Below are positions 1 through 64,000 of a DNA stretch of 64,000 bases, in pieces; positions within the stretch are counted from its first letter, which is position 1; each line of letters starts with the position of its first letter. A model generated the notes under the pieces. It saw nothing but the letters and a program-made list of their open reading frames with translations, searched no databases and had not been told where the DNA came from. Both the position numbers and the translations under genes were made by a program. The DNA is from Hyphococcus luteus (GTDB lineage Bacteria > Pseudomonadota > Alphaproteobacteria > Caulobacterales > Parvularculaceae). Where the stretch lies: assembly GCF_002943565.1 (NCBI RefSeq), contig NZ_PJCH01000001.1:310001-374000 (forward strand). The letters are read 5' to 3'.

Positions 1-1422
1 GGGCCGGGAACAGAAAGCGCTTATGGCGGCGTCGCGCAGGCCTTTTCGGAATCGGTCCCGCTGTTGTTTCTGCCGGGCGGCTATCCGACGGCGACCGCCC
101 ATGTGGGGCGCAACTACAACGCCGCGCATAACATGGCGAGCATCACGAAATCGGCCGAACCCTTGACCGCGCCTGCACAAACCAGCGCCGTCATGCGCCG
201 CGCCTTTACGCAATTGCGCAACGGAACGCCGGCGCCGGCGCTTGTGGAGCTGCCCTTCGATCTTCTCGAGGCGGAGGGCGCCGACGCCAATTACACGCCG
301 GCGGTTCGCGGCCGCTACGGGCCCGACGGTGACAGCATCGCGCGCGCCGCTGAAATGTTATGCGCCGCGAAACGCCCGGTGCTTTATGCGGGACAGGGCG
401 TTCACTGGGCCAACGCCTATGACGAGTTGCGTGCGCTTGCGGAACTGCTCGCCATTCCCGTCTGCACAAGCCTGCCGGGCAAGAGCAGTTTCGATGAAAC
501 GCACGCCCTGTCGCTCGGCTCCGGCGGCGCGGCGATGCCGTTTACAGTGCGGCGCTTCCTCGATGAAGCGGACGTCATTTTCGGCGTCGGTTGCAGCTTT
601 ACGGCGACGCCTTTCGGCGTGCGCATGCCCGAAGGAAAGCGCGTCATTCACGCGACCCTGGATCCGGCGGCGCTCAACCGCCATGTCCCGGCGGATGTCG
701 CGCTTGTGGGCGATGCAAAGCTGACGCTCGCCGCCTTGCTCGAAGCTTGCCGCGCGCGCGTCGGCGCCGTCCCCCGCGACCGAAGCGCTGTCGTCAGCGA
801 AATTGAATCGGTCTCGGCGGAATGGATGAAGCAGTGGCTGGCGAAGCTCACAAGCGATCAGACGCCGATGACGCCCTATCGCGTGCTATGGGACCTCCAA
901 CAAACCGTCGATGTCGCAAACACCATTATCACCCATGACGCCGGCAGTCCGAGGGACCAGCTAAGCCCGTTCTGGAAAACCAAAACCCCGCTCAGCTATA
1001 TCGGCTGGGGCAAGTCGACCCAGCTTGGCTACGGTCTCGGCCTCGCCATGGGCGCAAAGCTCGCCTGCCCCGACAAGCTCTGCATCAATGTCTGGGGCGA
1101 CGCCGCCATCGGCTTCACCGGCATGGATTTCGAAACCGCGGTGCGCGAAAAGCTTCCGGTTCTCTCGATCCTTTTGAATAATTCCTCGATGGCGATGGAG
1201 CTCAATGTCATGCCTGTCGCCACCGACAAGTTCCGGTCGACGGACGTGTCCGGCCATTACGCCGATTTCGCAAAAGCGCTCGGCGGCCATGGAGAGCGCA
1301 TTGCCAAAATCGAGGATATCGTTCCCGCCATCAAGCGCGGCGTCGAAGCGACGGAGCGCGGCCAGCCGGCCCTGCTTGAATTCATGACCTCGCAGGAGCT
1401 CGACTTTTCTCGCTATCCATAA
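1..1422 (+). CDS. Thiamine-diphosphate enzyme, acetolactate synthase-like (5' partial)
   Basis: The reading frame is open from base 1, so the gene begins upstream of the window; roughly the first 80 residues, including the catalytic glutamate, are missing. What remains (473 codons) starts in the GPG-T segment typical of the N-terminal pyrimidine-binding domain, followed by a central domain and a C-terminal pyrophosphate-binding domain with GDAAIGF...LLNNSSM, the GD-x(n)-NN thiamine-diphosphate motif. Such enzymes decarboxylate 2-oxo acids and transfer or release the aldehyde in the cytoplasm. It resembles the general 'thiamine pyrophosphate-requiring protein' group rather than the biosynthetic IlvB, and no ilvN-like small subunit is next to it. 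It converges on a second enzyme of the same superfamily with an 8-bp gap. The substrate cannot be told from sequence. Confidence 0.85.
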   Translation, partial: GPGTESAYGGVAQAFSESVPLLFLPGGYPTATAHVGRNYNAAHNMASITKSAEPLTAPAQTSAVMRRAFTQLRNGTPAPALVELPFDLLEAEGADANYTPAVRGRYGPDGDSIARAAEMLCAAKRPVLYAGQGVHWANAYDELRALAELLAIPVCTSLPGKSSFDETHALSLGSGGAAMPFTVRRFLDEADVIFGVGCSFTATPFGVRMPEGKRVIHATLDPAALNRHVPADVALVGDAKLTLAALLEACRARVGAVPRDRSAVVSEIESVSAEWMKQWLAKLTSDQTPMTPYRVLWDLQQTVDVANTIITHDAGSPRDQLSPFWKTKTPLSYIGWGKSTQLGYGLGLAMGAKLACPDKLCINVWGDAAIGFTGMDFETAVREKLPVLSILLNNSSMAMELNVMPVATDKFRSTDVSGHYADFAKALGGHGERIAKIEDIVPAIKRGVEATERGQPALLEFMTSQELDFSRYP

Positions 1423-1430
1423 GCGCGACC

Positions 1431-2978
1431 TTAAGGGACAATCGCCTCAATCAGGCGCGGCCCCTTCTCCGCCATGGCGTCGGCGAAAGCTTTATCAAGA
1501 TCCTCGACCGTTTCGACCTTGACCGCCGGCACGCCGAAGCCTTCGGCAATCTGCGTCCAGCTGATGCTCGGATTGCTGAGATCGAGCAGCGACATGGCCT
1601 TGGGACCCGGATTCTGAGCGCCCACGCGCTGCAGCTCGATGTTCAAGATCGCATAGCTTGAATTATTGATCAGCACCGTGACGATATCGAGTTCTTCACG
1701 CGCCATGGTCCACAGCGCCTGCACCGTGTAAAGCCCGCTGCCGTCGGCCTGCAGACTGACGACCTTGCGGTCCGGGGCCGCTATCGCCGCGCCGATGGCG
1801 AGCGGCAGTCCCTGTCCGATGGCGCCGCCGGTGAGCGTCAGCCAGTCATGAGGTTTTGCGCCCGCCGTCATCGGGAAAAGCGCAATGCCCGCCGTCGCGC
1901 CTTCATCGGAGACGATGGCGCCTTCGGGCAGATGCGCGGCGATGACAGCGCCCAGCCCCATGACATTGAGCGGGCCGCTGGGGATCGGCGGCAAGGGCGC
2001 GGGCGATGCGGACTGGGGCTGTTTCGGCGCCTCGAGCGCGTCGGCAAGGGCGGTCAGCCCCGCCAGCGCGTCTTCCCTCGGCGCGGCAAGGGTCAGGCAT
2101 TCCGCGTCTTCAGGCACGAGCACGCTCGGCTTGCCGGGATAGGCGAAGAAGGCGACAGGCGCGTCGGCCCCGGCGAGCACCATGTGGCGCACGCCCTGAA
2201 GCGCATCGAGCGCCGCTTCGCCGAAATAAGGCAAGCGCTCCACCAGCGGGCGGGCGCCCCCGCGCTGCAGGCGCGCGGGGAACGTTTCGCAGACAAGCCT
2301 TGCGCCCGTCGCTTGCGAGATGCGCGCCGCTTGAATCAGCGCCTCTTCCGTCAGCGCGGGGCCTCCGAGAAAAAGCACCGCCGGTTCGCCGGCCATCAGC
2401 GCGGCGCGCGCGCTTTCGACGCGCGAATCCTCAGGAACTGGCGGCGCCGGCGGCGCCACCGGCGCAGCCGGAACGCCCGCCTCGCCCCAGGCCGCATCGG
2501 CGGGAACGATCAGCGTGGCGATCTGACCTGGAAATTCGCGTGCGGCGGCCACCGCGGCGGCGCCGTCGACGGCGAGTCCTTCCGCTGACGGCGACGCATG
2601 CACCCAGTCGGAAACGGGGCCGGCGATCCCGGCGATATCGGAGGTCAGCGGCGCGTCATAGTGCAGATGATAGGTGGCGTGATCGCCGACAATGTTGACG
2701 ACTTGCGAGCGCGCGCGCCGGGCGTTGTGAAGATTGGCGACGCCGTTGCCGAGCCCGGCCCCGAGATGAAGAAGCGTCACCGCCGGCTTGCCTGCGATGC
2801 GGGCGTAGCCGTCGGCGGCGCCCGTCGCCACGCCTTCGAAAAGGCACAGGACGGCGCGCATCGATGACGACCGGTCGATCGCCGCGACGAGTTGCATCTC
2901 CGACGTGCCGGGATTTGCAAAACACACCTCGACGCCGCTCTCCGTCAGCGTTTCAAGCAGGGCTTCGGCTCCGTTCAT
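1431..2978 (-). CDS. Acetolactate synthase large subunit-like ThDP enzyme (IlvX type)
   Basis: A 515-residue protein, a normal length for the short IlvX-like branch of ThDP enzymes. The start is placed at MNGAEALLET because AAGGAGAG lies just upstream; the frame stays open for 34 more codons but without a comparable ribosome binding site. The N-terminal domain has ANPGTSEM and the catalytic glutamate (LCLFEGVATGAADGYARI, about residue 48). The C-terminal domain has ADGSGLY...LINNSS, a ThDP motif with Ala in place of the usual first Gly of GDG. The central domain carries a proline/alanine-rich stretch near residues 330-350. Likely a cytoplasmic 2-oxo acid decarboxylase or carboligase. It converges on the related gene at 1-1422, and the pair may be old duplicates. 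The substrate is unknown. Confidence 0.85.
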   Translation of the reverse strand: MNGAEALLETLTESGVEVCFANPGTSEMQLVAAIDRSSSMRAVLCLFEGVATGAADGYARIAGKPAVTLLHLGAGLGNGVANLHNARRARSQVVNIVGDHATYHLHYDAPLTSDIAGIAGPVSDWVHASPSAEGLAVDGAAAVAAAREFPGQIATLIVPADAAWGEAGVPAAPVAPPAPPVPEDSRVESARAALMAGEPAVLFLGGPALTEEALIQAARISQATGARLVCETFPARLQRGGARPLVERLPYFGEAALDALQGVRHMVLAGADAPVAFFAYPGKPSVLVPEDAECLTLAAPREDALAGLTALADALEAPKQPQSASPAPLPPIPSGPLNVMGLGAVIAAHLPEGAIVSDEGATAGIALFPMTAGAKPHDWLTLTGGAIGQGLPLAIGAAIAAPDRKVVSLQADGSGLYTVQALWTMAREELDIVTVLINNSSYAILNIELQRVGAQNPGPKAMSLLDLSNPSISWTQIAEGFGVPAVKVETVEDLDKAFADAMAEKGPRLIEAIVP

Positions 2979-3168
2979 GGCGTTTTCTCTCCTTGCGAGC
3001 GCGGGGGCCGCCGGTCCGCTTGCGGCTTTGTCCCGATTATATTGGCTCATCGGCGCGATGCGAACCGCTATCAGCAGCACGGGGGGTGCGGTCGCGAGGA
3101 TGCATCCGGTTAATAAATTTAACCCAGATCAAAAGCTTATGCTTCTATTCTTTTACGAAGACGACCCA

Positions 3169-3197
3169 TTGTCGGAATTCCGCCTGGTTTCTATCTA
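3169..3197 (+). promoter_or_regulatory. Candidate sigma70-type promoter of the PHA operon
   Basis: TTGTCG at 3169-3174 and TATCTA at 3192-3197 are separated by 17 bp and lie about 38 bp before the phaC start codon. Spacing and position fit a housekeeping promoter. No experiment supports it, and the hexamers are only partial matches. Confidence 0.4.
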
Positions 3198-3234
3198 GGC
3201 TAAAGTCACTCAGAGCGTATCCAAGAGGCCTATA

Positions 3235-5118
3235 ATGGCGAACGCCGGAAATGTTGTTCCCTACAAGACCGCCGCGGCGAAAGATCGGGCCAAGGATGCG
3301 AAGCGCGCGTCCGAGCCCCACTGGCCGCAACCGCCTCACAGCTATATGCCGAGCGCGCTGCCCTTCCCTCGCTGGTCGGACGACTCCTATGCGTCGACCG
3401 CGTTTTTCGAACTGGCGGACCGCTCAGTCGACGCCATGATCGGGCGTTACACCTATGGGCTTTCCCCCTCCGCGCTTATGGGCCTTTACATCGACTGGTC
3501 CATGGGACTCGCTTTTGCGCCCGGCAAAAGGGCGCAGCTCATCGACAAGTTCTTCCGCAAGAATCAGAAATTCTTCTCCTATCTCCTGCAATATATGTCA
3601 GGAGAAGAACCGGCCCCTTGCATTGATCCCCTGGAGCAGGACCGCCGGTTCCGCAGCGAGAACTGGCAAAAGCCGCCTTTCAATTTCTTCTATCAGGCGT
3701 TCCTCTTCAACCAGCAATGGTGGCACAACGCCACGACGGGCATAAAGGGCGTGACGCCGGCGGAGGAAAACGCGATTGAATTCACCGCGCGCCAGCTGCT
3801 CGACATTTTCGCGCCGTCCAATTTCCTGCTGACCAATCCCGACATTCTCCAGAAGACCATGGAGACCGGCGGCGCCAATCTGTTTCAGGGCTGGAAAAAC
3901 TTTGTCGAAGACTGGAACCGGGCCGTCGCCGGCCATGGGCCGGTGGGCGGCGAAGAGTATGCCGTAGGCGAAAATCTCGGCGTCACGCCGGGCAAGGTGG
4001 TTTACCGGAACGCCCTCATGGAGCTGATCCAGTATGAACCCGCCACAAAAGACGTTTACGCCGAGCCGGTGCTGATCACGCCGGCCTGGATCATGAAATA
4101 CTACATTCTCGATCTCTCGCCGCATAATTCCATGGTCAAATATCTCGTCGATCAGGGACACACGGTGTTCATGATCTCATGGAAGAACCCGGACGCCGCA
4201 GACCGCGACAAGGGCATGGACGATTACATGACGCTCGGGCCCCTGGCCGCGCTGGACGCGATCGACGCCATCATGCCCGGCCGGCAGGTTCATGGCGTCG
4301 GCTATTGTCTCGGCGGCACGCTGCTTTCGATCGCCGCAGCTTTCTTGGATCGCGACAATAAAAGCCCTTTCAAATCGCTCTCATTCCTCGCCGCCCAGTT
4401 CGACTTCGAGGAAGCGGGCGAGCTGATGCTGTTCATCAATGAAAAACAGCTTTCTTTCCTTGAGAACATCATGTGGGAGCAGGGCTTTCTCGACACCAAA
4501 CAAATGGCGGGCACTTTTCAACTTCTCCGGTCGAACGACCTTATCTGGTCGCGCATGCAGCGCGAATATCTGATGGGCGAGCGCCAGAGCATGAACGATC
4601 TCATGGCCTGGAACGCCGATGCGACGCGCATGCCGTTCAGAATGCATTCCGAATATTTACGCCGCCTGTTCCTCAACAACGATCTGACGGAGGGCCATTA
4701 CTATGTCGACGGCCGACCGGTGCTGATCAATGAAATCCGGCCGCCGATATTCGCCGTCGGCACAGAAAAAGACCACGTCGCCCCCTGGCGTTCGGTTTAT
4801 AAGTGGAACCTCTTTGCGGATACGGAAGTGACTTTCCTGCTCACCAATGGCGGCCACAATGCCGGCATTGTCAGCGAACCCGGCCATCATCACCGCCATT
4901 ACCAGATGGCGACGAGACAAGACCATGACAGCTATGTCGATCCCGATCTCTGGGCCTCCCAGACGCCGACGGAGGAAGGCTCGTGGTGGCCGGCCTGGGC
5001 CGCCTGGCTGGCGGAGCGCTCAAGCAAGGAGCGCGTCGCGCCGCCGCCGCTCGGCGCGCCGGAAAAGGGATATGAACCTTTGTGCGACGCGCCGGGTCAA
5101 TATGTCTTTGGCGAATGA
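3235..5118 (+). CDS. phaC: Poly(3-hydroxyalkanoate) synthase (PhaC family)
   Basis: Polymerises (R)-3-hydroxyacyl-CoA into intracellular polyester granules. The 627-residue protein has the alpha/beta-hydrolase fold with a cysteine lipase box GYCLGG (nucleophile Cys358), an Asp at about 513 (EKDHVAPW) and a His at about 541 (NGGHNAGIV), which together form the PhaC triad. The N-terminal region (about 50-250) contains the aromatic-rich conserved blocks of the family (FFYQAFLFNQQWW). Length and single-subunit layout fit class I synthases. AGAGG precedes the ATG. It heads an operon with a MaoC-phosphotransacylase fusion and a short-chain acid kinase, a partnership that suggests CoA-thioester and acyl-phosphate exchange linked to polymer metabolism. 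No phasin or depolymerase gene is visible nearby. Confidence 0.93.
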   Translation: MANAGNVVPYKTAAAKDRAKDAKRASEPHWPQPPHSYMPSALPFPRWSDDSYASTAFFELADRSVDAMIGRYTYGLSPSALMGLYIDWSMGLAFAPGKRAQLIDKFFRKNQKFFSYLLQYMSGEEPAPCIDPLEQDRRFRSENWQKPPFNFFYQAFLFNQQWWHNATTGIKGVTPAEENAIEFTARQLLDIFAPSNFLLTNPDILQKTMETGGANLFQGWKNFVEDWNRAVAGHGPVGGEEYAVGENLGVTPGKVVYRNALMELIQYEPATKDVYAEPVLITPAWIMKYYILDLSPHNSMVKYLVDQGHTVFMISWKNPDAADRDKGMDDYMTLGPLAALDAIDAIMPGRQVHGVGYCLGGTLLSIAAAFLDRDNKSPFKSLSFLAAQFDFEEAGELMLFINEKQLSFLENIMWEQGFLDTKQMAGTFQLLRSNDLIWSRMQREYLMGERQSMNDLMAWNADATRMPFRMHSEYLRRLFLNNDLTEGHYYVDGRPVLINEIRPPIFAVGTEKDHVAPWRSVYKWNLFADTEVTFLLTNGGHNAGIVSEPGHHHRHYQMATRQDHDSYVDPDLWASQTPTEEGSWWPAWAAWLAERSSKERVAPPPLGAPEKGYEPLCDAPGQYVFGE

Positions 5119-5203
5119 GTTGGGCTTGCGCCTTCAGTCGCGCTGCGGCGTTTGCAGCGACCATGATTAGCCGCATAATGCTGTTTCGCCCCGTGAGGAT
5201 TGC

Positions 5204-6604
5204 ATGAATTCGCTGCACTATATCGAGAACAGGACTTTCGATGAGATCAAGATCGGCGAGAGCGCGGAGCTTCAACGCACGCTGAAGCCGGAAGACATCA
5301 GCCTGTTCGCCGTCTCTTCGGGCGATTTCAATCCGCTGCATATCGATCCGGACTATGCGCGCTCCAGCCAGTTCCATGAGGTCATCGCCCACGGCATGTG
5401 GGGCGGCGCGCTGATTTCCGCCCTCCTTGGCACGGAGCTGCCCGGGCCCGGCGCGATTTATCTCGACCAGGCGCTGAGTTTCCGCCACCCGATCGAGATC
5501 GGCGACACGGTCACCGTGCGCGCCGTCGTGAAAGAGAAGACCCCGGAAAACAATCACGTCACGCTCGACTGCGAATGCGTCAATCAGGACGGCGTCACGG
5601 TCATCACCGGCCAGGCGATTCTGATTGCGCCGACAGAAAAAGTCCGGCGCCCGCGCGCCAGCCTGCCCGAAGTTCATCTTCATAAACACGGCGAACGTTT
5701 TCAGGAGCTGATCGAAGCGACGCGCCCGCACGATCCGATCAAAACCGCAGTCATTCACCCGTGCGATTCGCTCTCCCTTGAAGGCGCGCTGAAGGCGCGC
5801 GACGAGACCATCATGGAGCCCGTCCTCGTCGGACCGAAAGCGAAAATCGAAAAGGCGGCGGCGGACGCCGGGCTCGACATCGCCGGACTTGAAATCGTCG
5901 ACGCCGCGCACAGCCACGCCGCAGCGGCGGCCGCTGTGGCGCTCGCCCGCGAAGGACGCGTTTCAGCGCTGATGAAAGGCGCGCTCCACACCGACGAGGT
6001 CATGGAAGCCGTCATCGACCGCGACGCCGGGCTCAGAACCGAACGGCGCATGAGCCATATCTTCGCTTTCGACGTGCCAAGCTATCCGAAACTATTGATG
6101 ATCACGGATGCGGCCATCAACATTTACCCGGCCATCGACGACAAATGCGACATCGTCCAGAACGCCATCGATCTGGCGCAGGCGCTCGGCGTCGCGACGC
6201 CGAAAGTCGCACTTCTCTCGGCGGTCGAAACCATCAATCCCAAAATCGCCTCGACCGTGGACGCCGCCGCGCTCTGCAAGATGGCCGACCGCGGCCAGAT
6301 CACCGGCGGCGTTCTCGACGGCCCCCTGGCCTTCGACAACGCGATTTCAAAAAGCGCCGCCGCGACCAAGGGGATCGTATCGCCCGTGGCCGGCGACGCC
6401 GATATATTGCTGGCGCCCGATCTCGAAGCCGGCAACATGATCGCCAAACAGCTTATTTATCTCGCCGGAGCAGACAGCGCCGGCATCGTCCTCGGCGCGC
6501 GCGTGCCGATCATGCTGACCTCGCGAGCGGATGACGCCGGCGCGCGGCTCGCCTCCGCAGCGCTGGCGCAGCTCTATGTCCATGCAAAGATCGCCCGCCC
6601 GTGA
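5204..6604 (+). CDS. Bifunctional MaoC-like hydratase / phosphate acetyl- or butyryltransferase
   Basis: A two-domain fusion of 466 residues. Residues 1-150 form a MaoC hot-dog domain with the hydratase signature SGDFNPLHIDPDYA (Asp41, His46) and AHGMWGG. Residues from about 165 to the end match the PTA_PTB phosphotransacylase fold, with VDAAHSHAAA, KGALHTDEVM and GGVLDGPLAFDNAIS blocks. The predicted reactions are (R)-specific hydration of enoyl-CoA and exchange of acyl-CoA with acyl-phosphate. It sits between phaC (85-bp gap, GAGGA before its ATG) and the acid kinase, whose GTG start overlaps its stop by 4 bp (GTGA). Known relatives with this fusion occur in PHA-producing proteobacteria. 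It could feed (R)-3-hydroxyacyl-CoA to the synthase or dispose of acyl-CoA through acyl-phosphate. Confidence 0.9.
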   Translation: MNSLHYIENRTFDEIKIGESAELQRTLKPEDISLFAVSSGDFNPLHIDPDYARSSQFHEVIAHGMWGGALISALLGTELPGPGAIYLDQALSFRHPIEIGDTVTVRAVVKEKTPENNHVTLDCECVNQDGVTVITGQAILIAPTEKVRRPRASLPEVHLHKHGERFQELIEATRPHDPIKTAVIHPCDSLSLEGALKARDETIMEPVLVGPKAKIEKAAADAGLDIAGLEIVDAAHSHAAAAAAVALAREGRVSALMKGALHTDEVMEAVIDRDAGLRTERRMSHIFAFDVPSYPKLLMITDAAINIYPAIDDKCDIVQNAIDLAQALGVATPKVALLSAVETINPKIASTVDAAALCKMADRGQITGGVLDGPLAFDNAISKSAAATKGIVSPVAGDADILLAPDLEAGNMIAKQLIYLAGADSAGIVLGARVPIMLTSRADDAGARLASAALAQLYVHAKIARP

Positions 6605-7779
6605 CCGGCCGCATCATCCTCGTCATCAACGCCGGCTCTTCGAGCATCAAATTCGCTGCTTATGACGCAGCAAGTCTAAAGCTGCGATTGCGCGGCGCAA
6701 TCGAGGAGCTGCGCAACACGCCCGCCTTCTCCATCCATGCTGAAGACGCGGCGCTCAAAACCGCTTTTGAAGATTTTCCGGCTTCGGGCGATCATGCGCG
6801 CTACACGGCCTGGATCCTCTACGCCTTGGAAAAGATCTTCCCGGACGACGCCGTCGCCATTGCGGGCCACCGCGTGGTGCATGGCGGCCTTCATTACGAC
6901 GCGCCGGCGAAAATCGATGACGCCGTGCTGGAAGACCTTCAATCGCTTTCGCCGCTGGCGCCCAATCACCAGCCGCACAATCTGGCGGCGATCCGGGCGG
7001 TCGCGGAAAAATCGCCCGCTCTCCCGCAGATCGCCTGTTTCGACACAAGCTTTCACCGCACCCAGCCGAGACTGGCGCAGCTCTTCGCCCTGCCCCGCGA
7101 CCTCATCGACGAAGGCGTGCTGCGCTACGGCTTTCACGGGCTTTCTTATGACCATATCGTCCACGAGCTGCCGACCCATCTCGACGCCAAATCGCGCCGC
7201 CGGGTGATTGCCGCGCATCTCGGCCACGGAGCCAGCATGTGCGCGCTTCAGAACGGGCGCAGCATCGCCACGACCATGGGCTTTACAGCACTTGACGGCC
7301 TCGTCATGGGCGCGCGCTGCGGCGCGCTCGATCCCGGCGTCGTCATCCATCTCATCAGGCAAAAGGGCATGAGCGCCGATGACGTCGACAAGATGCTGCA
7401 CTCGAAGTCCGGCATGCTCGGCGTTTCCGGGATCAGCGATGATGTCAGAGCGCTTTTAAAATCCGATGATCCGAAAGCGGAAGAAGCGCTCGACCTGTTC
7501 GCTTACCGCGCCGCCCGGGAGATCGGCTCCCTCATGGCGGCGCTCGGCGGTCTCGACGCGCTCGTCTTCACGGCGGGGATCGGCGAGAACTCCCCCGACA
7601 TGCGCAAACGCATTTGCGCGCGCGCCGACTGGACGGGTCTGAAACTCGATGAGGGCCTGAATGAGCAAAACGCGGGCCGCATCAGCGCGGCAAGCTCCGC
7701 CGTCGAGGTTCTGGTCATCCCGGCTAATGAAGAACTGGTGATCGCCCGCGCCTGCAAGACGGCGCTTGAAGAACGTTAA
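6601..7779 (+). CDS. ackA: Acetate/propionate/butyrate-type kinase
   Basis: Acetokinase family member of 392 residues that interconverts acyl-phosphate plus ADP with short-chain acid plus ATP. Visible motifs are LVINAGSSSIKF at the N-terminus, AGHRVVHGG, HLGHGASMCAL, GARCGALDPGVV and FTAGIGENSP. The GTG start overlaps the upstream stop (GTGA), so it is translationally coupled to the phosphotransacylase fusion, and together they can turn acyl-CoA into ATP plus the free acid. It ends 3 bp before the convergent polX gene. Whether the preferred substrate is acetate or a longer acid cannot be decided from the sequence, so the ackA symbol is by family only. Confidence 0.9.
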   Translation: MTGRIILVINAGSSSIKFAAYDAASLKLRLRGAIEELRNTPAFSIHAEDAALKTAFEDFPASGDHARYTAWILYALEKIFPDDAVAIAGHRVVHGGLHYDAPAKIDDAVLEDLQSLSPLAPNHQPHNLAAIRAVAEKSPALPQIACFDTSFHRTQPRLAQLFALPRDLIDEGVLRYGFHGLSYDHIVHELPTHLDAKSRRRVIAAHLGHGASMCALQNGRSIATTMGFTALDGLVMGARCGALDPGVVIHLIRQKGMSADDVDKMLHSKSGMLGVSGISDDVRALLKSDDPKAEEALDLFAYRAAREIGSLMAALGGLDALVFTAGIGENSPDMRKRICARADWTGLKLDEGLNEQNAGRISAASSAVEVLVIPANEELVIARACKTALEER

Positions 7780-7782
7780 GCC

Positions 7783-9498
7783 TCAACGCTTCAAAAGCGA
7801 TTTCAGCTCCCGCCAGGAGCGCGTGTTGATGACGTCTTTCTTGCCGACCCAGCCGCGCCGGGCCTGATCCACGCTGAAACGCATGAAATCGAGCTGATCC
7901 GTCGAATGGGCGTCGGTCGAGAGCGCCAGCTTCAGCCCGCGCTCGCGCGCCATGCGGCAATAAACATCGTTGAGATCGAGCCGCTCCGGCTGGCCGTTGA
8001 CTTCGAAATAGCATCCCCGCTCCAGCGCCGCATCCATCAGCGTCTCCATCTCGACGCGCATGGGATCGCGCTCGCCGATAAGCCGGGAGGTCGGATGCGC
8101 CAGAATGGAGAAGGCCGGATGGTCCATGGCGCGGATCAGCCGCTCTGTCTGCTTTGCGGGCGTGAGATCGAAATCGAAATGCACCGCGCAGACGGCGAGA
8201 TCGAGCTTTTCGAGAATGACATCGGGCAAATCGAGCGAGCCGTCGGCGAGAATGTCGACTTCGGCGGATTTGAGGATCCGGATCCCGCTCAGTTCTTCGT
8301 TGAGGCGATCGATCTCATCGAGCTGCTTTTCAAGCCGCGCCTTAGTGAGCCCGTGCGCAATGCGCACATGTTTGGTGTGATCGGTGATCGCGATATAGGC
8401 GTAGCCGCGCTTCTTTGCGGCGAGCGCCATCTCGCGGACCGAATGTTTGCCGTCCGTCGCCTTCGTATGGGCGTGCAGATCGCCGCGAATATCGCCGATC
8501 TTGACGAGGCTCGGCTGCTTGCCCTTTTCCGCCGCTTCGATTTCTCCCCGGTCTTCGCGCAATTCGGGCAGGATGAAGGGCAGATCGACGGATGCGTAGA
8601 CATCCTTTTCCGTGCGCCCTGCAACCGATTCCTTGCCTTTGAAAACGCCATATTCATTGACTTTGAGTTTGCGCGCGAGGGCGCGTTTTCGAAGCTTGAT
8701 GTTGTGCGCTTTCGAGCCGGTGAAATAGATGAGCGCCGCCCCGTAAGAATCCTTCTCCACAATACGGCAATCCACCTGCATGCCGGAGCGCAATCGCACC
8801 GTGGAGCGGGTTTTGCCCTTTGAATCGATTTTGCTGATCTCGTCGAAGTCCGTGAAATGATCCATGACTTTTTCAGGACTGGCGCTGGCGACCAGAATAT
8901 CGAGATCGCCCACCGTTTCCTTGCGCCGGCGAAAGCTTCCGGCGACTGTGATGTCGTTTTTGCGCGCGACCGCGCTTAAATGCTCCACAAGCCGGTCCGC
9001 GATCTTTTCGGCGTCGAAAAGCCGGATGCGGTCGTCCTGCGACCGGTCCGCCTTGAAATAGGCGAGAAGTTTTTCCTCCATCTTTTCGCCAAAGCCGGGC
9101 AGTTTCTGGAGTTCGCCTTTTTGCGCCGCCTTGCGCAATTCATCCGGCGTGCGGATGTTGAGGTCATCGTAAAGTTGCTTGACGCGTTTGGGCCCGAGCC
9201 CCGGCACGCGCGTCAGGTCGGCGAGCCCCGCCGGCACTGACTTTTTCAGATCCTCGAGCGCCTTCAATCGCCCGGTCTTATTAAGTTCGCCGATTTTCTC
9301 GGCGAGGTCCTTCCCGATGGTCGGCAGTTTGCTCAGATCCTCGCCGCGCTTGAGCATGTCCGCAGCCTCTTCGGACATGCCGCGCAACATGCGCGCCGCA
9401 TCGCGATAAGCCCGCACCCGGAAGGGATTGGCGTTATCGATCTCAAGAAGGTCCGCCAGTTGTTCGAAAACGGCGGCGATTTCATCATTGTGCATCAT
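7783..9498 (-). CDS. polX: PolX DNA polymerase / 3'-5' exonuclease with PHP domain
   Basis: Family X repair polymerase of 571 residues, the usual size for bacterial PolX. N-terminal helix-hairpin-helix elements (LPTIGKDLAEKIGELN; VPGLGPKRVKQLY) bind DNA. The polymerase palm has GSFRRRKETVGDLDILVA with the metal-binding D-x-D. The C-terminal PHP phosphoesterase domain shows DLHAHTKATDGK, ITDHTKH, VDILADGSLD, ILAHPTSR and STDAHSTDQL, the histidines and aspartates of its metal centre. Expected role: gap filling and end trimming in base excision repair. The start is set at one of two adjacent ATGs (9498 or 9495), where family similarity begins; an ATG 18 codons further upstream is possible, and neither has a strong ribosome binding site. 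Confidence 0.92.
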   Translation of the reverse strand: MMHNDEIAAVFEQLADLLEIDNANPFRVRAYRDAARMLRGMSEEAADMLKRGEDLSKLPTIGKDLAEKIGELNKTGRLKALEDLKKSVPAGLADLTRVPGLGPKRVKQLYDDLNIRTPDELRKAAQKGELQKLPGFGEKMEEKLLAYFKADRSQDDRIRLFDAEKIADRLVEHLSAVARKNDITVAGSFRRRKETVGDLDILVASASPEKVMDHFTDFDEISKIDSKGKTRSTVRLRSGMQVDCRIVEKDSYGAALIYFTGSKAHNIKLRKRALARKLKVNEYGVFKGKESVAGRTEKDVYASVDLPFILPELREDRGEIEAAEKGKQPSLVKIGDIRGDLHAHTKATDGKHSVREMALAAKKRGYAYIAITDHTKHVRIAHGLTKARLEKQLDEIDRLNEELSGIRILKSAEVDILADGSLDLPDVILEKLDLAVCAVHFDFDLTPAKQTERLIRAMDHPAFSILAHPTSRLIGERDPMRVEMETLMDAALERGCYFEVNGQPERLDLNDVYCRMARERGLKLALSTDAHSTDQLDFMRFSVDQARRGWVGKKDVINTRSWRELKSLLKR

Positions 9499-9597
9499 AA
9501 GCCCGCACTCGTTTAAAGGCGCGCCGGCCCGGCGAAGGGCCTCTTTATGCATAGCAACATGACGGGCCCGGCAAAAGGTCCCCCGCAGTTTGCGCGT

Positions 9598-11592
9598 TTA
9601 GCGGTAATTCTTCAGCGCCGGGCCAAGCGCCTCTTCTAAAGGACCCAGATAAGGCTCGAACCGCCGCCACTGATCGACGCCGGTCTTGGTGATGGGCTGG
9701 CGCACCTGCTCCGAACTCGCCGTGCGGACAGAGCGTTCGGTTTTGTAAAAATCGAGGCAGCCCTGTTCGAAAGGCAGTCCGCAAAAATCAAGGATGCGGC
9801 GCACCTGCCCTTCAAGGTCGTCAAGCACGTCTTCATGCTGCACGCGCAAGACCTTGCCCGGCAGAACCGCGTCCCAATGGCGCATCAGCTCGACATAGCC
9901 GCGGTAATAGCGGCCGATATTTTCAAGGCCATAGGTGAATTCCTGGCCTTCCGCGAAAAGCTGTTTGAAGCCGCTGAAGCAGCACGCCATGGGTTCGCGG
10001 CGCGCATCGATGATCTTGGCGTTCGGCAAGATCAACTGAATAAGCCCGATATGCCGGAAATTATTCGGCATCTTGTCGATGAAAAACGGCGCGCCGGCGC
10101 GATGGATGCGCGTGTCTTCAATATATTTCGCGCCCATCTCTGCAAACTTCCGCGCCGTCAGATCATGCAGAATCTTCGGATAATCGGACTCGCCCGATAC
10201 GCGCCGGCGCCCGCGCAGGCTTTGCGACAAGGAAAGAATGTTCGGGAGCTCAAGCGTACCGTCCACTTGGGAGTGAGACGCTAAAATCTGCTCCAGAAGC
10301 GTCGAGCCCGCGCGCGGCAGGCCGACGATGAAAATCGGATCCGGCGCCGGGTCGCCGGCGCCCTTATGTTTTTCGAACAAATCGGGCGTGCAGATTTCCG
10401 CCTGCGCTTGCAGCTCTTTGTCCATGTCGCCCGCGCGGTAAGAGCTTTTCAGGCGTTTTAACTCATTGCCGCGGGCGTAATAGGAAAAAGAGGTTTCATA
10501 ATCGCCGCGATCCTCGAAGGCTTTTCCCAACGCAAAACAAAGGTGATACCGGTCCTGATAAGCGATGTCGCCGCGCGCCTCCTGCTCGCGCATGGCGGCG
10601 ATCTCTTCATCCGTAAATTTATAGGTCTTGAGGTTGGCGAGGCCGTAATAAGCGTCGCCCTGGCCCGGTTTCGCAGCAAACGCCGCGCGGTAAGACGCGA
10701 TCGCCTCTTCCCGGCGGCCCCACGTCTTCAGCGCATGGCCGCGCGAGGTCAGCGTCGCCGGATCGTCAGGCAGCAATTCCAGGACATGGTCGAAAAGCGC
10801 AAGGGCTTTTTCGAAGTCGCCGGTTTGCAGGCTTTCAATCGCGTAATGGGACTGGAAAAGCGGATTTTCGGGGTCGCGCTCGTAAAGCGCTTTCGCCTGG
10901 TCGAGGGCTGCCTGGAATTTCTGCCGCTTGCGCAAAAGCTGGATGTAGTCGAGGCGCAGTTGAATATTGTCTGGCTCAAACTCGATAGCGCTTTCCAGGA
11001 GAAAATCCGCGTCGTCGAGCACGCCGAGGCGCGCGCCGATGTCAGCCAGGAGGCGCATCGCCTCCACGTGATGCGGGTGTTGCTGCAGAAAATGGCGGCA
11101 AAGATTTTCCGCCTTCAAGAGCTTTCCTTCGTGAATGAAATTCGTGACCGCGAGGAGCTCGCGCGGCAAACCTGCAAGCCGGTCGGCTTGCGCCTTCGCC
11201 TGCGCCGCCTCTTCGGCTTTGCCAAGCTGAAGGAGCACGTCGCTTTGCGCGCGCCAGCTCGCCTCAAGCCCGGGATTGGATTGGACCGCGCGGGCATATG
11301 CGCTCAGCGCTTTTTCAAACTCGCCCTTTTCACGATGAAGATGGCCTTCCTCCTGAAACCCCCGCCCGAAATCCGGCGCGGCGCGCCTCAGCGCCTCAAG
11401 GAGGCTGGCGGCGTCGTCAAAGCGCTTTTCGTAACGGGCGCAAACCGCCGCCATATAAAGGAGATCAGGATGGTCCGGCGCCGTCTTCAAGGCGCCGTTG
11501 AGCGCAGCCGCCGCATCGGCGAACCGTCCTTGCGTGATCAGCGCCTGCGCGCTTTTCAACGCCTCCGCAATTTCATTTTCCGTCAAAGCCAT
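9598..11592 (-). CDS. TPR-repeat sulfotransferase
   Basis: A 664-residue fusion. Residues 1 to about 390 are tetratricopeptide repeats, helical pairs with the pattern W-LG-Y--A----A---P. Residues 421-437 hold IFIVGLPRAGSTLLEQ, the 5'-phosphosulfate loop that binds PAPS, and IDARREPMACCFSGFK matches the 3'-phosphate loop, so the C-terminal 240 residues form a sulfotransferase domain. It probably moves sulfate from PAPS to a protein or glycan acceptor in the cytoplasm. No signal peptide is seen. The start is the ATG at 11592; a GTG three bases upstream is equally possible. It is separated from the receptor upstream by a strong terminator, so it appears to be its own transcript. The acceptor is unknown. 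Confidence 0.87.
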   Translation of the reverse strand: MALTENEIAEALKSAQALITQGRFADAAAALNGALKTAPDHPDLLYMAAVCARYEKRFDDAASLLEALRRAAPDFGRGFQEEGHLHREKGEFEKALSAYARAVQSNPGLEASWRAQSDVLLQLGKAEEAAQAKAQADRLAGLPRELLAVTNFIHEGKLLKAENLCRHFLQQHPHHVEAMRLLADIGARLGVLDDADFLLESAIEFEPDNIQLRLDYIQLLRKRQKFQAALDQAKALYERDPENPLFQSHYAIESLQTGDFEKALALFDHVLELLPDDPATLTSRGHALKTWGRREEAIASYRAAFAAKPGQGDAYYGLANLKTYKFTDEEIAAMREQEARGDIAYQDRYHLCFALGKAFEDRGDYETSFSYYARGNELKRLKSSYRAGDMDKELQAQAEICTPDLFEKHKGAGDPAPDPIFIVGLPRAGSTLLEQILASHSQVDGTLELPNILSLSQSLRGRRRVSGESDYPKILHDLTARKFAEMGAKYIEDTRIHRAGAPFFIDKMPNNFRHIGLIQLILPNAKIIDARREPMACCFSGFKQLFAEGQEFTYGLENIGRYYRGYVELMRHWDAVLPGKVLRVQHEDVLDDLEGQVRRILDFCGLPFEQGCLDFYKTERSVRTASSEQVRQPITKTGVDQWRRFEPYLGPLEEALGPALKNYR

Positions 11593-11618
11593 CACGCCCG
11601 CAGTCTATCATCATTTGC

Positions 11619-11647
11619 AAAAAGGCGCCCCGCGAAGGGGCGCCTTT
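11619..11647 (-). terminator. Rho-independent terminator after the 11675-14221 receptor gene
   Basis: Read on the minus strand, a perfect 11-bp stem (AAAGGCGCCCC pairing with GGGGCGCCTTT) with a 5-base loop is followed by a T run. It lies 28 bp past the receptor stop codon and before the sulfotransferase start. The symmetric A/T flanks could also let it work on the plus strand. Confidence 0.85.
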
Positions 11648-11674
11648 CTAAGCCGCTGCAATGGCCGCAGCCTG

Positions 11675-14221
11675 TTACTCAAAATCCACCGAAACGCGCA
11701 TGCCGAAGGTGCGCGGCCGGTTGATCGTGATCCGGTAGCGGTCATAACCAAAGAAATTGTTCAGATCTGCCCGCTTGTTCGTCAGGTTGTCGGCGAAGAA
11801 ATCGAGCCGCCAATTGTCTTTGGAAACGCCCGCGGAGAAATTCACCAGCATGTAGGCGTCCTGTTTCGCGCGGTTGATCTCCACGATGTCGCTCCAGGAC
11901 GAGCCGGAGTAAGTCACCTGCGGCATGACATAGGCGTTGAGATCGTCGCCGACCGGCCATTCGTAGCGGGCGCGGATATTGCCCTGGAAGGCCGGCGCGT
12001 GGGCGAGATCGCTGCCCACCGGCGCGATCGCCGTCGTCGCGGTGAGGATCTCCTCGATCTCCGTATCGAGCACCGAGAAAGCGCCCGCAATGGTAAGGCC
12101 TTCGACCTGATAAGGCGCCCAGATAAAGTCGCCTTCGACGCCTTTCACCTGCGCGTTCGCCGCATTATCCGAGAAGAACAGGTTGACGATGTTCGGGTCG
12201 AAGATCGTCGTCTGCAGATTGTCGATATTCATGATGAAGGCGTTGCCGTTCAGCTGCAGCGTGCTGTCGAACAGCGTCGTCTTCCAGCCGACTTCCCAGT
12301 TGGTGAGGTCGTCCGTTTCCACAAGGCCCGGCACGATGCCGCCTGCGCCCGCCGGGCGGTTGAGAAGCGGCGGACGGAAACCTTCGGAATAGGTGAAGTA
12401 GAAGAGAAGATTGTCCGTCGGCGTGAAGGTGAGATTGCCTTTGAAGATGACGCCGTCAGCGCTGCCTTCGTCAGGCAGGTCAACCGTTTCGCCGTCGATG
12501 ACAACGGAACTCGTCCCGTCATAGAGCGCCGTCAGATTGGCGCCGCCAAGTTGAGAGTCTTCCTCAATACCCTTGTTGTAGAAGGAAGAGTTTGCCGACC
12601 CTTCAAGATCAACGCTGATGTCATACCAGCGAATGCCGCCGGTCACCGCGAGCAGATCGGGCACGACCTCGAACGTCGCCTCGCCGAATAGGGCGAATTG
12701 CTCATCGGTGCGCGTAATGTCGTTGCGGAAAATGACGCCTTCCGGGAACGGGCCCGGATCGGTGACGAGCGAACCCGGCAGCGGGAAATTCGGCGCAAAG
12801 CCCACGCCGGTAGGCGTCGCGCCTGCTGGCGTAAAGGGACCGACGCCGGTGGCGAGGATCGAACCCGGATAGGTGAAGTCGTTGCGCTCTTCGATTTTCT
12901 GGTCGCTGTAAAAGCCGCCGAAAGTTGCGTAAATGCGCTTGTCTTGCGGCGTGTTGAAGCGCAGCTCCTGCGTGAACACCGTCGTGTTGGTGAGCGAATT
13001 CACATAAAGGTTCGGCGCCTGACAATTGCCGCTGGGCGCGGCCATGCCGGGATAAGTCACCGACGCGTCGCAGATGTAATAGGGAAGATACTGGCCGACA
13101 AAGAGATAGTCGGAATAATCGACGGTTTGTTCAGTATTGCGGTCCAGATAAGCGCCGGTATAGAGCGCTTCGAGCGCGCCAAGGCGGCCTTCGAGCGTCC
13201 AGGCGGTCGAGCCGTAGCTGTCGTCCAGTTCATCATCGGAAAAACGCTGGATCGAAAGCTGATCGGGATCCGGCAGTTCCGGATCGTAGGAAAACACGCC
13301 GTCGGATTCGATGCGCTGGCGCGCGTGGCTTGCGGTCAGGCGCCAGTCGTCGTTGAACTCGTAAAGCGCGGCGATCCGGAAACCGAGATAATCGGTGTCG
13401 TTGAAATCGTCTTCGACATATTCAAGATTGTCGGCTTCAATGAAATTGACGCCGGAAAGATCGGCGCCCGCCTGGAAACCATTCTGCGAAGAGTCAACAA
13501 CAACGCCATTGCGGCGCACCGTGCCCGCCGGCCGGAAACGGCCGGATTCGGACGCGTCACGCGTGCCTGGAACATTGTCAATAAAACCGCCGCGCTGGTC
13601 GGAATAAAAGACGCCGCGCAAGGCCAGACGATCCGTCACCGGAAGATTGACGACGCCTTCGACTTTATTCGACATCTCTCCACCTTCGGTGAAGGAAACG
13701 CCGGCGCTCAAATGCGCGGAAAAGCCGTCAAGATTCGGTTTGTTGGTGATGAGGCGGATGGTGCCGGCTTGCGAGCTAGAGCCGAAGAGCGTGCCTTGCG
13801 GCCCGGAGAGCACTTCGACACGCTCAAGATCGACGGCGTAGACATCGAGATTGCGGCCGACCTGCGTCACTGGCTGTTCGTCAAGATAGAGCGCAACGTT
13901 CGGCGCCAGACCGGCGACGCCGGCGACGGTCAAAGTCGGCGTGGAGGACGCGACGCCGCGAATATAAATCGTGCCCTGTCCCGGTCCGCTGCCGCCGGCG
14001 GTGACCCCGGGAAGCTGCTGCAAATAATCAGTGAAAACATCGACATCGAGCTGATCAAGCGATTCCTCGCCCAAGGCCTGAACCGCAATCGGAATATCTT
14101 GCGCGCTTTCCGTGCGCTTCGTGGCGGTAACCACGATCTGGTCAACCTGGGCGTGAACCGCGGTGGCGGATAATACGGTGGAAACGGCGATCAACGACGC
14201 GCCGGTCAAATAATGTTTCAC
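11675..14221 (-). CDS. TonB-dependent outer membrane receptor (Fec/siderophore-like plug)
   Basis: An 848-residue receptor with a GTG start. GAGGGG lies 6 bases before this GTG and the product then begins with a clean signal peptide (MKHYLTGASLIAV...VHA), whereas the longer ATG version adds ten hydrophilic residues. A TonB box-like IVVTATKR follows the cleavage site. The plug domain has GTIYIRGV, a VEVLSGPQGTLFGSSSQAGTIRL block and ends near residue 160; the rest is a 22-strand barrel ending in an aromatic residue pair (VDFE). It imports an unknown ligand across the outer membrane using TonB-ExbBD energy. It is preceded by 371 bp of non-coding DNA and followed by a terminator, so it is probably a separate transcript from the receptor-sulfatase pair upstream. 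Confidence 0.92.
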   Translation of the reverse strand: MKHYLTGASLIAVSTVLSATAVHAQVDQIVVTATKRTESAQDIPIAVQALGEESLDQLDVDVFTDYLQQLPGVTAGGSGPGQGTIYIRGVASSTPTLTVAGVAGLAPNVALYLDEQPVTQVGRNLDVYAVDLERVEVLSGPQGTLFGSSSQAGTIRLITNKPNLDGFSAHLSAGVSFTEGGEMSNKVEGVVNLPVTDRLALRGVFYSDQRGGFIDNVPGTRDASESGRFRPAGTVRRNGVVVDSSQNGFQAGADLSGVNFIEADNLEYVEDDFNDTDYLGFRIAALYEFNDDWRLTASHARQRIESDGVFSYDPELPDPDQLSIQRFSDDELDDSYGSTAWTLEGRLGALEALYTGAYLDRNTEQTVDYSDYLFVGQYLPYYICDASVTYPGMAAPSGNCQAPNLYVNSLTNTTVFTQELRFNTPQDKRIYATFGGFYSDQKIEERNDFTYPGSILATGVGPFTPAGATPTGVGFAPNFPLPGSLVTDPGPFPEGVIFRNDITRTDEQFALFGEATFEVVPDLLAVTGGIRWYDISVDLEGSANSSFYNKGIEEDSQLGGANLTALYDGTSSVVIDGETVDLPDEGSADGVIFKGNLTFTPTDNLLFYFTYSEGFRPPLLNRPAGAGGIVPGLVETDDLTNWEVGWKTTLFDSTLQLNGNAFIMNIDNLQTTIFDPNIVNLFFSDNAANAQVKGVEGDFIWAPYQVEGLTIAGAFSVLDTEIEEILTATTAIAPVGSDLAHAPAFQGNIRARYEWPVGDDLNAYVMPQVTYSGSSWSDIVEINRAKQDAYMLVNFSAGVSKDNWRLDFFADNLTNKRADLNNFFGYDRYRITINRPRTFGMRVSVDFE

Positions 14222-14592
14222 GGGCAACCCCTCGGATATTTGCGTCCGCACTTAGCTCGCGGACTTTAAGCGCCGGGAGGCGAAGACGCGGGATAGCGCC
14301 TCAACGCGAACTCATTCCGGCAAATTCATGGTGATGCGAGGGTTATAAAGAATATTTTGAAAAACGAAACAAGGGGCAAGGGCAGCTCTTCGCAACCACA
14401 AATAAAAGGCTGATTTTCCAATGCTTTTTCAAAAAACAACGTTGCATAAAGAACACAGTCTCTATTTTTATTAGATTTTCGATAAACAGCCGCGCCGCTC
14501 CCTTCGCGCGGCGAGCGTCCCATAAAAAGCAGCCGCCAGCTCCGTTTTCGCGGACGCCGGCGGCTGTAAGAATTAGACGCTGTTTTTAGTCC
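14222..14592. other. Non-coding stretch between two receptor genes
   Basis: Its middle part (about 14340-14480) is clearly more A+T-rich than the surroundings and probably holds the promoter of the downstream receptor gene, but I cannot fix the -35 and -10 elements with confidence. Its right end contains the terminator of the 14593-17655 gene. A 65-codon frame at 14326-14523 on the minus strand lacks a ribosome binding site and family resemblance and is not called. Confidence 0.5.
14523..14568 (-). terminator. Rho-independent terminator after the 14593-17655 receptor gene
   Basis: CAGCCGCC at 14530-14537 pairs with GGCGGCTG at 14559-14566, extended by a further imperfect CGC/GCG region. On the minus strand the stem is followed by five T residues (complement of 14524-14528). 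It starts 25 bp after the receptor stop. Confidence 0.8.
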
Positions 14593-17500
14593 TTAGAAGT
14601 TCACTCTTGCGCCAACCACAAAGCGCCGGCCAAGAACGTCGAACAGGGCGGGATTGGCCTGCACCGAATAGCCCCAGAACGCGCTGTAATAAGGCGTCAC
14701 CGGCGGGTCCTGATCGAGCAGGTTGGTCATTGTGCCGTAAAACTCAATCCCCGACCCGCTGTCGAACTCATGCCGGTAGGTCAAGCCGAGATCGAGATAG
14801 AACGCGCTGTCGACATGATTGCTGCCGATATCGACGCCTTCCTCGAGGCTGTTCTCGGTTGTGCCGCTGCCGATATAGCGCCCTTGCAGGAACGAGGTGA
14901 ACGGCCCGTTCGCGTAAGTCACGTTGGTCGTGAATTTGAACTCCGGCAGGGCATAGGCGATGCCGTCCGATTGTTGAATGCCCGTCTGCCCCGCTCGGTC
15001 GATCTTGTTAGTGCCGGCAAGGGTTTCGGAATTTTCATCGAGCCATGTGCCGAAAAAACGCCAGCTGAGCGACTCATCCCCGCCGAACAGGCTGACATCG
15101 CGCTGGTAAGAGGTTTCCAGATCGATGCCGCTGATCTTGGCCTGATCGACATTGACGAAGACGTCGCCAATGAGAACGATCCGGTCCGTCACCGTATCGC
15201 GGGAAATCAGATCGCAAAGATCGACAGCGCCCTCTTCACAACGGTCGGCAACAGCCTGCACGCCGAGCTGGCCGATCGCATCGTCGATCTTCACCTGATA
15301 CCAGTCCATTGAGAGCGAGAAGCCTTCGACAAAAGACGGCTGATAAACGAAACCGACCGTGATCGTGTCGGCTTTTTCCGGAGAGACTTCCGGGTTGCCG
15401 CCTGTGAAGAACGTCACATTGATGACGCCGTCGCCGGGATAGCGCGGATCGGTGAGCGTCCCCGACCCGCCGGTTTTGTCGAACCGCTCGGACAGATTGG
15501 CCGCGCGCACGTCGCGCGAATAGGTGCCGCGCAGGCGGAAATCTTCCGTCATCTGCCAGTCAAGGCCGCCTTTCCAGGCCCAGATGCTTCCCGACCCGGT
15601 GTAATCGGCCCAGCGGGCCGCGCCGTGCAGCGTGACCTGCTCCATCAGAGGCTGATCCGCAATCAGCGGCACGAGCAATTCGGTGAAACCTTCAGTAACC
15701 TTGATCTTGCCGTTGATGTTCGAGACTTTCGAATATTGAAGTCCGACCGTGTTGCCGCAGTCCGGCGCGCTGACCCCGCGCAGACCGGCGGCGATCGCTT
15801 CGGGATCGGAATTGCAAAGCACGGGATGGCCGTCTTCATGATCGGACGGCGGATTGGTCGGATCGCGAACGATCTGCCGGATCTTCTCCTGCCGGTGCGA
15901 CATGCCGATCGCCATGGAGATCGGGCCGGCGCCCCAGCCTTCATAGACTTCACCGTTCGCCGACAGCTCGAAGAGATGCTGGCGCATATTGGTGATGTTC
16001 ACCTTCGCTTCCTGCGTGGTGTAAGTGTCCATCAAACCGAGATCATAGCCCGTGTCCGCGAAAAAGAGCGGCGTGGTGATTGTCTCACCCGGTTCATAGC
16101 CGACAACCCAGTCGACCGCTTCGGGCGAGGCGTTGCCCCGGCCGAAAAGATTGAGCGGTTCGCAGCCTTCGAAATAATCGTTGAAGAGCGACGTCCGGCA
16201 AACGATTTCATTGGTTACCGGATCGCGAACCGCGTCCACCGCAGCGTGGATGCGGTCGACACGCAGGCCCACCTGATACCATTTCCGGGTGTTGCGGCCA
16301 TATTGGTAATAGCCGTCAACGGCCCAGTCATTCAGGAAGCCGCCATTCTCAATTTGCCAGTTGAACCCGCTGGTGATCGAGTGAAGCACGCTGTCGTCAG
16401 AGATGCGCATGTCGGCGCCGATATCCTGCAGGCTGCCCATGCGCTTGAAGGTGAACGACTCGATGTCCTCGTCCATCATGGTCTGCCGGACATCGTCAGG
16501 AAGAAAGGCATTGTCCTGGAAGATCGTGATCGCCGTCGGCGTGCCGTGCAACGACCCGCGCGGATAGTTGTATGTCGATGTCTTGTTCTGTCCACGGATA
16601 TATTGCGCGAAGACCGTGAAATTATCCGCAGCTTCATAATCGGCGTAAGCGAAAATATTGTTGCGGTCGACATCCGGATAGAGCGACGGCGCCTCCGCGC
16701 CGAGATCGTCGCCGCTGCCGCCATTCGCAATGGAGTGCCGCGCCGGCGGAATGCCGAAGGGAAACTGCGAGGGCGAGCCGGTCACAAAAGGCTGAATGCC
16801 TGAGCCGTCAGACAGGAATTTCGACTGATCGAGCGAGGTCCCCGGCGCAACGATAAGGCCGTCAAAACTGGAATTACGGGAGACGACGTTCGGATAGAGC
16901 TGCGGAACGCCGCCCGCATCGTTGATAAGGCCCCAGCCCTGATACCAGTCGCGGTCTTCATAGCTGAAGACGCCGTCCTGCGCGAACAACTCGCCGGAGA
17001 CCAGAATATGGCCCCGATCGCCGACATCCGCGCCGAAGGAAGCGGAAATTTCATAATTGTCGCTGTCGCCGCGGGTTGTTGAGCCCCACTGGGCGTGAGC
17101 CTGGCCGCCGGTGAAATCGGTGTCGAGAATGAAGTTGGTGACGCCGGCCACCGCGTCGGTGCCGTAAGCGGCCGACGCGCCGCCGGTCACGGTCTCCACC
17201 CGGCTGATCATGGCTTCCGGGAACGCATTGATGTCGACGCCGCCGAACGCCGTCGACGAAATCATCCGCCGGCCGTTGAGCAGGGTCAGCGTTCGGTTGA
17301 TGCCCAGCCCGCGCATATTGAGGTTGCCGTAGCCGCCGCGCAGAAACCAGCTCTGCGGTGAGTTCGGCGTCTGGTTGTCGAAAAATTGCGGCAACTGGCT
17401 GACGCCTTCAATGATGTTGCCCGGCGCCATGGTCTGCAGCATGTCCGCATCGACCGCCGTCACGGGAACCGGCGTCTGCATGCCGGTCTGGCTGATCCGC

Positions 17501-17655
17501 GTGCCCGTCACCATGACTACGTCGTCGGCGTCCCCCGCTTCATCCTGCGCAAACGCCGGCATGGCGTTCAGTCCCAGGACGGCGCAAGCCAGGCAATAAG
17601 GCAGCTTATGGCCCCTGCCCGCCGCCTTTGTCGTTTTCGCTTTGCAATTGCTCAT
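14593..17655 (-). CDS. TonB-dependent outer membrane receptor (large, OmpA-like/CirA-BtuB plug type)
   Basis: A 1020-residue receptor. The start is MSNCKAKTTKA, preceded by GGGAGGAAC; the frame is open 40 codons further but without a site. Signal peptide ends near AMPAFAQ, then an acidic stretch and MVTGTRIS as TonB box-like segment. The plug has RGLGINRTLTLLNGRRM, FPEAMISRVETVTGGASAAYGTDAVAGVTNFIL, which is the pattern of the large receptors common in Caulobacter, Sphingomonas and Xanthomonas that take up oligosaccharides and other large nutrients. The barrel ends in VVGARVNF. The sulfatase gene lies 80 bp upstream on the same strand, suggesting co-transcription and import of the desulfated product, or of the sulfated ligand itself. 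Confidence 0.93.
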   Translation of the reverse strand: MSNCKAKTTKAAGRGHKLPYCLACAVLGLNAMPAFAQDEAGDADDVVMVTGTRISQTGMQTPVPVTAVDADMLQTMAPGNIIEGVSQLPQFFDNQTPNSPQSWFLRGGYGNLNMRGLGINRTLTLLNGRRMISSTAFGGVDINAFPEAMISRVETVTGGASAAYGTDAVAGVTNFILDTDFTGGQAHAQWGSTTRGDSDNYEISASFGADVGDRGHILVSGELFAQDGVFSYEDRDWYQGWGLINDAGGVPQLYPNVVSRNSSFDGLIVAPGTSLDQSKFLSDGSGIQPFVTGSPSQFPFGIPPARHSIANGGSGDDLGAEAPSLYPDVDRNNIFAYADYEAADNFTVFAQYIRGQNKTSTYNYPRGSLHGTPTAITIFQDNAFLPDDVRQTMMDEDIESFTFKRMGSLQDIGADMRISDDSVLHSITSGFNWQIENGGFLNDWAVDGYYQYGRNTRKWYQVGLRVDRIHAAVDAVRDPVTNEIVCRTSLFNDYFEGCEPLNLFGRGNASPEAVDWVVGYEPGETITTPLFFADTGYDLGLMDTYTTQEAKVNITNMRQHLFELSANGEVYEGWGAGPISMAIGMSHRQEKIRQIVRDPTNPPSDHEDGHPVLCNSDPEAIAAGLRGVSAPDCGNTVGLQYSKVSNINGKIKVTEGFTELLVPLIADQPLMEQVTLHGAARWADYTGSGSIWAWKGGLDWQMTEDFRLRGTYSRDVRAANLSERFDKTGGSGTLTDPRYPGDGVINVTFFTGGNPEVSPEKADTITVGFVYQPSFVEGFSLSMDWYQVKIDDAIGQLGVQAVADRCEEGAVDLCDLISRDTVTDRIVLIGDVFVNVDQAKISGIDLETSYQRDVSLFGGDESLSWRFFGTWLDENSETLAGTNKIDRAGQTGIQQSDGIAYALPEFKFTTNVTYANGPFTSFLQGRYIGSGTTENSLEEGVDIGSNHVDSAFYLDLGLTYRHEFDSGSGIEFYGTMTNLLDQDPPVTPYYSAFWGYSVQANPALFDVLGRRFVVGARVNF

Positions 17656-17735
17656 TTGTTCCTCCCATCGCAAAGTTGATTTGTTGTTCTTGTTTTTATT
17701 CGTCGCGCTTTCAGCGGACCGGTCCCGGCTGTCAT

Positions 17736-19415
17736 TCAGGGCTGCAATCCATTTTCCGCGTGATATTGCTTCCAAAGCGAGATCAGCGCTTTCAGGCGCT
17801 GAGGCTCGGCTTCGCTCAAATCGCTTTGTTCTTGCGGGTCGTCCGCCAGATTGAAGAGCGCCCAGGTCGCGTCATCGCCTTCGGCCGCATCCCACACGAG
17901 CTTCCATTCGCCCTGACGGATGGCGCGGTGACCGAACAACTCCCAGCCGACATAGCCGGAGGCGTCGTGAACCGGCGTTTCAGCATTTTTGAGCGCCGGC
18001 AACATGGAGCGGCCCTTTACGGGCAGTATCGGCCGGCCTTCATAGGTTTCTTGAGGATGCTCCGCGCCCGCCAGATCCAGCAGCGTCGGCAGCAAGTCCA
18101 TGACGGTGCTGAATTGATCATTGCGCCCGCCGCCTTCGACATGGCCCGGATGATAGGCGAAAGCCGGCACATGAATGCCGCCTTCAAAGCCGGTGCCCTT
18201 GGCGCGGTAAAACGCTGTCGAACTCGCGCGCGCCCAATTCGGCCCGTACATCACATAGGAATCGCCGTTGCCGAGATTTTCGTAGGAATTATCGCAGCAT
18301 TCCGCGACCCAATCGGAGAGCGGCGCGGCCAGATCGCGACGCTGCGCTTCCGGACCGTTGTCCGACATGAAGAAAATAAACGTGTTGTCGAATTCGCCGG
18401 TGGATTTCAGATAATCGATGACCTTGCCGATATAGGAATCGAGATCGCTGACCATCGCGGCATAGATTTCCATCTTCCGCGATTCGATTCGCTGCTGTTT
18501 TTCCGTTAAGTCATTCCATGCCGGCTGGCCGGCGACCGGCGGCAATCCCGGCGCGTCCTCGGGAATAAAGCCCAGCGCCTTCATTTTTTCGAAACGCCGC
18601 CTGTAGAGCGCCTCATATCCGTCGTCATACTGGCCGGAGAATTTTTCGATGCTCTCGCGCGGCGCCTGCAAAGGCCAGTGCGGCGCCGTGTAAGCGAGAT
18701 AAGCGAAAAACGGCTTCTCATCTTCGCGGCCGCTCTCGATGTAATCGATCATGCGGTTCGTATAAAAACGCGTCGTATAAAAATCCTCGCCGACCGTGAC
18801 GAGTTCGTCGCCGTCACGGTAAGGCGCAAGACCCGGACCGTTCCAGGAGAGCCCGCCGAGATGGCTGGCCCCGTCAATGGAGATGAAGGATTTTTCAAAA
18901 CCGCGCGCGCGGGGCCCGGTTTCAACCGTGTCGCCGAGATGCCATTTGCCGGCCATATAAGTGTGGTAGCCGGCGTCTTTCATCAGGTTCGCAAGACTAG
19001 CGACCCGAAAGTTCAGATAGCCTTCATAGCCGGGCTCGCCCTGTTGGACAGGATTGGACGGACGTCCCATAACGCCAAGCCCCGCCAGATGGCTGTCCGT
19101 CCCGGACATCAACATCGCCCGGGTCGGCGAGCAGGCCATGTTGGCGTAGAAATTCGTCAGGAGCACGCCCTTGCGCGCCAGCGAATCGATATTGGGCGTC
19201 GGAATTTCACTGCCGAAAATGCTAAGATCGGCATATCCAAGATCGTCTGCGACAATAAGCAGTATGTTCGGCCGCGGCGTTTCCGCCGCAAACTCTGTCG
19301 ACGGATCACCCCCAGCGGATTGTTCGCCGGTCTGCTGACAACTCGCGACAAAAGCCGCAAGACAACATGCGACCAAACGTATGCCATTTGCTCGAGACAG
19401 AGCGCCCCTCCCCAA
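17736..19415 (-). CDS. Lipoprotein arylsulfatase (formylglycine type I sulfatase)
   Basis: A 559-residue sulfatase. Metal-binding Asp57-Asp58 lie in VADDLGYADLSIFG; Cys95 in CSPTR is the C-x-P-x-R residue converted to formylglycine; GYHTYMAGKWHLG is the second sulfatase signature; SDNGPE supplies further metal ligands. It hydrolyses sulfate esters. The N-terminus has basic residues, a short hydrophobic stretch and a lipobox-like AFVASC, so it is probably anchored in the periplasm. The start is uncertain: the TTG at 19415 gives a good lipoprotein signal but no clear ribosome binding site, while GGGGAGG just inside could serve a non-ATG start a few codons later. The maturase that makes formylglycine is not in this window. 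Its operon partner is the receptor downstream. Confidence 0.88.
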   Translation of the reverse strand: MGRGALSRANGIRLVACCLAAFVASCQQTGEQSAGGDPSTEFAAETPRPNILLIVADDLGYADLSIFGSEIPTPNIDSLARKGVLLTNFYANMACSPTRAMLMSGTDSHLAGLGVMGRPSNPVQQGEPGYEGYLNFRVASLANLMKDAGYHTYMAGKWHLGDTVETGPRARGFEKSFISIDGASHLGGLSWNGPGLAPYRDGDELVTVGEDFYTTRFYTNRMIDYIESGREDEKPFFAYLAYTAPHWPLQAPRESIEKFSGQYDDGYEALYRRRFEKMKALGFIPEDAPGLPPVAGQPAWNDLTEKQQRIESRKMEIYAAMVSDLDSYIGKVIDYLKSTGEFDNTFIFFMSDNGPEAQRRDLAAPLSDWVAECCDNSYENLGNGDSYVMYGPNWARASSTAFYRAKGTGFEGGIHVPAFAYHPGHVEGGGRNDQFSTVMDLLPTLLDLAGAEHPQETYEGRPILPVKGRSMLPALKNAETPVHDASGYVGWELFGHRAIRQGEWKLVWDAAEGDDATWALFNLADDPQEQSDLSEAEPQRLKALISLWKQYHAENGLQP

Positions 19416-19762
19416 TGTCGTCTGGCGCGATTTTTTCGCGCTCTTGACAATTCATGATGTTTAGACCCGCCCATTGCAGCGCAGCCGACAGCATTCAGGC
19501 GAAGCCACGGGCTTGGCCTGCGAAACATCTCTCCCCTTACGTGCATTCGGAAAGCAAACCGCCAGCTCTGTCAGCGCCGGCTGTTTGTCGTGATAAAGCC
19601 CAGTCCCCAGCTCGCCCCGATTTACATGGATGGCCAAAGTGAAGCAGAAACGCCTTCCTGCGTTTCAAAACGCCGCATCAATATGAGGCCATCCAAAATA
19701 TGAACCTGAATATATATTATGATTTCATGTTTTAACTGTCAAGCAAGGAAAGCCCCGGCCCG
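19416..19762. promoter_or_regulatory. Divergent intergenic region, sulfatase / TetR gene
   Basis: 347 bp without a gene. Near the TetR gene it becomes A+T-rich. AAATATGAA (19696-19704) and TTCATGTTT (19724-19732) form an inverted repeat with 8 of 9 matching positions and a 19-bp gap, enclosing a TGAATATATATTATGATTTCA segment that is itself partly symmetric. This is a reasonable candidate operator for the adjacent TetR protein, but no half-site is repeated elsewhere that I can see. Confidence 0.35.
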
Positions 19763-20374
19763 ATGATGGATAAACTCAGCCGCTCGCCTCAGCAGGAAAG
19801 GAGCCGCCTCACCACGAAACGGTTCGTCGAGGCTGCGCTCAAACTTTTGGAAAAACAGACTTATGCGGAGCTGTCTTTGGTCGACCTGGCGAAAACCGCG
19901 AAACGCTCCGTCGGCACCTTTTACCAGCGTTTCGGCAGCAAGGACGAGTTCTTGAAGATCCTGCTTACGGACTTCCTTGAAGCCAGCATCGAGGAAGGGG
20001 TTGAAAAATGGCGGGGGAGAACGCCCAAGGACATCTTGCTCCTCTTTCTGAGCGACACTTATGAGCATGTGCGCCGGAACCGCAATCTCTGGCACGCCGC
20101 CCTCGAGCGCTCGGCCGCGCAACCGGATTTCTGGTCCAATTTTACTGATCTGCGCATGCAGCGACTGACGCTTGCCGTCGAAGCAATGGAGGAGAGCCGC
20201 GGCAAAAAACTCAGCCCCGCCGAGTATCGCCGCCTCACCGTCGCCATTCAGGTGTTCAACAGCGTCGTCAACAACCAGGTGATCAACAGTCCGGGGCCCT
20301 TGTCGCTTGATGACGATAAATTTCTTCCGACCATGACAAAAATCGCCCTGGATGTGGCCGGCTTCGGCAAATAG
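19763..20374 (+). CDS. TetR/AcrR family transcriptional regulator
   Basis: A 203-residue one-component regulator. Residues 15-65 form the TetR DNA-binding domain: RFVEAALKLL, LSLVDLAKTAKRSVGTFYQRFGSKDEF, with the usual helix-turn-helix and the GTFYxxFGSKDEL-like closing motif. The C-terminal helices would bind a ligand. Two adjacent ATGs at 19763 and 19766 are possible starts, with GGAAAGCCCC weakly placed upstream. It is divergent from the sulfatase and receptor genes and is the obvious candidate to control them in response to a substrate. The effector cannot be inferred. Confidence 0.88.
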   Translation: MMDKLSRSPQQERSRLTTKRFVEAALKLLEKQTYAELSLVDLAKTAKRSVGTFYQRFGSKDEFLKILLTDFLEASIEEGVEKWRGRTPKDILLLFLSDTYEHVRRNRNLWHAALERSAAQPDFWSNFTDLRMQRLTLAVEAMEESRGKKLSPAEYRRLTVAIQVFNSVVNNQVINSPGPLSLDDDKFLPTMTKIALDVAGFGK

Positions 20375-21044
20375 CGCATCCTTCGGCGCGCCGCCGCAAG
20401 CGCCTGCGGCGATGAAACGGCCAGGCGCCGCCGATGCTTCCAGCAATCGCGCTGAAAACGCCTTTTCATGCGCCCGCCTCGTTTCATCACTTGCACTGTG
20501 ACGGTAAAACGTAACGGCGATGATTTCGCAGACGCCGTTTTCAATCTCGCAGCCATGGAAAACCGCTGGCAGGGCCCAATCCGGCCGGAACGCGGATGAC
20601 ATCTCGTGCAGGTGACGGCGAAAAGCGAATCCCGCACGCCGATGCTGGAGGACGTCCGCGCGGAGGTCGAAGACATGGAGGAACTCTATTCCACATGGGG
20701 TGGCAAATGCTTATTATATCTTTCTGTATACGAAGTATATTGCCACGCTTAGCTTACGACAAGCCACCGCCCGCCTTCGCCATCGCCGCCGGATGAGGCG
20801 CCCCCTAGGGTGGTAGCGGGAGTGATCGACAAGCCCCGTTCGCGCCCCGCCAATGATGAATGACGTCAGGAAGCGACCCGGCCTTCCGTCTTTCCCCTTG
20901 GACGCCGCCCGTCCGTCTCGGCTGGCCCGTGATGGAACAGAATTTTTGCGCGAAATGCGGCGCACGCCGCCGCAAAGGCGGTATCTAGGACGGTCGAAAA
21001 GAGCGCCTGCGCGCGTAAAACGTCTCGGTCGGAGGAAACCCGTT
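20375..21044. other. Intergenic stretch with possible gene relic and MetF leader
   Basis: 670 bp without a convincing gene. A GC-rich 7-bp stem (CGCCGCA/TGCGGCG, 20392-20411) follows the TetR gene but has no T run. From ATG at 20468 a plus-strand frame runs 43 codons to TGA at 20597-20599 and then stays open in the same frame to TAG at 20750-20752. The second half (TPMLEDVRAEVEDMEELYSTWGGK) faintly recalls the C-terminus of RraB-like RNase E inhibitors, so this may be a decayed small gene; the match is weak. The segment 20760-21030 before the MetF-like gene shows no riboswitch I recognise; GGAGG at 21031 is its ribosome binding site. Confidence 0.3.
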
Positions 21045-21926
21045 ATGTCTTATGCCGAAATTCACCCGAACTGGGAGACCCTGTCTTCCGACATGCTGGA
21101 CGGCTATTCTCTGGAGATCACCGCCAAGGACGTCCCGTCGCTGCGCGAAGCCGCGCCCATGATCGCCCCGCAAACGCCCATCGCCGTCACTTTCCTGCCC
21201 GGCGAAGAGATGGAAGACCGCATCAATGCGGTGAAGGCGGTGCGCGAGCTTGGCTTCGAACCGATGCCTCATGTGTCGGCCCGGCGCATCCAATCGCAGG
21301 CGATCCTTGAAAACATGCTCGAGCACGTGACGGGCGAATCCGGCGTCAAACGGATCTTCCTCATCGCCGGCGACCCGCCGCAACCGGAAGGCCCCTTCGC
21401 CGATTCGCTCCAGATCATCAGAACCGGCCTGCTTGAAAAAAACGGCATCAAGGCGATCGGCATCGCCGGCCATCCCGAAGGCCATCCCAATGTCTCAAGA
21501 GACGACCTTTGGGTCTGGATGGAAAACAAGATCGCCGAAATCCGCGACCGCGGCATGTTGCCCATCATCGTCACCCAGTTCGGCTTTTCCGCCGATCCGT
21601 TCCTTGAGTGGCTCGAAGAAATGCGCGCGCGCGGCATTGACGCGCCGGTGCGCATCGGCGTGCCGGGCCCCGCCGGCATCAAGCGCCTGCTCGGCTTCGC
21701 CGCGCGCTGCGGCGTCGGCGCCTCGGCGGCGGTGATGGCGAAGTACGGCGTCTCGCTGACGAAACTGATGGGCACGGCCGGCCCGGACAAGCTGGTCGGC
21801 GCCATCGAAGACGGGCTCGACTTCAAAAAACACGGGCGCGTCCGGCTGCACTTTTATCCGTTCGGCGGCCTTTCGAAGACTCTGGAATGGATTCACGAAC
21901 ATGAGAAAAAACGCGGCCTAACATAA
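21045..21926 (+). CDS. Methylenetetrahydrofolate reductase-like protein
   Basis: A 293-residue protein matching the single-domain MetF barrel (E. coli MetF has 296). Recognisable parts are SLEITAKDVPSL at the start, ITFLPGEE-like TFLPGEEMEDR, HVSARRIQSQ, FLIAGDPPQPEGPF (the GD-x-PP folate/FAD region), GHPEGHPNV, IVTQFGFS and IRIGVPGPAGIKRLL. The predicted role is FAD-dependent reduction of 5,10-methylene-THF to 5-methyl-THF in the cytoplasm, or the reverse in C1 oxidation. The start MSYAEIHPN follows GGAGG; the frame is open 64 codons upstream, but that extension is arginine-rich with no family features and is rejected. It may supply or receive methyl groups for the MetE-core proteins at 33722-37439. 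It could also be a housekeeping metF variant. Confidence 0.82.
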   Translation: MSYAEIHPNWETLSSDMLDGYSLEITAKDVPSLREAAPMIAPQTPIAVTFLPGEEMEDRINAVKAVRELGFEPMPHVSARRIQSQAILENMLEHVTGESGVKRIFLIAGDPPQPEGPFADSLQIIRTGLLEKNGIKAIGIAGHPEGHPNVSRDDLWVWMENKIAEIRDRGMLPIIVTQFGFSADPFLEWLEEMRARGIDAPVRIGVPGPAGIKRLLGFAARCGVGASAAVMAKYGVSLTKLMGTAGPDKLVGAIEDGLDFKKHGRVRLHFYPFGGLSKTLEWIHEHEKKRGLT

Positions 21927-22019
21927 GCAGGCCGCGGCGCCAGCTTCAACAAAGCGGCGAACCGCGGTAAAATGGCCATCGGATAAGGCCTGAACTGCAC
22001 AGAAAAGGATGGCGGCGTT

Positions 22020-22394
22020 ATGGCTCCTTTGCGATCCCGGATGGATTTGAAAGCGGCGGGACTGGGGCTTGCTTTTGCGGCGATGATCTCCAGCGCTTTT
22101 GCAGCGAGCGAGACGAAAGCCGACGCGCAGGCGCCGAGTCTTACAGACGAACAGGTTGAAAGCGCCCGGGATCTGTTCCGGACCTGGTCCTGCGCCAGCT
22201 GTCACAAGCTGGCGGACGCGCAAGCCATGGGGCCCATCGGTCCGTCGCTCGATAACAACCCCAATCTCACTTATGAATATGTCGTCAGCCGCATCACCAA
22301 CGGTCAAGGCGCCATGCCGCCTTTCGGCGGCCAGTTGACCGAAAAGGAAATCGCCGACCTCTCCGCCTACATCATGCAGGTCGCGAAGAAATAA
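22020..22394 (+). CDS. Secreted class I cytochrome c
   Basis: A 124-residue periplasmic cytochrome. The N-terminus (GLGLAFAAMISSAFAA) is a signal peptide. Haem attachment is CASCH (Cys58, Cys61, His62) and the distal ligand is probably Met in GAMPPFGG, the usual layout of small c-type cytochromes with a C-terminal helix (KEIADLSAYIMQV). It passes electrons between a periplasmic dehydrogenase and an oxidase. It follows the MetF-like gene by 93 bp and converges on the VOC/PQQ-dehydrogenase operon (10-bp gap), so it is a plausible but unproven electron acceptor for that dehydrogenase. Confidence 0.9.
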   Translation: MAPLRSRMDLKAAGLGLAFAAMISSAFAASETKADAQAPSLTDEQVESARDLFRTWSCASCHKLADAQAMGPIGPSLDNNPNLTYEYVVSRITNGQGAMPPFGGQLTEKEIADLSAYIMQVAKK

Positions 22395-22404
22395 GCCTCA
22401 GCGC

Positions 22405-23310
22405 TCACTGATCCGGATTGCCGCCGACCTGCGCGAAGTAATTCGTCACGCCGTCCGGATCGTTGAGCCAGACAAAACGCAAGTCAAAGCCCGGCAGACT
22501 CCCGAGCGGCGTTTCCACCGTGACGTCGCGCGCTTTCGCCGTCGCATCGACGGCATCGACGTCGCTCACCACATATTGCACGCCGGCGCTGCCCGTATCG
22601 GCCGGCAAATCCTCGCCCGCCGACCAGACATTGATGGTCGTCGCGCCATTGCGATACGGGTATTTCGTCACGCCGAGCAGCTTGTCCTCAACCGGCGGCA
22701 ATTCATCGAGCCCGACAAAATCGCGGTAAAAGCCGCGGCTCGCCTCGAGATCAGACGCATTGACGCCGACTTCGACCTTTTCATAGGTCTCCCGCGGCGC
22801 GTCCGGTTCAACCACAAGCTTCAAGGTAAAGCCGCCCGGATCTTCGACCAGCGCGGCGCGCGCGCCGCCGCCGATATCCGTGAATTGCGGCGCGTCATAG
22901 CCATGCTCTTCAAAGCGGGCGGCAAGCGCGGCTTCGTCGGGGAAAAACAGCGTGAAAAGGCGAATGCCCGTGCCGTCCTTGACGCCGCCGAGATGATATT
23001 GCCGGCCTTCTTTCAGACCCGAAGCGAGCTTGATCTGGGCGCCGCCGATCTTGAACAGGATCATCTGCATGCCGCCGCCAAGATCGATCGGCTGCAGGGG
23101 GGCGAGATCCAGCACTTCGTCGTAAAATGCGACCATCTTTTCGCGATCTTCGGGAACGAAGCGCCGATAGACATTCATCGAATCCTGACTGATCACGGAG
23201 CGCACGGAACTCGTCGTTTCGGCTTTTTCCGCCGCAGGCTCTTCAGCGAAAGCCGACGGCGCCATCAGGGACAATCCGAGAAACAGGGCCGTCTTGAACC
23301 GCATCGGCAT
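22405..23310 (-). CDS. Secreted two-domain VOC (glyoxalase-like) protein
   Basis: 301 residues with an N-terminal signal peptide (MRFKTALFLGLSLMAPSAFA), then two vicinal-oxygen-chelate modules: one from about 45 to 165 (RRFVPEDREKMVAFYDEVLDL ... FTLKLVVEPD) and one from about 175 to 295 (VGVNASDLEASRGFYRDFVGL ... VTNYFAQVGG). VOC proteins usually act in the cytoplasm as isomerases, dioxygenases or resistance proteins; an exported one is less common. It lies 32 bp downstream of the PQQ-type dehydrogenase on the same strand, so it is likely co-expressed and may act on the dehydrogenase product or bind its substrate. Ordinary metal ligands are not clear in either module, so catalysis is uncertain. 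Confidence 0.8.
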   Translation of the reverse strand: MPMRFKTALFLGLSLMAPSAFAEEPAAEKAETTSSVRSVISQDSMNVYRRFVPEDREKMVAFYDEVLDLAPLQPIDLGGGMQMILFKIGGAQIKLASGLKEGRQYHLGGVKDGTGIRLFTLFFPDEAALAARFEEHGYDAPQFTDIGGGARAALVEDPGGFTLKLVVEPDAPRETYEKVEVGVNASDLEASRGFYRDFVGLDELPPVEDKLLGVTKYPYRNGATTINVWSAGEDLPADTGSAGVQYVVSDVDAVDATAKARDVTVETPLGSLPGFDLRFVWLNDPDGVTNYFAQVGGNPDQ

Positions 23311-23342
23311 GACATCTCTCCACTTTATTCCGGCCCGCTTTA

Positions 23343-25280
23343 TTATTCCGGCAAGGCGTAAACAACGAGGGATTCGTTGTTCAGCGGCTTGCCGTCGGGC
23401 CCGCGCGCGCCGACGCCGAAACTGGCCGCCATCACCGCCACATATTGCCGGCCGTCCTCGCCGAGATAGGTAATCGGCACGGCCTGCGCGTGATTATCGA
23501 GCGTCGCAGTCCACAACTCTTCGCCGGTCTTTGAATCGAAAGCGCGGAAACGATGGTCGCTCGTGGCGCCGATAAAGACGAGCCCGCCGGCCGTCACGAT
23601 CGGCCCGCCGAACGTGTTGTTCGCGCCCGTCGCCCATTTGTCTTCAGGCAGCCCTTCGCTGACGCCAAGCCGCGTCTCCCAGGCGATTTCGCCGGTATTG
23701 GCGTCGATGGCGAAGAGGCGTCCCCAGGGCGGCTTGATGCAGGGCAAGGTCACTTCCTCGCCGTCTTCATTCGTGAAACTGGCCCTGAAGCCCGTATAGG
23801 CGCCGGGCCCGGAGAGGCTGGCGCGGTCATAGGCTTGCGTAGAGCCCCCCGTGCCGCGGCCGTAATCGGCGCCTTCCTTGCGCTTTTCGATAAAGCCGAT
23901 GCTGCCGCCGGTGCTGGAATTGACATAGACATAACCGGTCGTCGGATCCGCTGCGCCGCCGCCCCAGTTGGAGCCGCCATTTTGCGGGATGTTGATCGAC
24001 GCCTTCAGCGGTTTGCCTTCCTCGTAAAGAAAAAAGGGCGTGAACGCGCCGGCGTTGAAGAACGTCCCGCCATAACTTTCGAGCAATGCATGACAGGCCG
24101 CGACATGCTCTTCATTCGTGTCTTCGGGCGTCACGATGTCGTCCGGCGTCCAGTCGCTGCGCGACAAGCGCGGCGGCTTTATCGGAAAGGGCTGCGTCGG
24201 AGAATACCATTCGCCGGGAACGTCGGCTGAGGCGACGGGCCGTTCTTCAACGCCGAAAACCGGTTCGCCGGTGTGACGGTTGAGAATGTACATGAAGGCG
24301 GCCTTGCCGGTTTCCGCAAGCGCCGGGATCGTCTTCCCGTCGACTTCGATATCGACCAGCACAGGCGGCGCCGGCAGATCCGAATCCCACAGATCGTGAT
24401 GGATCGTCTGGAAGTGCCATTTATACTCGCCGGTCAGCGCATCCACCGCCACGACGGAATTGCCGAACAGATTGTCGCCGGGCCGGTCGCCGCCATAATA
24501 GTTCGCAGACGGACCGCCGACCGACATATAGAGCGTGTCGGTTTCCTCATCGACGGTCATGTACCAGATCCAGACATTGGTGCCGGACCGCCCCTTCCAG
24601 CCGTCGTCAAGCCATGTTTCATGACCGATTTCGCCGGGGCGCGGCACGGTGTGAAACGTCCAGAGCTTTTCGCCGGTGCGCGCGTCGAAGGCGCGCGTGT
24701 CGCCCGGGTCGCCGATCTGCATTTCCGAGGTGTTGGCGCCGATGATGAGCACGTTTTTGTAAACGGTCGGCGGCGAATTGTAGGCCACGTCCAGTTCGAT
24801 GGCGCCGTCCTCGCCGAACCTCTCATCGGTCTCGCCGGTCTGCGGATTGAGCGCGACAATGGTCTTGCCGGTCGAATAAAAGAGGCGCGCGCCATAGTCG
24901 TCGTCGCCGGGCCAGTAAGAGACGCTCCGCCGCGCCAGGCCGCCGGAGACGGGGTGACGCCAGATTTCCGCGCCGACATCTGCTTCAAGCGCGACGACGG
25001 CGTCGCCGATAGGCAGATAGAGCACATTATCGATGACGATGGGCGTTGCGGAGCTGACAAGCATGCCGCCGCCTTCGGGCTTCACGCGGAAAGACCAGGC
25101 TTCAGTCAGCCTGGAAACGTTCTCCGTATTGATCTCATCGAGCGGGGAATACCGCGTGCCTTCAAGATTGCCGGCGTAACGCGGCCAGTCGCCTGTTTCG
25201 AGCGACGGCCCCCCGGAATTGGCGCAGGCGCCGAGCATCATCACTGCGGCGGCTGAAACCGATGCATTTCGAAATCCCAT
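23343..25280 (-). CDS. PQQ-type (quinoprotein) dehydrogenase, lipoprotein
   Basis: 645 residues. The N-terminus MGFRNASVSAAAVMMLGAC has a lipobox (LGAC), so the protein is probably anchored in the periplasm. The rest is an eight-bladed PQQ propeller with repeated W-motifs and typical segments: WPRYAGNLEGTRYSPLDEINTENV, TPIVIDNVLYLP, WHFQTIHHDLWDSDLPAPP, FMYILNRHTGEPVFGVEERPV, GGSNWGGGAADPTTGYVYVN and GGLVFIGATSDHRFRAFDSKTGEELW. These match the membrane glucose/quinate-dehydrogenase-like branch without its membrane anchor; there is no CxxCH haem motif. It would oxidise an alcohol, sugar or polyol. PQQ synthesis genes are not in the window. It forms an operon with the exported VOC protein and faces a cytochrome c gene. 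Confidence 0.88.
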   Translation of the reverse strand: MGFRNASVSAAAVMMLGACANSGGPSLETGDWPRYAGNLEGTRYSPLDEINTENVSRLTEAWSFRVKPEGGGMLVSSATPIVIDNVLYLPIGDAVVALEADVGAEIWRHPVSGGLARRSVSYWPGDDDYGARLFYSTGKTIVALNPQTGETDERFGEDGAIELDVAYNSPPTVYKNVLIIGANTSEMQIGDPGDTRAFDARTGEKLWTFHTVPRPGEIGHETWLDDGWKGRSGTNVWIWYMTVDEETDTLYMSVGGPSANYYGGDRPGDNLFGNSVVAVDALTGEYKWHFQTIHHDLWDSDLPAPPVLVDIEVDGKTIPALAETGKAAFMYILNRHTGEPVFGVEERPVASADVPGEWYSPTQPFPIKPPRLSRSDWTPDDIVTPEDTNEEHVAACHALLESYGGTFFNAGAFTPFFLYEEGKPLKASINIPQNGGSNWGGGAADPTTGYVYVNSSTGGSIGFIEKRKEGADYGRGTGGSTQAYDRASLSGPGAYTGFRASFTNEDGEEVTLPCIKPPWGRLFAIDANTGEIAWETRLGVSEGLPEDKWATGANNTFGGPIVTAGGLVFIGATSDHRFRAFDSKTGEELWTATLDNHAQAVPITYLGEDGRQYVAVMAASFGVGARGPDGKPLNNESLVVYALPE

Positions 25281-25487
25281 GCAAGACCCTTCCCGGACTC
25301 GACTTTAATCATGGGGCGCGGGGGCCCTTACCCGCGTGAGACTATCGGCGGTTTCTTGCAACCGCAAATCATTCGAAAATCAATTAATTGCACATACGGG
25401 AAGTTTGGTTGTTCCGCCTCGGCGCCGCACCGCAAAGCCGGGGAACAGTGAAACAGTCAAAGGAGTGACTTATGCGAACGGCGTCTC

Positions 25488-25515
25488 GGCGGCGGCGCTG
25501 AAAACGCCGCCGCCG
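25488..25515. other. Strong GC hairpin downstream of the small secreted protein gene
   Basis: CGGCGGCGGCG (25488-25498) pairs perfectly with CGCCGCCGCCG (25505-25515). It begins 8 bp past the stop of the minus-strand gene. There is no T run on the minus strand, so it may be an mRNA-stabilising or weak termination element rather than a classical terminator. Confidence 0.45.
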
Positions 25516-25523
25516 TGCGGGGG

Positions 25524-25781
25524 TCAGTTAATCTCCGGGAAGCACTGAAGCCCGATTTCTTTCATTTCGTCCGAAGCGTCGCTCTCCCAATCGGAGACAT
25601 TGTTGACATAGTCTTCCGCCTGTTCATCGGTCATGGCGTCGACAAAACAGGCGCACTGGCCTTCAGGATCGGGAGACCCAAGCGGCTCCACCACGGAAAC
25701 GCATTTGTCCATGGCCTCGCCGGCGAAGGCGCTTGTCGAAAACAAAAGCGCGCCGGCCACGATTGCGATTTTTCTCTTCAT
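25524..25781 (-). CDS. Small secreted cysteine-containing protein, function unknown
   Basis: 85 residues. MKRKIAIVAGALLFSTSAFA is a clear signal peptide, and GGGAGG stands 8 bases before this ATG, which decides the start over longer readings of the frame. The mature part (about 64 residues) is acidic and contains four cysteines: one in DKCVSV, two as C-x-C in GQCACF, and one in LQCFPE near the end. This could give two disulfides or a metal site. I do not recognise a family. Two IclR-type palindromes lie about 105-137 bp upstream, which ties it to the catabolic block to its right. It is probably periplasmic. Confidence 0.75.
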   Translation of the reverse strand: MKRKIAIVAGALLFSTSAFAGEAMDKCVSVVEPLGSPDPEGQCACFVDAMTDEQAEDYVNNVSDWESDASDEMKEIGLQCFPEIN

Positions 25782-25885
25782 TGGATTTCCTCCCTGTTGG
25801 ATTTTGTCAGGCCTTTTGACGCCGCCGCCAAAGATGGCGAACGCCGGGTTTAAACGATGTGGCGGCAATGAAAACGCAACAGAAA

Positions 25886-25917
25886 TTCGATATTCGAATT
25901 TAATTTCGAATGTCGCA
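25886..25917. promoter_or_regulatory. Tandem TTCG-N5-CGAA palindromes, site A
   Basis: TTCGATATTCGAA (25886-25898) and TTCGAATGTCGCA (25905-25917, one mismatch in the right arm) are 19 bp apart start to start. The same arrangement recurs at 30432 and 32788. It lies upstream of the small secreted protein gene. Inferred to be an operator of the IclR regulator at 30530-31345. Confidence 0.6.
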
Positions 25918-26000
25918 ATCGTATGCCGCAGGACTGCGGCTGTCAAACGACGCCTGCGCGAAACGGGTTGTTTTACAGATTATCTGTACAGGAATTAATG

Positions 26001-26825
26001 TCAGCCAAGCGAATCGAGAAACGCTTCCAAAACGGCGTTATACTGACCGGGATTGCACAGATTGCACAGATGCCCGGCCTTTTCGATCGTCGCACGCCGC
26101 GCATTCGGCGCGCCCTCGGCGATGGCGTCGGCGACTAACCGGCGCGAGACCGTTTCCTGATCGCCCGTGACCACGAGCATCGGCGCGCCGATGCGGGTGA
26201 GCGCGTCCGGTCCGACGGCGAGATACGATGCAGGCGCCAGCAAGTCGCGGCCGTCATAGTCTTGCAGAATTTCATCGACAATCTCGCCCGCTTTTGCATT
26301 CGTCACATGCATGAGCGGATGCGCGCGCCACGCCTTACGCAATTCGGCCAGTTTGCCGGCCCGAGCGAGGTCGCGGTAAGCGTCGACAGGAATCGCCTCC
26401 GCTTCGTTCATCGCAGGCCTGAAGCCGTCGATCTGCGCCCCCTGCAACACAAGCGCCTTCACGCACTCCGGGCATCGAAGCGCAAAATCGAGCGCGACGC
26501 GGCCGGCCTGGGACATGCCGACGAGGATGCAAGCCTCGATCGAAAGCGCATCGAGAATGGCGGCGATGTCGCCGGCTTCCCTTTCGAGGCCCGCCGGCGC
26601 CGTGGAGCGGCCAAAACCGCGCCGGTCAAACGCAATCACCGGGTAGCGCGCAGACAGGGCCTCCATCTGCGGCGCCCACATGCGCCGGTCCAGCGTCCAG
26701 CCATGCAAAAACAGGACGGGCGGGCGGGCATGATCATAACCGCTCTCCCGCAGCTCGGCCTGCAGCGCGCCGCCGTCAACGGGAATTTCAAAAATTTGCG
26801 TCGGCGCGCCGGGCATCGGCTTCAC
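26001..26825 (-). CDS. Alpha/beta hydrolase
   Basis: 274 residues with the alpha/beta-hydrolase fold: oxyanion motif FLHGWTLDRRMW (about 40-50), FDRRGFGRS, nucleophile elbow VGMSQAGR (Ser105), acid VVTGDQE and catalytic histidine in AGHLCN. It hydrolyses an ester, lactone or C-C bond of a small molecule in the cytoplasm; relatives include 3-oxoadipate enol-lactonase and meta-cleavage hydrolases, and the substrate cannot be assigned. It lies 35 bp after the VOC gene and is the last gene of the probable receptor-WrbA-VOC-hydrolase transcript. The annotated GTG start and the ATG three codons later both lack a good ribosome binding site. Confidence 0.85.
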   Translation of the reverse strand: MKPMPGAPTQIFEIPVDGGALQAELRESGYDHARPPVLFLHGWTLDRRMWAPQMEALSARYPVIAFDRRGFGRSTAPAGLEREAGDIAAILDALSIEACILVGMSQAGRVALDFALRCPECVKALVLQGAQIDGFRPAMNEAEAIPVDAYRDLARAGKLAELRKAWRAHPLMHVTNAKAGEIVDEILQDYDGRDLLAPASYLAVGPDALTRIGAPMLVVTGDQETVSRRLVADAIAEGAPNARRATIEKAGHLCNLCNPGQYNAVLEAFLDSLG

Positions 26826-26860
26826 GCAAGCATAAGAGAGGAAAGACGCATGCGCGTTTA

Positions 26861-27394
26861 CTAGCGATAATCGTTGTTGTTTGTGTGATCGCCTTCAAGC
26901 CAGCGTTTCAGTTCCGAATGCGCCCTTGCCCGCCATTCGTCGGCGCGGGACACGGCGTCCGGAAGGTCGAGAACGAATTCCACAATCATGCCGTTCGGAT
27001 CGACGACATAGACCGAGCGGCAATAGCCGTGTTCCAGCACATAGGTGTCCGGCTCTTTATAGCCGGCTGCGGCGATGCGCTCTTCCATGGCTTGTTGCGT
27101 TTCCGCATCCACATCCAGCGCAATATGATGAAACGGAGAAGCCGGCATTTCAGGCCCGAATTCTTTTTGGTCTTCGGGATCGGCGAACTGGAAAAAAGCC
27201 AATGCGCTGCCGTCGGCGATGCCGAAAAAACAGTGGATATAGGTGCGTTCTTTCCCAAAAAGGATGTCCTTTTCACACCAGGTCGCGACGAGCGGAAATC
27301 CGAGAACATCTTCATAGAATTTCCGCGTCGCTTCCATATCGCTGGTGACATAAGCGGTGTGATGCAGCCGGTTCGGCAGGGATGCTTTCGCCAT
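26861..27394 (-). CDS. VOC family dioxygenase/isomerase-like protein
   Basis: 177 residues forming one VOC unit (two beta-alpha-beta-beta-beta modules). Probable metal ligands are His in RLHHTAYVTSD, His in FHHIALDVD and Glu in MIVEFVLD, the 2-His-1-carboxylate set of extradiol dioxygenase-like and glyoxalase-like enzymes. GAGGAG precedes the ATG. It sits in a run with WrbA (50-bp gap) and the hydrolase (35-bp gap). In that setting a ring- or C-C-cleaving step on an aromatic or enol intermediate is plausible, but a lactoylglutathione lyase-like role cannot be excluded. Confidence 0.82.
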   Translation of the reverse strand: MAKASLPNRLHHTAYVTSDMEATRKFYEDVLGFPLVATWCEKDILFGKERTYIHCFFGIADGSALAFFQFADPEDQKEFGPEMPASPFHHIALDVDAETQQAMEERIAAAGYKEPDTYVLEHGYCRSVYVVDPNGMIVEFVLDLPDAVSRADEWRARAHSELKRWLEGDHTNNNDYR

Positions 27395-27444
27395 TCTTTC
27401 GCGTCTCCTCTAATGCGATAATCGCCTGAATGCGCCGGCGCGCC

Positions 27445-28047
27445 TTACGAAGCCAGACGCGCCGCGATCTTGGCCACATGCCGGCCCTGAAATTTCGCGC
27501 CTTCAAGCTCATTGTCGCTCGGCATGCGCGAGCCGTCGGCGCCGGTGATCGTCGAGGCGCCGTAAGGCGTGCCGCCGCTCAGCTCGCTCATGATCGAAGC
27601 GCCTTCCCATTCATAGGGCAAGCCCACAATGACCATGCCATGATGAAGAAGCGTCGTGTGGAACGACGTGATCGTCGTTTCCTGGCCGCCATGCTGGCTG
27701 GCGGTCGACGTGAAGACGCTGCCGACCTTGCCCACAAGCGCGCGCGACATCCACAACGGCCCCGTCTGGTCGAGGAAATTGCGCATCTGCGCGGCCATGT
27801 TTCCGAAGCGCGTCGGCGTGCCGAAGATAATGGCGTCGTAGTTTTCGAGTTCAGCCGGGTCGGCGACAGGCGCCTCCTGGTCGAGCTTCAGGCCGGATTT
27901 GACGGCGACCTCCTCCGGCACGATTTCAGGCGTGCGCTTGACGTCGACCGTGACGCCGGAGACGGAGGACGCGCCCTCCGCCACGGCTTTCGCCAGCACC
28001 TCAACATGACCGTAACTCGAATAATAAAGCACCAGAACCTTGGTCAC
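27445..28047 (-). CDS. wrbA: NAD(P)H:quinone oxidoreductase WrbA
   Basis: 200 residues, the standard length of WrbA. Flavodoxin fold with [16 protein letters not shown] (FMN phosphate loop), [39 protein letters not shown] and GLPYEWEG, all hallmark WrbA segments. It reduces quinones by two electrons, avoiding semiquinone radicals. The start is taken as GTG (product MTKVLVLYY) because AAGGAG is 6 bases upstream of it; the TTG one codon earlier is too close. It lies between the receptor (39 bp upstream) and the VOC gene, so it may handle a quinone-like intermediate of the pathway. Confidence 0.93.
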
Positions 28048-28086
28048 CAATGTCTCCTTTGTTCGGCTGCGCGGGACACAGCCTCG

Positions 28087-30345
28087 TTAGAAACGCACGG
28101 TCAGGTCAACACCCCACCGCATGGGCTGCGCCTTGAACAGGAACCCGCCGGGAGAATATTCCGTATTATATTCCTCGTCGAACAGGTTTTTCGACCAGAA
28201 CATCAAGGACCATGTATCGTTCATGATTCCGGCGCGAAGATTGACGAGATCGACCGGATCGCGCGCCACTGGCGTGGCGTCCAGCGCAAGCTCGGGCGCG
28301 CTGAAGGGGATCGTGAAGATCGTGTCGCCCAGGCGGTTGTAATCGACGCGCACCAGCCCTTCGATGTCGCCCCAGAGCGGCGTCCGGTACTCGGCGCCGA
28401 TATTGAGCGTATATTCCGAGACCAGCGGCGCCTGGGCGCCGATGGCGACAGGGTCCGGGAATTCAGTGATTTCGCTGTCGGTGTAGCCGAAACCGGCGTT
28501 GAAAGCGAAGTTGTCCGTCACTTGCGCGTTCAGCTCGACATCGAAGCCCTTATACTCGACCTCATCGATATTGCCGAGATTTTGCGTCGAGTTGGCGGCG
28601 ATGAAGACGAAAAAGTAAGTGCCCTCGGCTTTGGTGAAATAGCCGCTCGCATTGAGATTGACCCGGCCGTCCATGAAGGCGGATTTAAAACCCGCTTCAT
28701 AAGTGTTCGCCGTTTCCTGGTCGAAGAGATCGCCGACATTGAAAAAGCCGCTTGCATCCGCCAGCCCGCCGACGCCCGTCTGGTTGAAACCGCCGCTGCG
28801 GAAGCCGCGGCTGTAGCTGGCGAACAAATTCAGGTTGTCCGTCGCCGCATAGCTGAGGATCGCCTGCGGCTGCCAGTCGTCCCATGAGTTTTCGCGCACC
28901 AGGCCGGAGCTGCATTCGGGGCCCGGCGTGCAGGGCAGGAACGCCGTCGGCGTGAGCGTCGTGTTCTCGCGCTTGTCATGGTCGTAACGCAGATTGAGGG
29001 ACAGCTCGAGATCGTCCGTGATGTCGTAAGACGTATTGAGATAAACCGCCCATGCGAACTGGTCCTGGGAATCCGCCAGGAAGGTCAGCTGCGGATGAGC
29101 CGGATCGGTGCTCGGTTCGCGGTAAACCGGGATCACGCCCATGCCGGTGTCGATCTGGTTGCCTGTCGAGATGTATCGGTCGGTCGCATAAATCTGTCCG
29201 CCGACGATATAACGAAAACGGTTTTCCGAGGGCGACGTGAACCGCAGCTCCTGCGTGAACGTGTCAACGTCCAGAAACTGGGTCTGGCTGTAATTGAACC
29301 CGACCCGGTTGATCGGAAACGGACCGAAGGGATCGAACGGATAGCCGTCGCCGGTCAGCAATTCTTCAACGCTGTTGTAGCCGGTGATCGAGGTAAACGC
29401 GCCATAGTCGGTCTCATAAGTCAGCTTGAGCGCGGCGTCGTAAATGTCGCGCTCATTCTTGCCTGAGTTGTTAAGATCGATCGGGCGGTCCGTGTAATTG
29501 GGGTTGTTGAAATTCGGATTGGAGAAATCCGGGATCACATAGTAAAGCGCGCGGGTATCGAGAAGGTCGGCCGACAGCCGCAGATCGGCGGTGAAATTAT
29601 CCGTCGGCTCATAAAGGAACGAAAGCCGCGCGTTTAAATCCTCTACCGGATCGACGTTCTTTTTAGCGCTCGCGTCGGTCGTGTTGACATTGGTGAGATG
29701 GCCTTCGGTGTCGAAATAGGAAATCGCGCCGCGCATGGACAAATCATCGCCGAGCGGAACGGTCACCGCGCCCTGAAGTTTGTAGCCCGGGCCCGATTCA
29801 TAACCGCCGGTGAACTTCCCCTCGAATTCATCGCCCGGTTTTTTCGTCGTGATGACAATCGCGCCGCCAATGGCGTTGCGCCCGTAAAGCGCGCCCTGCG
29901 GGCCCTTCAGGACTTCGATCTGCTCGATGTCGATCAGCGCCTGATTGAACTGGGCAGGCTGCGTCATCGGCACGCCGTCGACGACGATCGCCGCGGACGG
30001 TTCGCTGTTGCGCGCCTGTGAGATGCCGCGAATGACGAGAAAGCTCGTGCCGGCGTTTTGCGTTTCGACGAAGGTGACGTTCGGCACCTGTTCGATAAAA
30101 TCCGCAGGCCGCTCAATGCCGCGATTCTGGATCGCCTGTTCGTTCAGCACAGTCACCTGCGCCGGCACATCCTGAATGGATTCGTCGCGCCGCCGCGCCG
30201 TAACGACGATCCGGTCGCCCGACGCCGCCGCGCCATCGCCGGTCTCGTCCGCTCCCGCCTGCGCCATCGCCAGTGAAGGCGTTAAAAAAGCCGCTATAGC
30301 CGTCGCCGACAGCAACGCGCGCGCATGTCTTGATGCAATGCCCAT
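28087..30345 (-). CDS. TonB-dependent outer membrane receptor
   Basis: 752 residues. Signal peptide ending at SLAMAQA, TonB box-like RIVVTARRRDES, plug domain with SFLVIRGISQARNSEP and IEQIEVLKGPQGALYGRNAIGGAIVITTK, then a 22-strand barrel ending in GVDLTVRF with a terminal phenylalanine. The plug type (RRRDESIQDVP) is that of receptors abundant in sphingomonads and relatives, often linked to uptake of aromatics or plant compounds. GGGAGG precedes the ATG. It heads the run receptor, wrbA, VOC, hydrolase. Its promoter region carries the tandem palindromes of site B overlapping the -35 element, so it is the best candidate for control by the neighbouring IclR regulator. Confidence 0.93.
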   Translation of the reverse strand: MGIASRHARALLSATAIAAFLTPSLAMAQAGADETGDGAAASGDRIVVTARRRDESIQDVPAQVTVLNEQAIQNRGIERPADFIEQVPNVTFVETQNAGTSFLVIRGISQARNSEPSAAIVVDGVPMTQPAQFNQALIDIEQIEVLKGPQGALYGRNAIGGAIVITTKKPGDEFEGKFTGGYESGPGYKLQGAVTVPLGDDLSMRGAISYFDTEGHLTNVNTTDASAKKNVDPVEDLNARLSFLYEPTDNFTADLRLSADLLDTRALYYVIPDFSNPNFNNPNYTDRPIDLNNSGKNERDIYDAALKLTYETDYGAFTSITGYNSVEELLTGDGYPFDPFGPFPINRVGFNYSQTQFLDVDTFTQELRFTSPSENRFRYIVGGQIYATDRYISTGNQIDTGMGVIPVYREPSTDPAHPQLTFLADSQDQFAWAVYLNTSYDITDDLELSLNLRYDHDKRENTTLTPTAFLPCTPGPECSSGLVRENSWDDWQPQAILSYAATDNLNLFASYSRGFRSGGFNQTGVGGLADASGFFNVGDLFDQETANTYEAGFKSAFMDGRVNLNASGYFTKAEGTYFFVFIAANSTQNLGNIDEVEYKGFDVELNAQVTDNFAFNAGFGYTDSEITEFPDPVAIGAQAPLVSEYTLNIGAEYRTPLWGDIEGLVRVDYNRLGDTIFTIPFSAPELALDATPVARDPVDLVNLRAGIMNDTWSLMFWSKNLFDEEYNTEYSPGGFLFKAQPMRWGVDLTVRF

Positions 30346-30420
30346 CCCTATTTCCTCCCTAAAGCATCGTTCTTCGCCGGGCGGTTTTCCGCCTCTTCAG
30401 GCCAACGATTCTTGCCGCTT

Positions 30421-30449
30421 CATCGTAAATCTTCGTAGATCGAAGTCAA
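30421..30449 (-). promoter_or_regulatory. Candidate promoter of the receptor-wrbA-VOC-hydrolase operon
   Basis: On the minus strand TTGACT (complement of 30444-30449) is followed after 17 bp by ACGATG, or after 16 bp by TACGAT. It is about 75 bp before the receptor ATG. The -35 hexamer sits in the gap between the two site B palindromes, so a bound regulator would cover it. Confidence 0.5.
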
Positions 30450-30463
30450 GTTCGATATTCGAA
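30432..30463. promoter_or_regulatory. Tandem TTCG-N5-CGAA palindromes, site B
   Basis: TTCGTAGATCGAA (30432-30444) and TTCGATATTCGAA (30451-30463), both with perfect TTCG/CGAA arms, 19 bp apart start to start. The second is identical to the first palindrome of site A. It lies between the IclR gene and the receptor it probably controls. Confidence 0.7.
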
Positions 30464-30529
30464 ATTTGAAAACTGGCGCAATGGCGGAATGCGGGCTTCC
30501 CGTCCGCCGCCGCCTGATTGAGCCGCCGA

Positions 30530-31345
30530 TTAGTCGTCGCTGCTAAGAGAGTGGGAAATATAAGGATGTCTGGCGAGCGCCGTCTGGATCTCCGAGGCCG
30601 CGCGCCGGAGCACCGGCACATGGGCGCTGATCAATTCGTCGACCGACACCCGAGTCGTTGAAGTGGAGCAGTTAACGGCGGCCACGATCCGCCGCTCGCG
30701 GTCGAAGACCGGCGTGGAGACGGAGACGATGCCGTAATCGAGCTCGTCGAGGGCGGAAGCGAAGCCGTCCTCGCGCACCTGTGACAGGACTGCGCGCAAT
30801 TCGTCAGGCGAGGTGATGGTGCGCTCAGTGTACCGGGTCAGCGGCGCCGTTTCGAAATACGCCTCAAGGGCCTCGTCGCTCTGGAAAGCCAACAGCACTT
30901 TGCCGAGCGACGTCGCATGCGCCGGGAATCTTGTTCCCACATTGGCGCTGAGGCGGATGGGGCGCAGGGTCGACACATGCGCCACGTAAAGAACGTCGCG
31001 CCCGGAAAGGACGGCCATGGACGAGCTGTCGCCGGTTTCGTCGCGCACGGCCTGCAGGAACGGCAATGCGACGGTTTCGAGATTCATGGAGGAAATATAG
31101 GACCAGCCGAAGGCCAGCACTTCCGGACGCAACAGGAAGCGGCGGCCGTGTTTGGCCACATAGCCGAGCTTGACGAGCGTGTTGAGGCAGCGGCGCGCGA
31201 CGGCGGGGCTCAGATTGGTGACGGCGGCGACTTCGCTCAGCTGCATCTCCGGCCGGCTCTGGTCGAACGCCCGCAACACCGAAAGCCCGCGTTCCAGCGT
31301 CGAGAGATATTCCGGCTCCTTGTCGGAGTTTTTGGCCCTGGCCAT
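30530..31345 (-). CDS. IclR family transcriptional regulator (PcaR/PobR-like)
   Basis: 271 residues. Residues 10-70 form the winged helix-turn-helix (STLERGLSVLRAFD, LSEVAAVTNLSPAVARRCLNTLVKLGYV), followed by a GAF-like IclR effector domain (about 85-255) with GTRFPAHATSLGKVLLA, ELDYGIVSVSTPVFD and AAVNCSTSTTRV. The STLERGLSVL and LSPAVARR segments resemble the protocatechuate/hydroxybenzoate regulators PcaR and PobR. The start MARAKNSDK follows a weak GAGG; seven more codons upstream are open. It is flanked on the left by the receptor operon and on the right by CaiB, and tandem palindromes occur on both sides, so local control of both is likely. The effector may be an aromatic acid. Confidence 0.9.
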   Translation of the reverse strand: MARAKNSDKEPEYLSTLERGLSVLRAFDQSRPEMQLSEVAAVTNLSPAVARRCLNTLVKLGYVAKHGRRFLLRPEVLAFGWSYISSMNLETVALPFLQAVRDETGDSSSMAVLSGRDVLYVAHVSTLRPIRLSANVGTRFPAHATSLGKVLLAFQSDEALEAYFETAPLTRYTERTITSPDELRAVLSQVREDGFASALDELDYGIVSVSTPVFDRERRIVAAVNCSTSTTRVSVDELISAHVPVLRRAASEIQTALARHPYISHSLSSDD

Positions 31346-31502
31346 GTGCGGCGCCTCAAAGATCAAGCGCCGTGACTTATCGTGCTCCGGCGGCGAAATC
31401 CAGCCTGAGAGGCATCGGTTCCGCAGCTCTCGGGGCGCCGGCGCATCCTCTTTCCTGACTGCGCCGCAAGCTTTGAGTGCAAGACTGTATGCCCCGGATC
31501 GG

Positions 31503-32651
31503 CTATTCCGCCGCGCCTTTGGTTTTTGCGCGGCCTAGAATTTCACCATTATGCTCGCCGAGGGTCGGCGGCGCTTTCACCTCGCTCGGGCGCGCGCCGT
31601 CGAAGCTGAGGGGCGAGCGAACGGTGCGGAATTCGCCCATTTCCGGATGCGTATCTTTCAGCTCCAGCCCGAGATGGCGGGCCTGCGCGCTTTCAAGAAC
31701 TTCCGGCGGATTGCGCAGGGGCGAATGCGGCACCTCCCCTTCCGCCAGACGCGCGCACCATTCATCAAGCGAGCGCGTCTTGAAGATCGGCGCCAGAAAA
31801 TCGTTCACCCCTTCATAATTCTCGATGCGCGCATTGCGGTCGGCGAATTCGGGACGGTCGAGCATATCCGGCTGGTCCACGGCCTTCGCCAGATTCTCCC
31901 AGAATTTCGGCGGCGAGGACATGTGAAGCGCAAGCCAGCGCCCGTCGCCGCACTCGAAGACATAGGACTGCGAAACATGGGGGCGGCTATAAGGCCCCAT
32001 GATCTCACCGGCGGAAAGATAATGCGTAAAGTCGTCGAGATTGAAATGGCACATCGCCTCGAACATCGAGGTTTCCACAAGGCGGCCCTTGCCGGTGCGC
32101 GCGCGCTCATTGAGCGCGGCGAGCGTTCCGAACGCGGCGTAAAAGCCGGTGACCGCATCGGCGATCGCCGGGCCGACGACGCGCGGATGCTCCGGATTGA
32201 CGAGCAGCCTTAAAAAACCGCTGGCGGCCTGGGCGACGCTGTCGAAAGCGGGACGCTCCTTGTCCGGACCATCGGGGCCGAAGCCCGAGATCGAGCAATA
32301 AACGAGCTGCGGATTGATCTCTTTCAGGCGCTCATAATCGACATTGAGACGCCCTGCGACGCCGGGACGGAAATTCTGGATGAAGACGTCCGCCTCGGCG
32401 ACGAGCCGGTCCAGCGCCGCCAGATCCTCGGCGTCCTTGGTGTTCAGCGTAATGCTGCGCTTGTTGCGGTTGTAGGTCTGGAAATGCGGGCTGTAGAGCT
32501 CGCCCTTGAACGCCCGGAACGGATCGCCGGAGCCCGGCTGCTCGATCTTGATCACATCGGCGCCGAGATCGGCGAGCAACATGCCCGCCGCCGGGCCGGT
32601 GATGAAGGTGCCCATCTCGAGCACGGTGATGTCGCTGAGCACTTTCGCCAT
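31503..32651 (-). CDS. CaiB/BaiF family (class III) CoA transferase
   Basis: 382 residues of the class III CoA transferase fold: VLEMGTFITGPAAGMLLADLGADVIKIEQP at the N-terminus, NRNKRSITLNTKD, VFIQNFRPGVAGRL and SISGFGPDGP, all family markers. It moves CoA between carboxylic acids in the cytoplasm. At the position where the catalytic aspartate normally stands (GQ-VDVS in formyl-CoA transferase) this protein has LVETSMFEA, i.e. glutamate. That occurs in other family members but makes substrate prediction harder. AGGAG precedes the ATG. It is divergent from the citryl-CoA lyase-like gene, with tandem IclR-type palindromes and a promoter between them. It may activate an acid that the lyase then cleaves. 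Confidence 0.88.
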   Translation of the reverse strand: MAKVLSDITVLEMGTFITGPAAGMLLADLGADVIKIEQPGSGDPFRAFKGELYSPHFQTYNRNKRSITLNTKDAEDLAALDRLVAEADVFIQNFRPGVAGRLNVDYERLKEINPQLVYCSISGFGPDGPDKERPAFDSVAQAASGFLRLLVNPEHPRVVGPAIADAVTGFYAAFGTLAALNERARTGKGRLVETSMFEAMCHFNLDDFTHYLSAGEIMGPYSRPHVSQSYVFECGDGRWLALHMSSPPKFWENLAKAVDQPDMLDRPEFADRNARIENYEGVNDFLAPIFKTRSLDEWCARLAEGEVPHSPLRNPPEVLESAQARHLGLELKDTHPEMGEFRTVRSPLSFDGARPSEVKAPPTLGEHNGEILGRAKTKGAAE

Positions 32652-32776
32652 AAAGCAGCTCCTAAAACGTTGGAGGCGGCGCTTCGCCCCAGCTTTCCCG
32701 CAACGGGTCTTCGCAACAGGGCTTTGCGCCTATTATCAAGGCCTGACCTTCAAAATGCGGCGCTATCCTTGACATC

Positions 32777-32805
32777 GCTATAGAAAATTCGAATAACGAA
32801 GACAA
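32777..32805 (-). promoter_or_regulatory. Candidate promoter of the CaiB-type gene
   Basis: On the minus strand TTGTCT (complement of 32800-32805) and TATAGC (complement of 32777-32782) are 17 bp apart. The geometry relative to the tandem palindromes is the same as at the receptor promoter: the -35 falls in the 6-bp gap. It implies a leader of about 120 nt. Confidence 0.55.
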
Positions 32806-32819
32806 GTTCGGAATGCGAA
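32788..32819. promoter_or_regulatory. Tandem TTCG-N5-CGAA palindromes, site C
   Basis: TTCGAATAACGAA (32788-32800) and TTCGGAATGCGAA (32807-32819), both with perfect arms, 19 bp apart start to start. It lies between the divergent CaiB and citryl-CoA lyase-like genes, 137-168 bp and 104-135 bp from their starts, so it could control either or both. Confidence 0.7.
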
Positions 32820-32922
32820 AATTTTGCGTTGATTGGCCCAATCACGCGTGGCAGGCCGGCGCAAATATGCGATTTCACCTGAGGGGCGGCCCCGCCCGGC
32901 TCGGATGAAAGGATCAAGACTT

Positions 32923-33702
32923 ATGCGCATCGGAAAACAGGATAAGCCCTACAGCGCGATTTGCACTTCGACGGCGGAAAACATTAGCGTCCGCGGACGC
33001 GACCTCTGCGAAGACATTATCGGCAAGCTCGATTTCACGAGTTATTTCTGGCTCCTCGTTACCGGCGATGAGCCAACCGCCACGCAGAAAAAATTCGCCG
33101 ACGCCGTCCTCGCCGCGATCGCCGAGCATGGCCTCGTGCCGAGCGTCGTCGCGTCGCGCATGACTTACGCCGCTGCGCCGGAAGCCTTTCAAGGCGCCGT
33201 CGCCGCCGGCCTTCTCGGCTGCGGCTCGGTCGTGCTCGGCAGCGCTGAAATCGCCGGCCGCTTTCTCGCCGATATTGTCGCCGACGGCGACGATGTCGAC
33301 GCCGCCGCCGAACGCGCGGTCAAACGCCTGCGCGAAACGAAAACGCCGGTGCCGGGCTTCGGCCACCCGCAGCATTCGGGCGGCGACCCGCGCGCCCATC
33401 GCCTGCTCGGCATGGCGCGCGATGACAACGCCGCCGGCGCGCATATCCGCGCGCTCGAAGCCGTCGAGAAAGTGATCCCCAATGTCATCGGCCGCACGCT
33501 GCCGATCAATGTCAACGGCGCCATTCCGGCGGTGATGCTGGATGTCGGCTTTCCGCTCGGCGCGCTCAAAGGCATTTCACTGCTCGCGCGCACGGCGAGC
33601 CTGATCGGCCATCTTCAGGAAGAAACGGAACGGCCCATCGGCTTTATCCTGTCGGGCAAAGCCGCCGAATCCATCACCTATGACGGGCCGGACATGAAAT
33701 AA
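32923..33702 (+). CDS. Citryl-CoA lyase-like protein (citrate synthase superfamily)
   Basis: 259 residues, about two thirds of a full citrate synthase and the size of the stand-alone citryl-CoA lyase-like branch. Family marks are SVRGRDLCEDIIGKLDFTSYFWLLVTGDEPT, the catalytic region PGFGHPQHSGGDPRAHRLLGMA, and NVNGAIPAVMLDVGFP. The predicted reaction is cleavage (or formation) of a citryl-CoA-like thioester into an acyl-CoA and a 2-oxo acid. The start MRIGKQDKP is the likely one, with AAAGGA somewhat far upstream; an in-frame ATG six codons earlier is possible. The MetE-core gene follows 19 bp later, so the two are co-transcribed up to the terminator at 34745. Confidence 0.83.
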   Translation: MRIGKQDKPYSAICTSTAENISVRGRDLCEDIIGKLDFTSYFWLLVTGDEPTATQKKFADAVLAAIAEHGLVPSVVASRMTYAAAPEAFQGAVAAGLLGCGSVVLGSAEIAGRFLADIVADGDDVDAAAERAVKRLRETKTPVPGFGHPQHSGGDPRAHRLLGMARDDNAAGAHIRALEAVEKVIPNVIGRTLPINVNGAIPAVMLDVGFPLGALKGISLLARTASLIGHLQEETERPIGFILSGKAAESITYDGPDMK

Positions 33703-33721
33703 AAAATTAAGGGAGACGCCC

Positions 33722-34744
33722 ATGATTTTACTGCCAACCTCGCTTGTCGGATCCTACCCGCAGCCGGACTGGCTGATCGACAGAGAAAAACTGGCCGGGC
33801 GCTTTCCCCCACGCGTGCGCGTCAATGAATTATGGCGCGTCGCGCCGGAATGGCTCGAACAGGCGCAGGACGATGCGACGATCCTCGCCATTCGCGACCA
33901 GGAGCGCGCCGGCCTCGATATCATCACCGACGGCGAAATGCGCCGGGAAAGCTATTCCAACCGCTTCGCCACCGCGCTTGACGGCGTGGATCTCGACAAT
34001 CACGGCGAAGCCCTCGACCGCAGCGGACATCCCAATCCGGTGCCGCGCATCGTCGGCAAGATCAAGCGCCGCCATTCCGTTCAGGTGCGCGACGTGAAAT
34101 TCCTGCGCGCCAATACCGACAAGGCGATCAAAATCACCGTGCCCGGTCCGTTCACCATGTCGCAGCAGGCGCAGAACGACTTTTATGAGTCGGAAGCTGA
34201 AATGGCGCTCGACTACGCCGCCGCCGTCAATGAAGAGATCAAGGATATGTTCGACGCCGGCGCCGATTATGTGCAAATCGACGAGCCTTACATGCAGGCG
34301 CGCCCTGAAAAAGCCCGCGAATACGGCGTCGATGCGCTGAACGCCGCGCTAGACGGCGCGAAAGGCAAGACCGCCGTTCATATCTGCTTCGGCTACGCCG
34401 CGATCATTCACGAAAGGCCGGAAGGGTATTCCTTTCTGCCGGAGCTTTCCGATTGCTGCGTTCAACAAGTCTCCGTCGAGACGGCGCAGTCCAATCTCGA
34501 CACCTCCGTGCTCGAAAACTTGCGCGGCAAAACAGTCATTCTCGGCGTCATCGATCTTTCAACCAATGACGTCGAAACGCCGGAAACGGTCGCGGAGAGA
34601 ATTCGCCGCGCCCTCCCCCATGTGGACGCCGACAAGATCATCGTCGCGCCCGATTGCGGCATGAAATACCTGCCGCGCGACGTGGCGTTCGGAAAAATGA
34701 AAGCGATGGCCGAAGGCGCCGCGCTTGTGAGAGCCGAACTGTAA
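33722..34744 (+). CDS. MetE-core protein 1 (cobalamin-independent methionine synthase C-terminal domain family)
   Basis: 340 residues, only the catalytic C-terminal barrel of MetE (full MetE has about 750). Visible: LVGSYPQPDWL near the start, ITDGEMRRESY, TVPGPFTMSQQ, YVQIDEPYMQ, and zinc ligands in HICFGYA (His-x-Cys), a Glu in QVSVETA and Cys in APDCGMKYLPR. Stand-alone MetE-core proteins include methyltransferases that use donors other than methyl-THF-polyglutamate, and thiol transferases. GGGAG precedes the ATG. It follows the citryl-CoA lyase-like gene and has a paralogue at 36297. It probably activates a thiol with zinc and accepts a methyl or alkyl group; donor and thiol are unknown. 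Confidence 0.85.
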   Translation: MILLPTSLVGSYPQPDWLIDREKLAGRFPPRVRVNELWRVAPEWLEQAQDDATILAIRDQERAGLDIITDGEMRRESYSNRFATALDGVDLDNHGEALDRSGHPNPVPRIVGKIKRRHSVQVRDVKFLRANTDKAIKITVPGPFTMSQQAQNDFYESEAEMALDYAAAVNEEIKDMFDAGADYVQIDEPYMQARPEKAREYGVDALNAALDGAKGKTAVHICFGYAAIIHERPEGYSFLPELSDCCVQQVSVETAQSNLDTSVLENLRGKTVILGVIDLSTNDVETPETVAERIRRALPHVDADKIIVAPDCGMKYLPRDVAFGKMKAMAEGAALVRAEL

Positions 34745-34802
34745 GCGAGAGTCCCGAAACATCCGTGTTGGGATCAAGCCCATGGGACGCTCTCGGATTT
34801 TT
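34745..34802 (+). terminator. Rho-independent terminator after MetE-core gene 1
   Basis: CGAGAGTCCC (34746-34755) pairs with GGGACGCTCTCG (3484-95 of the same block, i.e. 34784-34795) with a 2-base bulge, with an inner ATCC/GGAT stem, followed by a T5 run at 34798-34802. It begins directly after the stop codon and separates the lyase/MetE-core 1 transcript from the methyltransferase gene. Confidence 0.75.
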
Positions 34803-34859
34803 GTAGTGCTGGTCCCACAGCTTCGCCGGTAAGCTGCTGCAAAAACAAAGGAAACGCTC

Positions 34860-36263
34860 ATGCAGCCAGTCACGGAAAACGCTCAGACGTTGCTGGAAAG
34901 CATCTATGCTTTCTGCCGGCAACACTCCATGGCCGAGTCGACGTTCGGCCGGCGCGCCGTCAATGACGGAAAATTCGTGTCGCGCTTGAAAGACGGCTCG
35001 CGCTTGCGGCCGGAAACCTGGGACCGCGTCGTCAAGTTCATCTCAAGTCATGGCGGCGCGGCGCCGTCCGCGCCCGATCCCGGCCTTCTTCACATCCTGC
35101 CAAGCGAGAGCCTCGCCGCCGCCGCAAGCGACACATCCTCTGAGAAAAATTTCAGGTTCTTCGACAATCGTCAGAAATATCTGATGTTCGTGAACACCTG
35201 CAGCGAAAAGGACATTGTCGCCGAGCGGGCCGGCATGGAGCTCTCCCACATTCATCCCGCGCCGCCGGCGATCCGGCTCTTCGACGGCGGCATCGGCGAC
35301 GGCACCGTGCTCGCAAAACTCCTGCGTGAAATGCACGGGCGTTTCCCGACCATGCCTTTTTATGTGTCCGGCAAAGAGATCAGCCTCGAAGACATTCGTT
35401 TAACGCTCGGCAAAATGGCCGACCGTTTGTTCGAACATCCGGCGACCGTGCTCGTTTTCACGAACATGTTCTATTCCGAGGCGCCCTGGCTGACGCCGAA
35501 GAAGCAGGAAGCCAAAGACGCCCTGGTCTGGAAGGAAGTCGCCCTGAAAGGCGGCACGGCCCATGATTTCGACCGCCAGATTTCCGAACTCGACAGTTTC
35601 CTCACCGAAAACTGGCAGGCGCGCCACAGCCCCAAGACCGGCAACCCGATTTACGACCATCCGGCCGTCCTTGTCATCTATCGCGAGGATTACAAGTTCC
35701 TTTTAAACGACGTCATCCCGAAACAGGGCGAAGCGAAAGCCGACTACGATCTCGTTCTCGCCTCGCAGCCCTATCGGTTGCGCGTGCCCGCCGCCTTCAA
35801 GGCGAAAAACGTCATCGCGCCCCTCGCCCGGGCCCTGCGCCCGAGCGGAAGGCTGCTCGGCATTCATTCCTACGGCCGCGATCCCGGCATGGAGATCATC
35901 AACAGGATCTGGCCGGACGACAATCCGTTCGAAACGAGCCGTCACGACATTCTGCGCGCGCTGAAAGACGCGCTCGGCGACGAGGCGGAGGAGTTCGATT
36001 TCAATGCGTTCTCCGACGACCGCTCGATCTTTCAATACAAGATGCACACCCTGCCGACGGAAGTCGATTCGAGCATCGGCACCTCAACCCTGTTCGCGGC
36101 GTGGAACGACGCCGTCTATGTCGCGCAGATCGAAGACGACCGGCTTGAAGACGGACCGGAAGGCGCGGACTATCTTCAGGCGACGCGAGAAGTTTTGAAA
36201 AAACATGGCGGCCTGTGGTTCAATGACGAATCCTATGTCGTCTCGAGAACGCGCGGCGCGTAA
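34860..36263 (+). CDS. HTH-like N-terminal domain fused to SAM-methyltransferase-like domain, function unknown
   Basis: 467 residues. Residues about 25-64 (STFGRRAVNDGKFVSRL, then KDGSRLRPETWDRVVKFI) look like the compact helix-turn-helix found in many small alphaproteobacterial putative DNA-binding proteins. After a linker, residues 138-151 (IRLFDGGIGDGTVL) match methyltransferase motif I, and DYDLVLASQPYRL plus IAPLARALRPSGRLLGIHSYG fit motifs IV-V, so residues 95-467 resemble a class I SAM methyltransferase. I know of no characterised protein with this order. AAAGGAA precedes the ATG, and it begins a new transcript after the terminator at 34745. The second MetE-core gene follows 33 bp later. 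It may methylate a small molecule or sense SAM and regulate; both are guesses. Confidence 0.8.
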   Translation: MQPVTENAQTLLESIYAFCRQHSMAESTFGRRAVNDGKFVSRLKDGSRLRPETWDRVVKFISSHGGAAPSAPDPGLLHILPSESLAAAASDTSSEKNFRFFDNRQKYLMFVNTCSEKDIVAERAGMELSHIHPAPPAIRLFDGGIGDGTVLAKLLREMHGRFPTMPFYVSGKEISLEDIRLTLGKMADRLFEHPATVLVFTNMFYSEAPWLTPKKQEAKDALVWKEVALKGGTAHDFDRQISELDSFLTENWQARHSPKTGNPIYDHPAVLVIYREDYKFLLNDVIPKQGEAKADYDLVLASQPYRLRVPAAFKAKNVIAPLARALRPSGRLLGIHSYGRDPGMEIINRIWPDDNPFETSRHDILRALKDALGDEAEEFDFNAFSDDRSIFQYKMHTLPTEVDSSIGTSTLFAAWNDAVYVAQIEDDRLEDGPEGADYLQATREVLKKHGGLWFNDESYVVSRTRGA

Positions 36264-36296
36264 GCGCGAAGAGTTTTATAAGGCGAGGAGAATATC

Positions 36297-37439
36297 ATGG
36301 CTTCAGCGGGACGATTTCTGACAACTCATGTGGGCAGCCTGCCGCGCCCGGAAAAGCTGATCGAAATCATGTTCGCGCGCGAAGACGGCCTGCCCCTCGA
36401 TCCGGACGCGGTCGAAAAGGAAATCGAAGCCGCCGTCCGCGATATTGTCGCCAAACAGGCCGAAGCCGGCATCGACGTCGTCAATGACGGCGAAATGTCG
36501 AAGCCGAGCTATGCGACCTATATCAAGGACCGCCTCGCGGGCTTCGGCGGCGCCGGCAATTCCTATGTCTTTCAGGACATCGAGGATTTTCCTTCGCTGA
36601 AAAAACGCATTTTCGACGATCCAGGCCGCAAGCACCGCAAGACCCCGGCCTGCAACGGGCCGATCAGCGTCAAGGACATGGAAGCGCCGGCGAAAGACGC
36701 GGCGCGCCTCAACGCCGCCGTCGCCGAGCATGAGGGCGTAAAGCCGTTCATGAGCGCCGCCTCCCCCGGCGTGACGACCCTCTTCTTCGGCAATGAATAT
36801 TACGACAGCCACGAGGATTATCTCTTCGCCGTCGCCGAGGGGCTGCGCCACGAATACGAGACCATCGCGGCGGAGGGCATTACGCTGCAGATCGACTGCC
36901 CCGACCTCGCCATGGGCCGGCACACGCAATACGCCCATCTCGATCTCAACGGCTTTCGCGACCGCATGGCGCTGCATATCGAAGCGCTCAACAAGGCCGT
37001 CGCCAACATCCCCGCCGAGCAACTGCGCATGCATATGTGCTGGGGCAATTATCCGGGCCCGCATCATTGCGACGTTCCCTTCAAGGACATCATCGACCTC
37101 GTCTGGCAGGCAAAGCCGCACGCCATTCTCTTCGAAGCCGCGAACCCGCGCCACGCCCATGAATATGAGCTTTTCGAAAATGTGAAACTGCCCGAAGGCA
37201 AGGTGCTGATCCCCGGCGTCATCGAATGCCAGTCGAACTATATCGAGCACCCCGATCTCGTCGCGCAGCGCATTGCGCGTTACGCCAATCTCGTCGGGCG
37301 CGAGAATGTCATGGCCGGCGTCGATTGCGGTTTTTCCATTCACGCCGGCTCCGGCGGCGTCGACCCCAGCGTCGCCTTCGCCAAGCTCGCCGCGCTCGCC
37401 GAAGGCGCGAAAATCGCCTCGAAACAGTTCTGGCCGTAA
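36297..37439 (+). CDS. MetE-core protein 2 (cobalamin-independent methionine synthase C-terminal domain family)
   Basis: 380 residues, again the catalytic barrel alone. THVGSLPRPEKL at the start, VVNDGEMSKPSYATYI, CNGPISVKD, LQIDCPDLAMG and zinc-site elements HMCWGNYPGPHHCD and GVDCGFSIH near the C-terminus are diagnostic. It is only distantly similar to MetE-core 1, so the two probably have different substrates rather than being a recent duplication. GCGAGGAG stands 7 bases before the ATG. It is co-directional with the HTH-methyltransferase gene and is the last gene of the block before the convergent N-ATPase operon. Role: transfer of a methyl or related group to or from a zinc-bound thiol. 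Confidence 0.86.
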   Translation: MASAGRFLTTHVGSLPRPEKLIEIMFAREDGLPLDPDAVEKEIEAAVRDIVAKQAEAGIDVVNDGEMSKPSYATYIKDRLAGFGGAGNSYVFQDIEDFPSLKKRIFDDPGRKHRKTPACNGPISVKDMEAPAKDAARLNAAVAEHEGVKPFMSAASPGVTTLFFGNEYYDSHEDYLFAVAEGLRHEYETIAAEGITLQIDCPDLAMGRHTQYAHLDLNGFRDRMALHIEALNKAVANIPAEQLRMHMCWGNYPGPHHCDVPFKDIIDLVWQAKPHAILFEAANPRHAHEYELFENVKLPEGKVLIPGVIECQSNYIEHPDLVAQRIARYANLVGRENVMAGVDCGFSIHAGSGGVDPSVAFAKLAALAEGAKIASKQFWP

Positions 37440-37460
37440 GAAGCCCCAGGCCGCCTTACA

Positions 37461-38366
37461 TCAGTCTTGTTCGGCGGCGCCCGCCTCCTCCCGCTCCTTC
37501 ATCACATTATAGCTGCCCACAATGTCGAGGAGCTGCTGCGTGATGGCGCTCTGGCGTTCGTGACGGATATCGGCCGTGAGCGTGGCGAGATAATCGTCGA
37601 TATGGCGTTCGGCGCGCTGCATCGCCGCCAGGCGGGACGCATGTTCGCTGGCGAGCGACTCGATCAGGCCCCGCGCCAGAGAAAGAAACATATGTTCGCG
37701 AATGAGACGGGAGAAAAGGTCGTCCGCGTCAACGGTGAAGGCCGGCAGGCTGTGTGACGGCCAGGGCTTTTGCTTCAACTTTTCGAGATAGTCTTGCGTC
37801 ACCGGCAGGATGACGTCTTCCTGCGTCGCCGCCAGCTTTTCTTCCGTGCGCTGGTTATAGAAAACCGTAACGCTCCCGAGCCCAGCTTTTTCCCGATTGT
37901 CGTCGAGCCACAACAAGATGCTTTCCACGCTCTCGCCCACCGCTTCGACGGCGCCGGGCAGCGGCATCGTATAGCCGGACGGCGTCCCATAAGAGTCAAG
38001 CCGCGCCTCGGCTCGGGCGCCGATAGTGAGGACAAGCGTTTCCTCTTCGCGCTCCTCGGCTTCCGCCAGCTTCGCCGCCGCCGCCTCGACGACGGTTTCA
38101 TTAAAGCGCCCGCAAAGACCGCGGTCCGATCCGATGACGATATAGGCGGCGCGTCCGCGAACCGGCTCGGCGCGCGGCGTCAGTTTGGCTTGCCGCAACA
38201 CCGCCTGAAGGCCGGCGTCCACAACGCCGCGATAATGAAGCAGCGCGGCCGCGCCCTCGTCATAATGCTTGATCGCCACGGCCGAGAGCGATTTCATGAC
38301 GCCGACAATCGACTGCAGGTCGCGCCCGGTCTTTTCCCGGCGCACCAGTTGCTCCATTGCGGTCAC
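37461..38366 (-). CDS. atpG: N-ATPase F1 subunit gamma
   Basis: 301 residues. The N- and C-terminal helices that form the rotary shaft are clear ([25 protein letters not shown] at the start; [37 protein letters not shown] at the end), with [11 protein letters not shown] of the Rossmann-like middle domain. Sequence style is that of the alternate F1F0 (N-ATPase) gamma rather than the housekeeping one. It is the last gene of the operon; its start overlaps the atpA stop by 4 bp (ATGA). It couples ATP hydrolysis in the alpha/beta ring to rotation of the c ring. Confidence 0.93.
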
Positions 38367-39916
38367 GAATCGTCTTCCCTGTTGTCCACGCCCTTTCGCT
38401 CCAACGCGCTTCGCGCTGCGGCGAGCACTTTTTTCTTATCCTCTTCCCCGAACTCGGAATCGCTGAGGATTTTTTTCGAAAGATCCGGCAAATCCTCGTT
38501 TGCCGCACGGCGGATGGCCGCTTCCGCAGCGTCGATGTCTTCGATCGCCACATCGTCGAAAACCCCTTCCGTCGCCGACAAGAGGACGGCGATCTGCTCC
38601 GGCGCGGAGAAACGATCATATTCGCCTTGCTTGAGCACTTCGCGGATGCGCCGCCCGCGCTCCAGCCGCTGGCGCGTGTCCTTGTCGAGCCGCGCCCCGA
38701 AACGGGAAAAGGATTCAAGCTCCTCGAACTGCGCATAATAAAGCCGCAAATCGGGCGCCACCGCGCGATAGGCGCGGCGTTGGGCGTCTCCGCCGACCCT
38801 TGAGACCGACAGGCCGATATCCACCGCCGGCAGGACGCCCTTGCTGAAAAGATCAGGAGACAGATAGATCTGGCCGTCGGTGATCGAAATCAGGTTGGTC
38901 GGGATATAGGCGGAGATATTCTGCGCCTGGGTTTCGATGACCGGCAGCGCGGTCAGCGAGCCGCCGCCGCGCTCTTTCGACAAATGCGCCGCGCGCTCGA
39001 GAAGGCGCGAATGAATGTAAAAAATGTCGCCGGGATAAGCTTCGCGGCCCGGCGGCCGGCGCAGAAGCAAGGACAATTCGCGATAAGCGCGCGCATGACG
39101 CGTGAGATCGTCATAGACAATCAAAACATCCCGCCCCTTCTCCATAAAATATTCCGCCATGCTGGTCGCCGCGTAAGGCGCGACGAATTGCAGGCCCGGC
39201 GCCTCCTCGCCGCTTGCCGCGACGACAATCGTGCGCTGGCGCATGCCGCCTTTTTCAAGCTGATCGATGACGCGCGCGACCGCCGAGGCGCGCTGGCCGA
39301 TAGCGCAGTAAATGCAAACGACATCCTCGTTTTTCTGGTTGAGAATGGCGCTGACGGCGACGGCCGTCTTGCCTGTCTGGCGGTCGCCGAGAATGAGCTC
39401 GCGCTGGCCGCGGCCTATGGGAATGGCGGCGTCGACGGATTTCAACCCGGTCTGCAAGGGTTCTGCGACAGGCGCGCGATCCATGATCGCCGGCGCCGGG
39501 CGTTCGATCGGCCAGCGTTCAGCGGCTTTGACCGGACCGCCCCCGTCGAGCGGCCGGCCAAGCCCGTCCACCACGCGGCCCAGCAAGCCTTCTCCCACCG
39601 GCGCATCGACGACCCGTTTGGTGCGCCGCACCTCCGCGCCTGTGTGCAGCTTATCGCCCCCGCCAAGCAGCACAACGCCGACGCCGGTGGTCCGGATGGT
39701 GGAGGCGATGCCCATTAACCCGCCGGGAAAGCTCAAAAGCTCATCGGCCAGGAGTTCGGAAAAGCCAGTGACGAAGGCGACGCCTTCGCCGACCTGTGCG
39801 ACGGCGCCTTCCTCCATCAGACTAAGCCGGGGCGGCGTTTCGCGGCGCGCCTTTGAAAGCTCATCGAAAACATTGTCGCAAGACGCACGCAGGGATAGCG
39901 TTTCAGAGCCCGTCAT
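38363..39916 (-). CDS. atpA: N-ATPase F1 subunit alpha
   Basis: 517 residues with the F1 alpha fold: P-loop GDRQTGKT at 177-184, [27 protein letters not shown], and [22 protein letters not shown]. Alpha subunits bind nucleotide without turning it over and form the hexamer with beta. The N-terminal part ([33 protein letters not shown]) is typical of the N-ATPase branch. Both ends overlap neighbours by 4 bp (ATGA), atpF upstream and atpG downstream, so translation of the operon is tightly coupled. Confidence 0.95.
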
Positions 39917-40701
39917 TCCGCCGCCTTTTTCGCTTCGGCGACGCCGGCGTCCGAAAGCGCCGTTCCCAAACGCTCTTCCAGTTCGTCAAGATAGCTGTCG
40001 AGGCCCCATTCGACGACCTGGCTGTCGAGGCGCAACCGGATCCCGGCGATCAGGTCTTCTCTTTGGACATAATCGGCGCTCACATCGGCTTGCAGAATGT
40101 CCTTGAGCGCCAGTTCGATCGCCTCCCGGTCTTCTGCTTCAAGCGGGAACGCGGATTCGATCTGCGCCGAACTTGTCTCCCGGCGCACTGCGCTTTTCAG
40201 TTTTTCCAGCGTTTCTTCTGGCAGCGCGCGAAGCTTTTCCGCAAACGCCGCAATCATGCGCGCTTCAAGCCGGTCATCGGCGAGATCCCGAAACGCCGCG
40301 CGCGCGATCGCAAAAAACTCCTCCCCCGCCCGGCGGCGAATATCGCTGAGAACTTCCTGCCGGTCGCCGGAGAGGCGGGCGAACCACGCCGCCCGTTCGG
40401 CGTCGACGCTCTCGCGCGTTTGTTTCTCAAGCTCATGTCGCAGCTTGTCGGCTGCAGCGCGCGCCTCGGACAGCATCTCTTCGCGTTTCCGGTCAAGCGC
40501 GTCGCGTTCCGCTTTCAATGCGTCGCGTTCCTGTTCGGCTTTCCCGCGCATCGATTCGGCTTCCTGAAGACGGTCCCGGACGCGCTTTTGCCGCCGCTCC
40601 ATAGCCCGGGTCACCGGACCGTAAAGAAACCTCTTCAGGAGCCAGACAAGGACGAGAAAATTGACGATCTGGGCCGCGACTGTAACCCAATTGATCTCCA
40701 T
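39913..40701 (-). CDS. atpF: N-ATPase F0 subunit b (alternate type)
   Basis: 262 residues, longer than the 156 of ordinary b subunits and typical of N-ATPases, which lack a separate delta subunit and carry an extended b chain. One N-terminal membrane helix ([25 protein letters not shown]) is followed by a long charged coiled coil (about 35-170) rich in Arg, Glu and Ala. The C-terminal part (about 180-262) would contact the top of F1. The start [11 protein letters not shown] follows CGGAGG; a longer upstream reading is rejected. It lies 4 bp after atpE. Confidence 0.92.
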
Positions 40702-40705
40702 GGCA

Positions 40706-40984
40706 TCAGCCTCCGGCCTGCTCTCGGATGGCGCCCCAGAACGGATTTGCAAAGATCAGGATCATCGCCACGACGAAGCAGTAAATCGCCGTCGATTCGA
40801 TCATCGCCAGGCTGACAAAAAGCGTGCGCGTGATCGTGTTCGATTCATCGGGCTGCTGCGCAATGGCGGCGAGCGCCTGCGCCGCCGCACGCGCTTCCCC
40901 CAAGGCGGGACCGATTGAACCGATGGCGATGGTCAATCCGGCTGTAAAAATAGAGACGGCGCCGATAAGGCTTGAAGGGTCCAT
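40706..40984 (-). CDS. atpE: N-ATPase F0 subunit c with sodium-binding signature
   Basis: 92 residues, two membrane helices joined by a polar loop (IAQQPDESN). Helix 2 contains MIESTAIY: Glu63, Ser64, Thr65 and Tyr68, the residues that coordinate sodium in known Na+-driven c rings, and helix 1 carries a second carboxylate, Glu30 in PALGEARA, at the place of the usual Gln. This double-glutamate pattern is described for N-ATPase c subunits. The protein would therefore form an ion-pumping ring selective for Na+ (inference from ligands). Its start abuts the atpB stop directly (TAG-ATG), with AAAGGAGAG upstream. Confidence 0.94.
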   Translation of the reverse strand: MDPSSLIGAVSIFTAGLTIAIGSIGPALGEARAAAQALAAIAQQPDESNTITRTLFVSLAMIESTAIYCFVVAMILIFANPFWGAIREQAGG

Positions 40985-41692
40985 CTAACTCTCCTTTGAA
41001 GACTGGTCTGCGCGCGCCGTTTTAACCTCATGGGCGTGCGTGGCGGACGCAATATAAACCATTGCAAGAACGGCGAAGATATAGGCCTGAATAAATCCCG
41101 TAATGAGGCCGAGCAGCTGCATGACGACGGGGAAGAAAAACGGGGTGATGCTGATCAGAATGCCGGCGATCATGGCGCCGCTCATGACATTGCCGTAAAG
41201 CCGGACCGCAAGCGCGATGGTGCGCGACAATTCGCTGATCACCGTGAAAGGCAGCATGAAAGGCGTCGGGCGCAGATATTGCTTGAGGTAACCGATAACG
41301 CCCCGCGACGCGACGCCGTAAAGCGGAACGGCGACGAAGACGCAGAGCGCGAGCGCCGTCGTCGTTGACAGGGAGCCCGTCGGCGCGGCGTATCCCGGGA
41401 CGACCGACAGCAGGTTCGAAACGGCGATAAAAACAAAGAGCGTGCCGACAAAAGGGAGATAGCGGCCGGGCTCCTGCCGGCTGACATCCTGAATCTGGTC
41501 GGCGAGACCGGTGACGAGCACTTCGAGAAAGTTCTGAAAGGGTGAGATTTCCTCTGTATCCGACAAATTGCGGGTCACGATCCAGGATGCGCCGGCAATC
41601 AGCAACATGACCAGCCAGGTAAAAGAGATGGTCGCGTTCAGCTCGAACGCGCCATAGGAGAAAAACACCCATTCGTCCGGACTAATGCGCAT
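40985..41692 (-). CDS. atpB: N-ATPase F0 subunit a
   Basis: 235 residues, five to six membrane helices. The essential arginine is in SELSRTIALAVRLYGNVMSG (Arg164), which faces the c-ring carboxylate; GFIQAYIFAVLAMVYIASATHAHE closes the channel. The start MRISPDEWVFF is chosen from family length; the frame is open 55 codons further upstream, but that part overlaps atpR and is arginine-rich. The start lies 11 bp inside the end of atpR. Together with c it forms the ion path across the inner membrane. Confidence 0.92.
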   Translation of the reverse strand: MRISPDEWVFFSYGAFELNATISFTWLVMLLIAGASWIVTRNLSDTEEISPFQNFLEVLVTGLADQIQDVSRQEPGRYLPFVGTLFVFIAVSNLLSVVPGYAAPTGSLSTTTALALCVFVAVPLYGVASRGVIGYLKQYLRPTPFMLPFTVISELSRTIALAVRLYGNVMSGAMIAGILISITPFFFPVVMQLLGLITGFIQAYIFAVLAMVYIASATHAHEVKTARADQSSKES

Positions 41693-41993
41693 GGGAGCGC
41701 TCCTTTTCCGCCGCCGCGCCTTGCGCCCGGCGGGCGCGGGCCAAAGAGAGATGACGGGCCGCCAGAAAACCGAGCATCGCGACGCCGATTTCCAGCGCGC
41801 CGGCGCCGAGCGCAAGCGCTGCGCCGAGAACCGCCAGCACGGCGGCGAGACGGACAAAAATCATCATGCCGAAGGCGAGGCCGTCCGACCGCCCCGCCGC
41901 ATGGGCTTTCGTCGCCCGCCACAGCATGTGAAAATAAGCGAGCCCTCCAGCAAAGCCAACGCCGGCGGCGGCGATAAGCACAACAGGGTTCAT
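41682..41993 (-). CDS. atpR: N-ATPase accessory membrane protein AtpR
   Basis: 103 residues with three hydrophobic helices (LIAAAGVGFAGGLAYFHMLW; GMMIFVRLAAVLAVLGAALALG; ALEIGVAMLGFLAARH) and a charged tail. The gene position directly before atpB and the helix pattern are those of AtpR, a subunit found only in N-ATPase operons and thought to sit beside the c ring. The start MNPVVLIAAAG has GGAAGG 8 bases upstream. It overlaps the antiporter stop by 4 bp (ATGA) and the atpB start by 11 bp. The AtpR name rests mainly on position and topology because the family is poorly conserved. Confidence 0.85.
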   Translation of the reverse strand: MNPVVLIAAAGVGFAGGLAYFHMLWRATKAHAAGRSDGLAFGMMIFVRLAAVLAVLGAALALGAGALEIGVAMLGFLAARHLSLARARRAQGAAAEKERSHAH

Positions 41994-43225
41994 GTCAAAG
42001 CCTTCCTTTCCAGCGGCGGCGAGGTTTGCAAAAGCCAGCGCACCGCGATGGGACTTAAAATGCATGTCGCCAGACTGACGAGCACCACTGTGTTGTAAAG
42101 CGCCGGCGGCGTCGCCCAATCCCCCAGGCTAAGGCCGTAGCCCATCACCAATAGCGCGATTTCGGCGCGCGGGATCATGCTGACGCCGATCAGAAGCGCG
42201 CCGCGGGGGCGGATGAATCTGAGGGAGGGAAGGCCGACGCCCACAATCTTTCCAAGCGAAGCGGCGGCGAAAAGAATAATCCCGAAACCAAGCGCGCTGA
42301 AGATGTACTGAATCTCAACCCCCATGCCGATATGGACAAAAAAGAAGGGCGCGAAAAAATCATAGATCGGCGAAAACGACTGATCGATTTTTCGCTCCAC
42401 AGGATCGCGGCTGAACGCCAGCCCCGCGAACATGGCGCCGATCGCCAGAGACAATCCCAGAAGATCCGCGGCCGCTGCGATCGCAAACGCCGCGCCCGCG
42501 GCGAAGAAAGCGGGCCCGTATTTCGGATCGAGCTGCGCGAAACGCTTTGTGACGCGTTTTTCAATGAACCGGGAAAATACGATGCAGCCTGTGGCGAACA
42601 AAGCGAGATTGATCAGAACCAGCGCCGTCTGATGCGCCAGAAGCGGCGCCAGAGACCCGCCGGCGCCGCCCCCGATCAGCGGACCGAGCGCGAACAGGAT
42701 GCTGATGATGATGACGGCGGATATATCGTCGAGTTCGGCGACATCGATCAGCAACGCGCCCGAAGGCCGTTTAAGCGCTTTCGCGTCGCGCCATACGGCC
42801 GTGCTGACTCCGACGCTGGTGGCGCTGAACGCCGCCCCGGAAAGAATCGCCGGGATCAGGCCAAAATCAAATACATACCGCACCACGGCAAAGGCCGTAA
42901 GCGCCGAAACCGTTATATCCGACACCCAGACCATGAGCGCCGGGCGAAGTTGCTGCACAAGCGCGGCGAGGTTGCTTTCAAGCCCTACGCGAAAAAGAAG
43001 CGCGACAAGGCCGATATTGGCGAACACGCCGATCGTGCGACGCGCATCGACCGATATGAAGTCCGCTGACGGGTCGAGCGTTGAAATCAGAAGACCGAGC
43101 ATCGTGTAGCCGACAATCGGCGGCATATGAATGCGCTCGAAACTGCGCCGGATAATGACGCTGGAGACGATGATCGCGCCTAACAGCAGGAGAACGATGG
43201 AAGCTTCGCCATGCAGTTCAGTCAT
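41990..43225 (-). CDS. CPA2-type cation:proton antiporter inside the N-ATPase operon
   Basis: 411 residues, 11-13 membrane helices and no C-terminal nucleotide-binding domain, so shorter than KefB/KefC. MPPIVGYTMLGLLI at the N-terminus, SGAAFSATSVGVSTAVW and LLIDVAELDDISAVIII (Asp166-Asp167, the ion-binding acidic pair) define the monovalent cation/proton antiporter fold. It probably exchanges Na+ or K+ for H+. The start MTELHGEASI overlaps the atpQ stop by 8 bp and its stop overlaps the atpR start by 4 bp, so it is embedded and translationally coupled. A usual N-ATPase operon has atpQ followed directly by atpR. The exchanger may supply Na+ for, or use the gradient made by, the ATPase. Confidence 0.9.
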   Translation of the reverse strand: MTELHGEASIVLLLLGAIIVSSVIIRRSFERIHMPPIVGYTMLGLLISTLDPSADFISVDARRTIGVFANIGLVALLFRVGLESNLAALVQQLRPALMVWVSDITVSALTAFAVVRYVFDFGLIPAILSGAAFSATSVGVSTAVWRDAKALKRPSGALLIDVAELDDISAVIIISILFALGPLIGGGAGGSLAPLLAHQTALVLINLALFATGCIVFSRFIEKRVTKRFAQLDPKYGPAFFAAGAAFAIAAAADLLGLSLAIGAMFAGLAFSRDPVERKIDQSFSPIYDFFAPFFFVHIGMGVEIQYIFSALGFGIILFAAASLGKIVGVGLPSLRFIRPRGALLIGVSMIPRAEIALLVMGYGLSLGDWATPPALYNTVVLVSLATCILSPIAVRWLLQTSPPLERKALT

Positions 43226-43516
43226 CGGAGCGCTCCTGACTGACCCAGCGCCAGGCGTTCCAGCAGCCAAGACACACGCCGGCGACAATCAGCGCCAACG
43301 TCCAGGAAAAACTTGTCGGCGCAACGCGGTCGAGCCACAGGCCGAGCGCAACGCCGATCAATGTCGGGACCGCAACAGCCCACCCGATGAGCCCGAACAT
43401 GCCGAAACCGAACCAGATGCTGTGTCGCCCTTCCCGGCGCGCCTTGATCTTGCGGGCGGCCTTGCGTTCGATTTGCGCAGCGCCATTGCCTTGAGGCGAT
43501 TTATCGTCAGCGGACA

Positions 43517-43517
<1 letters not shown>
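43218..43517 (-). CDS. atpQ: N-ATPase accessory membrane protein AtpQ (AtpI-like)
   Basis: 99 residues: a basic, hydrophilic N-terminus (about 1-33, with KAARKIKARREGR) and two membrane helices (FGFGMFGLIGWAVAVPTLIGVALGLWLD; WTLALIVAGVCLGCWNAWRWV). This is the AtpI/AtpQ pattern; AtpI relatives help assemble the c ring and may carry Mg2+. In N-ATPase operons the gene sits after atpC, as here. It overlaps atpC by one base (TAATG) and the antiporter by 8 bp. Confidence 0.87.
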
Positions 43518-45626
<2,109 letters not shown>

Positions 45627-46508
45627 TTATTTTTTGGGCGGCTCGAAGCCGGCGCTGGCCAGTTCCCGCTTGAGCTGCTCGAAACCGTAAGCAGGCGCGA
45701 ACTCATCCGTGCGATCGCTGATTTTGTTCCATGCGGCGATCACCTGTTCGCCCGCCTCGGCGCCGCCGCCGACATAAGCGCCTTTCGTAAGAGTGACATT
45801 GGCCCGGGCGAAATGCCCCGCGCCGGCGCATAAAATCGCCCGTGTCGGCGCCGCTTCGTTGACGAGCGCCAAAAGGCCGGGGCTGACAAGTTCCGGCGAA
45901 AGCTTCTCGAGCGCTTCCGGCGACAACACTCCGTCCGTCATCTGCGTCGCCGCCGTCGGGGCGAGGCAATTCACGCGGATGTCGTATTTTTCGCCCTCGA
46001 TCGCCAAAGTCTGCATCAAACCGACCAGCGCCATCTTGGCGGCGGCGTAATTCGCCTGGCCGAAATTGCCGTATAGCCCGGAGGAAGAGGTCGTCATGAC
46101 AAGCCGGCCATAGGCCTGCTGGCGCATGATTTCCCAGACGGCTTTGGTGCAAATCACGGCGCCCATGAGATGCACATCGACCACGAGCCGGAAATCGGCG
46201 AGATCCATTTTGGCGAAACTCTTGTCGCGCAAAATGCCGGCGTTGTTGACGAGGATGTCGATCCGACCATAGGCCGTCATGACCCGATCGATCATCGCCG
46301 CGACTTGCTCTTCCTCGGTGACCGAAGCAGCGACGCCGATCGCCTCGCCGCCTTTGGCCCTAACCTCTTCCGCAACACGCTGCGCGTCATCTTTATTCAG
46401 ATCATTGACGATAATTTTGGCGCCATGCCCCGCGAGCATCAGCGCGTGCTGACGGCCCAACCCGCCGCCGGCCCCGGTGACAATCGCAACTCGGTCTTGA
46501 AGCTTCAT
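45627..46508 (-). CDS. SDR family oxidoreductase (MFE-2-like 3-hydroxyacyl-CoA dehydrogenase)
   Basis: 293 residues. Cofactor loop VTGAGGGLGRQHA, NNAGILRDKSF, and the catalytic Ser-Tyr-Lys set (TTSSSGLYGNFGQANYAAAK). The pattern (GRQHA, GILRDKSF, GLYGNFGQ) is that of the dehydrogenase part of peroxisomal multifunctional enzyme 2, which oxidises (3R)-hydroxyacyl-CoA or steroid alcohols with NAD. The start MKLQDRVAIV has GGAAGG 8 bases upstream; a GTG two codons earlier is less well placed. It stands 90 bp after the TetR gene, with its own palindrome just before it. Likely part of breakdown of an acyl chain released by the esterase and activated by the ligase upstream. Confidence 0.87.
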   Translation of the reverse strand: MKLQDRVAIVTGAGGGLGRQHALMLAGHGAKIIVNDLNKDDAQRVAEEVRAKGGEAIGVAASVTEEEQVAAMIDRVMTAYGRIDILVNNAGILRDKSFAKMDLADFRLVVDVHLMGAVICTKAVWEIMRQQAYGRLVMTTSSSGLYGNFGQANYAAAKMALVGLMQTLAIEGEKYDIRVNCLAPTAATQMTDGVLSPEALEKLSPELVSPGLLALVNEAAPTRAILCAGAGHFARANVTLTKGAYVGGGAEAGEQVIAAWNKISDRTDEFAPAYGFEQLKRELASAGFEPPKK

Positions 46509-46539
46509 AACCACACCCTTCCAATCAACCCACTTTGAC

Positions 46540-46557
46540 TAACTCACTAGAGAGTTA
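46540..46557. promoter_or_regulatory. 18-bp palindrome before the SDR gene (candidate TetR operator)
   Basis: TAACTCACTAGAGAGTTA is symmetric at 16 of 18 positions and lies 32 bp before the SDR start codon, with TATATT next to it on the minus strand. Position, length and the TetR gene directly upstream favour a TetR-family operator. The ACTCACTA half also occurs at 54313. Confidence 0.55.
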
Positions 46558-46598
46558 ATATAAGCCCCGCAGCTTCCCCCGCATGATAGGCCGTCACA

Positions 46599-47357
46599 TC
46601 AGGATTTTCGTTTGGCTTTTTGCTGCTTGCAGACCGCAACAAAGCCCGCCGCCATGAACGACGCCATGCGCTCTTTCACGGCGAGAAAATCGTCCGACTC
46701 GCAAAGGCCGTTTGAGAGTTTGTCGATCCGGCCCGTGCGCGCCAGCGTCAGCATCAAGGCGCCGGTGACGAAATGATAGCCCCAGAAGATGTCTTCTTCG
46801 GAACAATCGGGCAACGCTTTTTTCAAAAGATCGATCAGCCGCAACACCACAGGATCGAAATGCTGATCCATCATTTCCGCGCCCCACTCAGGCGTGTTGG
46901 CGACCTGAGACGCGAGCGCAGCATAATTTCTCCAGCCCTCGCCGCCTTCAATGTAAAGATCGAGGTCGGTGTCAAGAAACGCCCGCAAGGCGCCTTCGAC
47001 TGTCGGTTTGCCCTTGGTTTTTTTGTCGTATTCGTCGAGCACCCTCATGCGCCGCTCGCTCGTCACCACGGCGCGGCGTTCGAAGACGGCGTCAAAAAGC
47101 TTTTTCTTGTCTTCAAAATAATAGTTGAGGAGCGTGTGATGCACGCCGACACGCTTCGCCACGTCCTTCAGCGTCACGCCATATAACCCATGCTTCGAGA
47201 ACAGATACTCGGCGGTATCGAGGATTTGCTCGATCGTCTCGGCGCGCTGTTCGGCTTTCGTCAAGCGCTTGCGCTTGGGTTTCGCGGCTGAAGACAAAGC
47301 TGGGCCTTTCCGTTTTCTCGTCGCATGTCCCGCCGCCGAAAGGTCAGCATTGCTCAT
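46599..47357 (-). CDS. TetR family transcriptional regulator
   Basis: 252 residues. A long basic N-terminal arm (KRKGPALSSAAKPKRKRLTKAEQRAET, about 15-42) precedes the TetR helix-turn-helix (ILDTAEYLFSKHGLYGVTLKDVAKRVGVHHTLLNYYFEDKKKLFDAVF). The C-terminal helices hold the ligand site. Its start overlaps the stop of the acyl-CoA ligase (ATGA), so it is the last gene of the receptor-MFS-esterase-ligase operon and probably reports on an acyl-CoA or the imported ligand. Palindromes before the SDR gene and between the receptor and DUF3604 genes are candidate targets. Confidence 0.89.
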   Translation of the reverse strand: MSNADLSAAGHATRKRKGPALSSAAKPKRKRLTKAEQRAETIEQILDTAEYLFSKHGLYGVTLKDVAKRVGVHHTLLNYYFEDKKKLFDAVFERRAVVTSERRMRVLDEYDKKTKGKPTVEGALRAFLDTDLDLYIEGGEGWRNYAALASQVANTPEWGAEMMDQHFDPVVLRLIDLLKKALPDCSEEDIFWGYHFVTGALMLTLARTGRIDKLSNGLCESDDFLAVKERMASFMAAGFVAVCKQQKAKRKS

Positions 47358-48949
47358 GCGTCATTATACTCCGATCGCAGGCGCATCTTGTCGATTTTGC
47401 CTGTAGACGCCAGCGGCATGTTTTGAACGCGTATGACTGCGTCCGGAACCCACCACGGCGCGACCCGTCCGCGCAGCGGCTCCAGGAGCTCCTCGTCGCT
47501 GATCGACTGGTGCTCCCGCAACTCCACAAGAAGGATCGGCCGTTCGCCCCATTTAGGGTCGGACCGGCCAATCACCGCGACAAGCGAGACTTGCGGAAGA
47601 GCGCCGACAACGGCCTCGATCTCGGCCGGATTTATCCACTCCCCGCCCGACTTGATCAAGTCCTTGGCGCGGCCCGTGATGACAAGATTGCCCTCTGAGT
47701 CGATTTTGGCGAGATCGCCCGTGTCAAACCAGCCCTCCGCATCGGTCGCAGGCGCGTCGTGACCGAAATAGCGTTCGATCACAGCCGAGCCGCGCACGCG
47801 CAGATGGCCTTCGGCATTGCGTTGTTCCGAGAGCCGTTTTCCTTCGGCGTCGAAAACCATCAGATCGACCCCCACCGCCGGCCGGCCCGACATATAAGCC
47901 TTGCGTTCCGGCTCGCCGGGCGGGGCGCTTGTCCCTAATGGCGATAGCTCGGTCATGCCCCAGCTTGTCTGCACCGTGACGCCGAGGCTGCGCTCAAGCC
48001 TGTCCATCAGCGCCGGCGCCAGCGGCGCGCCGCCGACCATGATCCGCTTCAGCGACGGAACGTCGCCGCCCTTCGCTTCAAGATGTTCAACAAGACCGAG
48101 CCAGACCGTCGGAACGCCCACCGCTATGGTGACGTTCTCGGATTGAATGAGCGTCGCCAAACTCGCGCCATCCGTCAGGCGCCCCGGCAAAACAAGTTTT
48201 GCGCCGGCGGCCGGGGCCGCAAAAGGCAGCCCCCATGCATTCGCATGAAACATCGGCACGACAGGCATCACAACATCGAAAGACGTAATGCCGACCACAT
48301 CGGCCTGAAGCAGCCGCAATGTGTGAAGATAGCTCGAACGATGCGTATAGGTGACGCCTTTCGGCGCGCCCGTCGTGCCGGAGGTAAAACACAAGCCGGA
48401 CGGCGTGCGCTCATCGAACTCGCCCCAGACAATATCGTGCGCATTGGCTTCGCCGAGCGCAGGCTCCAGCGCGTTGACGCAAACATCCAGTTCATCCGCG
48501 CCCCAATTGGGCGGCGCGCCGTCGATCACCAGAATCTGTGCGATAGACGGAGCGCGCGCGACAACCTGCTTTGCGAGCGGCGCCAGGTCGGCGCTGACGA
48601 TCAAAATCCGCGCTTCCGATTGTTTCACCATGTCGGCGAGCTGCGCCGCCGTCAGGCGCGGATTGAGCGTGTGGCATACGCCGCCCAGCCCCATAATCGC
48701 ATACCATGCCTCGACATGCGCCTGCGTGTTCCAGGCGAGGGTCGCCACGCGATCGCCGAAACGGACGCCGAGCTCGGCCAGCACCGCCGAAACGCGCAGC
48801 GCCCGCTCTCTCAACGCGGCGTATCCCACACGCTCAACAGCGCCATCCTCCCGGGCCGTCACGACCTCGACATCGGGGCGCCATTTGGCGGCGTGGTCGA
48901 TGAACTTGTTGAGAGTTAGCGCATATGGCTGCATCGCGCCGTCAATCAT
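47354..48949 (-). CDS. AMP-dependent acyl-CoA ligase (fatty-acyl-CoA synthetase type)
   Basis: 531 residues of the ANL superfamily. AMP/ATP loop FTSGTTGAPKGVTYTHRS, VVPMFHANAWGLPF, TSWGMTELSPLGTSAPPG, GWFDTGDLAKID, GRAKDLIKSGGEWI and the C-terminal lysine region TGKIDKMRLR are all present, so it should be active. It makes acyl-CoA from a free acid, ATP and CoA in the cytoplasm. The start is taken as the ATG overlapping the esterase stop (ATGA, 48946-48949); the frame is open 30 codons more but inside the esterase gene. It would activate the acid that the esterase releases. Confidence 0.91.
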   Translation of the reverse strand: MIDGAMQPYALTLNKFIDHAAKWRPDVEVVTAREDGAVERVGYAALRERALRVSAVLAELGVRFGDRVATLAWNTQAHVEAWYAIMGLGGVCHTLNPRLTAAQLADMVKQSEARILIVSADLAPLAKQVVARAPSIAQILVIDGAPPNWGADELDVCVNALEPALGEANAHDIVWGEFDERTPSGLCFTSGTTGAPKGVTYTHRSSYLHTLRLLQADVVGITSFDVVMPVVPMFHANAWGLPFAAPAAGAKLVLPGRLTDGASLATLIQSENVTIAVGVPTVWLGLVEHLEAKGGDVPSLKRIMVGGAPLAPALMDRLERSLGVTVQTSWGMTELSPLGTSAPPGEPERKAYMSGRPAVGVDLMVFDAEGKRLSEQRNAEGHLRVRGSAVIERYFGHDAPATDAEGWFDTGDLAKIDSEGNLVITGRAKDLIKSGGEWINPAEIEAVVGALPQVSLVAVIGRSDPKWGERPILLVELREHQSISDEELLEPLRGRVAPWWVPDAVIRVQNMPLASTGKIDKMRLRSEYNDA

Positions 48950-50598
48950 CGGCACCCCGGCGCCTGCGGCGGCAGAGGCGGAGAGGCGACGCCGACATTC
49001 CAGGTCCAGGGAATGTCTCCTGCGGCGCGGCGCCGGCACATCACTTCCTCATGCAGTTCGAACATGCCGGGAAGAAGATGCGTCGCCCGGCCTTCCGGCG
49101 CGTCCGCGAAATACATATAGGCTTCATCAGAGGAATAAGGACGCCACGAAGGATAGCCCTGCGCGCTTGGCTCGCCGTCCCGCGCGAATGACGTCCAATA
49201 GCCGACCATCGCGTCGGACATTTCTTGTTCGCGATCCGTATCGGGAATATCCGGCCAGTTCGGCGTCGCCTTGTCTATCGTGCCGAGCGCATAAGGAATT
49301 TCACTGGCGTGAAAGGCGTGGAGCCCCATCTCATTCGCCGCCGGATAACCATGATCGAAGATGTAGAGATAGCCTTCGGCGCCAATCTCGGTCTGCTTGC
49401 GCACGAGACGCTCGGCAGTCCAGCCATACATCGCGTCGCGCGTCGTCGCGAGCATGCTTTCCTCGATGTTTTTCGGCGGATATTGCTTCAGGAACGCCTC
49501 GGCGAGCTCGCCATAGCGGGCGCGGATTTCGGCTTCATAGGCGTCGGCGTTTTTCGGCGGCTTCGGCAGGAGCGCCCGAAGCGACCGGATCTCGCCGCTG
49601 TTAAACCCCGCCAGAATCGGGACCGGCGCCTGTTCGCCGCGATCAAACATATTGACGAGTTCATCGGAGAGCACGACGCCATCCACCGTGCCCCATGCGG
49701 CATAACCGGTCTTCAGCGATTTCTTTGTAAGCGAAAACGCATCCATCTCGCGCAAAGCCGCAATATCTTCGGCTTCAAGCTTGTCAGCGACATAGAGCCC
49801 GACAGCCTCGGCCGCCGGCATGCCGTAACGCTGCTCTTTCAGCGACGGAGTCGAAATCATATAGGCGCTTTGGGCGACCGCTTTGTCAAAGAGCCCACGC
49901 GCCGGCGGCGACGCCATGAGATACATTACGCTGAGCGCGCCCGCGGATTCGCCCGCGATCGTTACATTGTCCGGATCGCCGCCGAACGCGCCAATATTAC
50001 GCTGGACCCATTCGAGCGCGGCGATCTGGTCAAGAAGACCGTAATTGCCGGAAACGCCGTCCGGCGATTCCGCACTCAATTCCGGATGCGCCAGATATCC
50101 CAGAATGCCGAGACGATAATTTATCGAGACGAAAATGACGCCGCGCTTGGCGAAGGCGGCGCCGTCATACATGGAAACGCCGCTCGCGCCGCTCCTTAAC
50201 GCGCCGCCATGGATCCATACAAACACCGGCGCGTTCTGCGCATCCTTCGGCTTCCAGATATTCAGCGACAGACAGTCTTCGCTGTACGCGCTCACATTCT
50301 CATCGTAGATGCTGTCTTTGTTGGCGCGGTATTGCATGCAGGCCGGGCCGAACGCGCCCGCATCGAACGCGCCTTCCCATTGCTCCGCCGGCGCCGGCGG
50401 CTTCCAGCGCCGGTTGCCGACGGGCGCCGCTGCATAGGGAATGCCCTTGAAAGCCTGGACGCCCTCTTCGGCAACGCCCCTGACTTTGCCTGCCGGAGCC
50501 TTCACAAGAACGCCGCCCTGACCGCCGTCGCCTGCATGGGCGCAGGCGATATTCGCCGCCAACAAAGCCGCCGCCGCCAGGCGAGAGAAAAAAGACAT
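48946..50598 (-). CDS. Secreted type B carboxylesterase
   Basis: 550 residues. Signal peptide MSFFSRLAAAALLAANIACAHAG, then the carboxylesterase/lipase fold: GIPYAAAPVGNRRWKPP, EDCLSLNIWKP, the oxyanion hole WIHGGALRSG, nucleophile elbow GESAGA (Ser218) and catalytic His in the HAFHASEIPY region. It hydrolyses carboxylic esters in the periplasm or outside. It starts one base inside the MFS stop (TGATG) with GGAGCC upstream and overlaps the ligase at its end, so the order esterase-ligase implies hydrolysis, uptake and activation of an ester-bound acid. The natural ester is unknown. Confidence 0.9.
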   Translation of the reverse strand: MSFFSRLAAAALLAANIACAHAGDGGQGGVLVKAPAGKVRGVAEEGVQAFKGIPYAAAPVGNRRWKPPAPAEQWEGAFDAGAFGPACMQYRANKDSIYDENVSAYSEDCLSLNIWKPKDAQNAPVFVWIHGGALRSGASGVSMYDGAAFAKRGVIFVSINYRLGILGYLAHPELSAESPDGVSGNYGLLDQIAALEWVQRNIGAFGGDPDNVTIAGESAGALSVMYLMASPPARGLFDKAVAQSAYMISTPSLKEQRYGMPAAEAVGLYVADKLEAEDIAALREMDAFSLTKKSLKTGYAAWGTVDGVVLSDELVNMFDRGEQAPVPILAGFNSGEIRSLRALLPKPPKNADAYEAEIRARYGELAEAFLKQYPPKNIEESMLATTRDAMYGWTAERLVRKQTEIGAEGYLYIFDHGYPAANEMGLHAFHASEIPYALGTIDKATPNWPDIPDTDREQEMSDAMVGYWTSFARDGEPSAQGYPSWRPYSSDEAYMYFADAPEGRATHLLPGMFELHEEVMCRRRAAGDIPWTWNVGVASPPLPPQAPGCR

Positions 50599-51956
50599 CA
50601 GACGGCTCCTTCAGCTTCAGCGGCCTCGCGGCGCAGCGCCCGCGCCAGCCCCAGAAACAGCGCCACCGCCAGGAAATAAAATGGAATGAGCGTATAGAAG
50701 GCGAGCTGCAGCGAATTGTCCGGATGGCTCACGCGGAAGAAATCGCTGGCCATGCCGAGATAAGTCGGGCCGAAGCCAAGACCGATCAGATTCATGACGA
50801 GGAGGAGGAGCGCGCCCGAAAGCACGCGCTGATTCGGCTTCACCTCTTCTTGCACCAACGCGACCGCGGGCGAAAGATAGAAATAGTTGAGGCCCGTAGG
50901 GATTGCGAGGAAAGCCAGCGCCAGCGGCCAGCTCGGCGCCCAGACAAAGCCCGCGAAAAACGGAACGGCGAGCGTCAGGCCGACCGCCGGAACATAGGCA
51001 TATGCGGTTTTCGACCGCTTCCCGAGCCAATCGACGAGCCGCCCCGACGCATACATGCCGGCGCTGACGCAGATGCCAATGAGAAGCGCGTAATAGACGG
51101 CGACCTCGCTCAAGGTCATTCCCTTTTCCCGCATCAAAAAGAGCGTGGTGAAATTCAAGACTGCATAAGTCACGAATTGCGTCGCGCCGCTGCCGAGAGA
51201 GATCAGGAGCAGCACGGGCCGGTTGAAAAACATACGGCAAGTCGACCAGAAACCTTCCGCGGGAACCGTCGATGCCGGCGCCGGCGCTTCGTCTTTTTTG
51301 ATGTCGAGCCCGCCGCGCTTGGGCTCGCGGACGAAGAAAAAGACAACAAGAGCAACAAGCACGCCGATGACGCCTACAGACACAAAAGCGTCGCGCCAGC
51401 TATAGGCGTCGGCGATCGAGGCGCCGAAGGCGACGCCCATCGCCATCCCGATGGGCGGGCCCATATTGTAAATGCCGAGCGCCCGGCCACGAGTGCCCGA
51501 CGGAAAATAATCGGAGATGATGGCGTAGGACGGCGGCACGCCGCCCGCTTCGCCAACGCCCACCGTCATGCGCGCGGCGACGAGTTGCGGAAAGGTCCTC
51601 GACAGACCGCAAGCGATCGTTGCGGCGCTCCAGATGAAACAGGCGAAAGAAAGCACTTTCACGCGGTTGGTCTTGTCGGCGAACCAGCCGACCGGGAGCG
51701 CGATCAGCGTATAAAACAGCGCGAAATAAAGACCGGTGATCAGCCCGAGCTGACCGTCGCTGATATGCAGATCGTCCTGGATCGGCTTCGCCAGAATGGA
51801 CAGAAGCTGCCGGTCCAGAAAATTCAACACATAAACGAAACACAAGACGCCGAGCACCCACCAGGCCCGCGCGCCCGGCCCCGCTGCGGAAGCAGCGGGG
51901 CCGGTTGCGGGAGCAGGCGCGACGTCAGTCGGCGGTACGGTTTGCGTGGTGTTCAT
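50598..51956 (-). CDS. MFS transporter (spinster-like)
   Basis: 452 residues, twelve predicted membrane helices. The segments NFLDRQLLSILAKPIQDDLHISDGQLGLITGLYFALFY, PVGWFADKTNRVKVL and SDYFPSGTRGRALGIYNMGPPIGMAMG match the spinster-like branch of the major facilitator superfamily, common in proteobacterial catabolic clusters. A long Pro/Ala-rich N-terminal tail and a central loop (about 205-225) are cytoplasmic. It lies 3 bp after the receptor and one base before the esterase, so it would carry the released acid or alcohol across the inner membrane. Confidence 0.91.
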   Translation of the reverse strand: MNTTQTVPPTDVAPAPATGPAASAAGPGARAWWVLGVLCFVYVLNFLDRQLLSILAKPIQDDLHISDGQLGLITGLYFALFYTLIALPVGWFADKTNRVKVLSFACFIWSAATIACGLSRTFPQLVAARMTVGVGEAGGVPPSYAIISDYFPSGTRGRALGIYNMGPPIGMAMGVAFGASIADAYSWRDAFVSVGVIGVLVALVVFFFVREPKRGGLDIKKDEAPAPASTVPAEGFWSTCRMFFNRPVLLLISLGSGATQFVTYAVLNFTTLFLMREKGMTLSEVAVYYALLIGICVSAGMYASGRLVDWLGKRSKTAYAYVPAVGLTLAVPFFAGFVWAPSWPLALAFLAIPTGLNYFYLSPAVALVQEEVKPNQRVLSGALLLLVMNLIGLGFGPTYLGMASDFFRVSHPDNSLQLAFYTLIPFYFLAVALFLGLARALRREAAEAEGAV

Positions 51957-51959
51957 CGC

Positions 51960-54233
51960 TTAATATTGATAACCGAGTCGCACGCCGATCGTACGCGGCC
52001 GCAAGGTGCTGGCGCGCGCATCCGCGAACGCCTCGGGATGACGGTATATGATCGAATGGTCGTCGGTCAGGTTCTCAACATAAAGCGTAGCCTTCAAGTT
52101 CTGATTGAACTCCGCGCCGAGCGACAGATTCACGTTCTGATACGGCTCGGTAAAGCCATAAGTCGGGGCCTGAACGCCCGGCTGTCCCGGCACATTCGGA
52201 AACTGATTGGGGAAGTCGCCGACATGGCGCACATTTGCGGAGAAAAAGCCCCTGATATCCGGCGTGATGTCGGTGGCGTATCTCAGATAAGCCCCGCCCT
52301 GGAAAGTCGGAAACGCAAGCGATACGCCTTCAACCGCGCCGGAAATCGCCGCCTCCTCCGCCGTGAGGTCCGTGACTTCCGTATCGTTCACCGATCCGTT
52401 GAGACCGATCGACAGCCCTTCCATAGGCAACACGTTAATCTCGAATTCAAAGCCTTTGCTTCGCGCTTCGCCGATATTGGTGGCGAACTGCACCGAGTCC
52501 GAGACGCGGTTCGCCTGCACCTGAATGTTGCTCCAGTTGATCAGATAGGCGGCGAGATTGGCGTTCAGCTTGCCGTCGAACCAGTTTCCTTTCAGGCCGA
52601 TCTCATAGTTTTTCAACTTGTCCGACGAAGCGCCGTCAGGGATAACAATGTCCGTCGGATCGACTGTGCTCGGGAGCCCGGCGCGCGCATTCACCGCCGG
52701 CGCCCGGAAGCCGGTCGAGTAGGTCGCGTAAGCCGTTATGTTGTCCATCGGCTTATACGATGCGCTGAACTTGTAGGACGGACCGGTTTCTTTGCCCTTC
52801 TCACCCACCGCAGGCATGATTGGGCTAACTGTCAGCGGACCGGGCACGCCGAAAAGGGCGTTGACGAGATAGTTGCTGTCATAACCGCCCGTGGTGAAGC
52901 CTTGCACGTCCAGCTTGCCGTACCGAAGACCGCCGGTCAGCCAGAAATTATCGCTAAAGCGATAGGTCAGCTCGCCAAAGCCTGCGAGCTCGTGCGAGAT
53001 CGAGTGATTGAAACGACGCTGATAATATTCATCGGGAAGCCCCGTCATGCCATAAGCATCAAGGAAGGCGGGGTCCGAACGGTAGAAGAGATCGACGTCC
53101 CGTCTCTTGTAATAGTAAAAGGCGCCGAGCACCCATTCGAACTTGCTGTCCGTCGTGGAGACCAGCCGCGCCTCTTCGACGAAGGAGTCATCGTAAGCGA
53201 ACGCATCGAGCGCAAAGGGAATTGCGCCGCCGAAGGTGGCGTCGAGATCGATGATGAAAGACTGATCGTAAATCGAATAGGTCGTTGAGCTCGTAAAGTC
53301 TGCAAAGCCGAGATCGAGGTCCAGCGTCGCGTTGTAGGACTCAAGAGTGCCGCCATATTTGTCGGGACGGCGCGTCCTGCGCGTTTCGCGGTCAGGATCG
53401 AGCGCGGGATTGATGAGCTGGGCGTCTTCCGGATCGCTTTCCTCGCGCAGCGCCATCAGGCGCAGGGACGCCCATTCCTTCGGCTCCCACAGCACGATGA
53501 AGCGGCCGCCCCAGTTTTTGAGCGTGTTGGCGTTGTCGACGCCGGTTCCGATATTGGTCACCCAGCCTTCTTCGTCCCGATAAAAGCCGACAACGCGCAC
53601 CGCCAGTTCGTCTTCGATGAGCGGGATGTTGACCATGCCATTGTAGCGCTGGCGGAAGGAGTCATCGTCCGTCAGGCCGAAATCGACAAGCGTCTCGGCC
53701 TCAAATTCATTGAGATCAGGACTTTTTGTCAGGAGACGAATGGCGCCGGCGAGCGAGCCGGACCCGAACAGGGTGCCCTGCGGACCGCGCAGAAATTCGA
53801 CGCGCTCCACATCGAAGAGAGTCGAATCGAGCTGCGTGGAGTTGCCATTCGCCGAGATCGGCAATTCATCGATATAGACCGCAACCGAGTTTTGCAGGTT
53901 CGCCTGATAACCGTTCGTCGCAATGCCCCGCACGGAGAATGTGTTGAAGTTCGACGTCGGCTTGTTGAGGACGGCGCCCGGCGTTTCGAGCGCCAGCCCT
54001 TCATAGCCGACAATGCCCTTCTCAGTGAGCTCATCCTGCGAAAAGGCGGTCACGCTGAGCGGCACATCCTGCAGACTCTGCTCCCGGCGCGTCGCGGTGA
54101 CGACGATTCGGTCATCGCCGGCGCCATCGGCCTGATTTTCTGCAGATTGCGGGTCCGTCGCCTGCGCCAGGGCCGAACCAGACAGAATAAAGAACGCGGC
54201 CGCTGATGCGGACGCAAAAAGCTCGCTTTTCAT
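51960..54233 (-). CDS. TonB-dependent outer membrane receptor
   Basis: 757 residues. The start MKSELFASASA follows GGGAGGG 8 bases upstream; the frame is open 27 codons more without a site. Signal peptide ends near SALAQA; RIVVTATRREQSLQDVP is the TonB-box/plug entry, followed by NTFSVRGIATNGYQ and VERVEFLRGPQGTLFGSGSLAGAIRLLTKSP; the barrel ends in GVRLGYQY. It heads the receptor-MFS-esterase-ligase-TetR operon and probably brings the ester or its product through the outer membrane. A promoter and an inverted repeat lie upstream at 54282-54331. Confidence 0.93.
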   Translation of the reverse strand: MKSELFASASAAAFFILSGSALAQATDPQSAENQADGAGDDRIVVTATRREQSLQDVPLSVTAFSQDELTEKGIVGYEGLALETPGAVLNKPTSNFNTFSVRGIATNGYQANLQNSVAVYIDELPISANGNSTQLDSTLFDVERVEFLRGPQGTLFGSGSLAGAIRLLTKSPDLNEFEAETLVDFGLTDDDSFRQRYNGMVNIPLIEDELAVRVVGFYRDEEGWVTNIGTGVDNANTLKNWGGRFIVLWEPKEWASLRLMALREESDPEDAQLINPALDPDRETRRTRRPDKYGGTLESYNATLDLDLGFADFTSSTTYSIYDQSFIIDLDATFGGAIPFALDAFAYDDSFVEEARLVSTTDSKFEWVLGAFYYYKRRDVDLFYRSDPAFLDAYGMTGLPDEYYQRRFNHSISHELAGFGELTYRFSDNFWLTGGLRYGKLDVQGFTTGGYDSNYLVNALFGVPGPLTVSPIMPAVGEKGKETGPSYKFSASYKPMDNITAYATYSTGFRAPAVNARAGLPSTVDPTDIVIPDGASSDKLKNYEIGLKGNWFDGKLNANLAAYLINWSNIQVQANRVSDSVQFATNIGEARSKGFEFEINVLPMEGLSIGLNGSVNDTEVTDLTAEEAAISGAVEGVSLAFPTFQGGAYLRYATDITPDIRGFFSANVRHVGDFPNQFPNVPGQPGVQAPTYGFTEPYQNVNLSLGAEFNQNLKATLYVENLTDDHSIIYRHPEAFADARASTLRPRTIGVRLGYQY

Positions 54234-54281
54234 AAAACTAACCCTCCCGGATCGCCGATCTTTTTTCGCCGGCATGCCAGC

Positions 54282-54311
54282 ATTATTGGATAAGAAAATT
54301 ACTCGAGTCAA
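54282..54311 (-). promoter_or_regulatory. Candidate promoter of the receptor-MFS-esterase operon
   Basis: On the minus strand TTGACT (complement of 54306-54311) is followed after 18 bp by AATAAT (complement of 54282-54287), about 50 bp before the receptor ATG. The -35 directly touches the inverted repeat at 54312-54331. Confidence 0.5.
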
Positions 54312-54331
54312 CACTCACTATCGTGTGTGTG
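54312..54331. promoter_or_regulatory. Inverted repeat CACTCAC-N6-GTGTGTG
   Basis: Arms match at 6 of 7 positions. The ten bases CAACACTCAC ending in its left arm recur exactly at 54535-54544. It abuts the -35 of the receptor operon, so it could be an operator, perhaps for the TetR protein encoded at the end of that operon. Confidence 0.5.
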
Positions 54332-54537
54332 AATAAAGTTCGAAACGTTGGAGAGTCTCCATGCCCGCGATGATGAGCGCGCCAAAATGCTGCAACTGCG
54401 AAAGCGCTCGCCGGCATTGTCGGGATGCGGATCACTCCTTTCCGCAAAGATGAAGCCCCGCCACCAAAGGACCGGCGACTGCCTTCAATCAACAGCTTAA
54501 TCGGAACAAAATTGACGGCGCCAGTCATTTACGGCAA

Positions 54538-54557
54538 CACTCACACGCAAGTGAATG
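54538..54557. promoter_or_regulatory. Inverted repeat CACTCAC-N6-GTGAATG
   Basis: Arms match at 6 of 7 positions, with the same arm length and 6-bp gap as the repeat at 54312, 226 bp away. It is nearer the DUF3604 gene and may let one regulator control both directions or form a loop. Confidence 0.45.
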
Positions 54558-54728
54558 TCTTCAAAGTCACGCTTTGGGAGCCGGCAATCTTTGAATTCAA
54601 GCAAGTCGTTTGCCGCGCTGCGATTTTTGCTATCGCGACGGCGGGCGGGCTTCGATTTCCCGGCTGTGCTCCACAACAGCATTCACATGAGATCGGCGAA
54701 TGCGGCTTTCGCACGGGAGAGTAACGCC

Positions 54729-56705
54729 ATGAATGACGACTTTGACAACAATCAACCGGGCAATTTTATTCGTATGCAAATAAAGCTCTGCGCACGGTGT
54801 TTTCTTATCGCCGCCGCGCTTCTTATCGCCGCCTGCGCGCAAGAAACTTCACTGTCCGAAGAAACGTCGGAGGCAGCGAAACAGACTTCCGAAGCGGGCG
54901 CCGGCGAAACATCGGCGCCACCCCCGTCGCGTCCAAACCCTTTGCGCAATGTCTATTTCGGCGATCTCCACCTGCACACGCGCAATTCTTACGACGCCTA
55001 TCTTTTCAATGTCCGTGCGACGCCGGAAGACGCCTATGCTTATGCAAAGGGCGGGACCATCAAACACCCCATGGGCTTTGATTTGCAGATGAATTCCGGC
55101 CCGCTGGATTTTCTCGCCGTCACCGACCATGCTGAATATCTCGGCGTTTTGGAGGCGATCGACACGCCGGGAACGGAATATTCAAAAGCCCCCTATGCAA
55201 AAGACCTTTTCTCCAGTGACCGCGGCGACGTGATCGCTGCTTTCGGGCATTTCGTCGTGAGCCTCAGAACCGGCGAAATTCTTCCGGAACTGTCGGACAT
55301 GTCCGCGACAAAATCGGCGTGGCGGCAAACAATCGACAGCGCCGAACGCAATTACGAACCAGGCGTCTTCACCACCTTCATCGGTTACGAGTTCACATCC
55401 CTGCCGGAAATGCGCAATCTCCACCGCAACGTCATTTTTGCAAGCGATAAAGCGCCGCCCGCGCCTTTCTCAGCCTTTGATGCGCAAAACCCGGAAGACC
55501 TTTGGCGCTGGCTCGACGCCAAGCGCGCGGAAGGCATGGAAGCGCTGGCGATCCCGCATAACGCCAACGCGTCGGACGGAACCATGTTCGAACGCGTAAA
55601 ATGGAACGGCCAGCCTATCGACCGCGCCTATGCCGAGCTCAGAATGCGCAATGAACCGCTGGTTGAAATCATTCAGACCAAAGGCCAGTCGGAGACCCTG
55701 CCGCTGCTCTCGCCCAATGACGAGTTCGCCGGTTTCGAGGTCATGGATCTTTATGTCGGCTCGATCAAACCGGTCACGACGTTCGCAGGCGGTTATGTGC
55801 GCGACGCCTTGAAGCGCGGGCTTGAAACTGAAGCCCGCATCGGCGCCAACCCTTATAAAATGGGCGTCGTCGCCGGCAGCGACGGCCATAACGCCGCCGC
55901 ACCTTATGAAGAGGACAATTACTTCGCCAATCACGGCGTCCTGGACGGAAAGCCCGAACTGCGCGGATCCGTTCCGCCGCCGGACTACGAAAGCTGGGAC
56001 GCCTATTACGCCGACGGCGGGCGGGCGCCGCGGGCCATGGGCTCTGGCGGGCTTACCGGCGTCTGGGCGGAGGAGAACACGCGCGCTTCTCTTTTCGCCG
56101 CCATGCGCCGGAAGGAGACATTCGGCACCTCGGGTCCGCGCATCCGCGTGCGGTTGTTCGCCGGTTACGGCCTTGAAGGCGTCAATCTGGCGACCGACGA
56201 AGGCGTGCGCGCGGCTTACGAGAATGGCGTTCCCATGGGCGGCGATCTCGTTGCGAAGCAGGACGAAACACCGCAGTTCGCCGTCATCGCCATGCGCGAC
56301 ATTCATTCGGCGCCGCTGCAACGCATTCAGATCGTGAAAGGCTGGACCGACGAAACCGGCAAGTCTTTCGAAAAAGTCTTCGACGTCGCCTGCGCCGATA
56401 ACGGCGCGGTCGACCCGGCGACCCATCGCTGTCCCGATAATGGCGCGACGGCAGACCTTGAGACTTGCGAATTCTCCGAAGACAAGGGCGACGCCGAACT
56501 TCAAAGCTTATGGACCGATCCTGAATTCGACCCCGCGCAAAACGCCTTTTATTACGCGCGCGTGCTTGAAAACCCAACCTGCCGCTGGTCCACATGGGAC
56601 GCCATTCGCGCCGGCGTCGCCCCCAATCCGAAACTCGCAAAGACAATCCAGGAGCGCGCCTACACCTCGCCGATCTGGTTCACGCCGGCAAATGATGACC
56701 AGTGA
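54729..56705 (+). CDS. DUF3604 lipoprotein with PHP-like metal centre
   Basis: 658 residues. GGGAGAG stands 8 bases before this ATG; an ATG 15 codons later would give a more compact lipoprotein signal (MQIKLCARCFLIAAALLIAAC), and the lipobox LIAAC supports export and anchoring either way. The body matches DUF3604: YFGDLHLHTRNSYDAY, LAVTDHAEYLG, AIPHNANASDG, and VAGSDGHNAAAPYEEDNYF give the histidines and aspartates of a PHP-type metal-dependent phosphoesterase/hydrolase. The biochemical function is not established for the family. It starts a three-gene operon with a peptidyl-prolyl isomerase and a HupE/UreJ protein and is divergent from the receptor operon. Confidence 0.88.
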   Translation: MNDDFDNNQPGNFIRMQIKLCARCFLIAAALLIAACAQETSLSEETSEAAKQTSEAGAGETSAPPPSRPNPLRNVYFGDLHLHTRNSYDAYLFNVRATPEDAYAYAKGGTIKHPMGFDLQMNSGPLDFLAVTDHAEYLGVLEAIDTPGTEYSKAPYAKDLFSSDRGDVIAAFGHFVVSLRTGEILPELSDMSATKSAWRQTIDSAERNYEPGVFTTFIGYEFTSLPEMRNLHRNVIFASDKAPPAPFSAFDAQNPEDLWRWLDAKRAEGMEALAIPHNANASDGTMFERVKWNGQPIDRAYAELRMRNEPLVEIIQTKGQSETLPLLSPNDEFAGFEVMDLYVGSIKPVTTFAGGYVRDALKRGLETEARIGANPYKMGVVAGSDGHNAAAPYEEDNYFANHGVLDGKPELRGSVPPPDYESWDAYYADGGRAPRAMGSGGLTGVWAEENTRASLFAAMRRKETFGTSGPRIRVRLFAGYGLEGVNLATDEGVRAAYENGVPMGGDLVAKQDETPQFAVIAMRDIHSAPLQRIQIVKGWTDETGKSFEKVFDVACADNGAVDPATHRCPDNGATADLETCEFSEDKGDAELQSLWTDPEFDPAQNAFYYARVLENPTCRWSTWDAIRAGVAPNPKLAKTIQERAYTSPIWFTPANDDQ

Positions 56706-57612
56706 AACGCCGCAGACGGCCGGGAGCCGGGGCGCATTTTCGCGCGCCGCGCGCGAGCCGCTTGTTCAGTTTCTCGTCGCAGGGCTTGTCCTGTTTACGG
56801 CGAACGGCCTCCTCAATGGCGAAGAACAGCAGCGGGCGCAGGACGAAATCGCGGTTACAGAAGGCCGCGTCGAACAGATCGCCGAGAGCTATCGCCTGCT
56901 CTCCGGACGCCCGCCCAGCCGCGCCGAATTAGAGGCGCTGGTGGATGATTTCATTCTTGAAGAAATCTATTATCGCGAAGCCGTCGCGATGGGCCTCGAC
57001 GCCGACGACACGATCGTGCGCCGCCGGATGCGCCAGAAGCTCGAATTTCTCGCCGAAGACGCCGAGGCCAGCAAAGAACCAAGCGAGGAAGAGCTTGCGG
57101 CCTGGCTCGCTTCCCACAAGCAAGACTATCGCCTGCCGGCGCGCATTTCCTTCCGTCAAATTCTCGCCAGCCGCGATAGGCGCGGCGCGAAGGCGACATC
57201 GGACGCGGCGGAATTTCTAAAAGCCCTGAAAACGGGCGCCGACCCTGAAAATCTCGGCGATGCGTCCATGCTGCCTTCCGCCCTGCCGCTGACGACGCAA
57301 GAAGGCGTCGCCGCCCTGTTCGGCGAGGCTTTCGCATCAACGCTTTTCGAACATAAAGGCGAAGGCTGGTTCGGGCCGGTCGCCTCCCCTTTCGGCGCCC
57401 ATAACATTTTCATCCTCTCGCAAGAGCCCGCACGCGATCCGGCGCTCGATGACGTGCGCGGCAAGCTGCGCGCCGACTGGATAGAAGCGCGGCGAAGGAA
57501 AACGCGCGAAGACTTCCGGGCGCGTCTGCGCCAGCGTTATGAGGTCAGCATCGACTGGCCCGGCGTTTATCAGGACCAGCCGGCGCCGGCCGGCGCCATG
57601 AGCGCGGACTAG
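56692..57612 (+). CDS. Membrane-anchored peptidyl-prolyl cis-trans isomerase (parvulin-like)
   Basis: 306 residues. A single N-terminal membrane helix (LVQFLVAGLVLFTANGLL) anchors it, with the rest in the periplasm. A SurA/PpiD-like helical chaperone part (about 45-140: VEQIAESYRLLSGRPPSRAELEALVDDFILEEIYYREAVAMGL) is followed by a parvulin-like domain (about 145-245), somewhat degenerate. The start overlaps the DUF3604 stop by 14 bp, with a second ATG one codon later. Such short PpiC-type proteins recur beside DUF3604 and HupE/UreJ genes and may help fold or insert one of them. Confidence 0.83.
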   Translation: MMTSETPQTAGSRGAFSRAAREPLVQFLVAGLVLFTANGLLNGEEQQRAQDEIAVTEGRVEQIAESYRLLSGRPPSRAELEALVDDFILEEIYYREAVAMGLDADDTIVRRRMRQKLEFLAEDAEASKEPSEEELAAWLASHKQDYRLPARISFRQILASRDRRGAKATSDAAEFLKALKTGADPENLGDASMLPSALPLTTQEGVAALFGEAFASTLFEHKGEGWFGPVASPFGAHNIFILSQEPARDPALDDVRGKLRADWIEARRRKTREDFRARLRQRYEVSIDWPGVYQDQPAPAGAMSAD

Positions 57613-57615
57613 CCC

Positions 57616-58608
57616 ATGCGCGCGCGGCTTCTCTTCCTGTTCGCCGTCATGATTGGCGTTATTGCGCCCGCAGCAGCGCACGAAGTCCGCCCCGCTTATC
57701 TCCAGATCCGCGAGATCGAACCGTCGACTTACGACATTCTCTGGAAGACGCCGGCGCAGGGCGACATGCGTCTTGCGCTCAATGTCGTCCTGCCGCCCGA
57801 CTGCCGAAATCTCAGCGAGCCGCGCCTGACGCCTGTCAACGGAGCGGCGATTGAACGCTGGCGCACGGTCTGTAAAGGCGGGCTTCCCGGCAAAAAGATT
57901 ATTATCGAGAATCTCGAAACCAGCCTCACCGACGCCATCATGCATTTCGAACCGTTATCCGGTTCGCCGAAGACGTTGCGCATGAACGCCGCCGCGCCGC
58001 GCGCCGAAATTCCGGCAAAGCAATCCCTCTGGGACGTCGCCGGCGCCTATTTTCATCTCGGCGTCGAACACATTCTGTTCGGCTTCGACCATCTTTTATT
58101 TGTGCTCTGCCTTTTGATCCTGGTCGGCGATGTGAAACGCCTTCTCGGCGCCGTCACCGCGTTCACGCTCGCGCATTCGATCACGCTCGCCGGCACGACA
58201 TTCGGCTGGATGAGCCTGGCGATCGCCCCGGTGGAGGCGTGCATCGCGCTTTCCATCGCTTTTCTCGCAGCGGAGATCGTAAGAACGCGCCACGGCGAGA
58301 CCGGCGCAATGCAGCGCTGGCCCTGGATCGCCGCGTTCGGTTTCGGCCTGTTGCACGGTTTTGGCTTCGCCTCGGCGCTACGCGAGATCGGCCTGCCTGA
58401 CGGCGCCGTTCCCCTCGCATTGTTATTCTTCAATCTCGGCGTCGAGGCGGGACAGATTCTCTTTATCGCTTCCGTGCTTGCGGTGATGTTGCTGTGGAGA
58501 AGAGCGGCGCCCCCGCCGCCCCAATGGGCGCAGCGCGCCCCGCCTTACGCCGCCGGAATCATCGCCGGTTTCTGGTTCGTCGAACGCACGGTCAGCATTT
58601 TGCTTTGA
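57616..58608 (+). CDS. HupE/UreJ family membrane protein
   Basis: 330 residues. Signal peptide (MRARLLFLFAVMIGVIAPAAA) and a periplasmic domain of about 130 residues, then six or so membrane helices. HLGVEHILFGFDHLLFVLCLL contains the His-x4-His and Asp-His set characteristic of HupE/UreJ metal permeases; LLHGFGFASAL and FFNLGVEAGQ are further family marks. Classic HupE/UreJ proteins take up nickel; the longer type with an extracytoplasmic N-terminal domain has no proven substrate. It lies 3 bp after the isomerase gene. No hydrogenase or urease gene is present in the window, so nickel uptake for those is not supported. Confidence 0.87.
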   Translation: MRARLLFLFAVMIGVIAPAAAHEVRPAYLQIREIEPSTYDILWKTPAQGDMRLALNVVLPPDCRNLSEPRLTPVNGAAIERWRTVCKGGLPGKKIIIENLETSLTDAIMHFEPLSGSPKTLRMNAAAPRAEIPAKQSLWDVAGAYFHLGVEHILFGFDHLLFVLCLLILVGDVKRLLGAVTAFTLAHSITLAGTTFGWMSLAIAPVEACIALSIAFLAAEIVRTRHGETGAMQRWPWIAAFGFGLLHGFGFASALREIGLPDGAVPLALLFFNLGVEAGQILFIASVLAVMLLWRRAAPPPPQWAQRAPPYAAGIIAGFWFVERTVSILL

Positions 58609-58653
58609 AAGCGGCGGCGGCCGTTTTCCTCATATGACCGCCGCCGGCGGAAA

Positions 58654-58686
58654 ATGTTGAGCGCTAACATAAAATGCTGTAGCATT
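58654..58686. promoter_or_regulatory. Two adjacent palindromes before the sugar oxidation operon (LacI-like)
   Basis: ATGTTGAGCGCTAACAT (58654-58670) has ATGTT/AACAT arms around the AGCGCT core typical of LacI/GalR-family operators, but with one extra base on the left. AATGCTGTAGCATT (58673-58686) has perfect 6-bp arms. Both lie 30-62 bp before the start of the oxidoreductase gene. No LacI gene is in the window. Confidence 0.5.
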
Positions 58687-58715
58687 CAGATCCGTCACAG
58701 CAGCGGTTTTGCGCT

Positions 58716-59957
58716 ATGAAAAAGCTTGCCTTTCGGCGACGGCGAATATTGCAGATCGGCGCCGGCGGCGTTGCTGCGGGCGCTATCTCCGGCTTTGGAG
58801 CCGCACCTCCATCCGCCGCGTCCGGCAAGGGTTCAAGGCCAAAAGCGGCCGGCCAGCCGTTTCCCCGGGGGGTGAGCCTGCCCTCAGCGCCGCCGCCCCA
58901 GCCAATGTCGCCGGACGAAAGCGTCGGCGTCGCCATCATCGGGCTCGGCCGCTACGCCCTCGCCCAGATCATGCCCGCCTTCGCGGCGGCTCGGGGCTGT
59001 CACATCGCGGCGCTTGTTTCCGGCAACGCCGGAAAAGCGAAACGCGTCGCCGCCGCCTACGGGCTCGATGAAGATCGCATTTATAATTACGAGAATTTCG
59101 GCGACATCGCCTCCGACGACCGCGTCGACGCGGTTTACATCATCCTGCCCACAGGCCTGCACGCCGACTGGGCGGAAAAAGCTTTCGCGGCCGAAAAGCA
59201 CGTTCTCTGCGAAAAACCGATGGCGCTTTCCGCTACGGAATGCGAGCGCATGATCGCCGCTTCAGAGCGCGCCGGCCGCAAGCTCATGATCGGTTATCGT
59301 TGTCATTTCGAGCCTTATAATCTGCGCGCCATGGAGCTGATGCGCGAAAAAGCGCTCGGGGATTTGCGGCTCATCAGAACCGCGCATCAATACAGAACCG
59401 GCATGGCGACGCCCGCCGAGAACTGGCGCCTCAATCGCGCGCTCGCCGGCGGCGGCCCCCTGGAGGACTACGGTCTGTACGGCCTGCAGGCGTCCCTCTA
59501 TCTGACCGGCGAAACGCCCGAAAGCCTGTCCGCCTATACGCTTCAACCGAAGAACGATCCGCGCTTTCAGGAGATTTTCGCGCACGCATCGACACAATTG
59601 CGGTTTCCCTCAGGCGCGGTCGCGCAACTGGCGACTTCCTATGATTCCTTCGGCATGAATGCGGTCTCGGCCCGCGGGGCGAAGGGCGCGCTCGTAATGG
59701 AGCCGGCGACAAGCTACAGCGGCAACGCCATGGTTCTACAAACCTACGGCGCGCGCGAAACGCTGACGCCCGGCACATCAAGCGTTCAGTTTGCGCAACA
59801 GCTCAGTCATTTCGCTAAAGCCGTGCGGGAAAACGCGGTCATCCGCACGCCCGGAGAGATGGGTCTACGCGATATCCGTCTTATCGAAGCCATCTACAAA
59901 GCCGCGGCGTCGGGACGAACCCTCGCCTTGAACGCCGATGCAACCCTAAAAGACTGA
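58716..59957 (+). CDS. Exported Gfo/Idh/MocA oxidoreductase (glucose-fructose oxidoreductase-like)
   Basis: 413 residues. The N-terminus FRRRRILQIGAGGVAAG is a twin-arginine-type signal followed by a Pro/Ser/Ala-rich linker, as in the periplasmic glucose-fructose oxidoreductase of Zymomonas. The Rossmann part has AIIGLGRYA (76-81), ILPTGLHADWAEKAFAAEKHVLCEKPMALS (CEKP at 165-168, with the catalytic lysine), and the C-terminal half has GYRCHFEPYNLRAM and NWRLNRALAGGGPLEDYGLYG. It probably oxidises a sugar to its lactone with tightly bound NADP, with reduction of another sugar. It starts a co-directional run with GH3 and SMP-30 genes, which gives the logical next and previous steps. Confidence 0.88.
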   Translation: MKKLAFRRRRILQIGAGGVAAGAISGFGAAPPSAASGKGSRPKAAGQPFPRGVSLPSAPPPQPMSPDESVGVAIIGLGRYALAQIMPAFAAARGCHIAALVSGNAGKAKRVAAAYGLDEDRIYNYENFGDIASDDRVDAVYIILPTGLHADWAEKAFAAEKHVLCEKPMALSATECERMIAASERAGRKLMIGYRCHFEPYNLRAMELMREKALGDLRLIRTAHQYRTGMATPAENWRLNRALAGGGPLEDYGLYGLQASLYLTGETPESLSAYTLQPKNDPRFQEIFAHASTQLRFPSGAVAQLATSYDSFGMNAVSARGAKGALVMEPATSYSGNAMVLQTYGARETLTPGTSSVQFAQQLSHFAKAVRENAVIRTPGEMGLRDIRLIEAIYKAAASGRTLALNADATLKD

Positions 59958-60042
59958 CGTCAGCCTTTAACAAAACAAAACCCCGAAACAGGGGCCTGGA
60001 AACGCCCGCCGCGGCTTGCGGCCTGAACTGGAGAGCCACAGC

Positions 60043-62325
60043 ATGCAACCGAACAGGATCGCCGGCGTTCTCGGCGCCATTCTGTTGTCGTTTTCAATTT
60101 CCGCGCGCGCCCAGGCGCCGGATCTTGACGCCCTGATGGCCAAGATGTCGGTTGAAGAAAAAATCGGCCAGTTGAATCAGGTCGCCGGCGGACGAAGCAA
60201 GAACCTTAATTCCCGTATCGACGATGCAGAACTCGACCGTGTTCGCCAGGGACATGTCGGCTCTTATCTTCATGTGGCCGGCGCGGCGTTTCTGAAGGAG
60301 CTTCAACGGGTCGCCGTTGAAGAATCGCCTCACGGCGTTCCGCTTCTTTTTGCGATGGACGTCGTCCATGGCTATCGCACGATTTTTCCTGTCCCTATCG
60401 CCATGGCCTCGACCTGGGACCCGGCGGCCGCCGAAGACATGGCGCGCGTGTCGGCGGCGGAAGCCTCAGCGGCGGGCCTGCACTGGACCTTCGCGCCCAT
60501 GGTCGACATCGCCCGCGACCCGAGATGGGGGCGCATTGTCGAGGGGAGCGGCGCCGACCCCTATCTCGGCTCGGTGATGGCGGCGGCCCAGGTGCGCGGT
60601 TATCAGGGCGGCGACCTGTCCGAGAAGAATACGATCATGGCGACCGCAAAACATCTCGGCGCCTATGGCGCAGCGGAAGGCGGCCGCGATTACGACAGTG
60701 CAGACATCTCCGTCAGGACGCTGAACGAAGTCTATCTGCCGCCCTTCTTCGCCGCCGCCCGCGCGGGAACAGCGTCCTTCATGACGGCCTTCAATGACAT
60801 TGCAGGCGTTCCGACTACCGCGAATGGAGCCCTTATCAACGGCGTCGTGCGCGACAAATGGGGCTGGAACGGCGTCATCTTAAGCGATTGGAACGCGATC
60901 GCCGAACTCATGAATCACGGAGTCGCCGCCGACCGCGCCGCCGCGGCAAGGCTCGCTCTGTCCGCCGGCGTCGATATGGACATGACAAGCGGCGTTTACA
61001 GCGACGACTTGAAAGATGCTGTTTCGCACGATCCCGCCCTGGCGGGAAAACTCGACGCCGCCGTGCGGCGTATTCTCAAGGCGAAAGCCGATCTCGGTCT
61101 TTTCGACGACCCTTACAAATATCACGATCCCAAACGCGAGAAGACCGTCATCTTGAGCGACGCGCATCGCGAGGCCGCCCGCCGCGCAGCCGAAAAAGCC
61201 GTCATCCTTTTAAAAAACGAAGACGACTTGTTGCCGCTTACCGAAACGCCGAAGACCATCGCCGTGATCGGCGCCCTCGCCGATGACGCGCTCTCCCAAC
61301 TCGGCTCCTGGCGGGCGCAGGGAAAAGCGGCGGACGTCGTCACCCTGCTCGAAGGCCTGCGGCGACGCTATCCGGATGCGCAAATCACCTTCGAGCCCGG
61401 CGCCGAAAACGGCGCAGCGACAAAAAAGACTTTGCGCCGCGCGGCGCGCGTCGCGCGCTCGGCCGATGTCGTCATTCTCGCGATTGGCGAAAATTACGAT
61501 TTAAGCGGCGAAGCGCGCAGCCGGTCGGACATCGCCTTGCCACCGGCGGACGCCGCGCTTTTCAACGCCATTGCGGAAACGGGAAAACCTTTCATTACGA
61601 TCATCATGAGCGGGCGCCCGCTTGCCCTTGGCTATGTCGCGGAACGCGCGCCGGCGCTTCTGCAAAGCTGGTATCTTGGCGTCGAAGCGGGCAATGCGCT
61701 TGCCGCGGTCCTTTCAGGGAATGTCTCCCCCGCCGGGCGGCTTCCCGTCGACATGCCGCGGGTCACCGGCCAGGCGCCCTATGTTTACAGCCATCGCAAT
61801 ACGGGAAGGCCGGCGGACCCTGACATCACGAAAGATACTGCCCGTTATCATGATTTGCCCATAACGCCGCAATTCCCGTTCGGCTACGGTCTCAGCTACG
61901 CGACATTCGACTACGGGGAGGCGCAGATAAGCGCCGCTGACGTTCAGCCGGGAGAAACCGTCACAATCTCGATTTCAGTCACAAACACCGGCCCGGTCGC
62001 GGGCGACGAAGTCGTGCAGCTTTACCTGCGCGATCCCGCCGCTTCAATCGCGCGGCCGGTTAAAGAGTTGCGCGGTTTCAAGCGCCTCCGCCTTGAAGCG
62101 GAAGAAAGCGCTGAGGTTGAATTCGATCTCGCGGCGGCAAGTCTCGCTTTTTTTGACGCTGATGAAAAATGGCGCGTTGAAAAAGGAAGGATCGACGTGA
62201 TGATCGGCGCATCATCGGCCGATATACGCGCGACGACGCGGTTCCGCATTATGAATGACGGCGTTGCGGCTTCGCCTGGCGCCGCCGTCGAAACGCCCGC
62301 CAAAGTCATAAAGATTGAAAATTAG
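60043..62325 (+). CDS. bglX: Glycoside hydrolase family 3 beta-glucosidase (BglX-like)
   Basis: 760 residues with signal peptide (IAGVLGAILLSFSISARAQA), so periplasmic. GH3 N-terminal barrel: MSVEEKIGQLNQV, APMVDIARDPRWGRIVEGSGADPYL, TAKHLGAYGAAEGGRDYDSADIS, and the nucleophile Asp282 in GVILSDWNAI. The middle domain carries LLKNEDDLLPL and GENYDLSGEARSR; the C-terminal fibronectin-like domain begins near VSPAGRLPVDMP/ FPFGYGLSYATF. It releases glucose (or xylose) from beta-glucosides. The start MQPNRIAG follows GGAGAG. It is 85 bp after the oxidoreductase and 16 bp before the lactonase, so glucose released in the periplasm could be oxidised on the spot. Confidence 0.93.
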   Translation: MQPNRIAGVLGAILLSFSISARAQAPDLDALMAKMSVEEKIGQLNQVAGGRSKNLNSRIDDAELDRVRQGHVGSYLHVAGAAFLKELQRVAVEESPHGVPLLFAMDVVHGYRTIFPVPIAMASTWDPAAAEDMARVSAAEASAAGLHWTFAPMVDIARDPRWGRIVEGSGADPYLGSVMAAAQVRGYQGGDLSEKNTIMATAKHLGAYGAAEGGRDYDSADISVRTLNEVYLPPFFAAARAGTASFMTAFNDIAGVPTTANGALINGVVRDKWGWNGVILSDWNAIAELMNHGVAADRAAAARLALSAGVDMDMTSGVYSDDLKDAVSHDPALAGKLDAAVRRILKAKADLGLFDDPYKYHDPKREKTVILSDAHREAARRAAEKAVILLKNEDDLLPLTETPKTIAVIGALADDALSQLGSWRAQGKAADVVTLLEGLRRRYPDAQITFEPGAENGAATKKTLRRAARVARSADVVILAIGENYDLSGEARSRSDIALPPADAALFNAIAETGKPFITIIMSGRPLALGYVAERAPALLQSWYLGVEAGNALAAVLSGNVSPAGRLPVDMPRVTGQAPYVYSHRNTGRPADPDITKDTARYHDLPITPQFPFGYGLSYATFDYGEAQISAADVQPGETVTISISVTNTGPVAGDEVVQLYLRDPAASIARPVKELRGFKRLRLEAEESAEVEFDLAAASLAFFDADEKWRVEKGRIDVMIGASSADIRATTRFRIMNDGVAASPGAAVETPAKVIKIEN

Positions 62326-62341
62326 GGATAGGGGTTGAGAG

Positions 62342-63388
62342 ATGAAACAGGAAGCGTTGAGCGTCATGCTCGCAATAATTTCAGCTTATTCGGCGGGGGA
62401 GCCGAACGCGGCGGCGCAAGAAACGACTGCGGCGGACGTGCAATACAGGGCTGTCGTTATAGACCGGCGAGACCCCCGTCTCGACGCCATCATCGCCCAG
62501 GACGCCAAAGCGGAAATTATCGCCGAAGGCCTCAAATGGTCCGAAGGCCCTGTCTGGATCGGCGGCGCGGAAGACGGCTATCTCCTGTTCTCGGACGTTC
62601 CCGGCAACCGCATGTACAAATGGAGCCGAGACGGCGGCGCCGGTGTTTTCCTCGATCCTTCAGGCGCGCCGCATGATGCGGAAGGTTTTCGCGAGCCGGG
62701 CTCCAACGGCCTTATCCGCGACATATCGGATGACAGCATTCTCGTCGCCAATCACGGGCTGCGCGCGGTTGCGCGTCTCGATCTCAAAACCAGGCAATAT
62801 GAAATTCTGGCCGATGAATATGGCGGCGAACCGTTCAACAGTCCGAACGACCTTGTTCTCGCAAGCGACGGCGCGATCTATTTCACCGACCCGCCTTACG
62901 GGCTCGACGGTATTAGCGACTCGCCGATGAAGCGCCAGCCGGCGAACGGCGTTTATCGGCGCGATCCGTCGGGCGCCGTCGCCTTGCTGATTGACGATCT
63001 CACATTCCCGAACGGGATCGGCCTCTCGCCTGACGAAAAGACGCTCTATGTCGCCGTCTCGGACCCGAACAATCCGGTCATTCTTCGCTATGACCTGACG
63101 GCGGACGACATTCCGGCGAGCCGAACCGTGATCCATGACGGCGCGAGCAAAAAGGCGCAAGGCGAACCCGGCCTGCCGGACGGCCTCTCCGTCGACGCCA
63201 GGGGCAACCTCTTCGCCACGGCGCCAGGCGGCGTTCACATCTTTTCACCCGGCGGCGATTTGCTTGGCGTCGTCGACACCGGCGTAAGCAATGCGAATTG
63301 CGCGATCGGCGAAGGCGGGAAAACGCTTTTCATCGCCGCGAACCATCAGGTTTTGCGCCTGCCCCTCGCATCCGCTCATGCTGAATAG
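62342..63388 (+). CDS. SMP-30/gluconolactonase family lactonase, exported
   Basis: 348 residues, a six-bladed propeller. Metal-site elements are EGLKWSEGPVW (Glu), FNSPNDLVLASDG (Asn-Asp) and GLPDGLSVDARGN (Asp). The N-terminus (MLAIISAYSAGEPNAAAQ) looks like a short signal peptide. It hydrolyses aldonolactones, here most likely the glucono-lactone made by the exported oxidoreductase, giving gluconate. Ribosome binding site AGGGATAGGGG/GAGAG before the ATG; 16 bp after bglX. It converges on gluconokinase with a 10-bp gap. Confidence 0.89.
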   Translation: MKQEALSVMLAIISAYSAGEPNAAAQETTAADVQYRAVVIDRRDPRLDAIIAQDAKAEIIAEGLKWSEGPVWIGGAEDGYLLFSDVPGNRMYKWSRDGGAGVFLDPSGAPHDAEGFREPGSNGLIRDISDDSILVANHGLRAVARLDLKTRQYEILADEYGGEPFNSPNDLVLASDGAIYFTDPPYGLDGISDSPMKRQPANGVYRRDPSGAVALLIDDLTFPNGIGLSPDEKTLYVAVSDPNNPVILRYDLTADDIPASRTVIHDGASKKAQGEPGLPDGLSVDARGNLFATAPGGVHIFSPGGDLLGVVDTGVSNANCAIGEGGKTLFIAANHQVLRLPLASAHAE

Positions 63389-63398
63389 GATTGCGACA

Positions 63399-63911
63399 TC
63401 ACTGCGGACCGAGACGCGCTTCGACCTCCCGCGCCGCCGCCGCGATGACGTCTTCCTGGTCAAGGTTTGCGTCAATCACGATCGCGTTTTGCGGCCGGAG
63501 AAGGGTTCGAAACTGCGAACGCAGCATGCCCGCTTTCATGAAATGGCCCGGCCGCCGTTCAAGACGCCGGGCAATCATCTCTTCGGGCGCGTCGAGGAAC
63601 AGGAAATCCGTTTTGCAGCTTATGCTTTCGCGCAAACGGCGCCTCACGCCCGGCGTCAGGGCGGAACAGCTGGCGAAAACAAGATTGCCCGATGCTTTGT
63701 TGACGGCGTCCGCCAGCGCGTCAATCCAGGGCGCGCGGTCCTTTTCCGTCAGCGGTTCGCCGCGCGTCATCTTCTCGACATTCGCGGCGGGATGAAAATC
63801 GTCGCCTTCAAGATAAGCGCCGCCGAAACGCGCGGCGAGGCCGGCGGCGAGCGTCGTTTTTCCGGCGCCGGCGACGCCCATGACGATGAAAACATGCGAA
63901 GCGGTTTTCAT
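63399..63911 (-). CDS. gntK: Gluconokinase
   Basis: 170 residues, the usual size. P-loop GVAGAGKT (12-19), EGDDFHPAANVEKMTRGEPLTEKDRAPWI (gluconate-binding region), CSALTPGVRRRLR and FLDAPEEMIARRLERRPGHFM are hallmark GntK segments. It phosphorylates gluconate to 6-phosphogluconate in the cytoplasm, for the Entner-Doudoroff or pentose phosphate route. It completes the pathway encoded by the convergent operon: glucoside, glucose, lactone, gluconate, 6-phosphogluconate. The ATG at 63911 has AAGGGACCC-like purines upstream. A gluconate transporter is not in the window. Confidence 0.93.
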   Translation of the reverse strand: MKTASHVFIVMGVAGAGKTTLAAGLAARFGGAYLEGDDFHPAANVEKMTRGEPLTEKDRAPWIDALADAVNKASGNLVFASCSALTPGVRRRLRESISCKTDFLFLDAPEEMIARRLERRPGHFMKAGMLRSQFRTLLRPQNAIVIDANLDQEDVIAAAAREVEARLGPQ

Positions 63912-64000
63912 GGGTCCCTTAAAATATCGTCGTGAACTGATTGATCGGGGAACAGGCTGGCGGATGCAAGAACAAATGAAAAGCGATGCAATTTTCGATC

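Follow-up and report, generated by a model that had tools for sequence, protein, structure and literature searches.

Closest described systems

Tandem operators of IclR-family regulators have been described: in the parts of the study of Suvorova and Gelfand (2021, PMC8222616) that were covered, group 1 sites of 94 orthologous groups are reported 18-22 nt apart (mainly 19-21), with the consensus GKTYCRYW3-4RYGRAMC; operators of this type are taken to be bound by the cognate regulator as a tetramer. Those parts contain no mention of a -35 box inside the gap. The nearest described relative of the regulator considered here is PcaR of Pseudomonas putida, whose solved structure (PDB 8eju) aligns with it over residues 9-252, and whose operator GTTCGATAATCGCAC is of the same kind as the palindromes described below. 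The site of PcaU is described as a palindrome plus a direct repeat, whereas the modules here consist of two full palindromes. PcaR, PcaU and PobR control beta-ketoadipate (pca/pob) genes, whereas the genes at this locus encode a receptor, a CoA-transferase, a lyase-like protein and MetE-like proteins.

The operator of TtgV, another member of the family, differs from the modules found here. TtgV has a DNA-bound structure (PDB 2xrn/2xro) and a weak sequence match to the regulator (E 3.1e-14). Its binding as a tetramer is cited in PMC8222616, and it regulates RND efflux transporters, unlike the present gene set.

Twin-palindrome modules and their rarity

A direct pattern scan of the window (the whole stretch of 64,000 nucleotides that was analysed) returned three tandem-palindrome modules, at 25886/25905, 30432/30451 and 32788/32807 (operators A, B and C in Table 1), exactly where an earlier note on this DNA had placed them. 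The TTCG/CGAA arms are perfect in five of the six palindromes, that at 25905 having a single mismatch (CGCA), and the spacing is 19 bp in 3/3 modules. The half-sites fit the group 1 consensus of PMC8222616 and by our reading are nearest to its WTT-11-AAW variant. On the minus strand, the gap reads CTTGAC in B (30445-30450) and CTTGTC in C (32801-32806), as the note had it, and ATTAAA in A (25899-25904). The note has all three modules surround the IclR gene; more precisely, B is situated immediately beyond the 3' end of this gene, C beyond CaiB on its 5' side, and A about 4.6 kb away.

Table 1. Coordinates (positions in the window) of the candidate operators, predicted promoter and genes.
Feature	Position	Strand	Remarks
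Small protein, 85 aa	25524..25781	-	signal-peptide-like N-terminus (by eye); four cysteines
Tandem operator A, TTCGATATTCGAA-TTTAAT-TTCGAATGTCGCA	25886..25917	-	pattern scan; directly after -10 of small-protein promoter
Predicted sigma-70 promoter of small secreted protein, TTGACA-N17-TACGAT	25918..25946	-	10/12 consensus matches
Alpha/beta hydrolase	26001..26825	-	nearest NCBIfam model PcaD, 103.1 bits, below cut-off 255.85
VOC (glyoxalase-fold) protein	26861..27394	-	
Flavodoxin/FMN-reductase-type protein, WrbA-like	27445..28050	-	presumably WrbA, a name taken from the earlier note
TonB-dependent outer-membrane receptor	28087..30345	-	first gene of receptor-WrbA-VOC-hydrolase run
Tandem operator B	30432..30463	-	pattern scan; gap contains -35 (TTGACT, 30449-30444) of receptor promoter
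IclR-family regulator	30530..31345	-	nearest PcaR/PcaU/PobR
CaiB-type (family III) CoA-transferase	31503..32651	-	presumed first gene of CaiB-IclR operon
Tandem operator C	32788..32819	-	divergent CaiB/lyase region; gap contains -35-like TTGTCT, TATAGC 17 nt downstream towards CaiB
Citryl-CoA-lyase-like protein	32914..33702	+	start codon uncertain; frame open from 32833
MetE-core (Meth_synt_2) protein 1	33722..34744	+	
467-aa protein	34860..36263	+	without Pfam match
MetE-core protein 2	36297..37439	+	in three relatives divergent from small protein across third operator

Single TTCG-N5-CGAA palindromes with at most one mismatch show no enrichment in the window (49 against 71.2 expected), and the option of taking each of them as a site was rejected because they are rarer than expected; the special feature is the pair at fixed spacing. 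Modules with at most one mismatch number three in the 4.92-Mb genome, exactly A, B and C, so that the pair motif is not widely scattered; a wide scatter at unrelated loci is what the earlier note had named as refuting its proposal. The next-best matches are two places with two mismatches. With up to three mismatches, 36 places are found against 23 for a reversed-pattern control, and these looser matches are therefore mostly noise.

Position of the modules in promoters

Operators B and C straddle the -35 box of the receptor promoter and of the CaiB-IclR promoter, respectively. The claim that the gap supplies the -35 of a reasonable promoter holds at B (TTGACT-N16-TACGAT, 9/12 consensus); the corresponding TTGTCT-N17-TATAGC at C is absent from the promoter-scan listing, the scan rule requiring that the second hexamer end in T. 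Among the loci fetched by IclR homology (see below), TTGA occupies the same gap positions in 57/57 perfect copies at the receptor place, and at the CaiB place TTG is found in 57/57 and TA at the TATAGC position in 56/57 perfect copies. The -10 register at the CaiB place is not fixed (mean TATAAT-like score 3.51 with a 15-nt spacer vs 3.25 with 17 nt), and the scores at the receptor place peak at a 15-nt spacer (2.58). TTGACA-N17 precedes operator A at the same distance in six of six genomes (this one and five relatives), the -10 of the small-protein promoter being weak in three of the six. Gene order and strand suggest a common transcript for CaiB and IclR.

The regulator and its co-occurrence with the module

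The protein is a member of the IclR family (Pfam PF09339, 53.6 vs gathering 22; PF01614, 152.8 vs 24). Its best NCBIfam match is TIGR02431 (PcaR/PcaU/PobR) with 266.6 bits, under the cut-off of 284.75, as are 10/10 homologues scanned (251.1-276.7), and the genes at the sites (receptor, WrbA-like, VOC, hydrolase, CaiB, lyase, MetE-core and small protein) are not pca/pob targets. Filing it as PcaR/PcaU/PobR was rejected on both grounds. The hydrolase is the sole gene at the sites whose product resembles a pca gene product (PcaD), at a score below the cut-off.

Across 299 genomes of the order, a close IclR orthologue (at least 71% identity) and a perfect module coincide completely: both occur in the same 12 genomes, and a perfect module is found in 0/287 of the others. 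Among 337 genomes of the class, the module is perfect in four, each of which also has an IclR hit at E <= 1e-60. IclR homology was then used to fetch 80 loci, and a module with at most one mismatch is present in 79 of these (145 such sites vs 0 for the reversed pattern). Wherever two perfect palindromes stand within 60 bp of each other, their spacing is 19 bp (135/135 pairs). The loci are not independent, many being from Erythrobacter/Porphyrobacter or Sandarakinorhabdus and nine (L035-L043) lying on the same contigs as the order genomes. In loci from Hyphomonadaceae, Parvularculaceae, Sphingomonadales, Pseudokordiimonas, Emcibacter and Gammaproteobacteria, the module occurs upstream of homologous genes; a lack of such conservation would, by the earlier note, have refuted its proposal. 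The recognition-stretch residues L45, A48, R51, R52, L54 and T56 are identical in 80/80. All five residues reported to contact succinate in PcaR are identical in the regulator here, four being kept in 80/80 and one in 79/80; they may be merely a general carboxylate anchor.

No module with up to two mismatches was found at 13/13 loci of IclR homologues with 34-41% identity (12 genomes), none with up to one mismatch at L113 (52%), and no perfect module in G338 and G527 (42-43%). In G305 (43%) a perfect module adjoins an unrelated gene, and the motif is therefore not private to this orthologous group. Lone one-mismatch matches in eight order genomes without the orthologue (G271, G147, G007, G270, G235, G239, G279 and G069) were considered as background rather than true sites, since at this threshold the reversed pattern gives 16 matches in 15 order genomes.

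The small-protein gene as a separate test

The small protein is without a Pfam family match. Because the first four relatives had been chosen for holding the module and were thus biased, the order was searched for the protein itself; 10 genomes match, and the 160 bases before the gene were scored in all of them. The best match to the module pattern differs at 1, 1, 1, 1, 1 and 2 positions where the IclR orthologue is present (six genomes) and at 5, 6, 7 and 8 where it is missing (four genomes), i.e. the module is present in 6/6 vs 0/4. Operator A is kept in place in 5/5 relatives with both genes, four with one mismatch and G228 with two. On this distribution, the suspicion that operator A is a false positive, raised by its mismatch and by the lack of a -35 in its gap, was rejected. 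G144 and G228 have the small-protein gene and its module on a different contig from IclR, so that the locality of the regulon is unproven in these two genomes.

Proposed mechanism and alternatives

Within the genome, sites with at most one mismatch are confined to the promoters of the regulator's presumed operon and of neighbouring genes, the pattern of an autoregulated local regulon. Their spacing (19 bp in 3/3 modules and in all perfect pairs) is that of the group 1 tandem-operator type, of which, as far as PMC8222616 was covered, the present system would be a further case. With a probability of roughly 0.78, the protein represses a catabolic cluster and its own gene through three twin operators, a ligand relieving the repression. 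It would bind each module as two dimers (a putative tetramer), one per palindrome, and with centres 19 bp apart the dimers would be on nearly the same helix face. It would control three promoters: one serving the receptor-WrbA-VOC-hydrolase run, one serving CaiB-IclR (hence its own gene) along with the lyase-MetE genes transcribed divergently, and one in front of the small secreted protein. The tetramer would straddle and cover the -35 box at two of them and the region just past the -10 at the third, keeping RNA polymerase out at all three, and would be released by a carboxylate, probably dicarboxylate-like, pathway intermediate. Repression is the least certain step; it is considered most likely because exclusion of polymerase is the simplest effect that the three positions could share.

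The same protein on the same sites could instead be a ligand-dependent activator (PcaU/PobR-like), or an activator at B and C and a repressor at A, which is judged improbable. In hybrid promoters, according to PMC12455658, PcaR boxes upstream of the -35 or between -35 and -10 lead to activation, and repression results from boxes that overlap or follow the -10. B and C occupy the two activating positions, so activation there is conceivable; moreover, PcaU and PobR are named activators in the title of a cited reference, and the nearest NCBIfam subfamily contains both. The box of operator A, however, lies past the -10 in 6/6 genomes, the repressing position in that source, and all three promoters retain a -35-like hexamer, for which there would be less need if they depended wholly on an activator.

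Reading of the palindromes by another regulator or several, IclR being merely a neighbour, is very improbable. TTCG-N5-CGAA-like boxes are common to group 1 motifs in the covered parts of PMC8222616, and other IclR homologues exist in the same order, but the coupling of orthologue and perfect module (12/12 vs 0/287), the 13 distant loci without it, the invariant recognition core and the small-protein module (6/6 vs 0/4, also off the IclR contig in G144 and G228) argue for the assignment made in the earlier note; the sites are correlated with the IclR regulator, which would be their putative ligand-responsive binder. A chance, mobile or structural repeat has a negligible probability and was rejected: single palindromes occur often in the window, if less so than expected, whereas the fixed spacing in 135/135 pairs, the place at promoters, the order-wide co-occurrence and the uniqueness in the genome at up to one mismatch speak against it.

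Biological meaning

Under the preferred reading of a ligand-relieved repressor, the genes look like a small uptake-and-breakdown set under one on/off switch, kept in many relatives. A search, mainly of open literature, for this gene set (citryl-CoA lyase, CaiB, IclR, TonB, MetE) listed no paper recognizable as being on the cluster. It is possible, though rather doubtful, that a catabolic pathway so far undescribed lies behind the regulon, one that is widespread in alpha- and gammaproteobacteria, many of which are from water. In such a pathway the TonB receptor would import a methylated compound, perhaps derived from a quinone or a phenol, MetE-core enzymes would transfer its methyl group(s) to a thiol, the CoA-transferase (in gammaproteobacteria a CoA ligase) would activate the resulting acid, and a citryl-CoA-lyase-like enzyme without the usual aspartate would act on the thioester, one dicarboxylate-sensing IclR tetramer gating the whole through an operator that encloses the -35 box. 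The regulator-operator assignment was obtained from sequence alone, and the 32-bp signature is specific enough for pattern search in unannotated genomes. By uniting receptor, CoA-transferase, lyase-like and MetE-like genes, the regulon points to a catabolic pathway that is testable in culturable Sphingomonadales.

The tandem palindromes in the window and in the genome

On re-reading of the window sequence, the six TTCG-N5-CGAA palindromes were found where the earlier note had placed them, with the arms, gaps and 19-bp offsets that it had described. In the window, single palindromes with up to one mismatch show no enrichment (49 observed versus 71.2 expected), and it is the fixed pair, rather than the single palindrome, that is the informative feature. 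When the whole genome was scanned (4,922,247 bases in 16 contigs), pairs with at most one mismatch occurred only at operators A, B and C, so that the motif is not scattered over unrelated loci. Two-mismatch pairs were found at two places, and a tolerance of three mismatches gave 36 places versus 23 for the reversed pattern used as a control. The MTHFR-like, VOC-like and PQQ-dehydrogenase-like genes that adjoin the regulon have no module of their own.

Coordinates of the features discussed
Feature	Sequence	Position	Strand
Operator A (third module)	window	25886/25905	
Operator B (receptor place)	window	30432/30451	
Operator C (CaiB place)	window	32788/32807	
MTHFR-, VOC- and PQQ-dehydrogenase-like genes	window	20853-25280	
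Small secreted protein	window	25524..25781	
IclR-family regulator	window	30530-31345	-
Citryl-CoA-lyase-like protein	window	32914-33702	
467-aa protein	window	34860-36263	
ATP-synthase-like genes	window	37461-45315	-
Perfect pair of G305	L149 (G305 C253)	1891-1922	
Triple palindrome	L050	4411-4461	
Triple palindrome	L140	2374-2424	
CoA-ligase-type protein	L075	15438-16778	

Co-occurrence with the regulator and conservation

The order sample comprised 299 genomes, including that of H. luteus, drawn evenly from a larger group. The IclR protein was present at 71-100% identity (E <= 1e-122) in 12 of them, and the perfect pair was found in exactly the same 12; two random sets of 12 would coincide with a chance of about 1e-21, a figure that overstates the evidence because the genomes are related. 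Eight of the other 287 genomes had one pair each with one mismatch (none perfect), and these look like background, since the reversed pattern gave 16 matches in 15 order genomes at that level. A further 12 order genomes had only IclR homologues of 34-41% identity (E <= 1e-40), at whose 13 loci no pair with up to two mismatches was found.

Among the 337 genomes of the class sample, six had an IclR match at E <= 1e-60, and all four genomes with a perfect pair were among these six; the reversed pattern occurred in one genome (G475). Three of the four (IclR identities of 58, 66 and 100%) have two perfect pairs each. The fourth, G305 (43%), has a single perfect pair on a contig other than that of its IclR gene, and a one-mismatch pair that ends 17 bases before the IclR match (L142). 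The gene beside the perfect pair is presumably a solute-binding receptor, and G305 may have a sister regulon using the same operator. The perfect pair was absent from the remaining two genomes, G338 and G527 (42-43%), in the same scan.

A search of named genomes by homology yielded 100 relatives, of which the best 80 loci were taken; their titles indicate Alphaproteobacteria, Gammaproteobacteria and one Vicinamibacteria, and nine (L035-L043) match in length contigs of order genomes already counted. Within these 80 loci (1.36 Mb), the pair occurs 145 times with one mismatch or none, 135 times perfectly, and the reversed pattern does not occur at that level. At least one such pair was present in 79 loci (L113 had none), and conservation upstream of homologous genes was borne out. 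Wherever two perfect palindromes lay within 60 bp, the spacing was 19 (135/135). Grouped by the nearest recognised genes, 60 of the 145 pairs separate IclR from a receptor, 59 belong to the region where lyase and CaiB diverge, 9 separate lyase from receptor and 17 have other positions; pairs are still at gene starts in four loci with a different gene order (L038, L041, L044, L052). Three palindromes in series, in 19-bp steps and with one mismatch in the outermost, follow the IclR gene in L050, where they precede the receptor, and in L140. Taken together, uniqueness, co-occurrence and conservation of the pairs support the proposal that the modules define an IclR regulon.

Promoter geometry

The -35 that had been proposed for the gap at two sites was recovered at the receptor place, where the promoter scan of the window lists TTGACT-N16-TACGAT; the CaiB promoter was not listed. 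In the 57 perfect copies of the receptor place, TTGA occupies gap positions 15-18 in all, followed by C in 56, so that TTGACT extends by one base into the second palindrome. All 57 perfect copies of the CaiB place have TTG, and 56 have TA at the position expected for the start of a -10 after a 17-nt spacer. The -10 register is uncertain at both places: mean TATAAT-like scores (of 6) at the CaiB place are 3.51 with a 15-nt spacer and 3.25 with 17, and scores at the receptor place peak at 15 (2.58).

Operator A is directly preceded by TTGACA-N17-TACGAT in the window promoter scan. The small secreted protein was found in 10 of the 299 order genomes (E <= 1e-6), six of which have the IclR orthologue; all six have a pair within 160 bases before the gene (one mismatch in five, two in G228) and TTGACA 23 bases before the pair, the -10 itself being weak in three. 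The best match in those 160 bases has 5 to 8 mismatches in the four genomes without the orthologue (G005, G134, G189, G243). Three relatives have the pair placed between the small protein and a divergent MetE2. This evidence suggests that one signal serves three promoters in two geometries.

Gene set and predicted chemistry

At 60 bits or more, tblastn recovered the receptor in 74 of the best 80 loci, the lyase in 70, VOC in 67, CaiB in 66, the hydrolase in 61 and WrbA in 59; these counts include paralogues, and some locus stretches are incomplete. At 150 bits, MetE1 was recovered in 25 loci and MetE2 in 50. The combination of receptor, VOC, flavodoxin-type reductase and hydrolase suggests that the gene set serves to take up and degrade an organic compound. 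In L075, the one gammaproteobacterial locus inspected for this step, which has no CaiB match, the receptor-VOC-MetE run includes an AMP-binding, CoA-ligase-type protein (above the cut-off of AMP-binding_C_2 and slightly under that of AMP-binding), which suggests that CoA activation of an acid is a step of the pathway and that the CoA-activating step is replaced there.

The H and C of H-x-C and a later C, which we take to be metal ligands, are kept in 25, 25 and 24 covered MetE1 homologues and in 50, 50 and 50 of MetE2. Aligned to citryl-CoA lyase 6hxp, the lyase has N in place of the D of the NVDGAI motif, presumably the catalytic aspartate; all 69 covered homologues (L035-L114) lack D (N in 59, S in 10), and the GFGH histidine is kept in 70/70. 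The chemistry of this protein may thus differ from that of citryl-CoA lyase. The 467-aa protein has no Pfam match; in L037, L043 and L147 its homologues are neighbours of MetE or MTHFR-like genes. The genes adjoining the cluster presumably encode ATP-synthase subunits (gamma-, alpha-, b-, a- and beta-like), and a cation antiporter-like gene stands within this group.

The regulator and its probable mode of action

The Pfam IclR domains of the regulator score well above their cut-offs. Its best NCBIfam model is TIGR02431, at 266.6 bits versus a cut-off of 284.75, below which all ten homologues scanned (of 80) also fall (251.1-276.7). Six residues of the recognition stretch (L45, A48, R51, R52, L54, T56) are identical in 80/80 homologues. 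The solved PcaR structure of P. putida (8eju) was aligned over query residues 9-252, and the counterparts of five residues listed as bonding succinate in PMC12455658 are Y120, T145, S208, N225 and S227, kept in 80, 79, 80, 80 and 80 of the 80 homologues, which suggests a carboxylate ligand.

With the modules placed over the -35 of two promoters and over the start region of the third, the simplest mode of action would be repression. This is countered by PMC12455658, in which PcaR represses when its boxes lie over or past the -10 and activates when they lie upstream of the -35 or between -35 and -10; because of the latter positions, the direction of control at operators B and C, which we infer from location, could be the opposite, namely activation. 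According to PMC13273656, PheR, another IclR repressor, has a different motif, and its deletion raised TonB-receptor transcripts. PMC8222616 reports tandem palindromes 18-22 nt apart in 94 IclR orthologous groups, linked to tetramers, and the modules, with palindromes 19 bp apart, fit that type. The proposed regulator-operator system of H. luteus is a new case of this already known tandem-site IclR kind.
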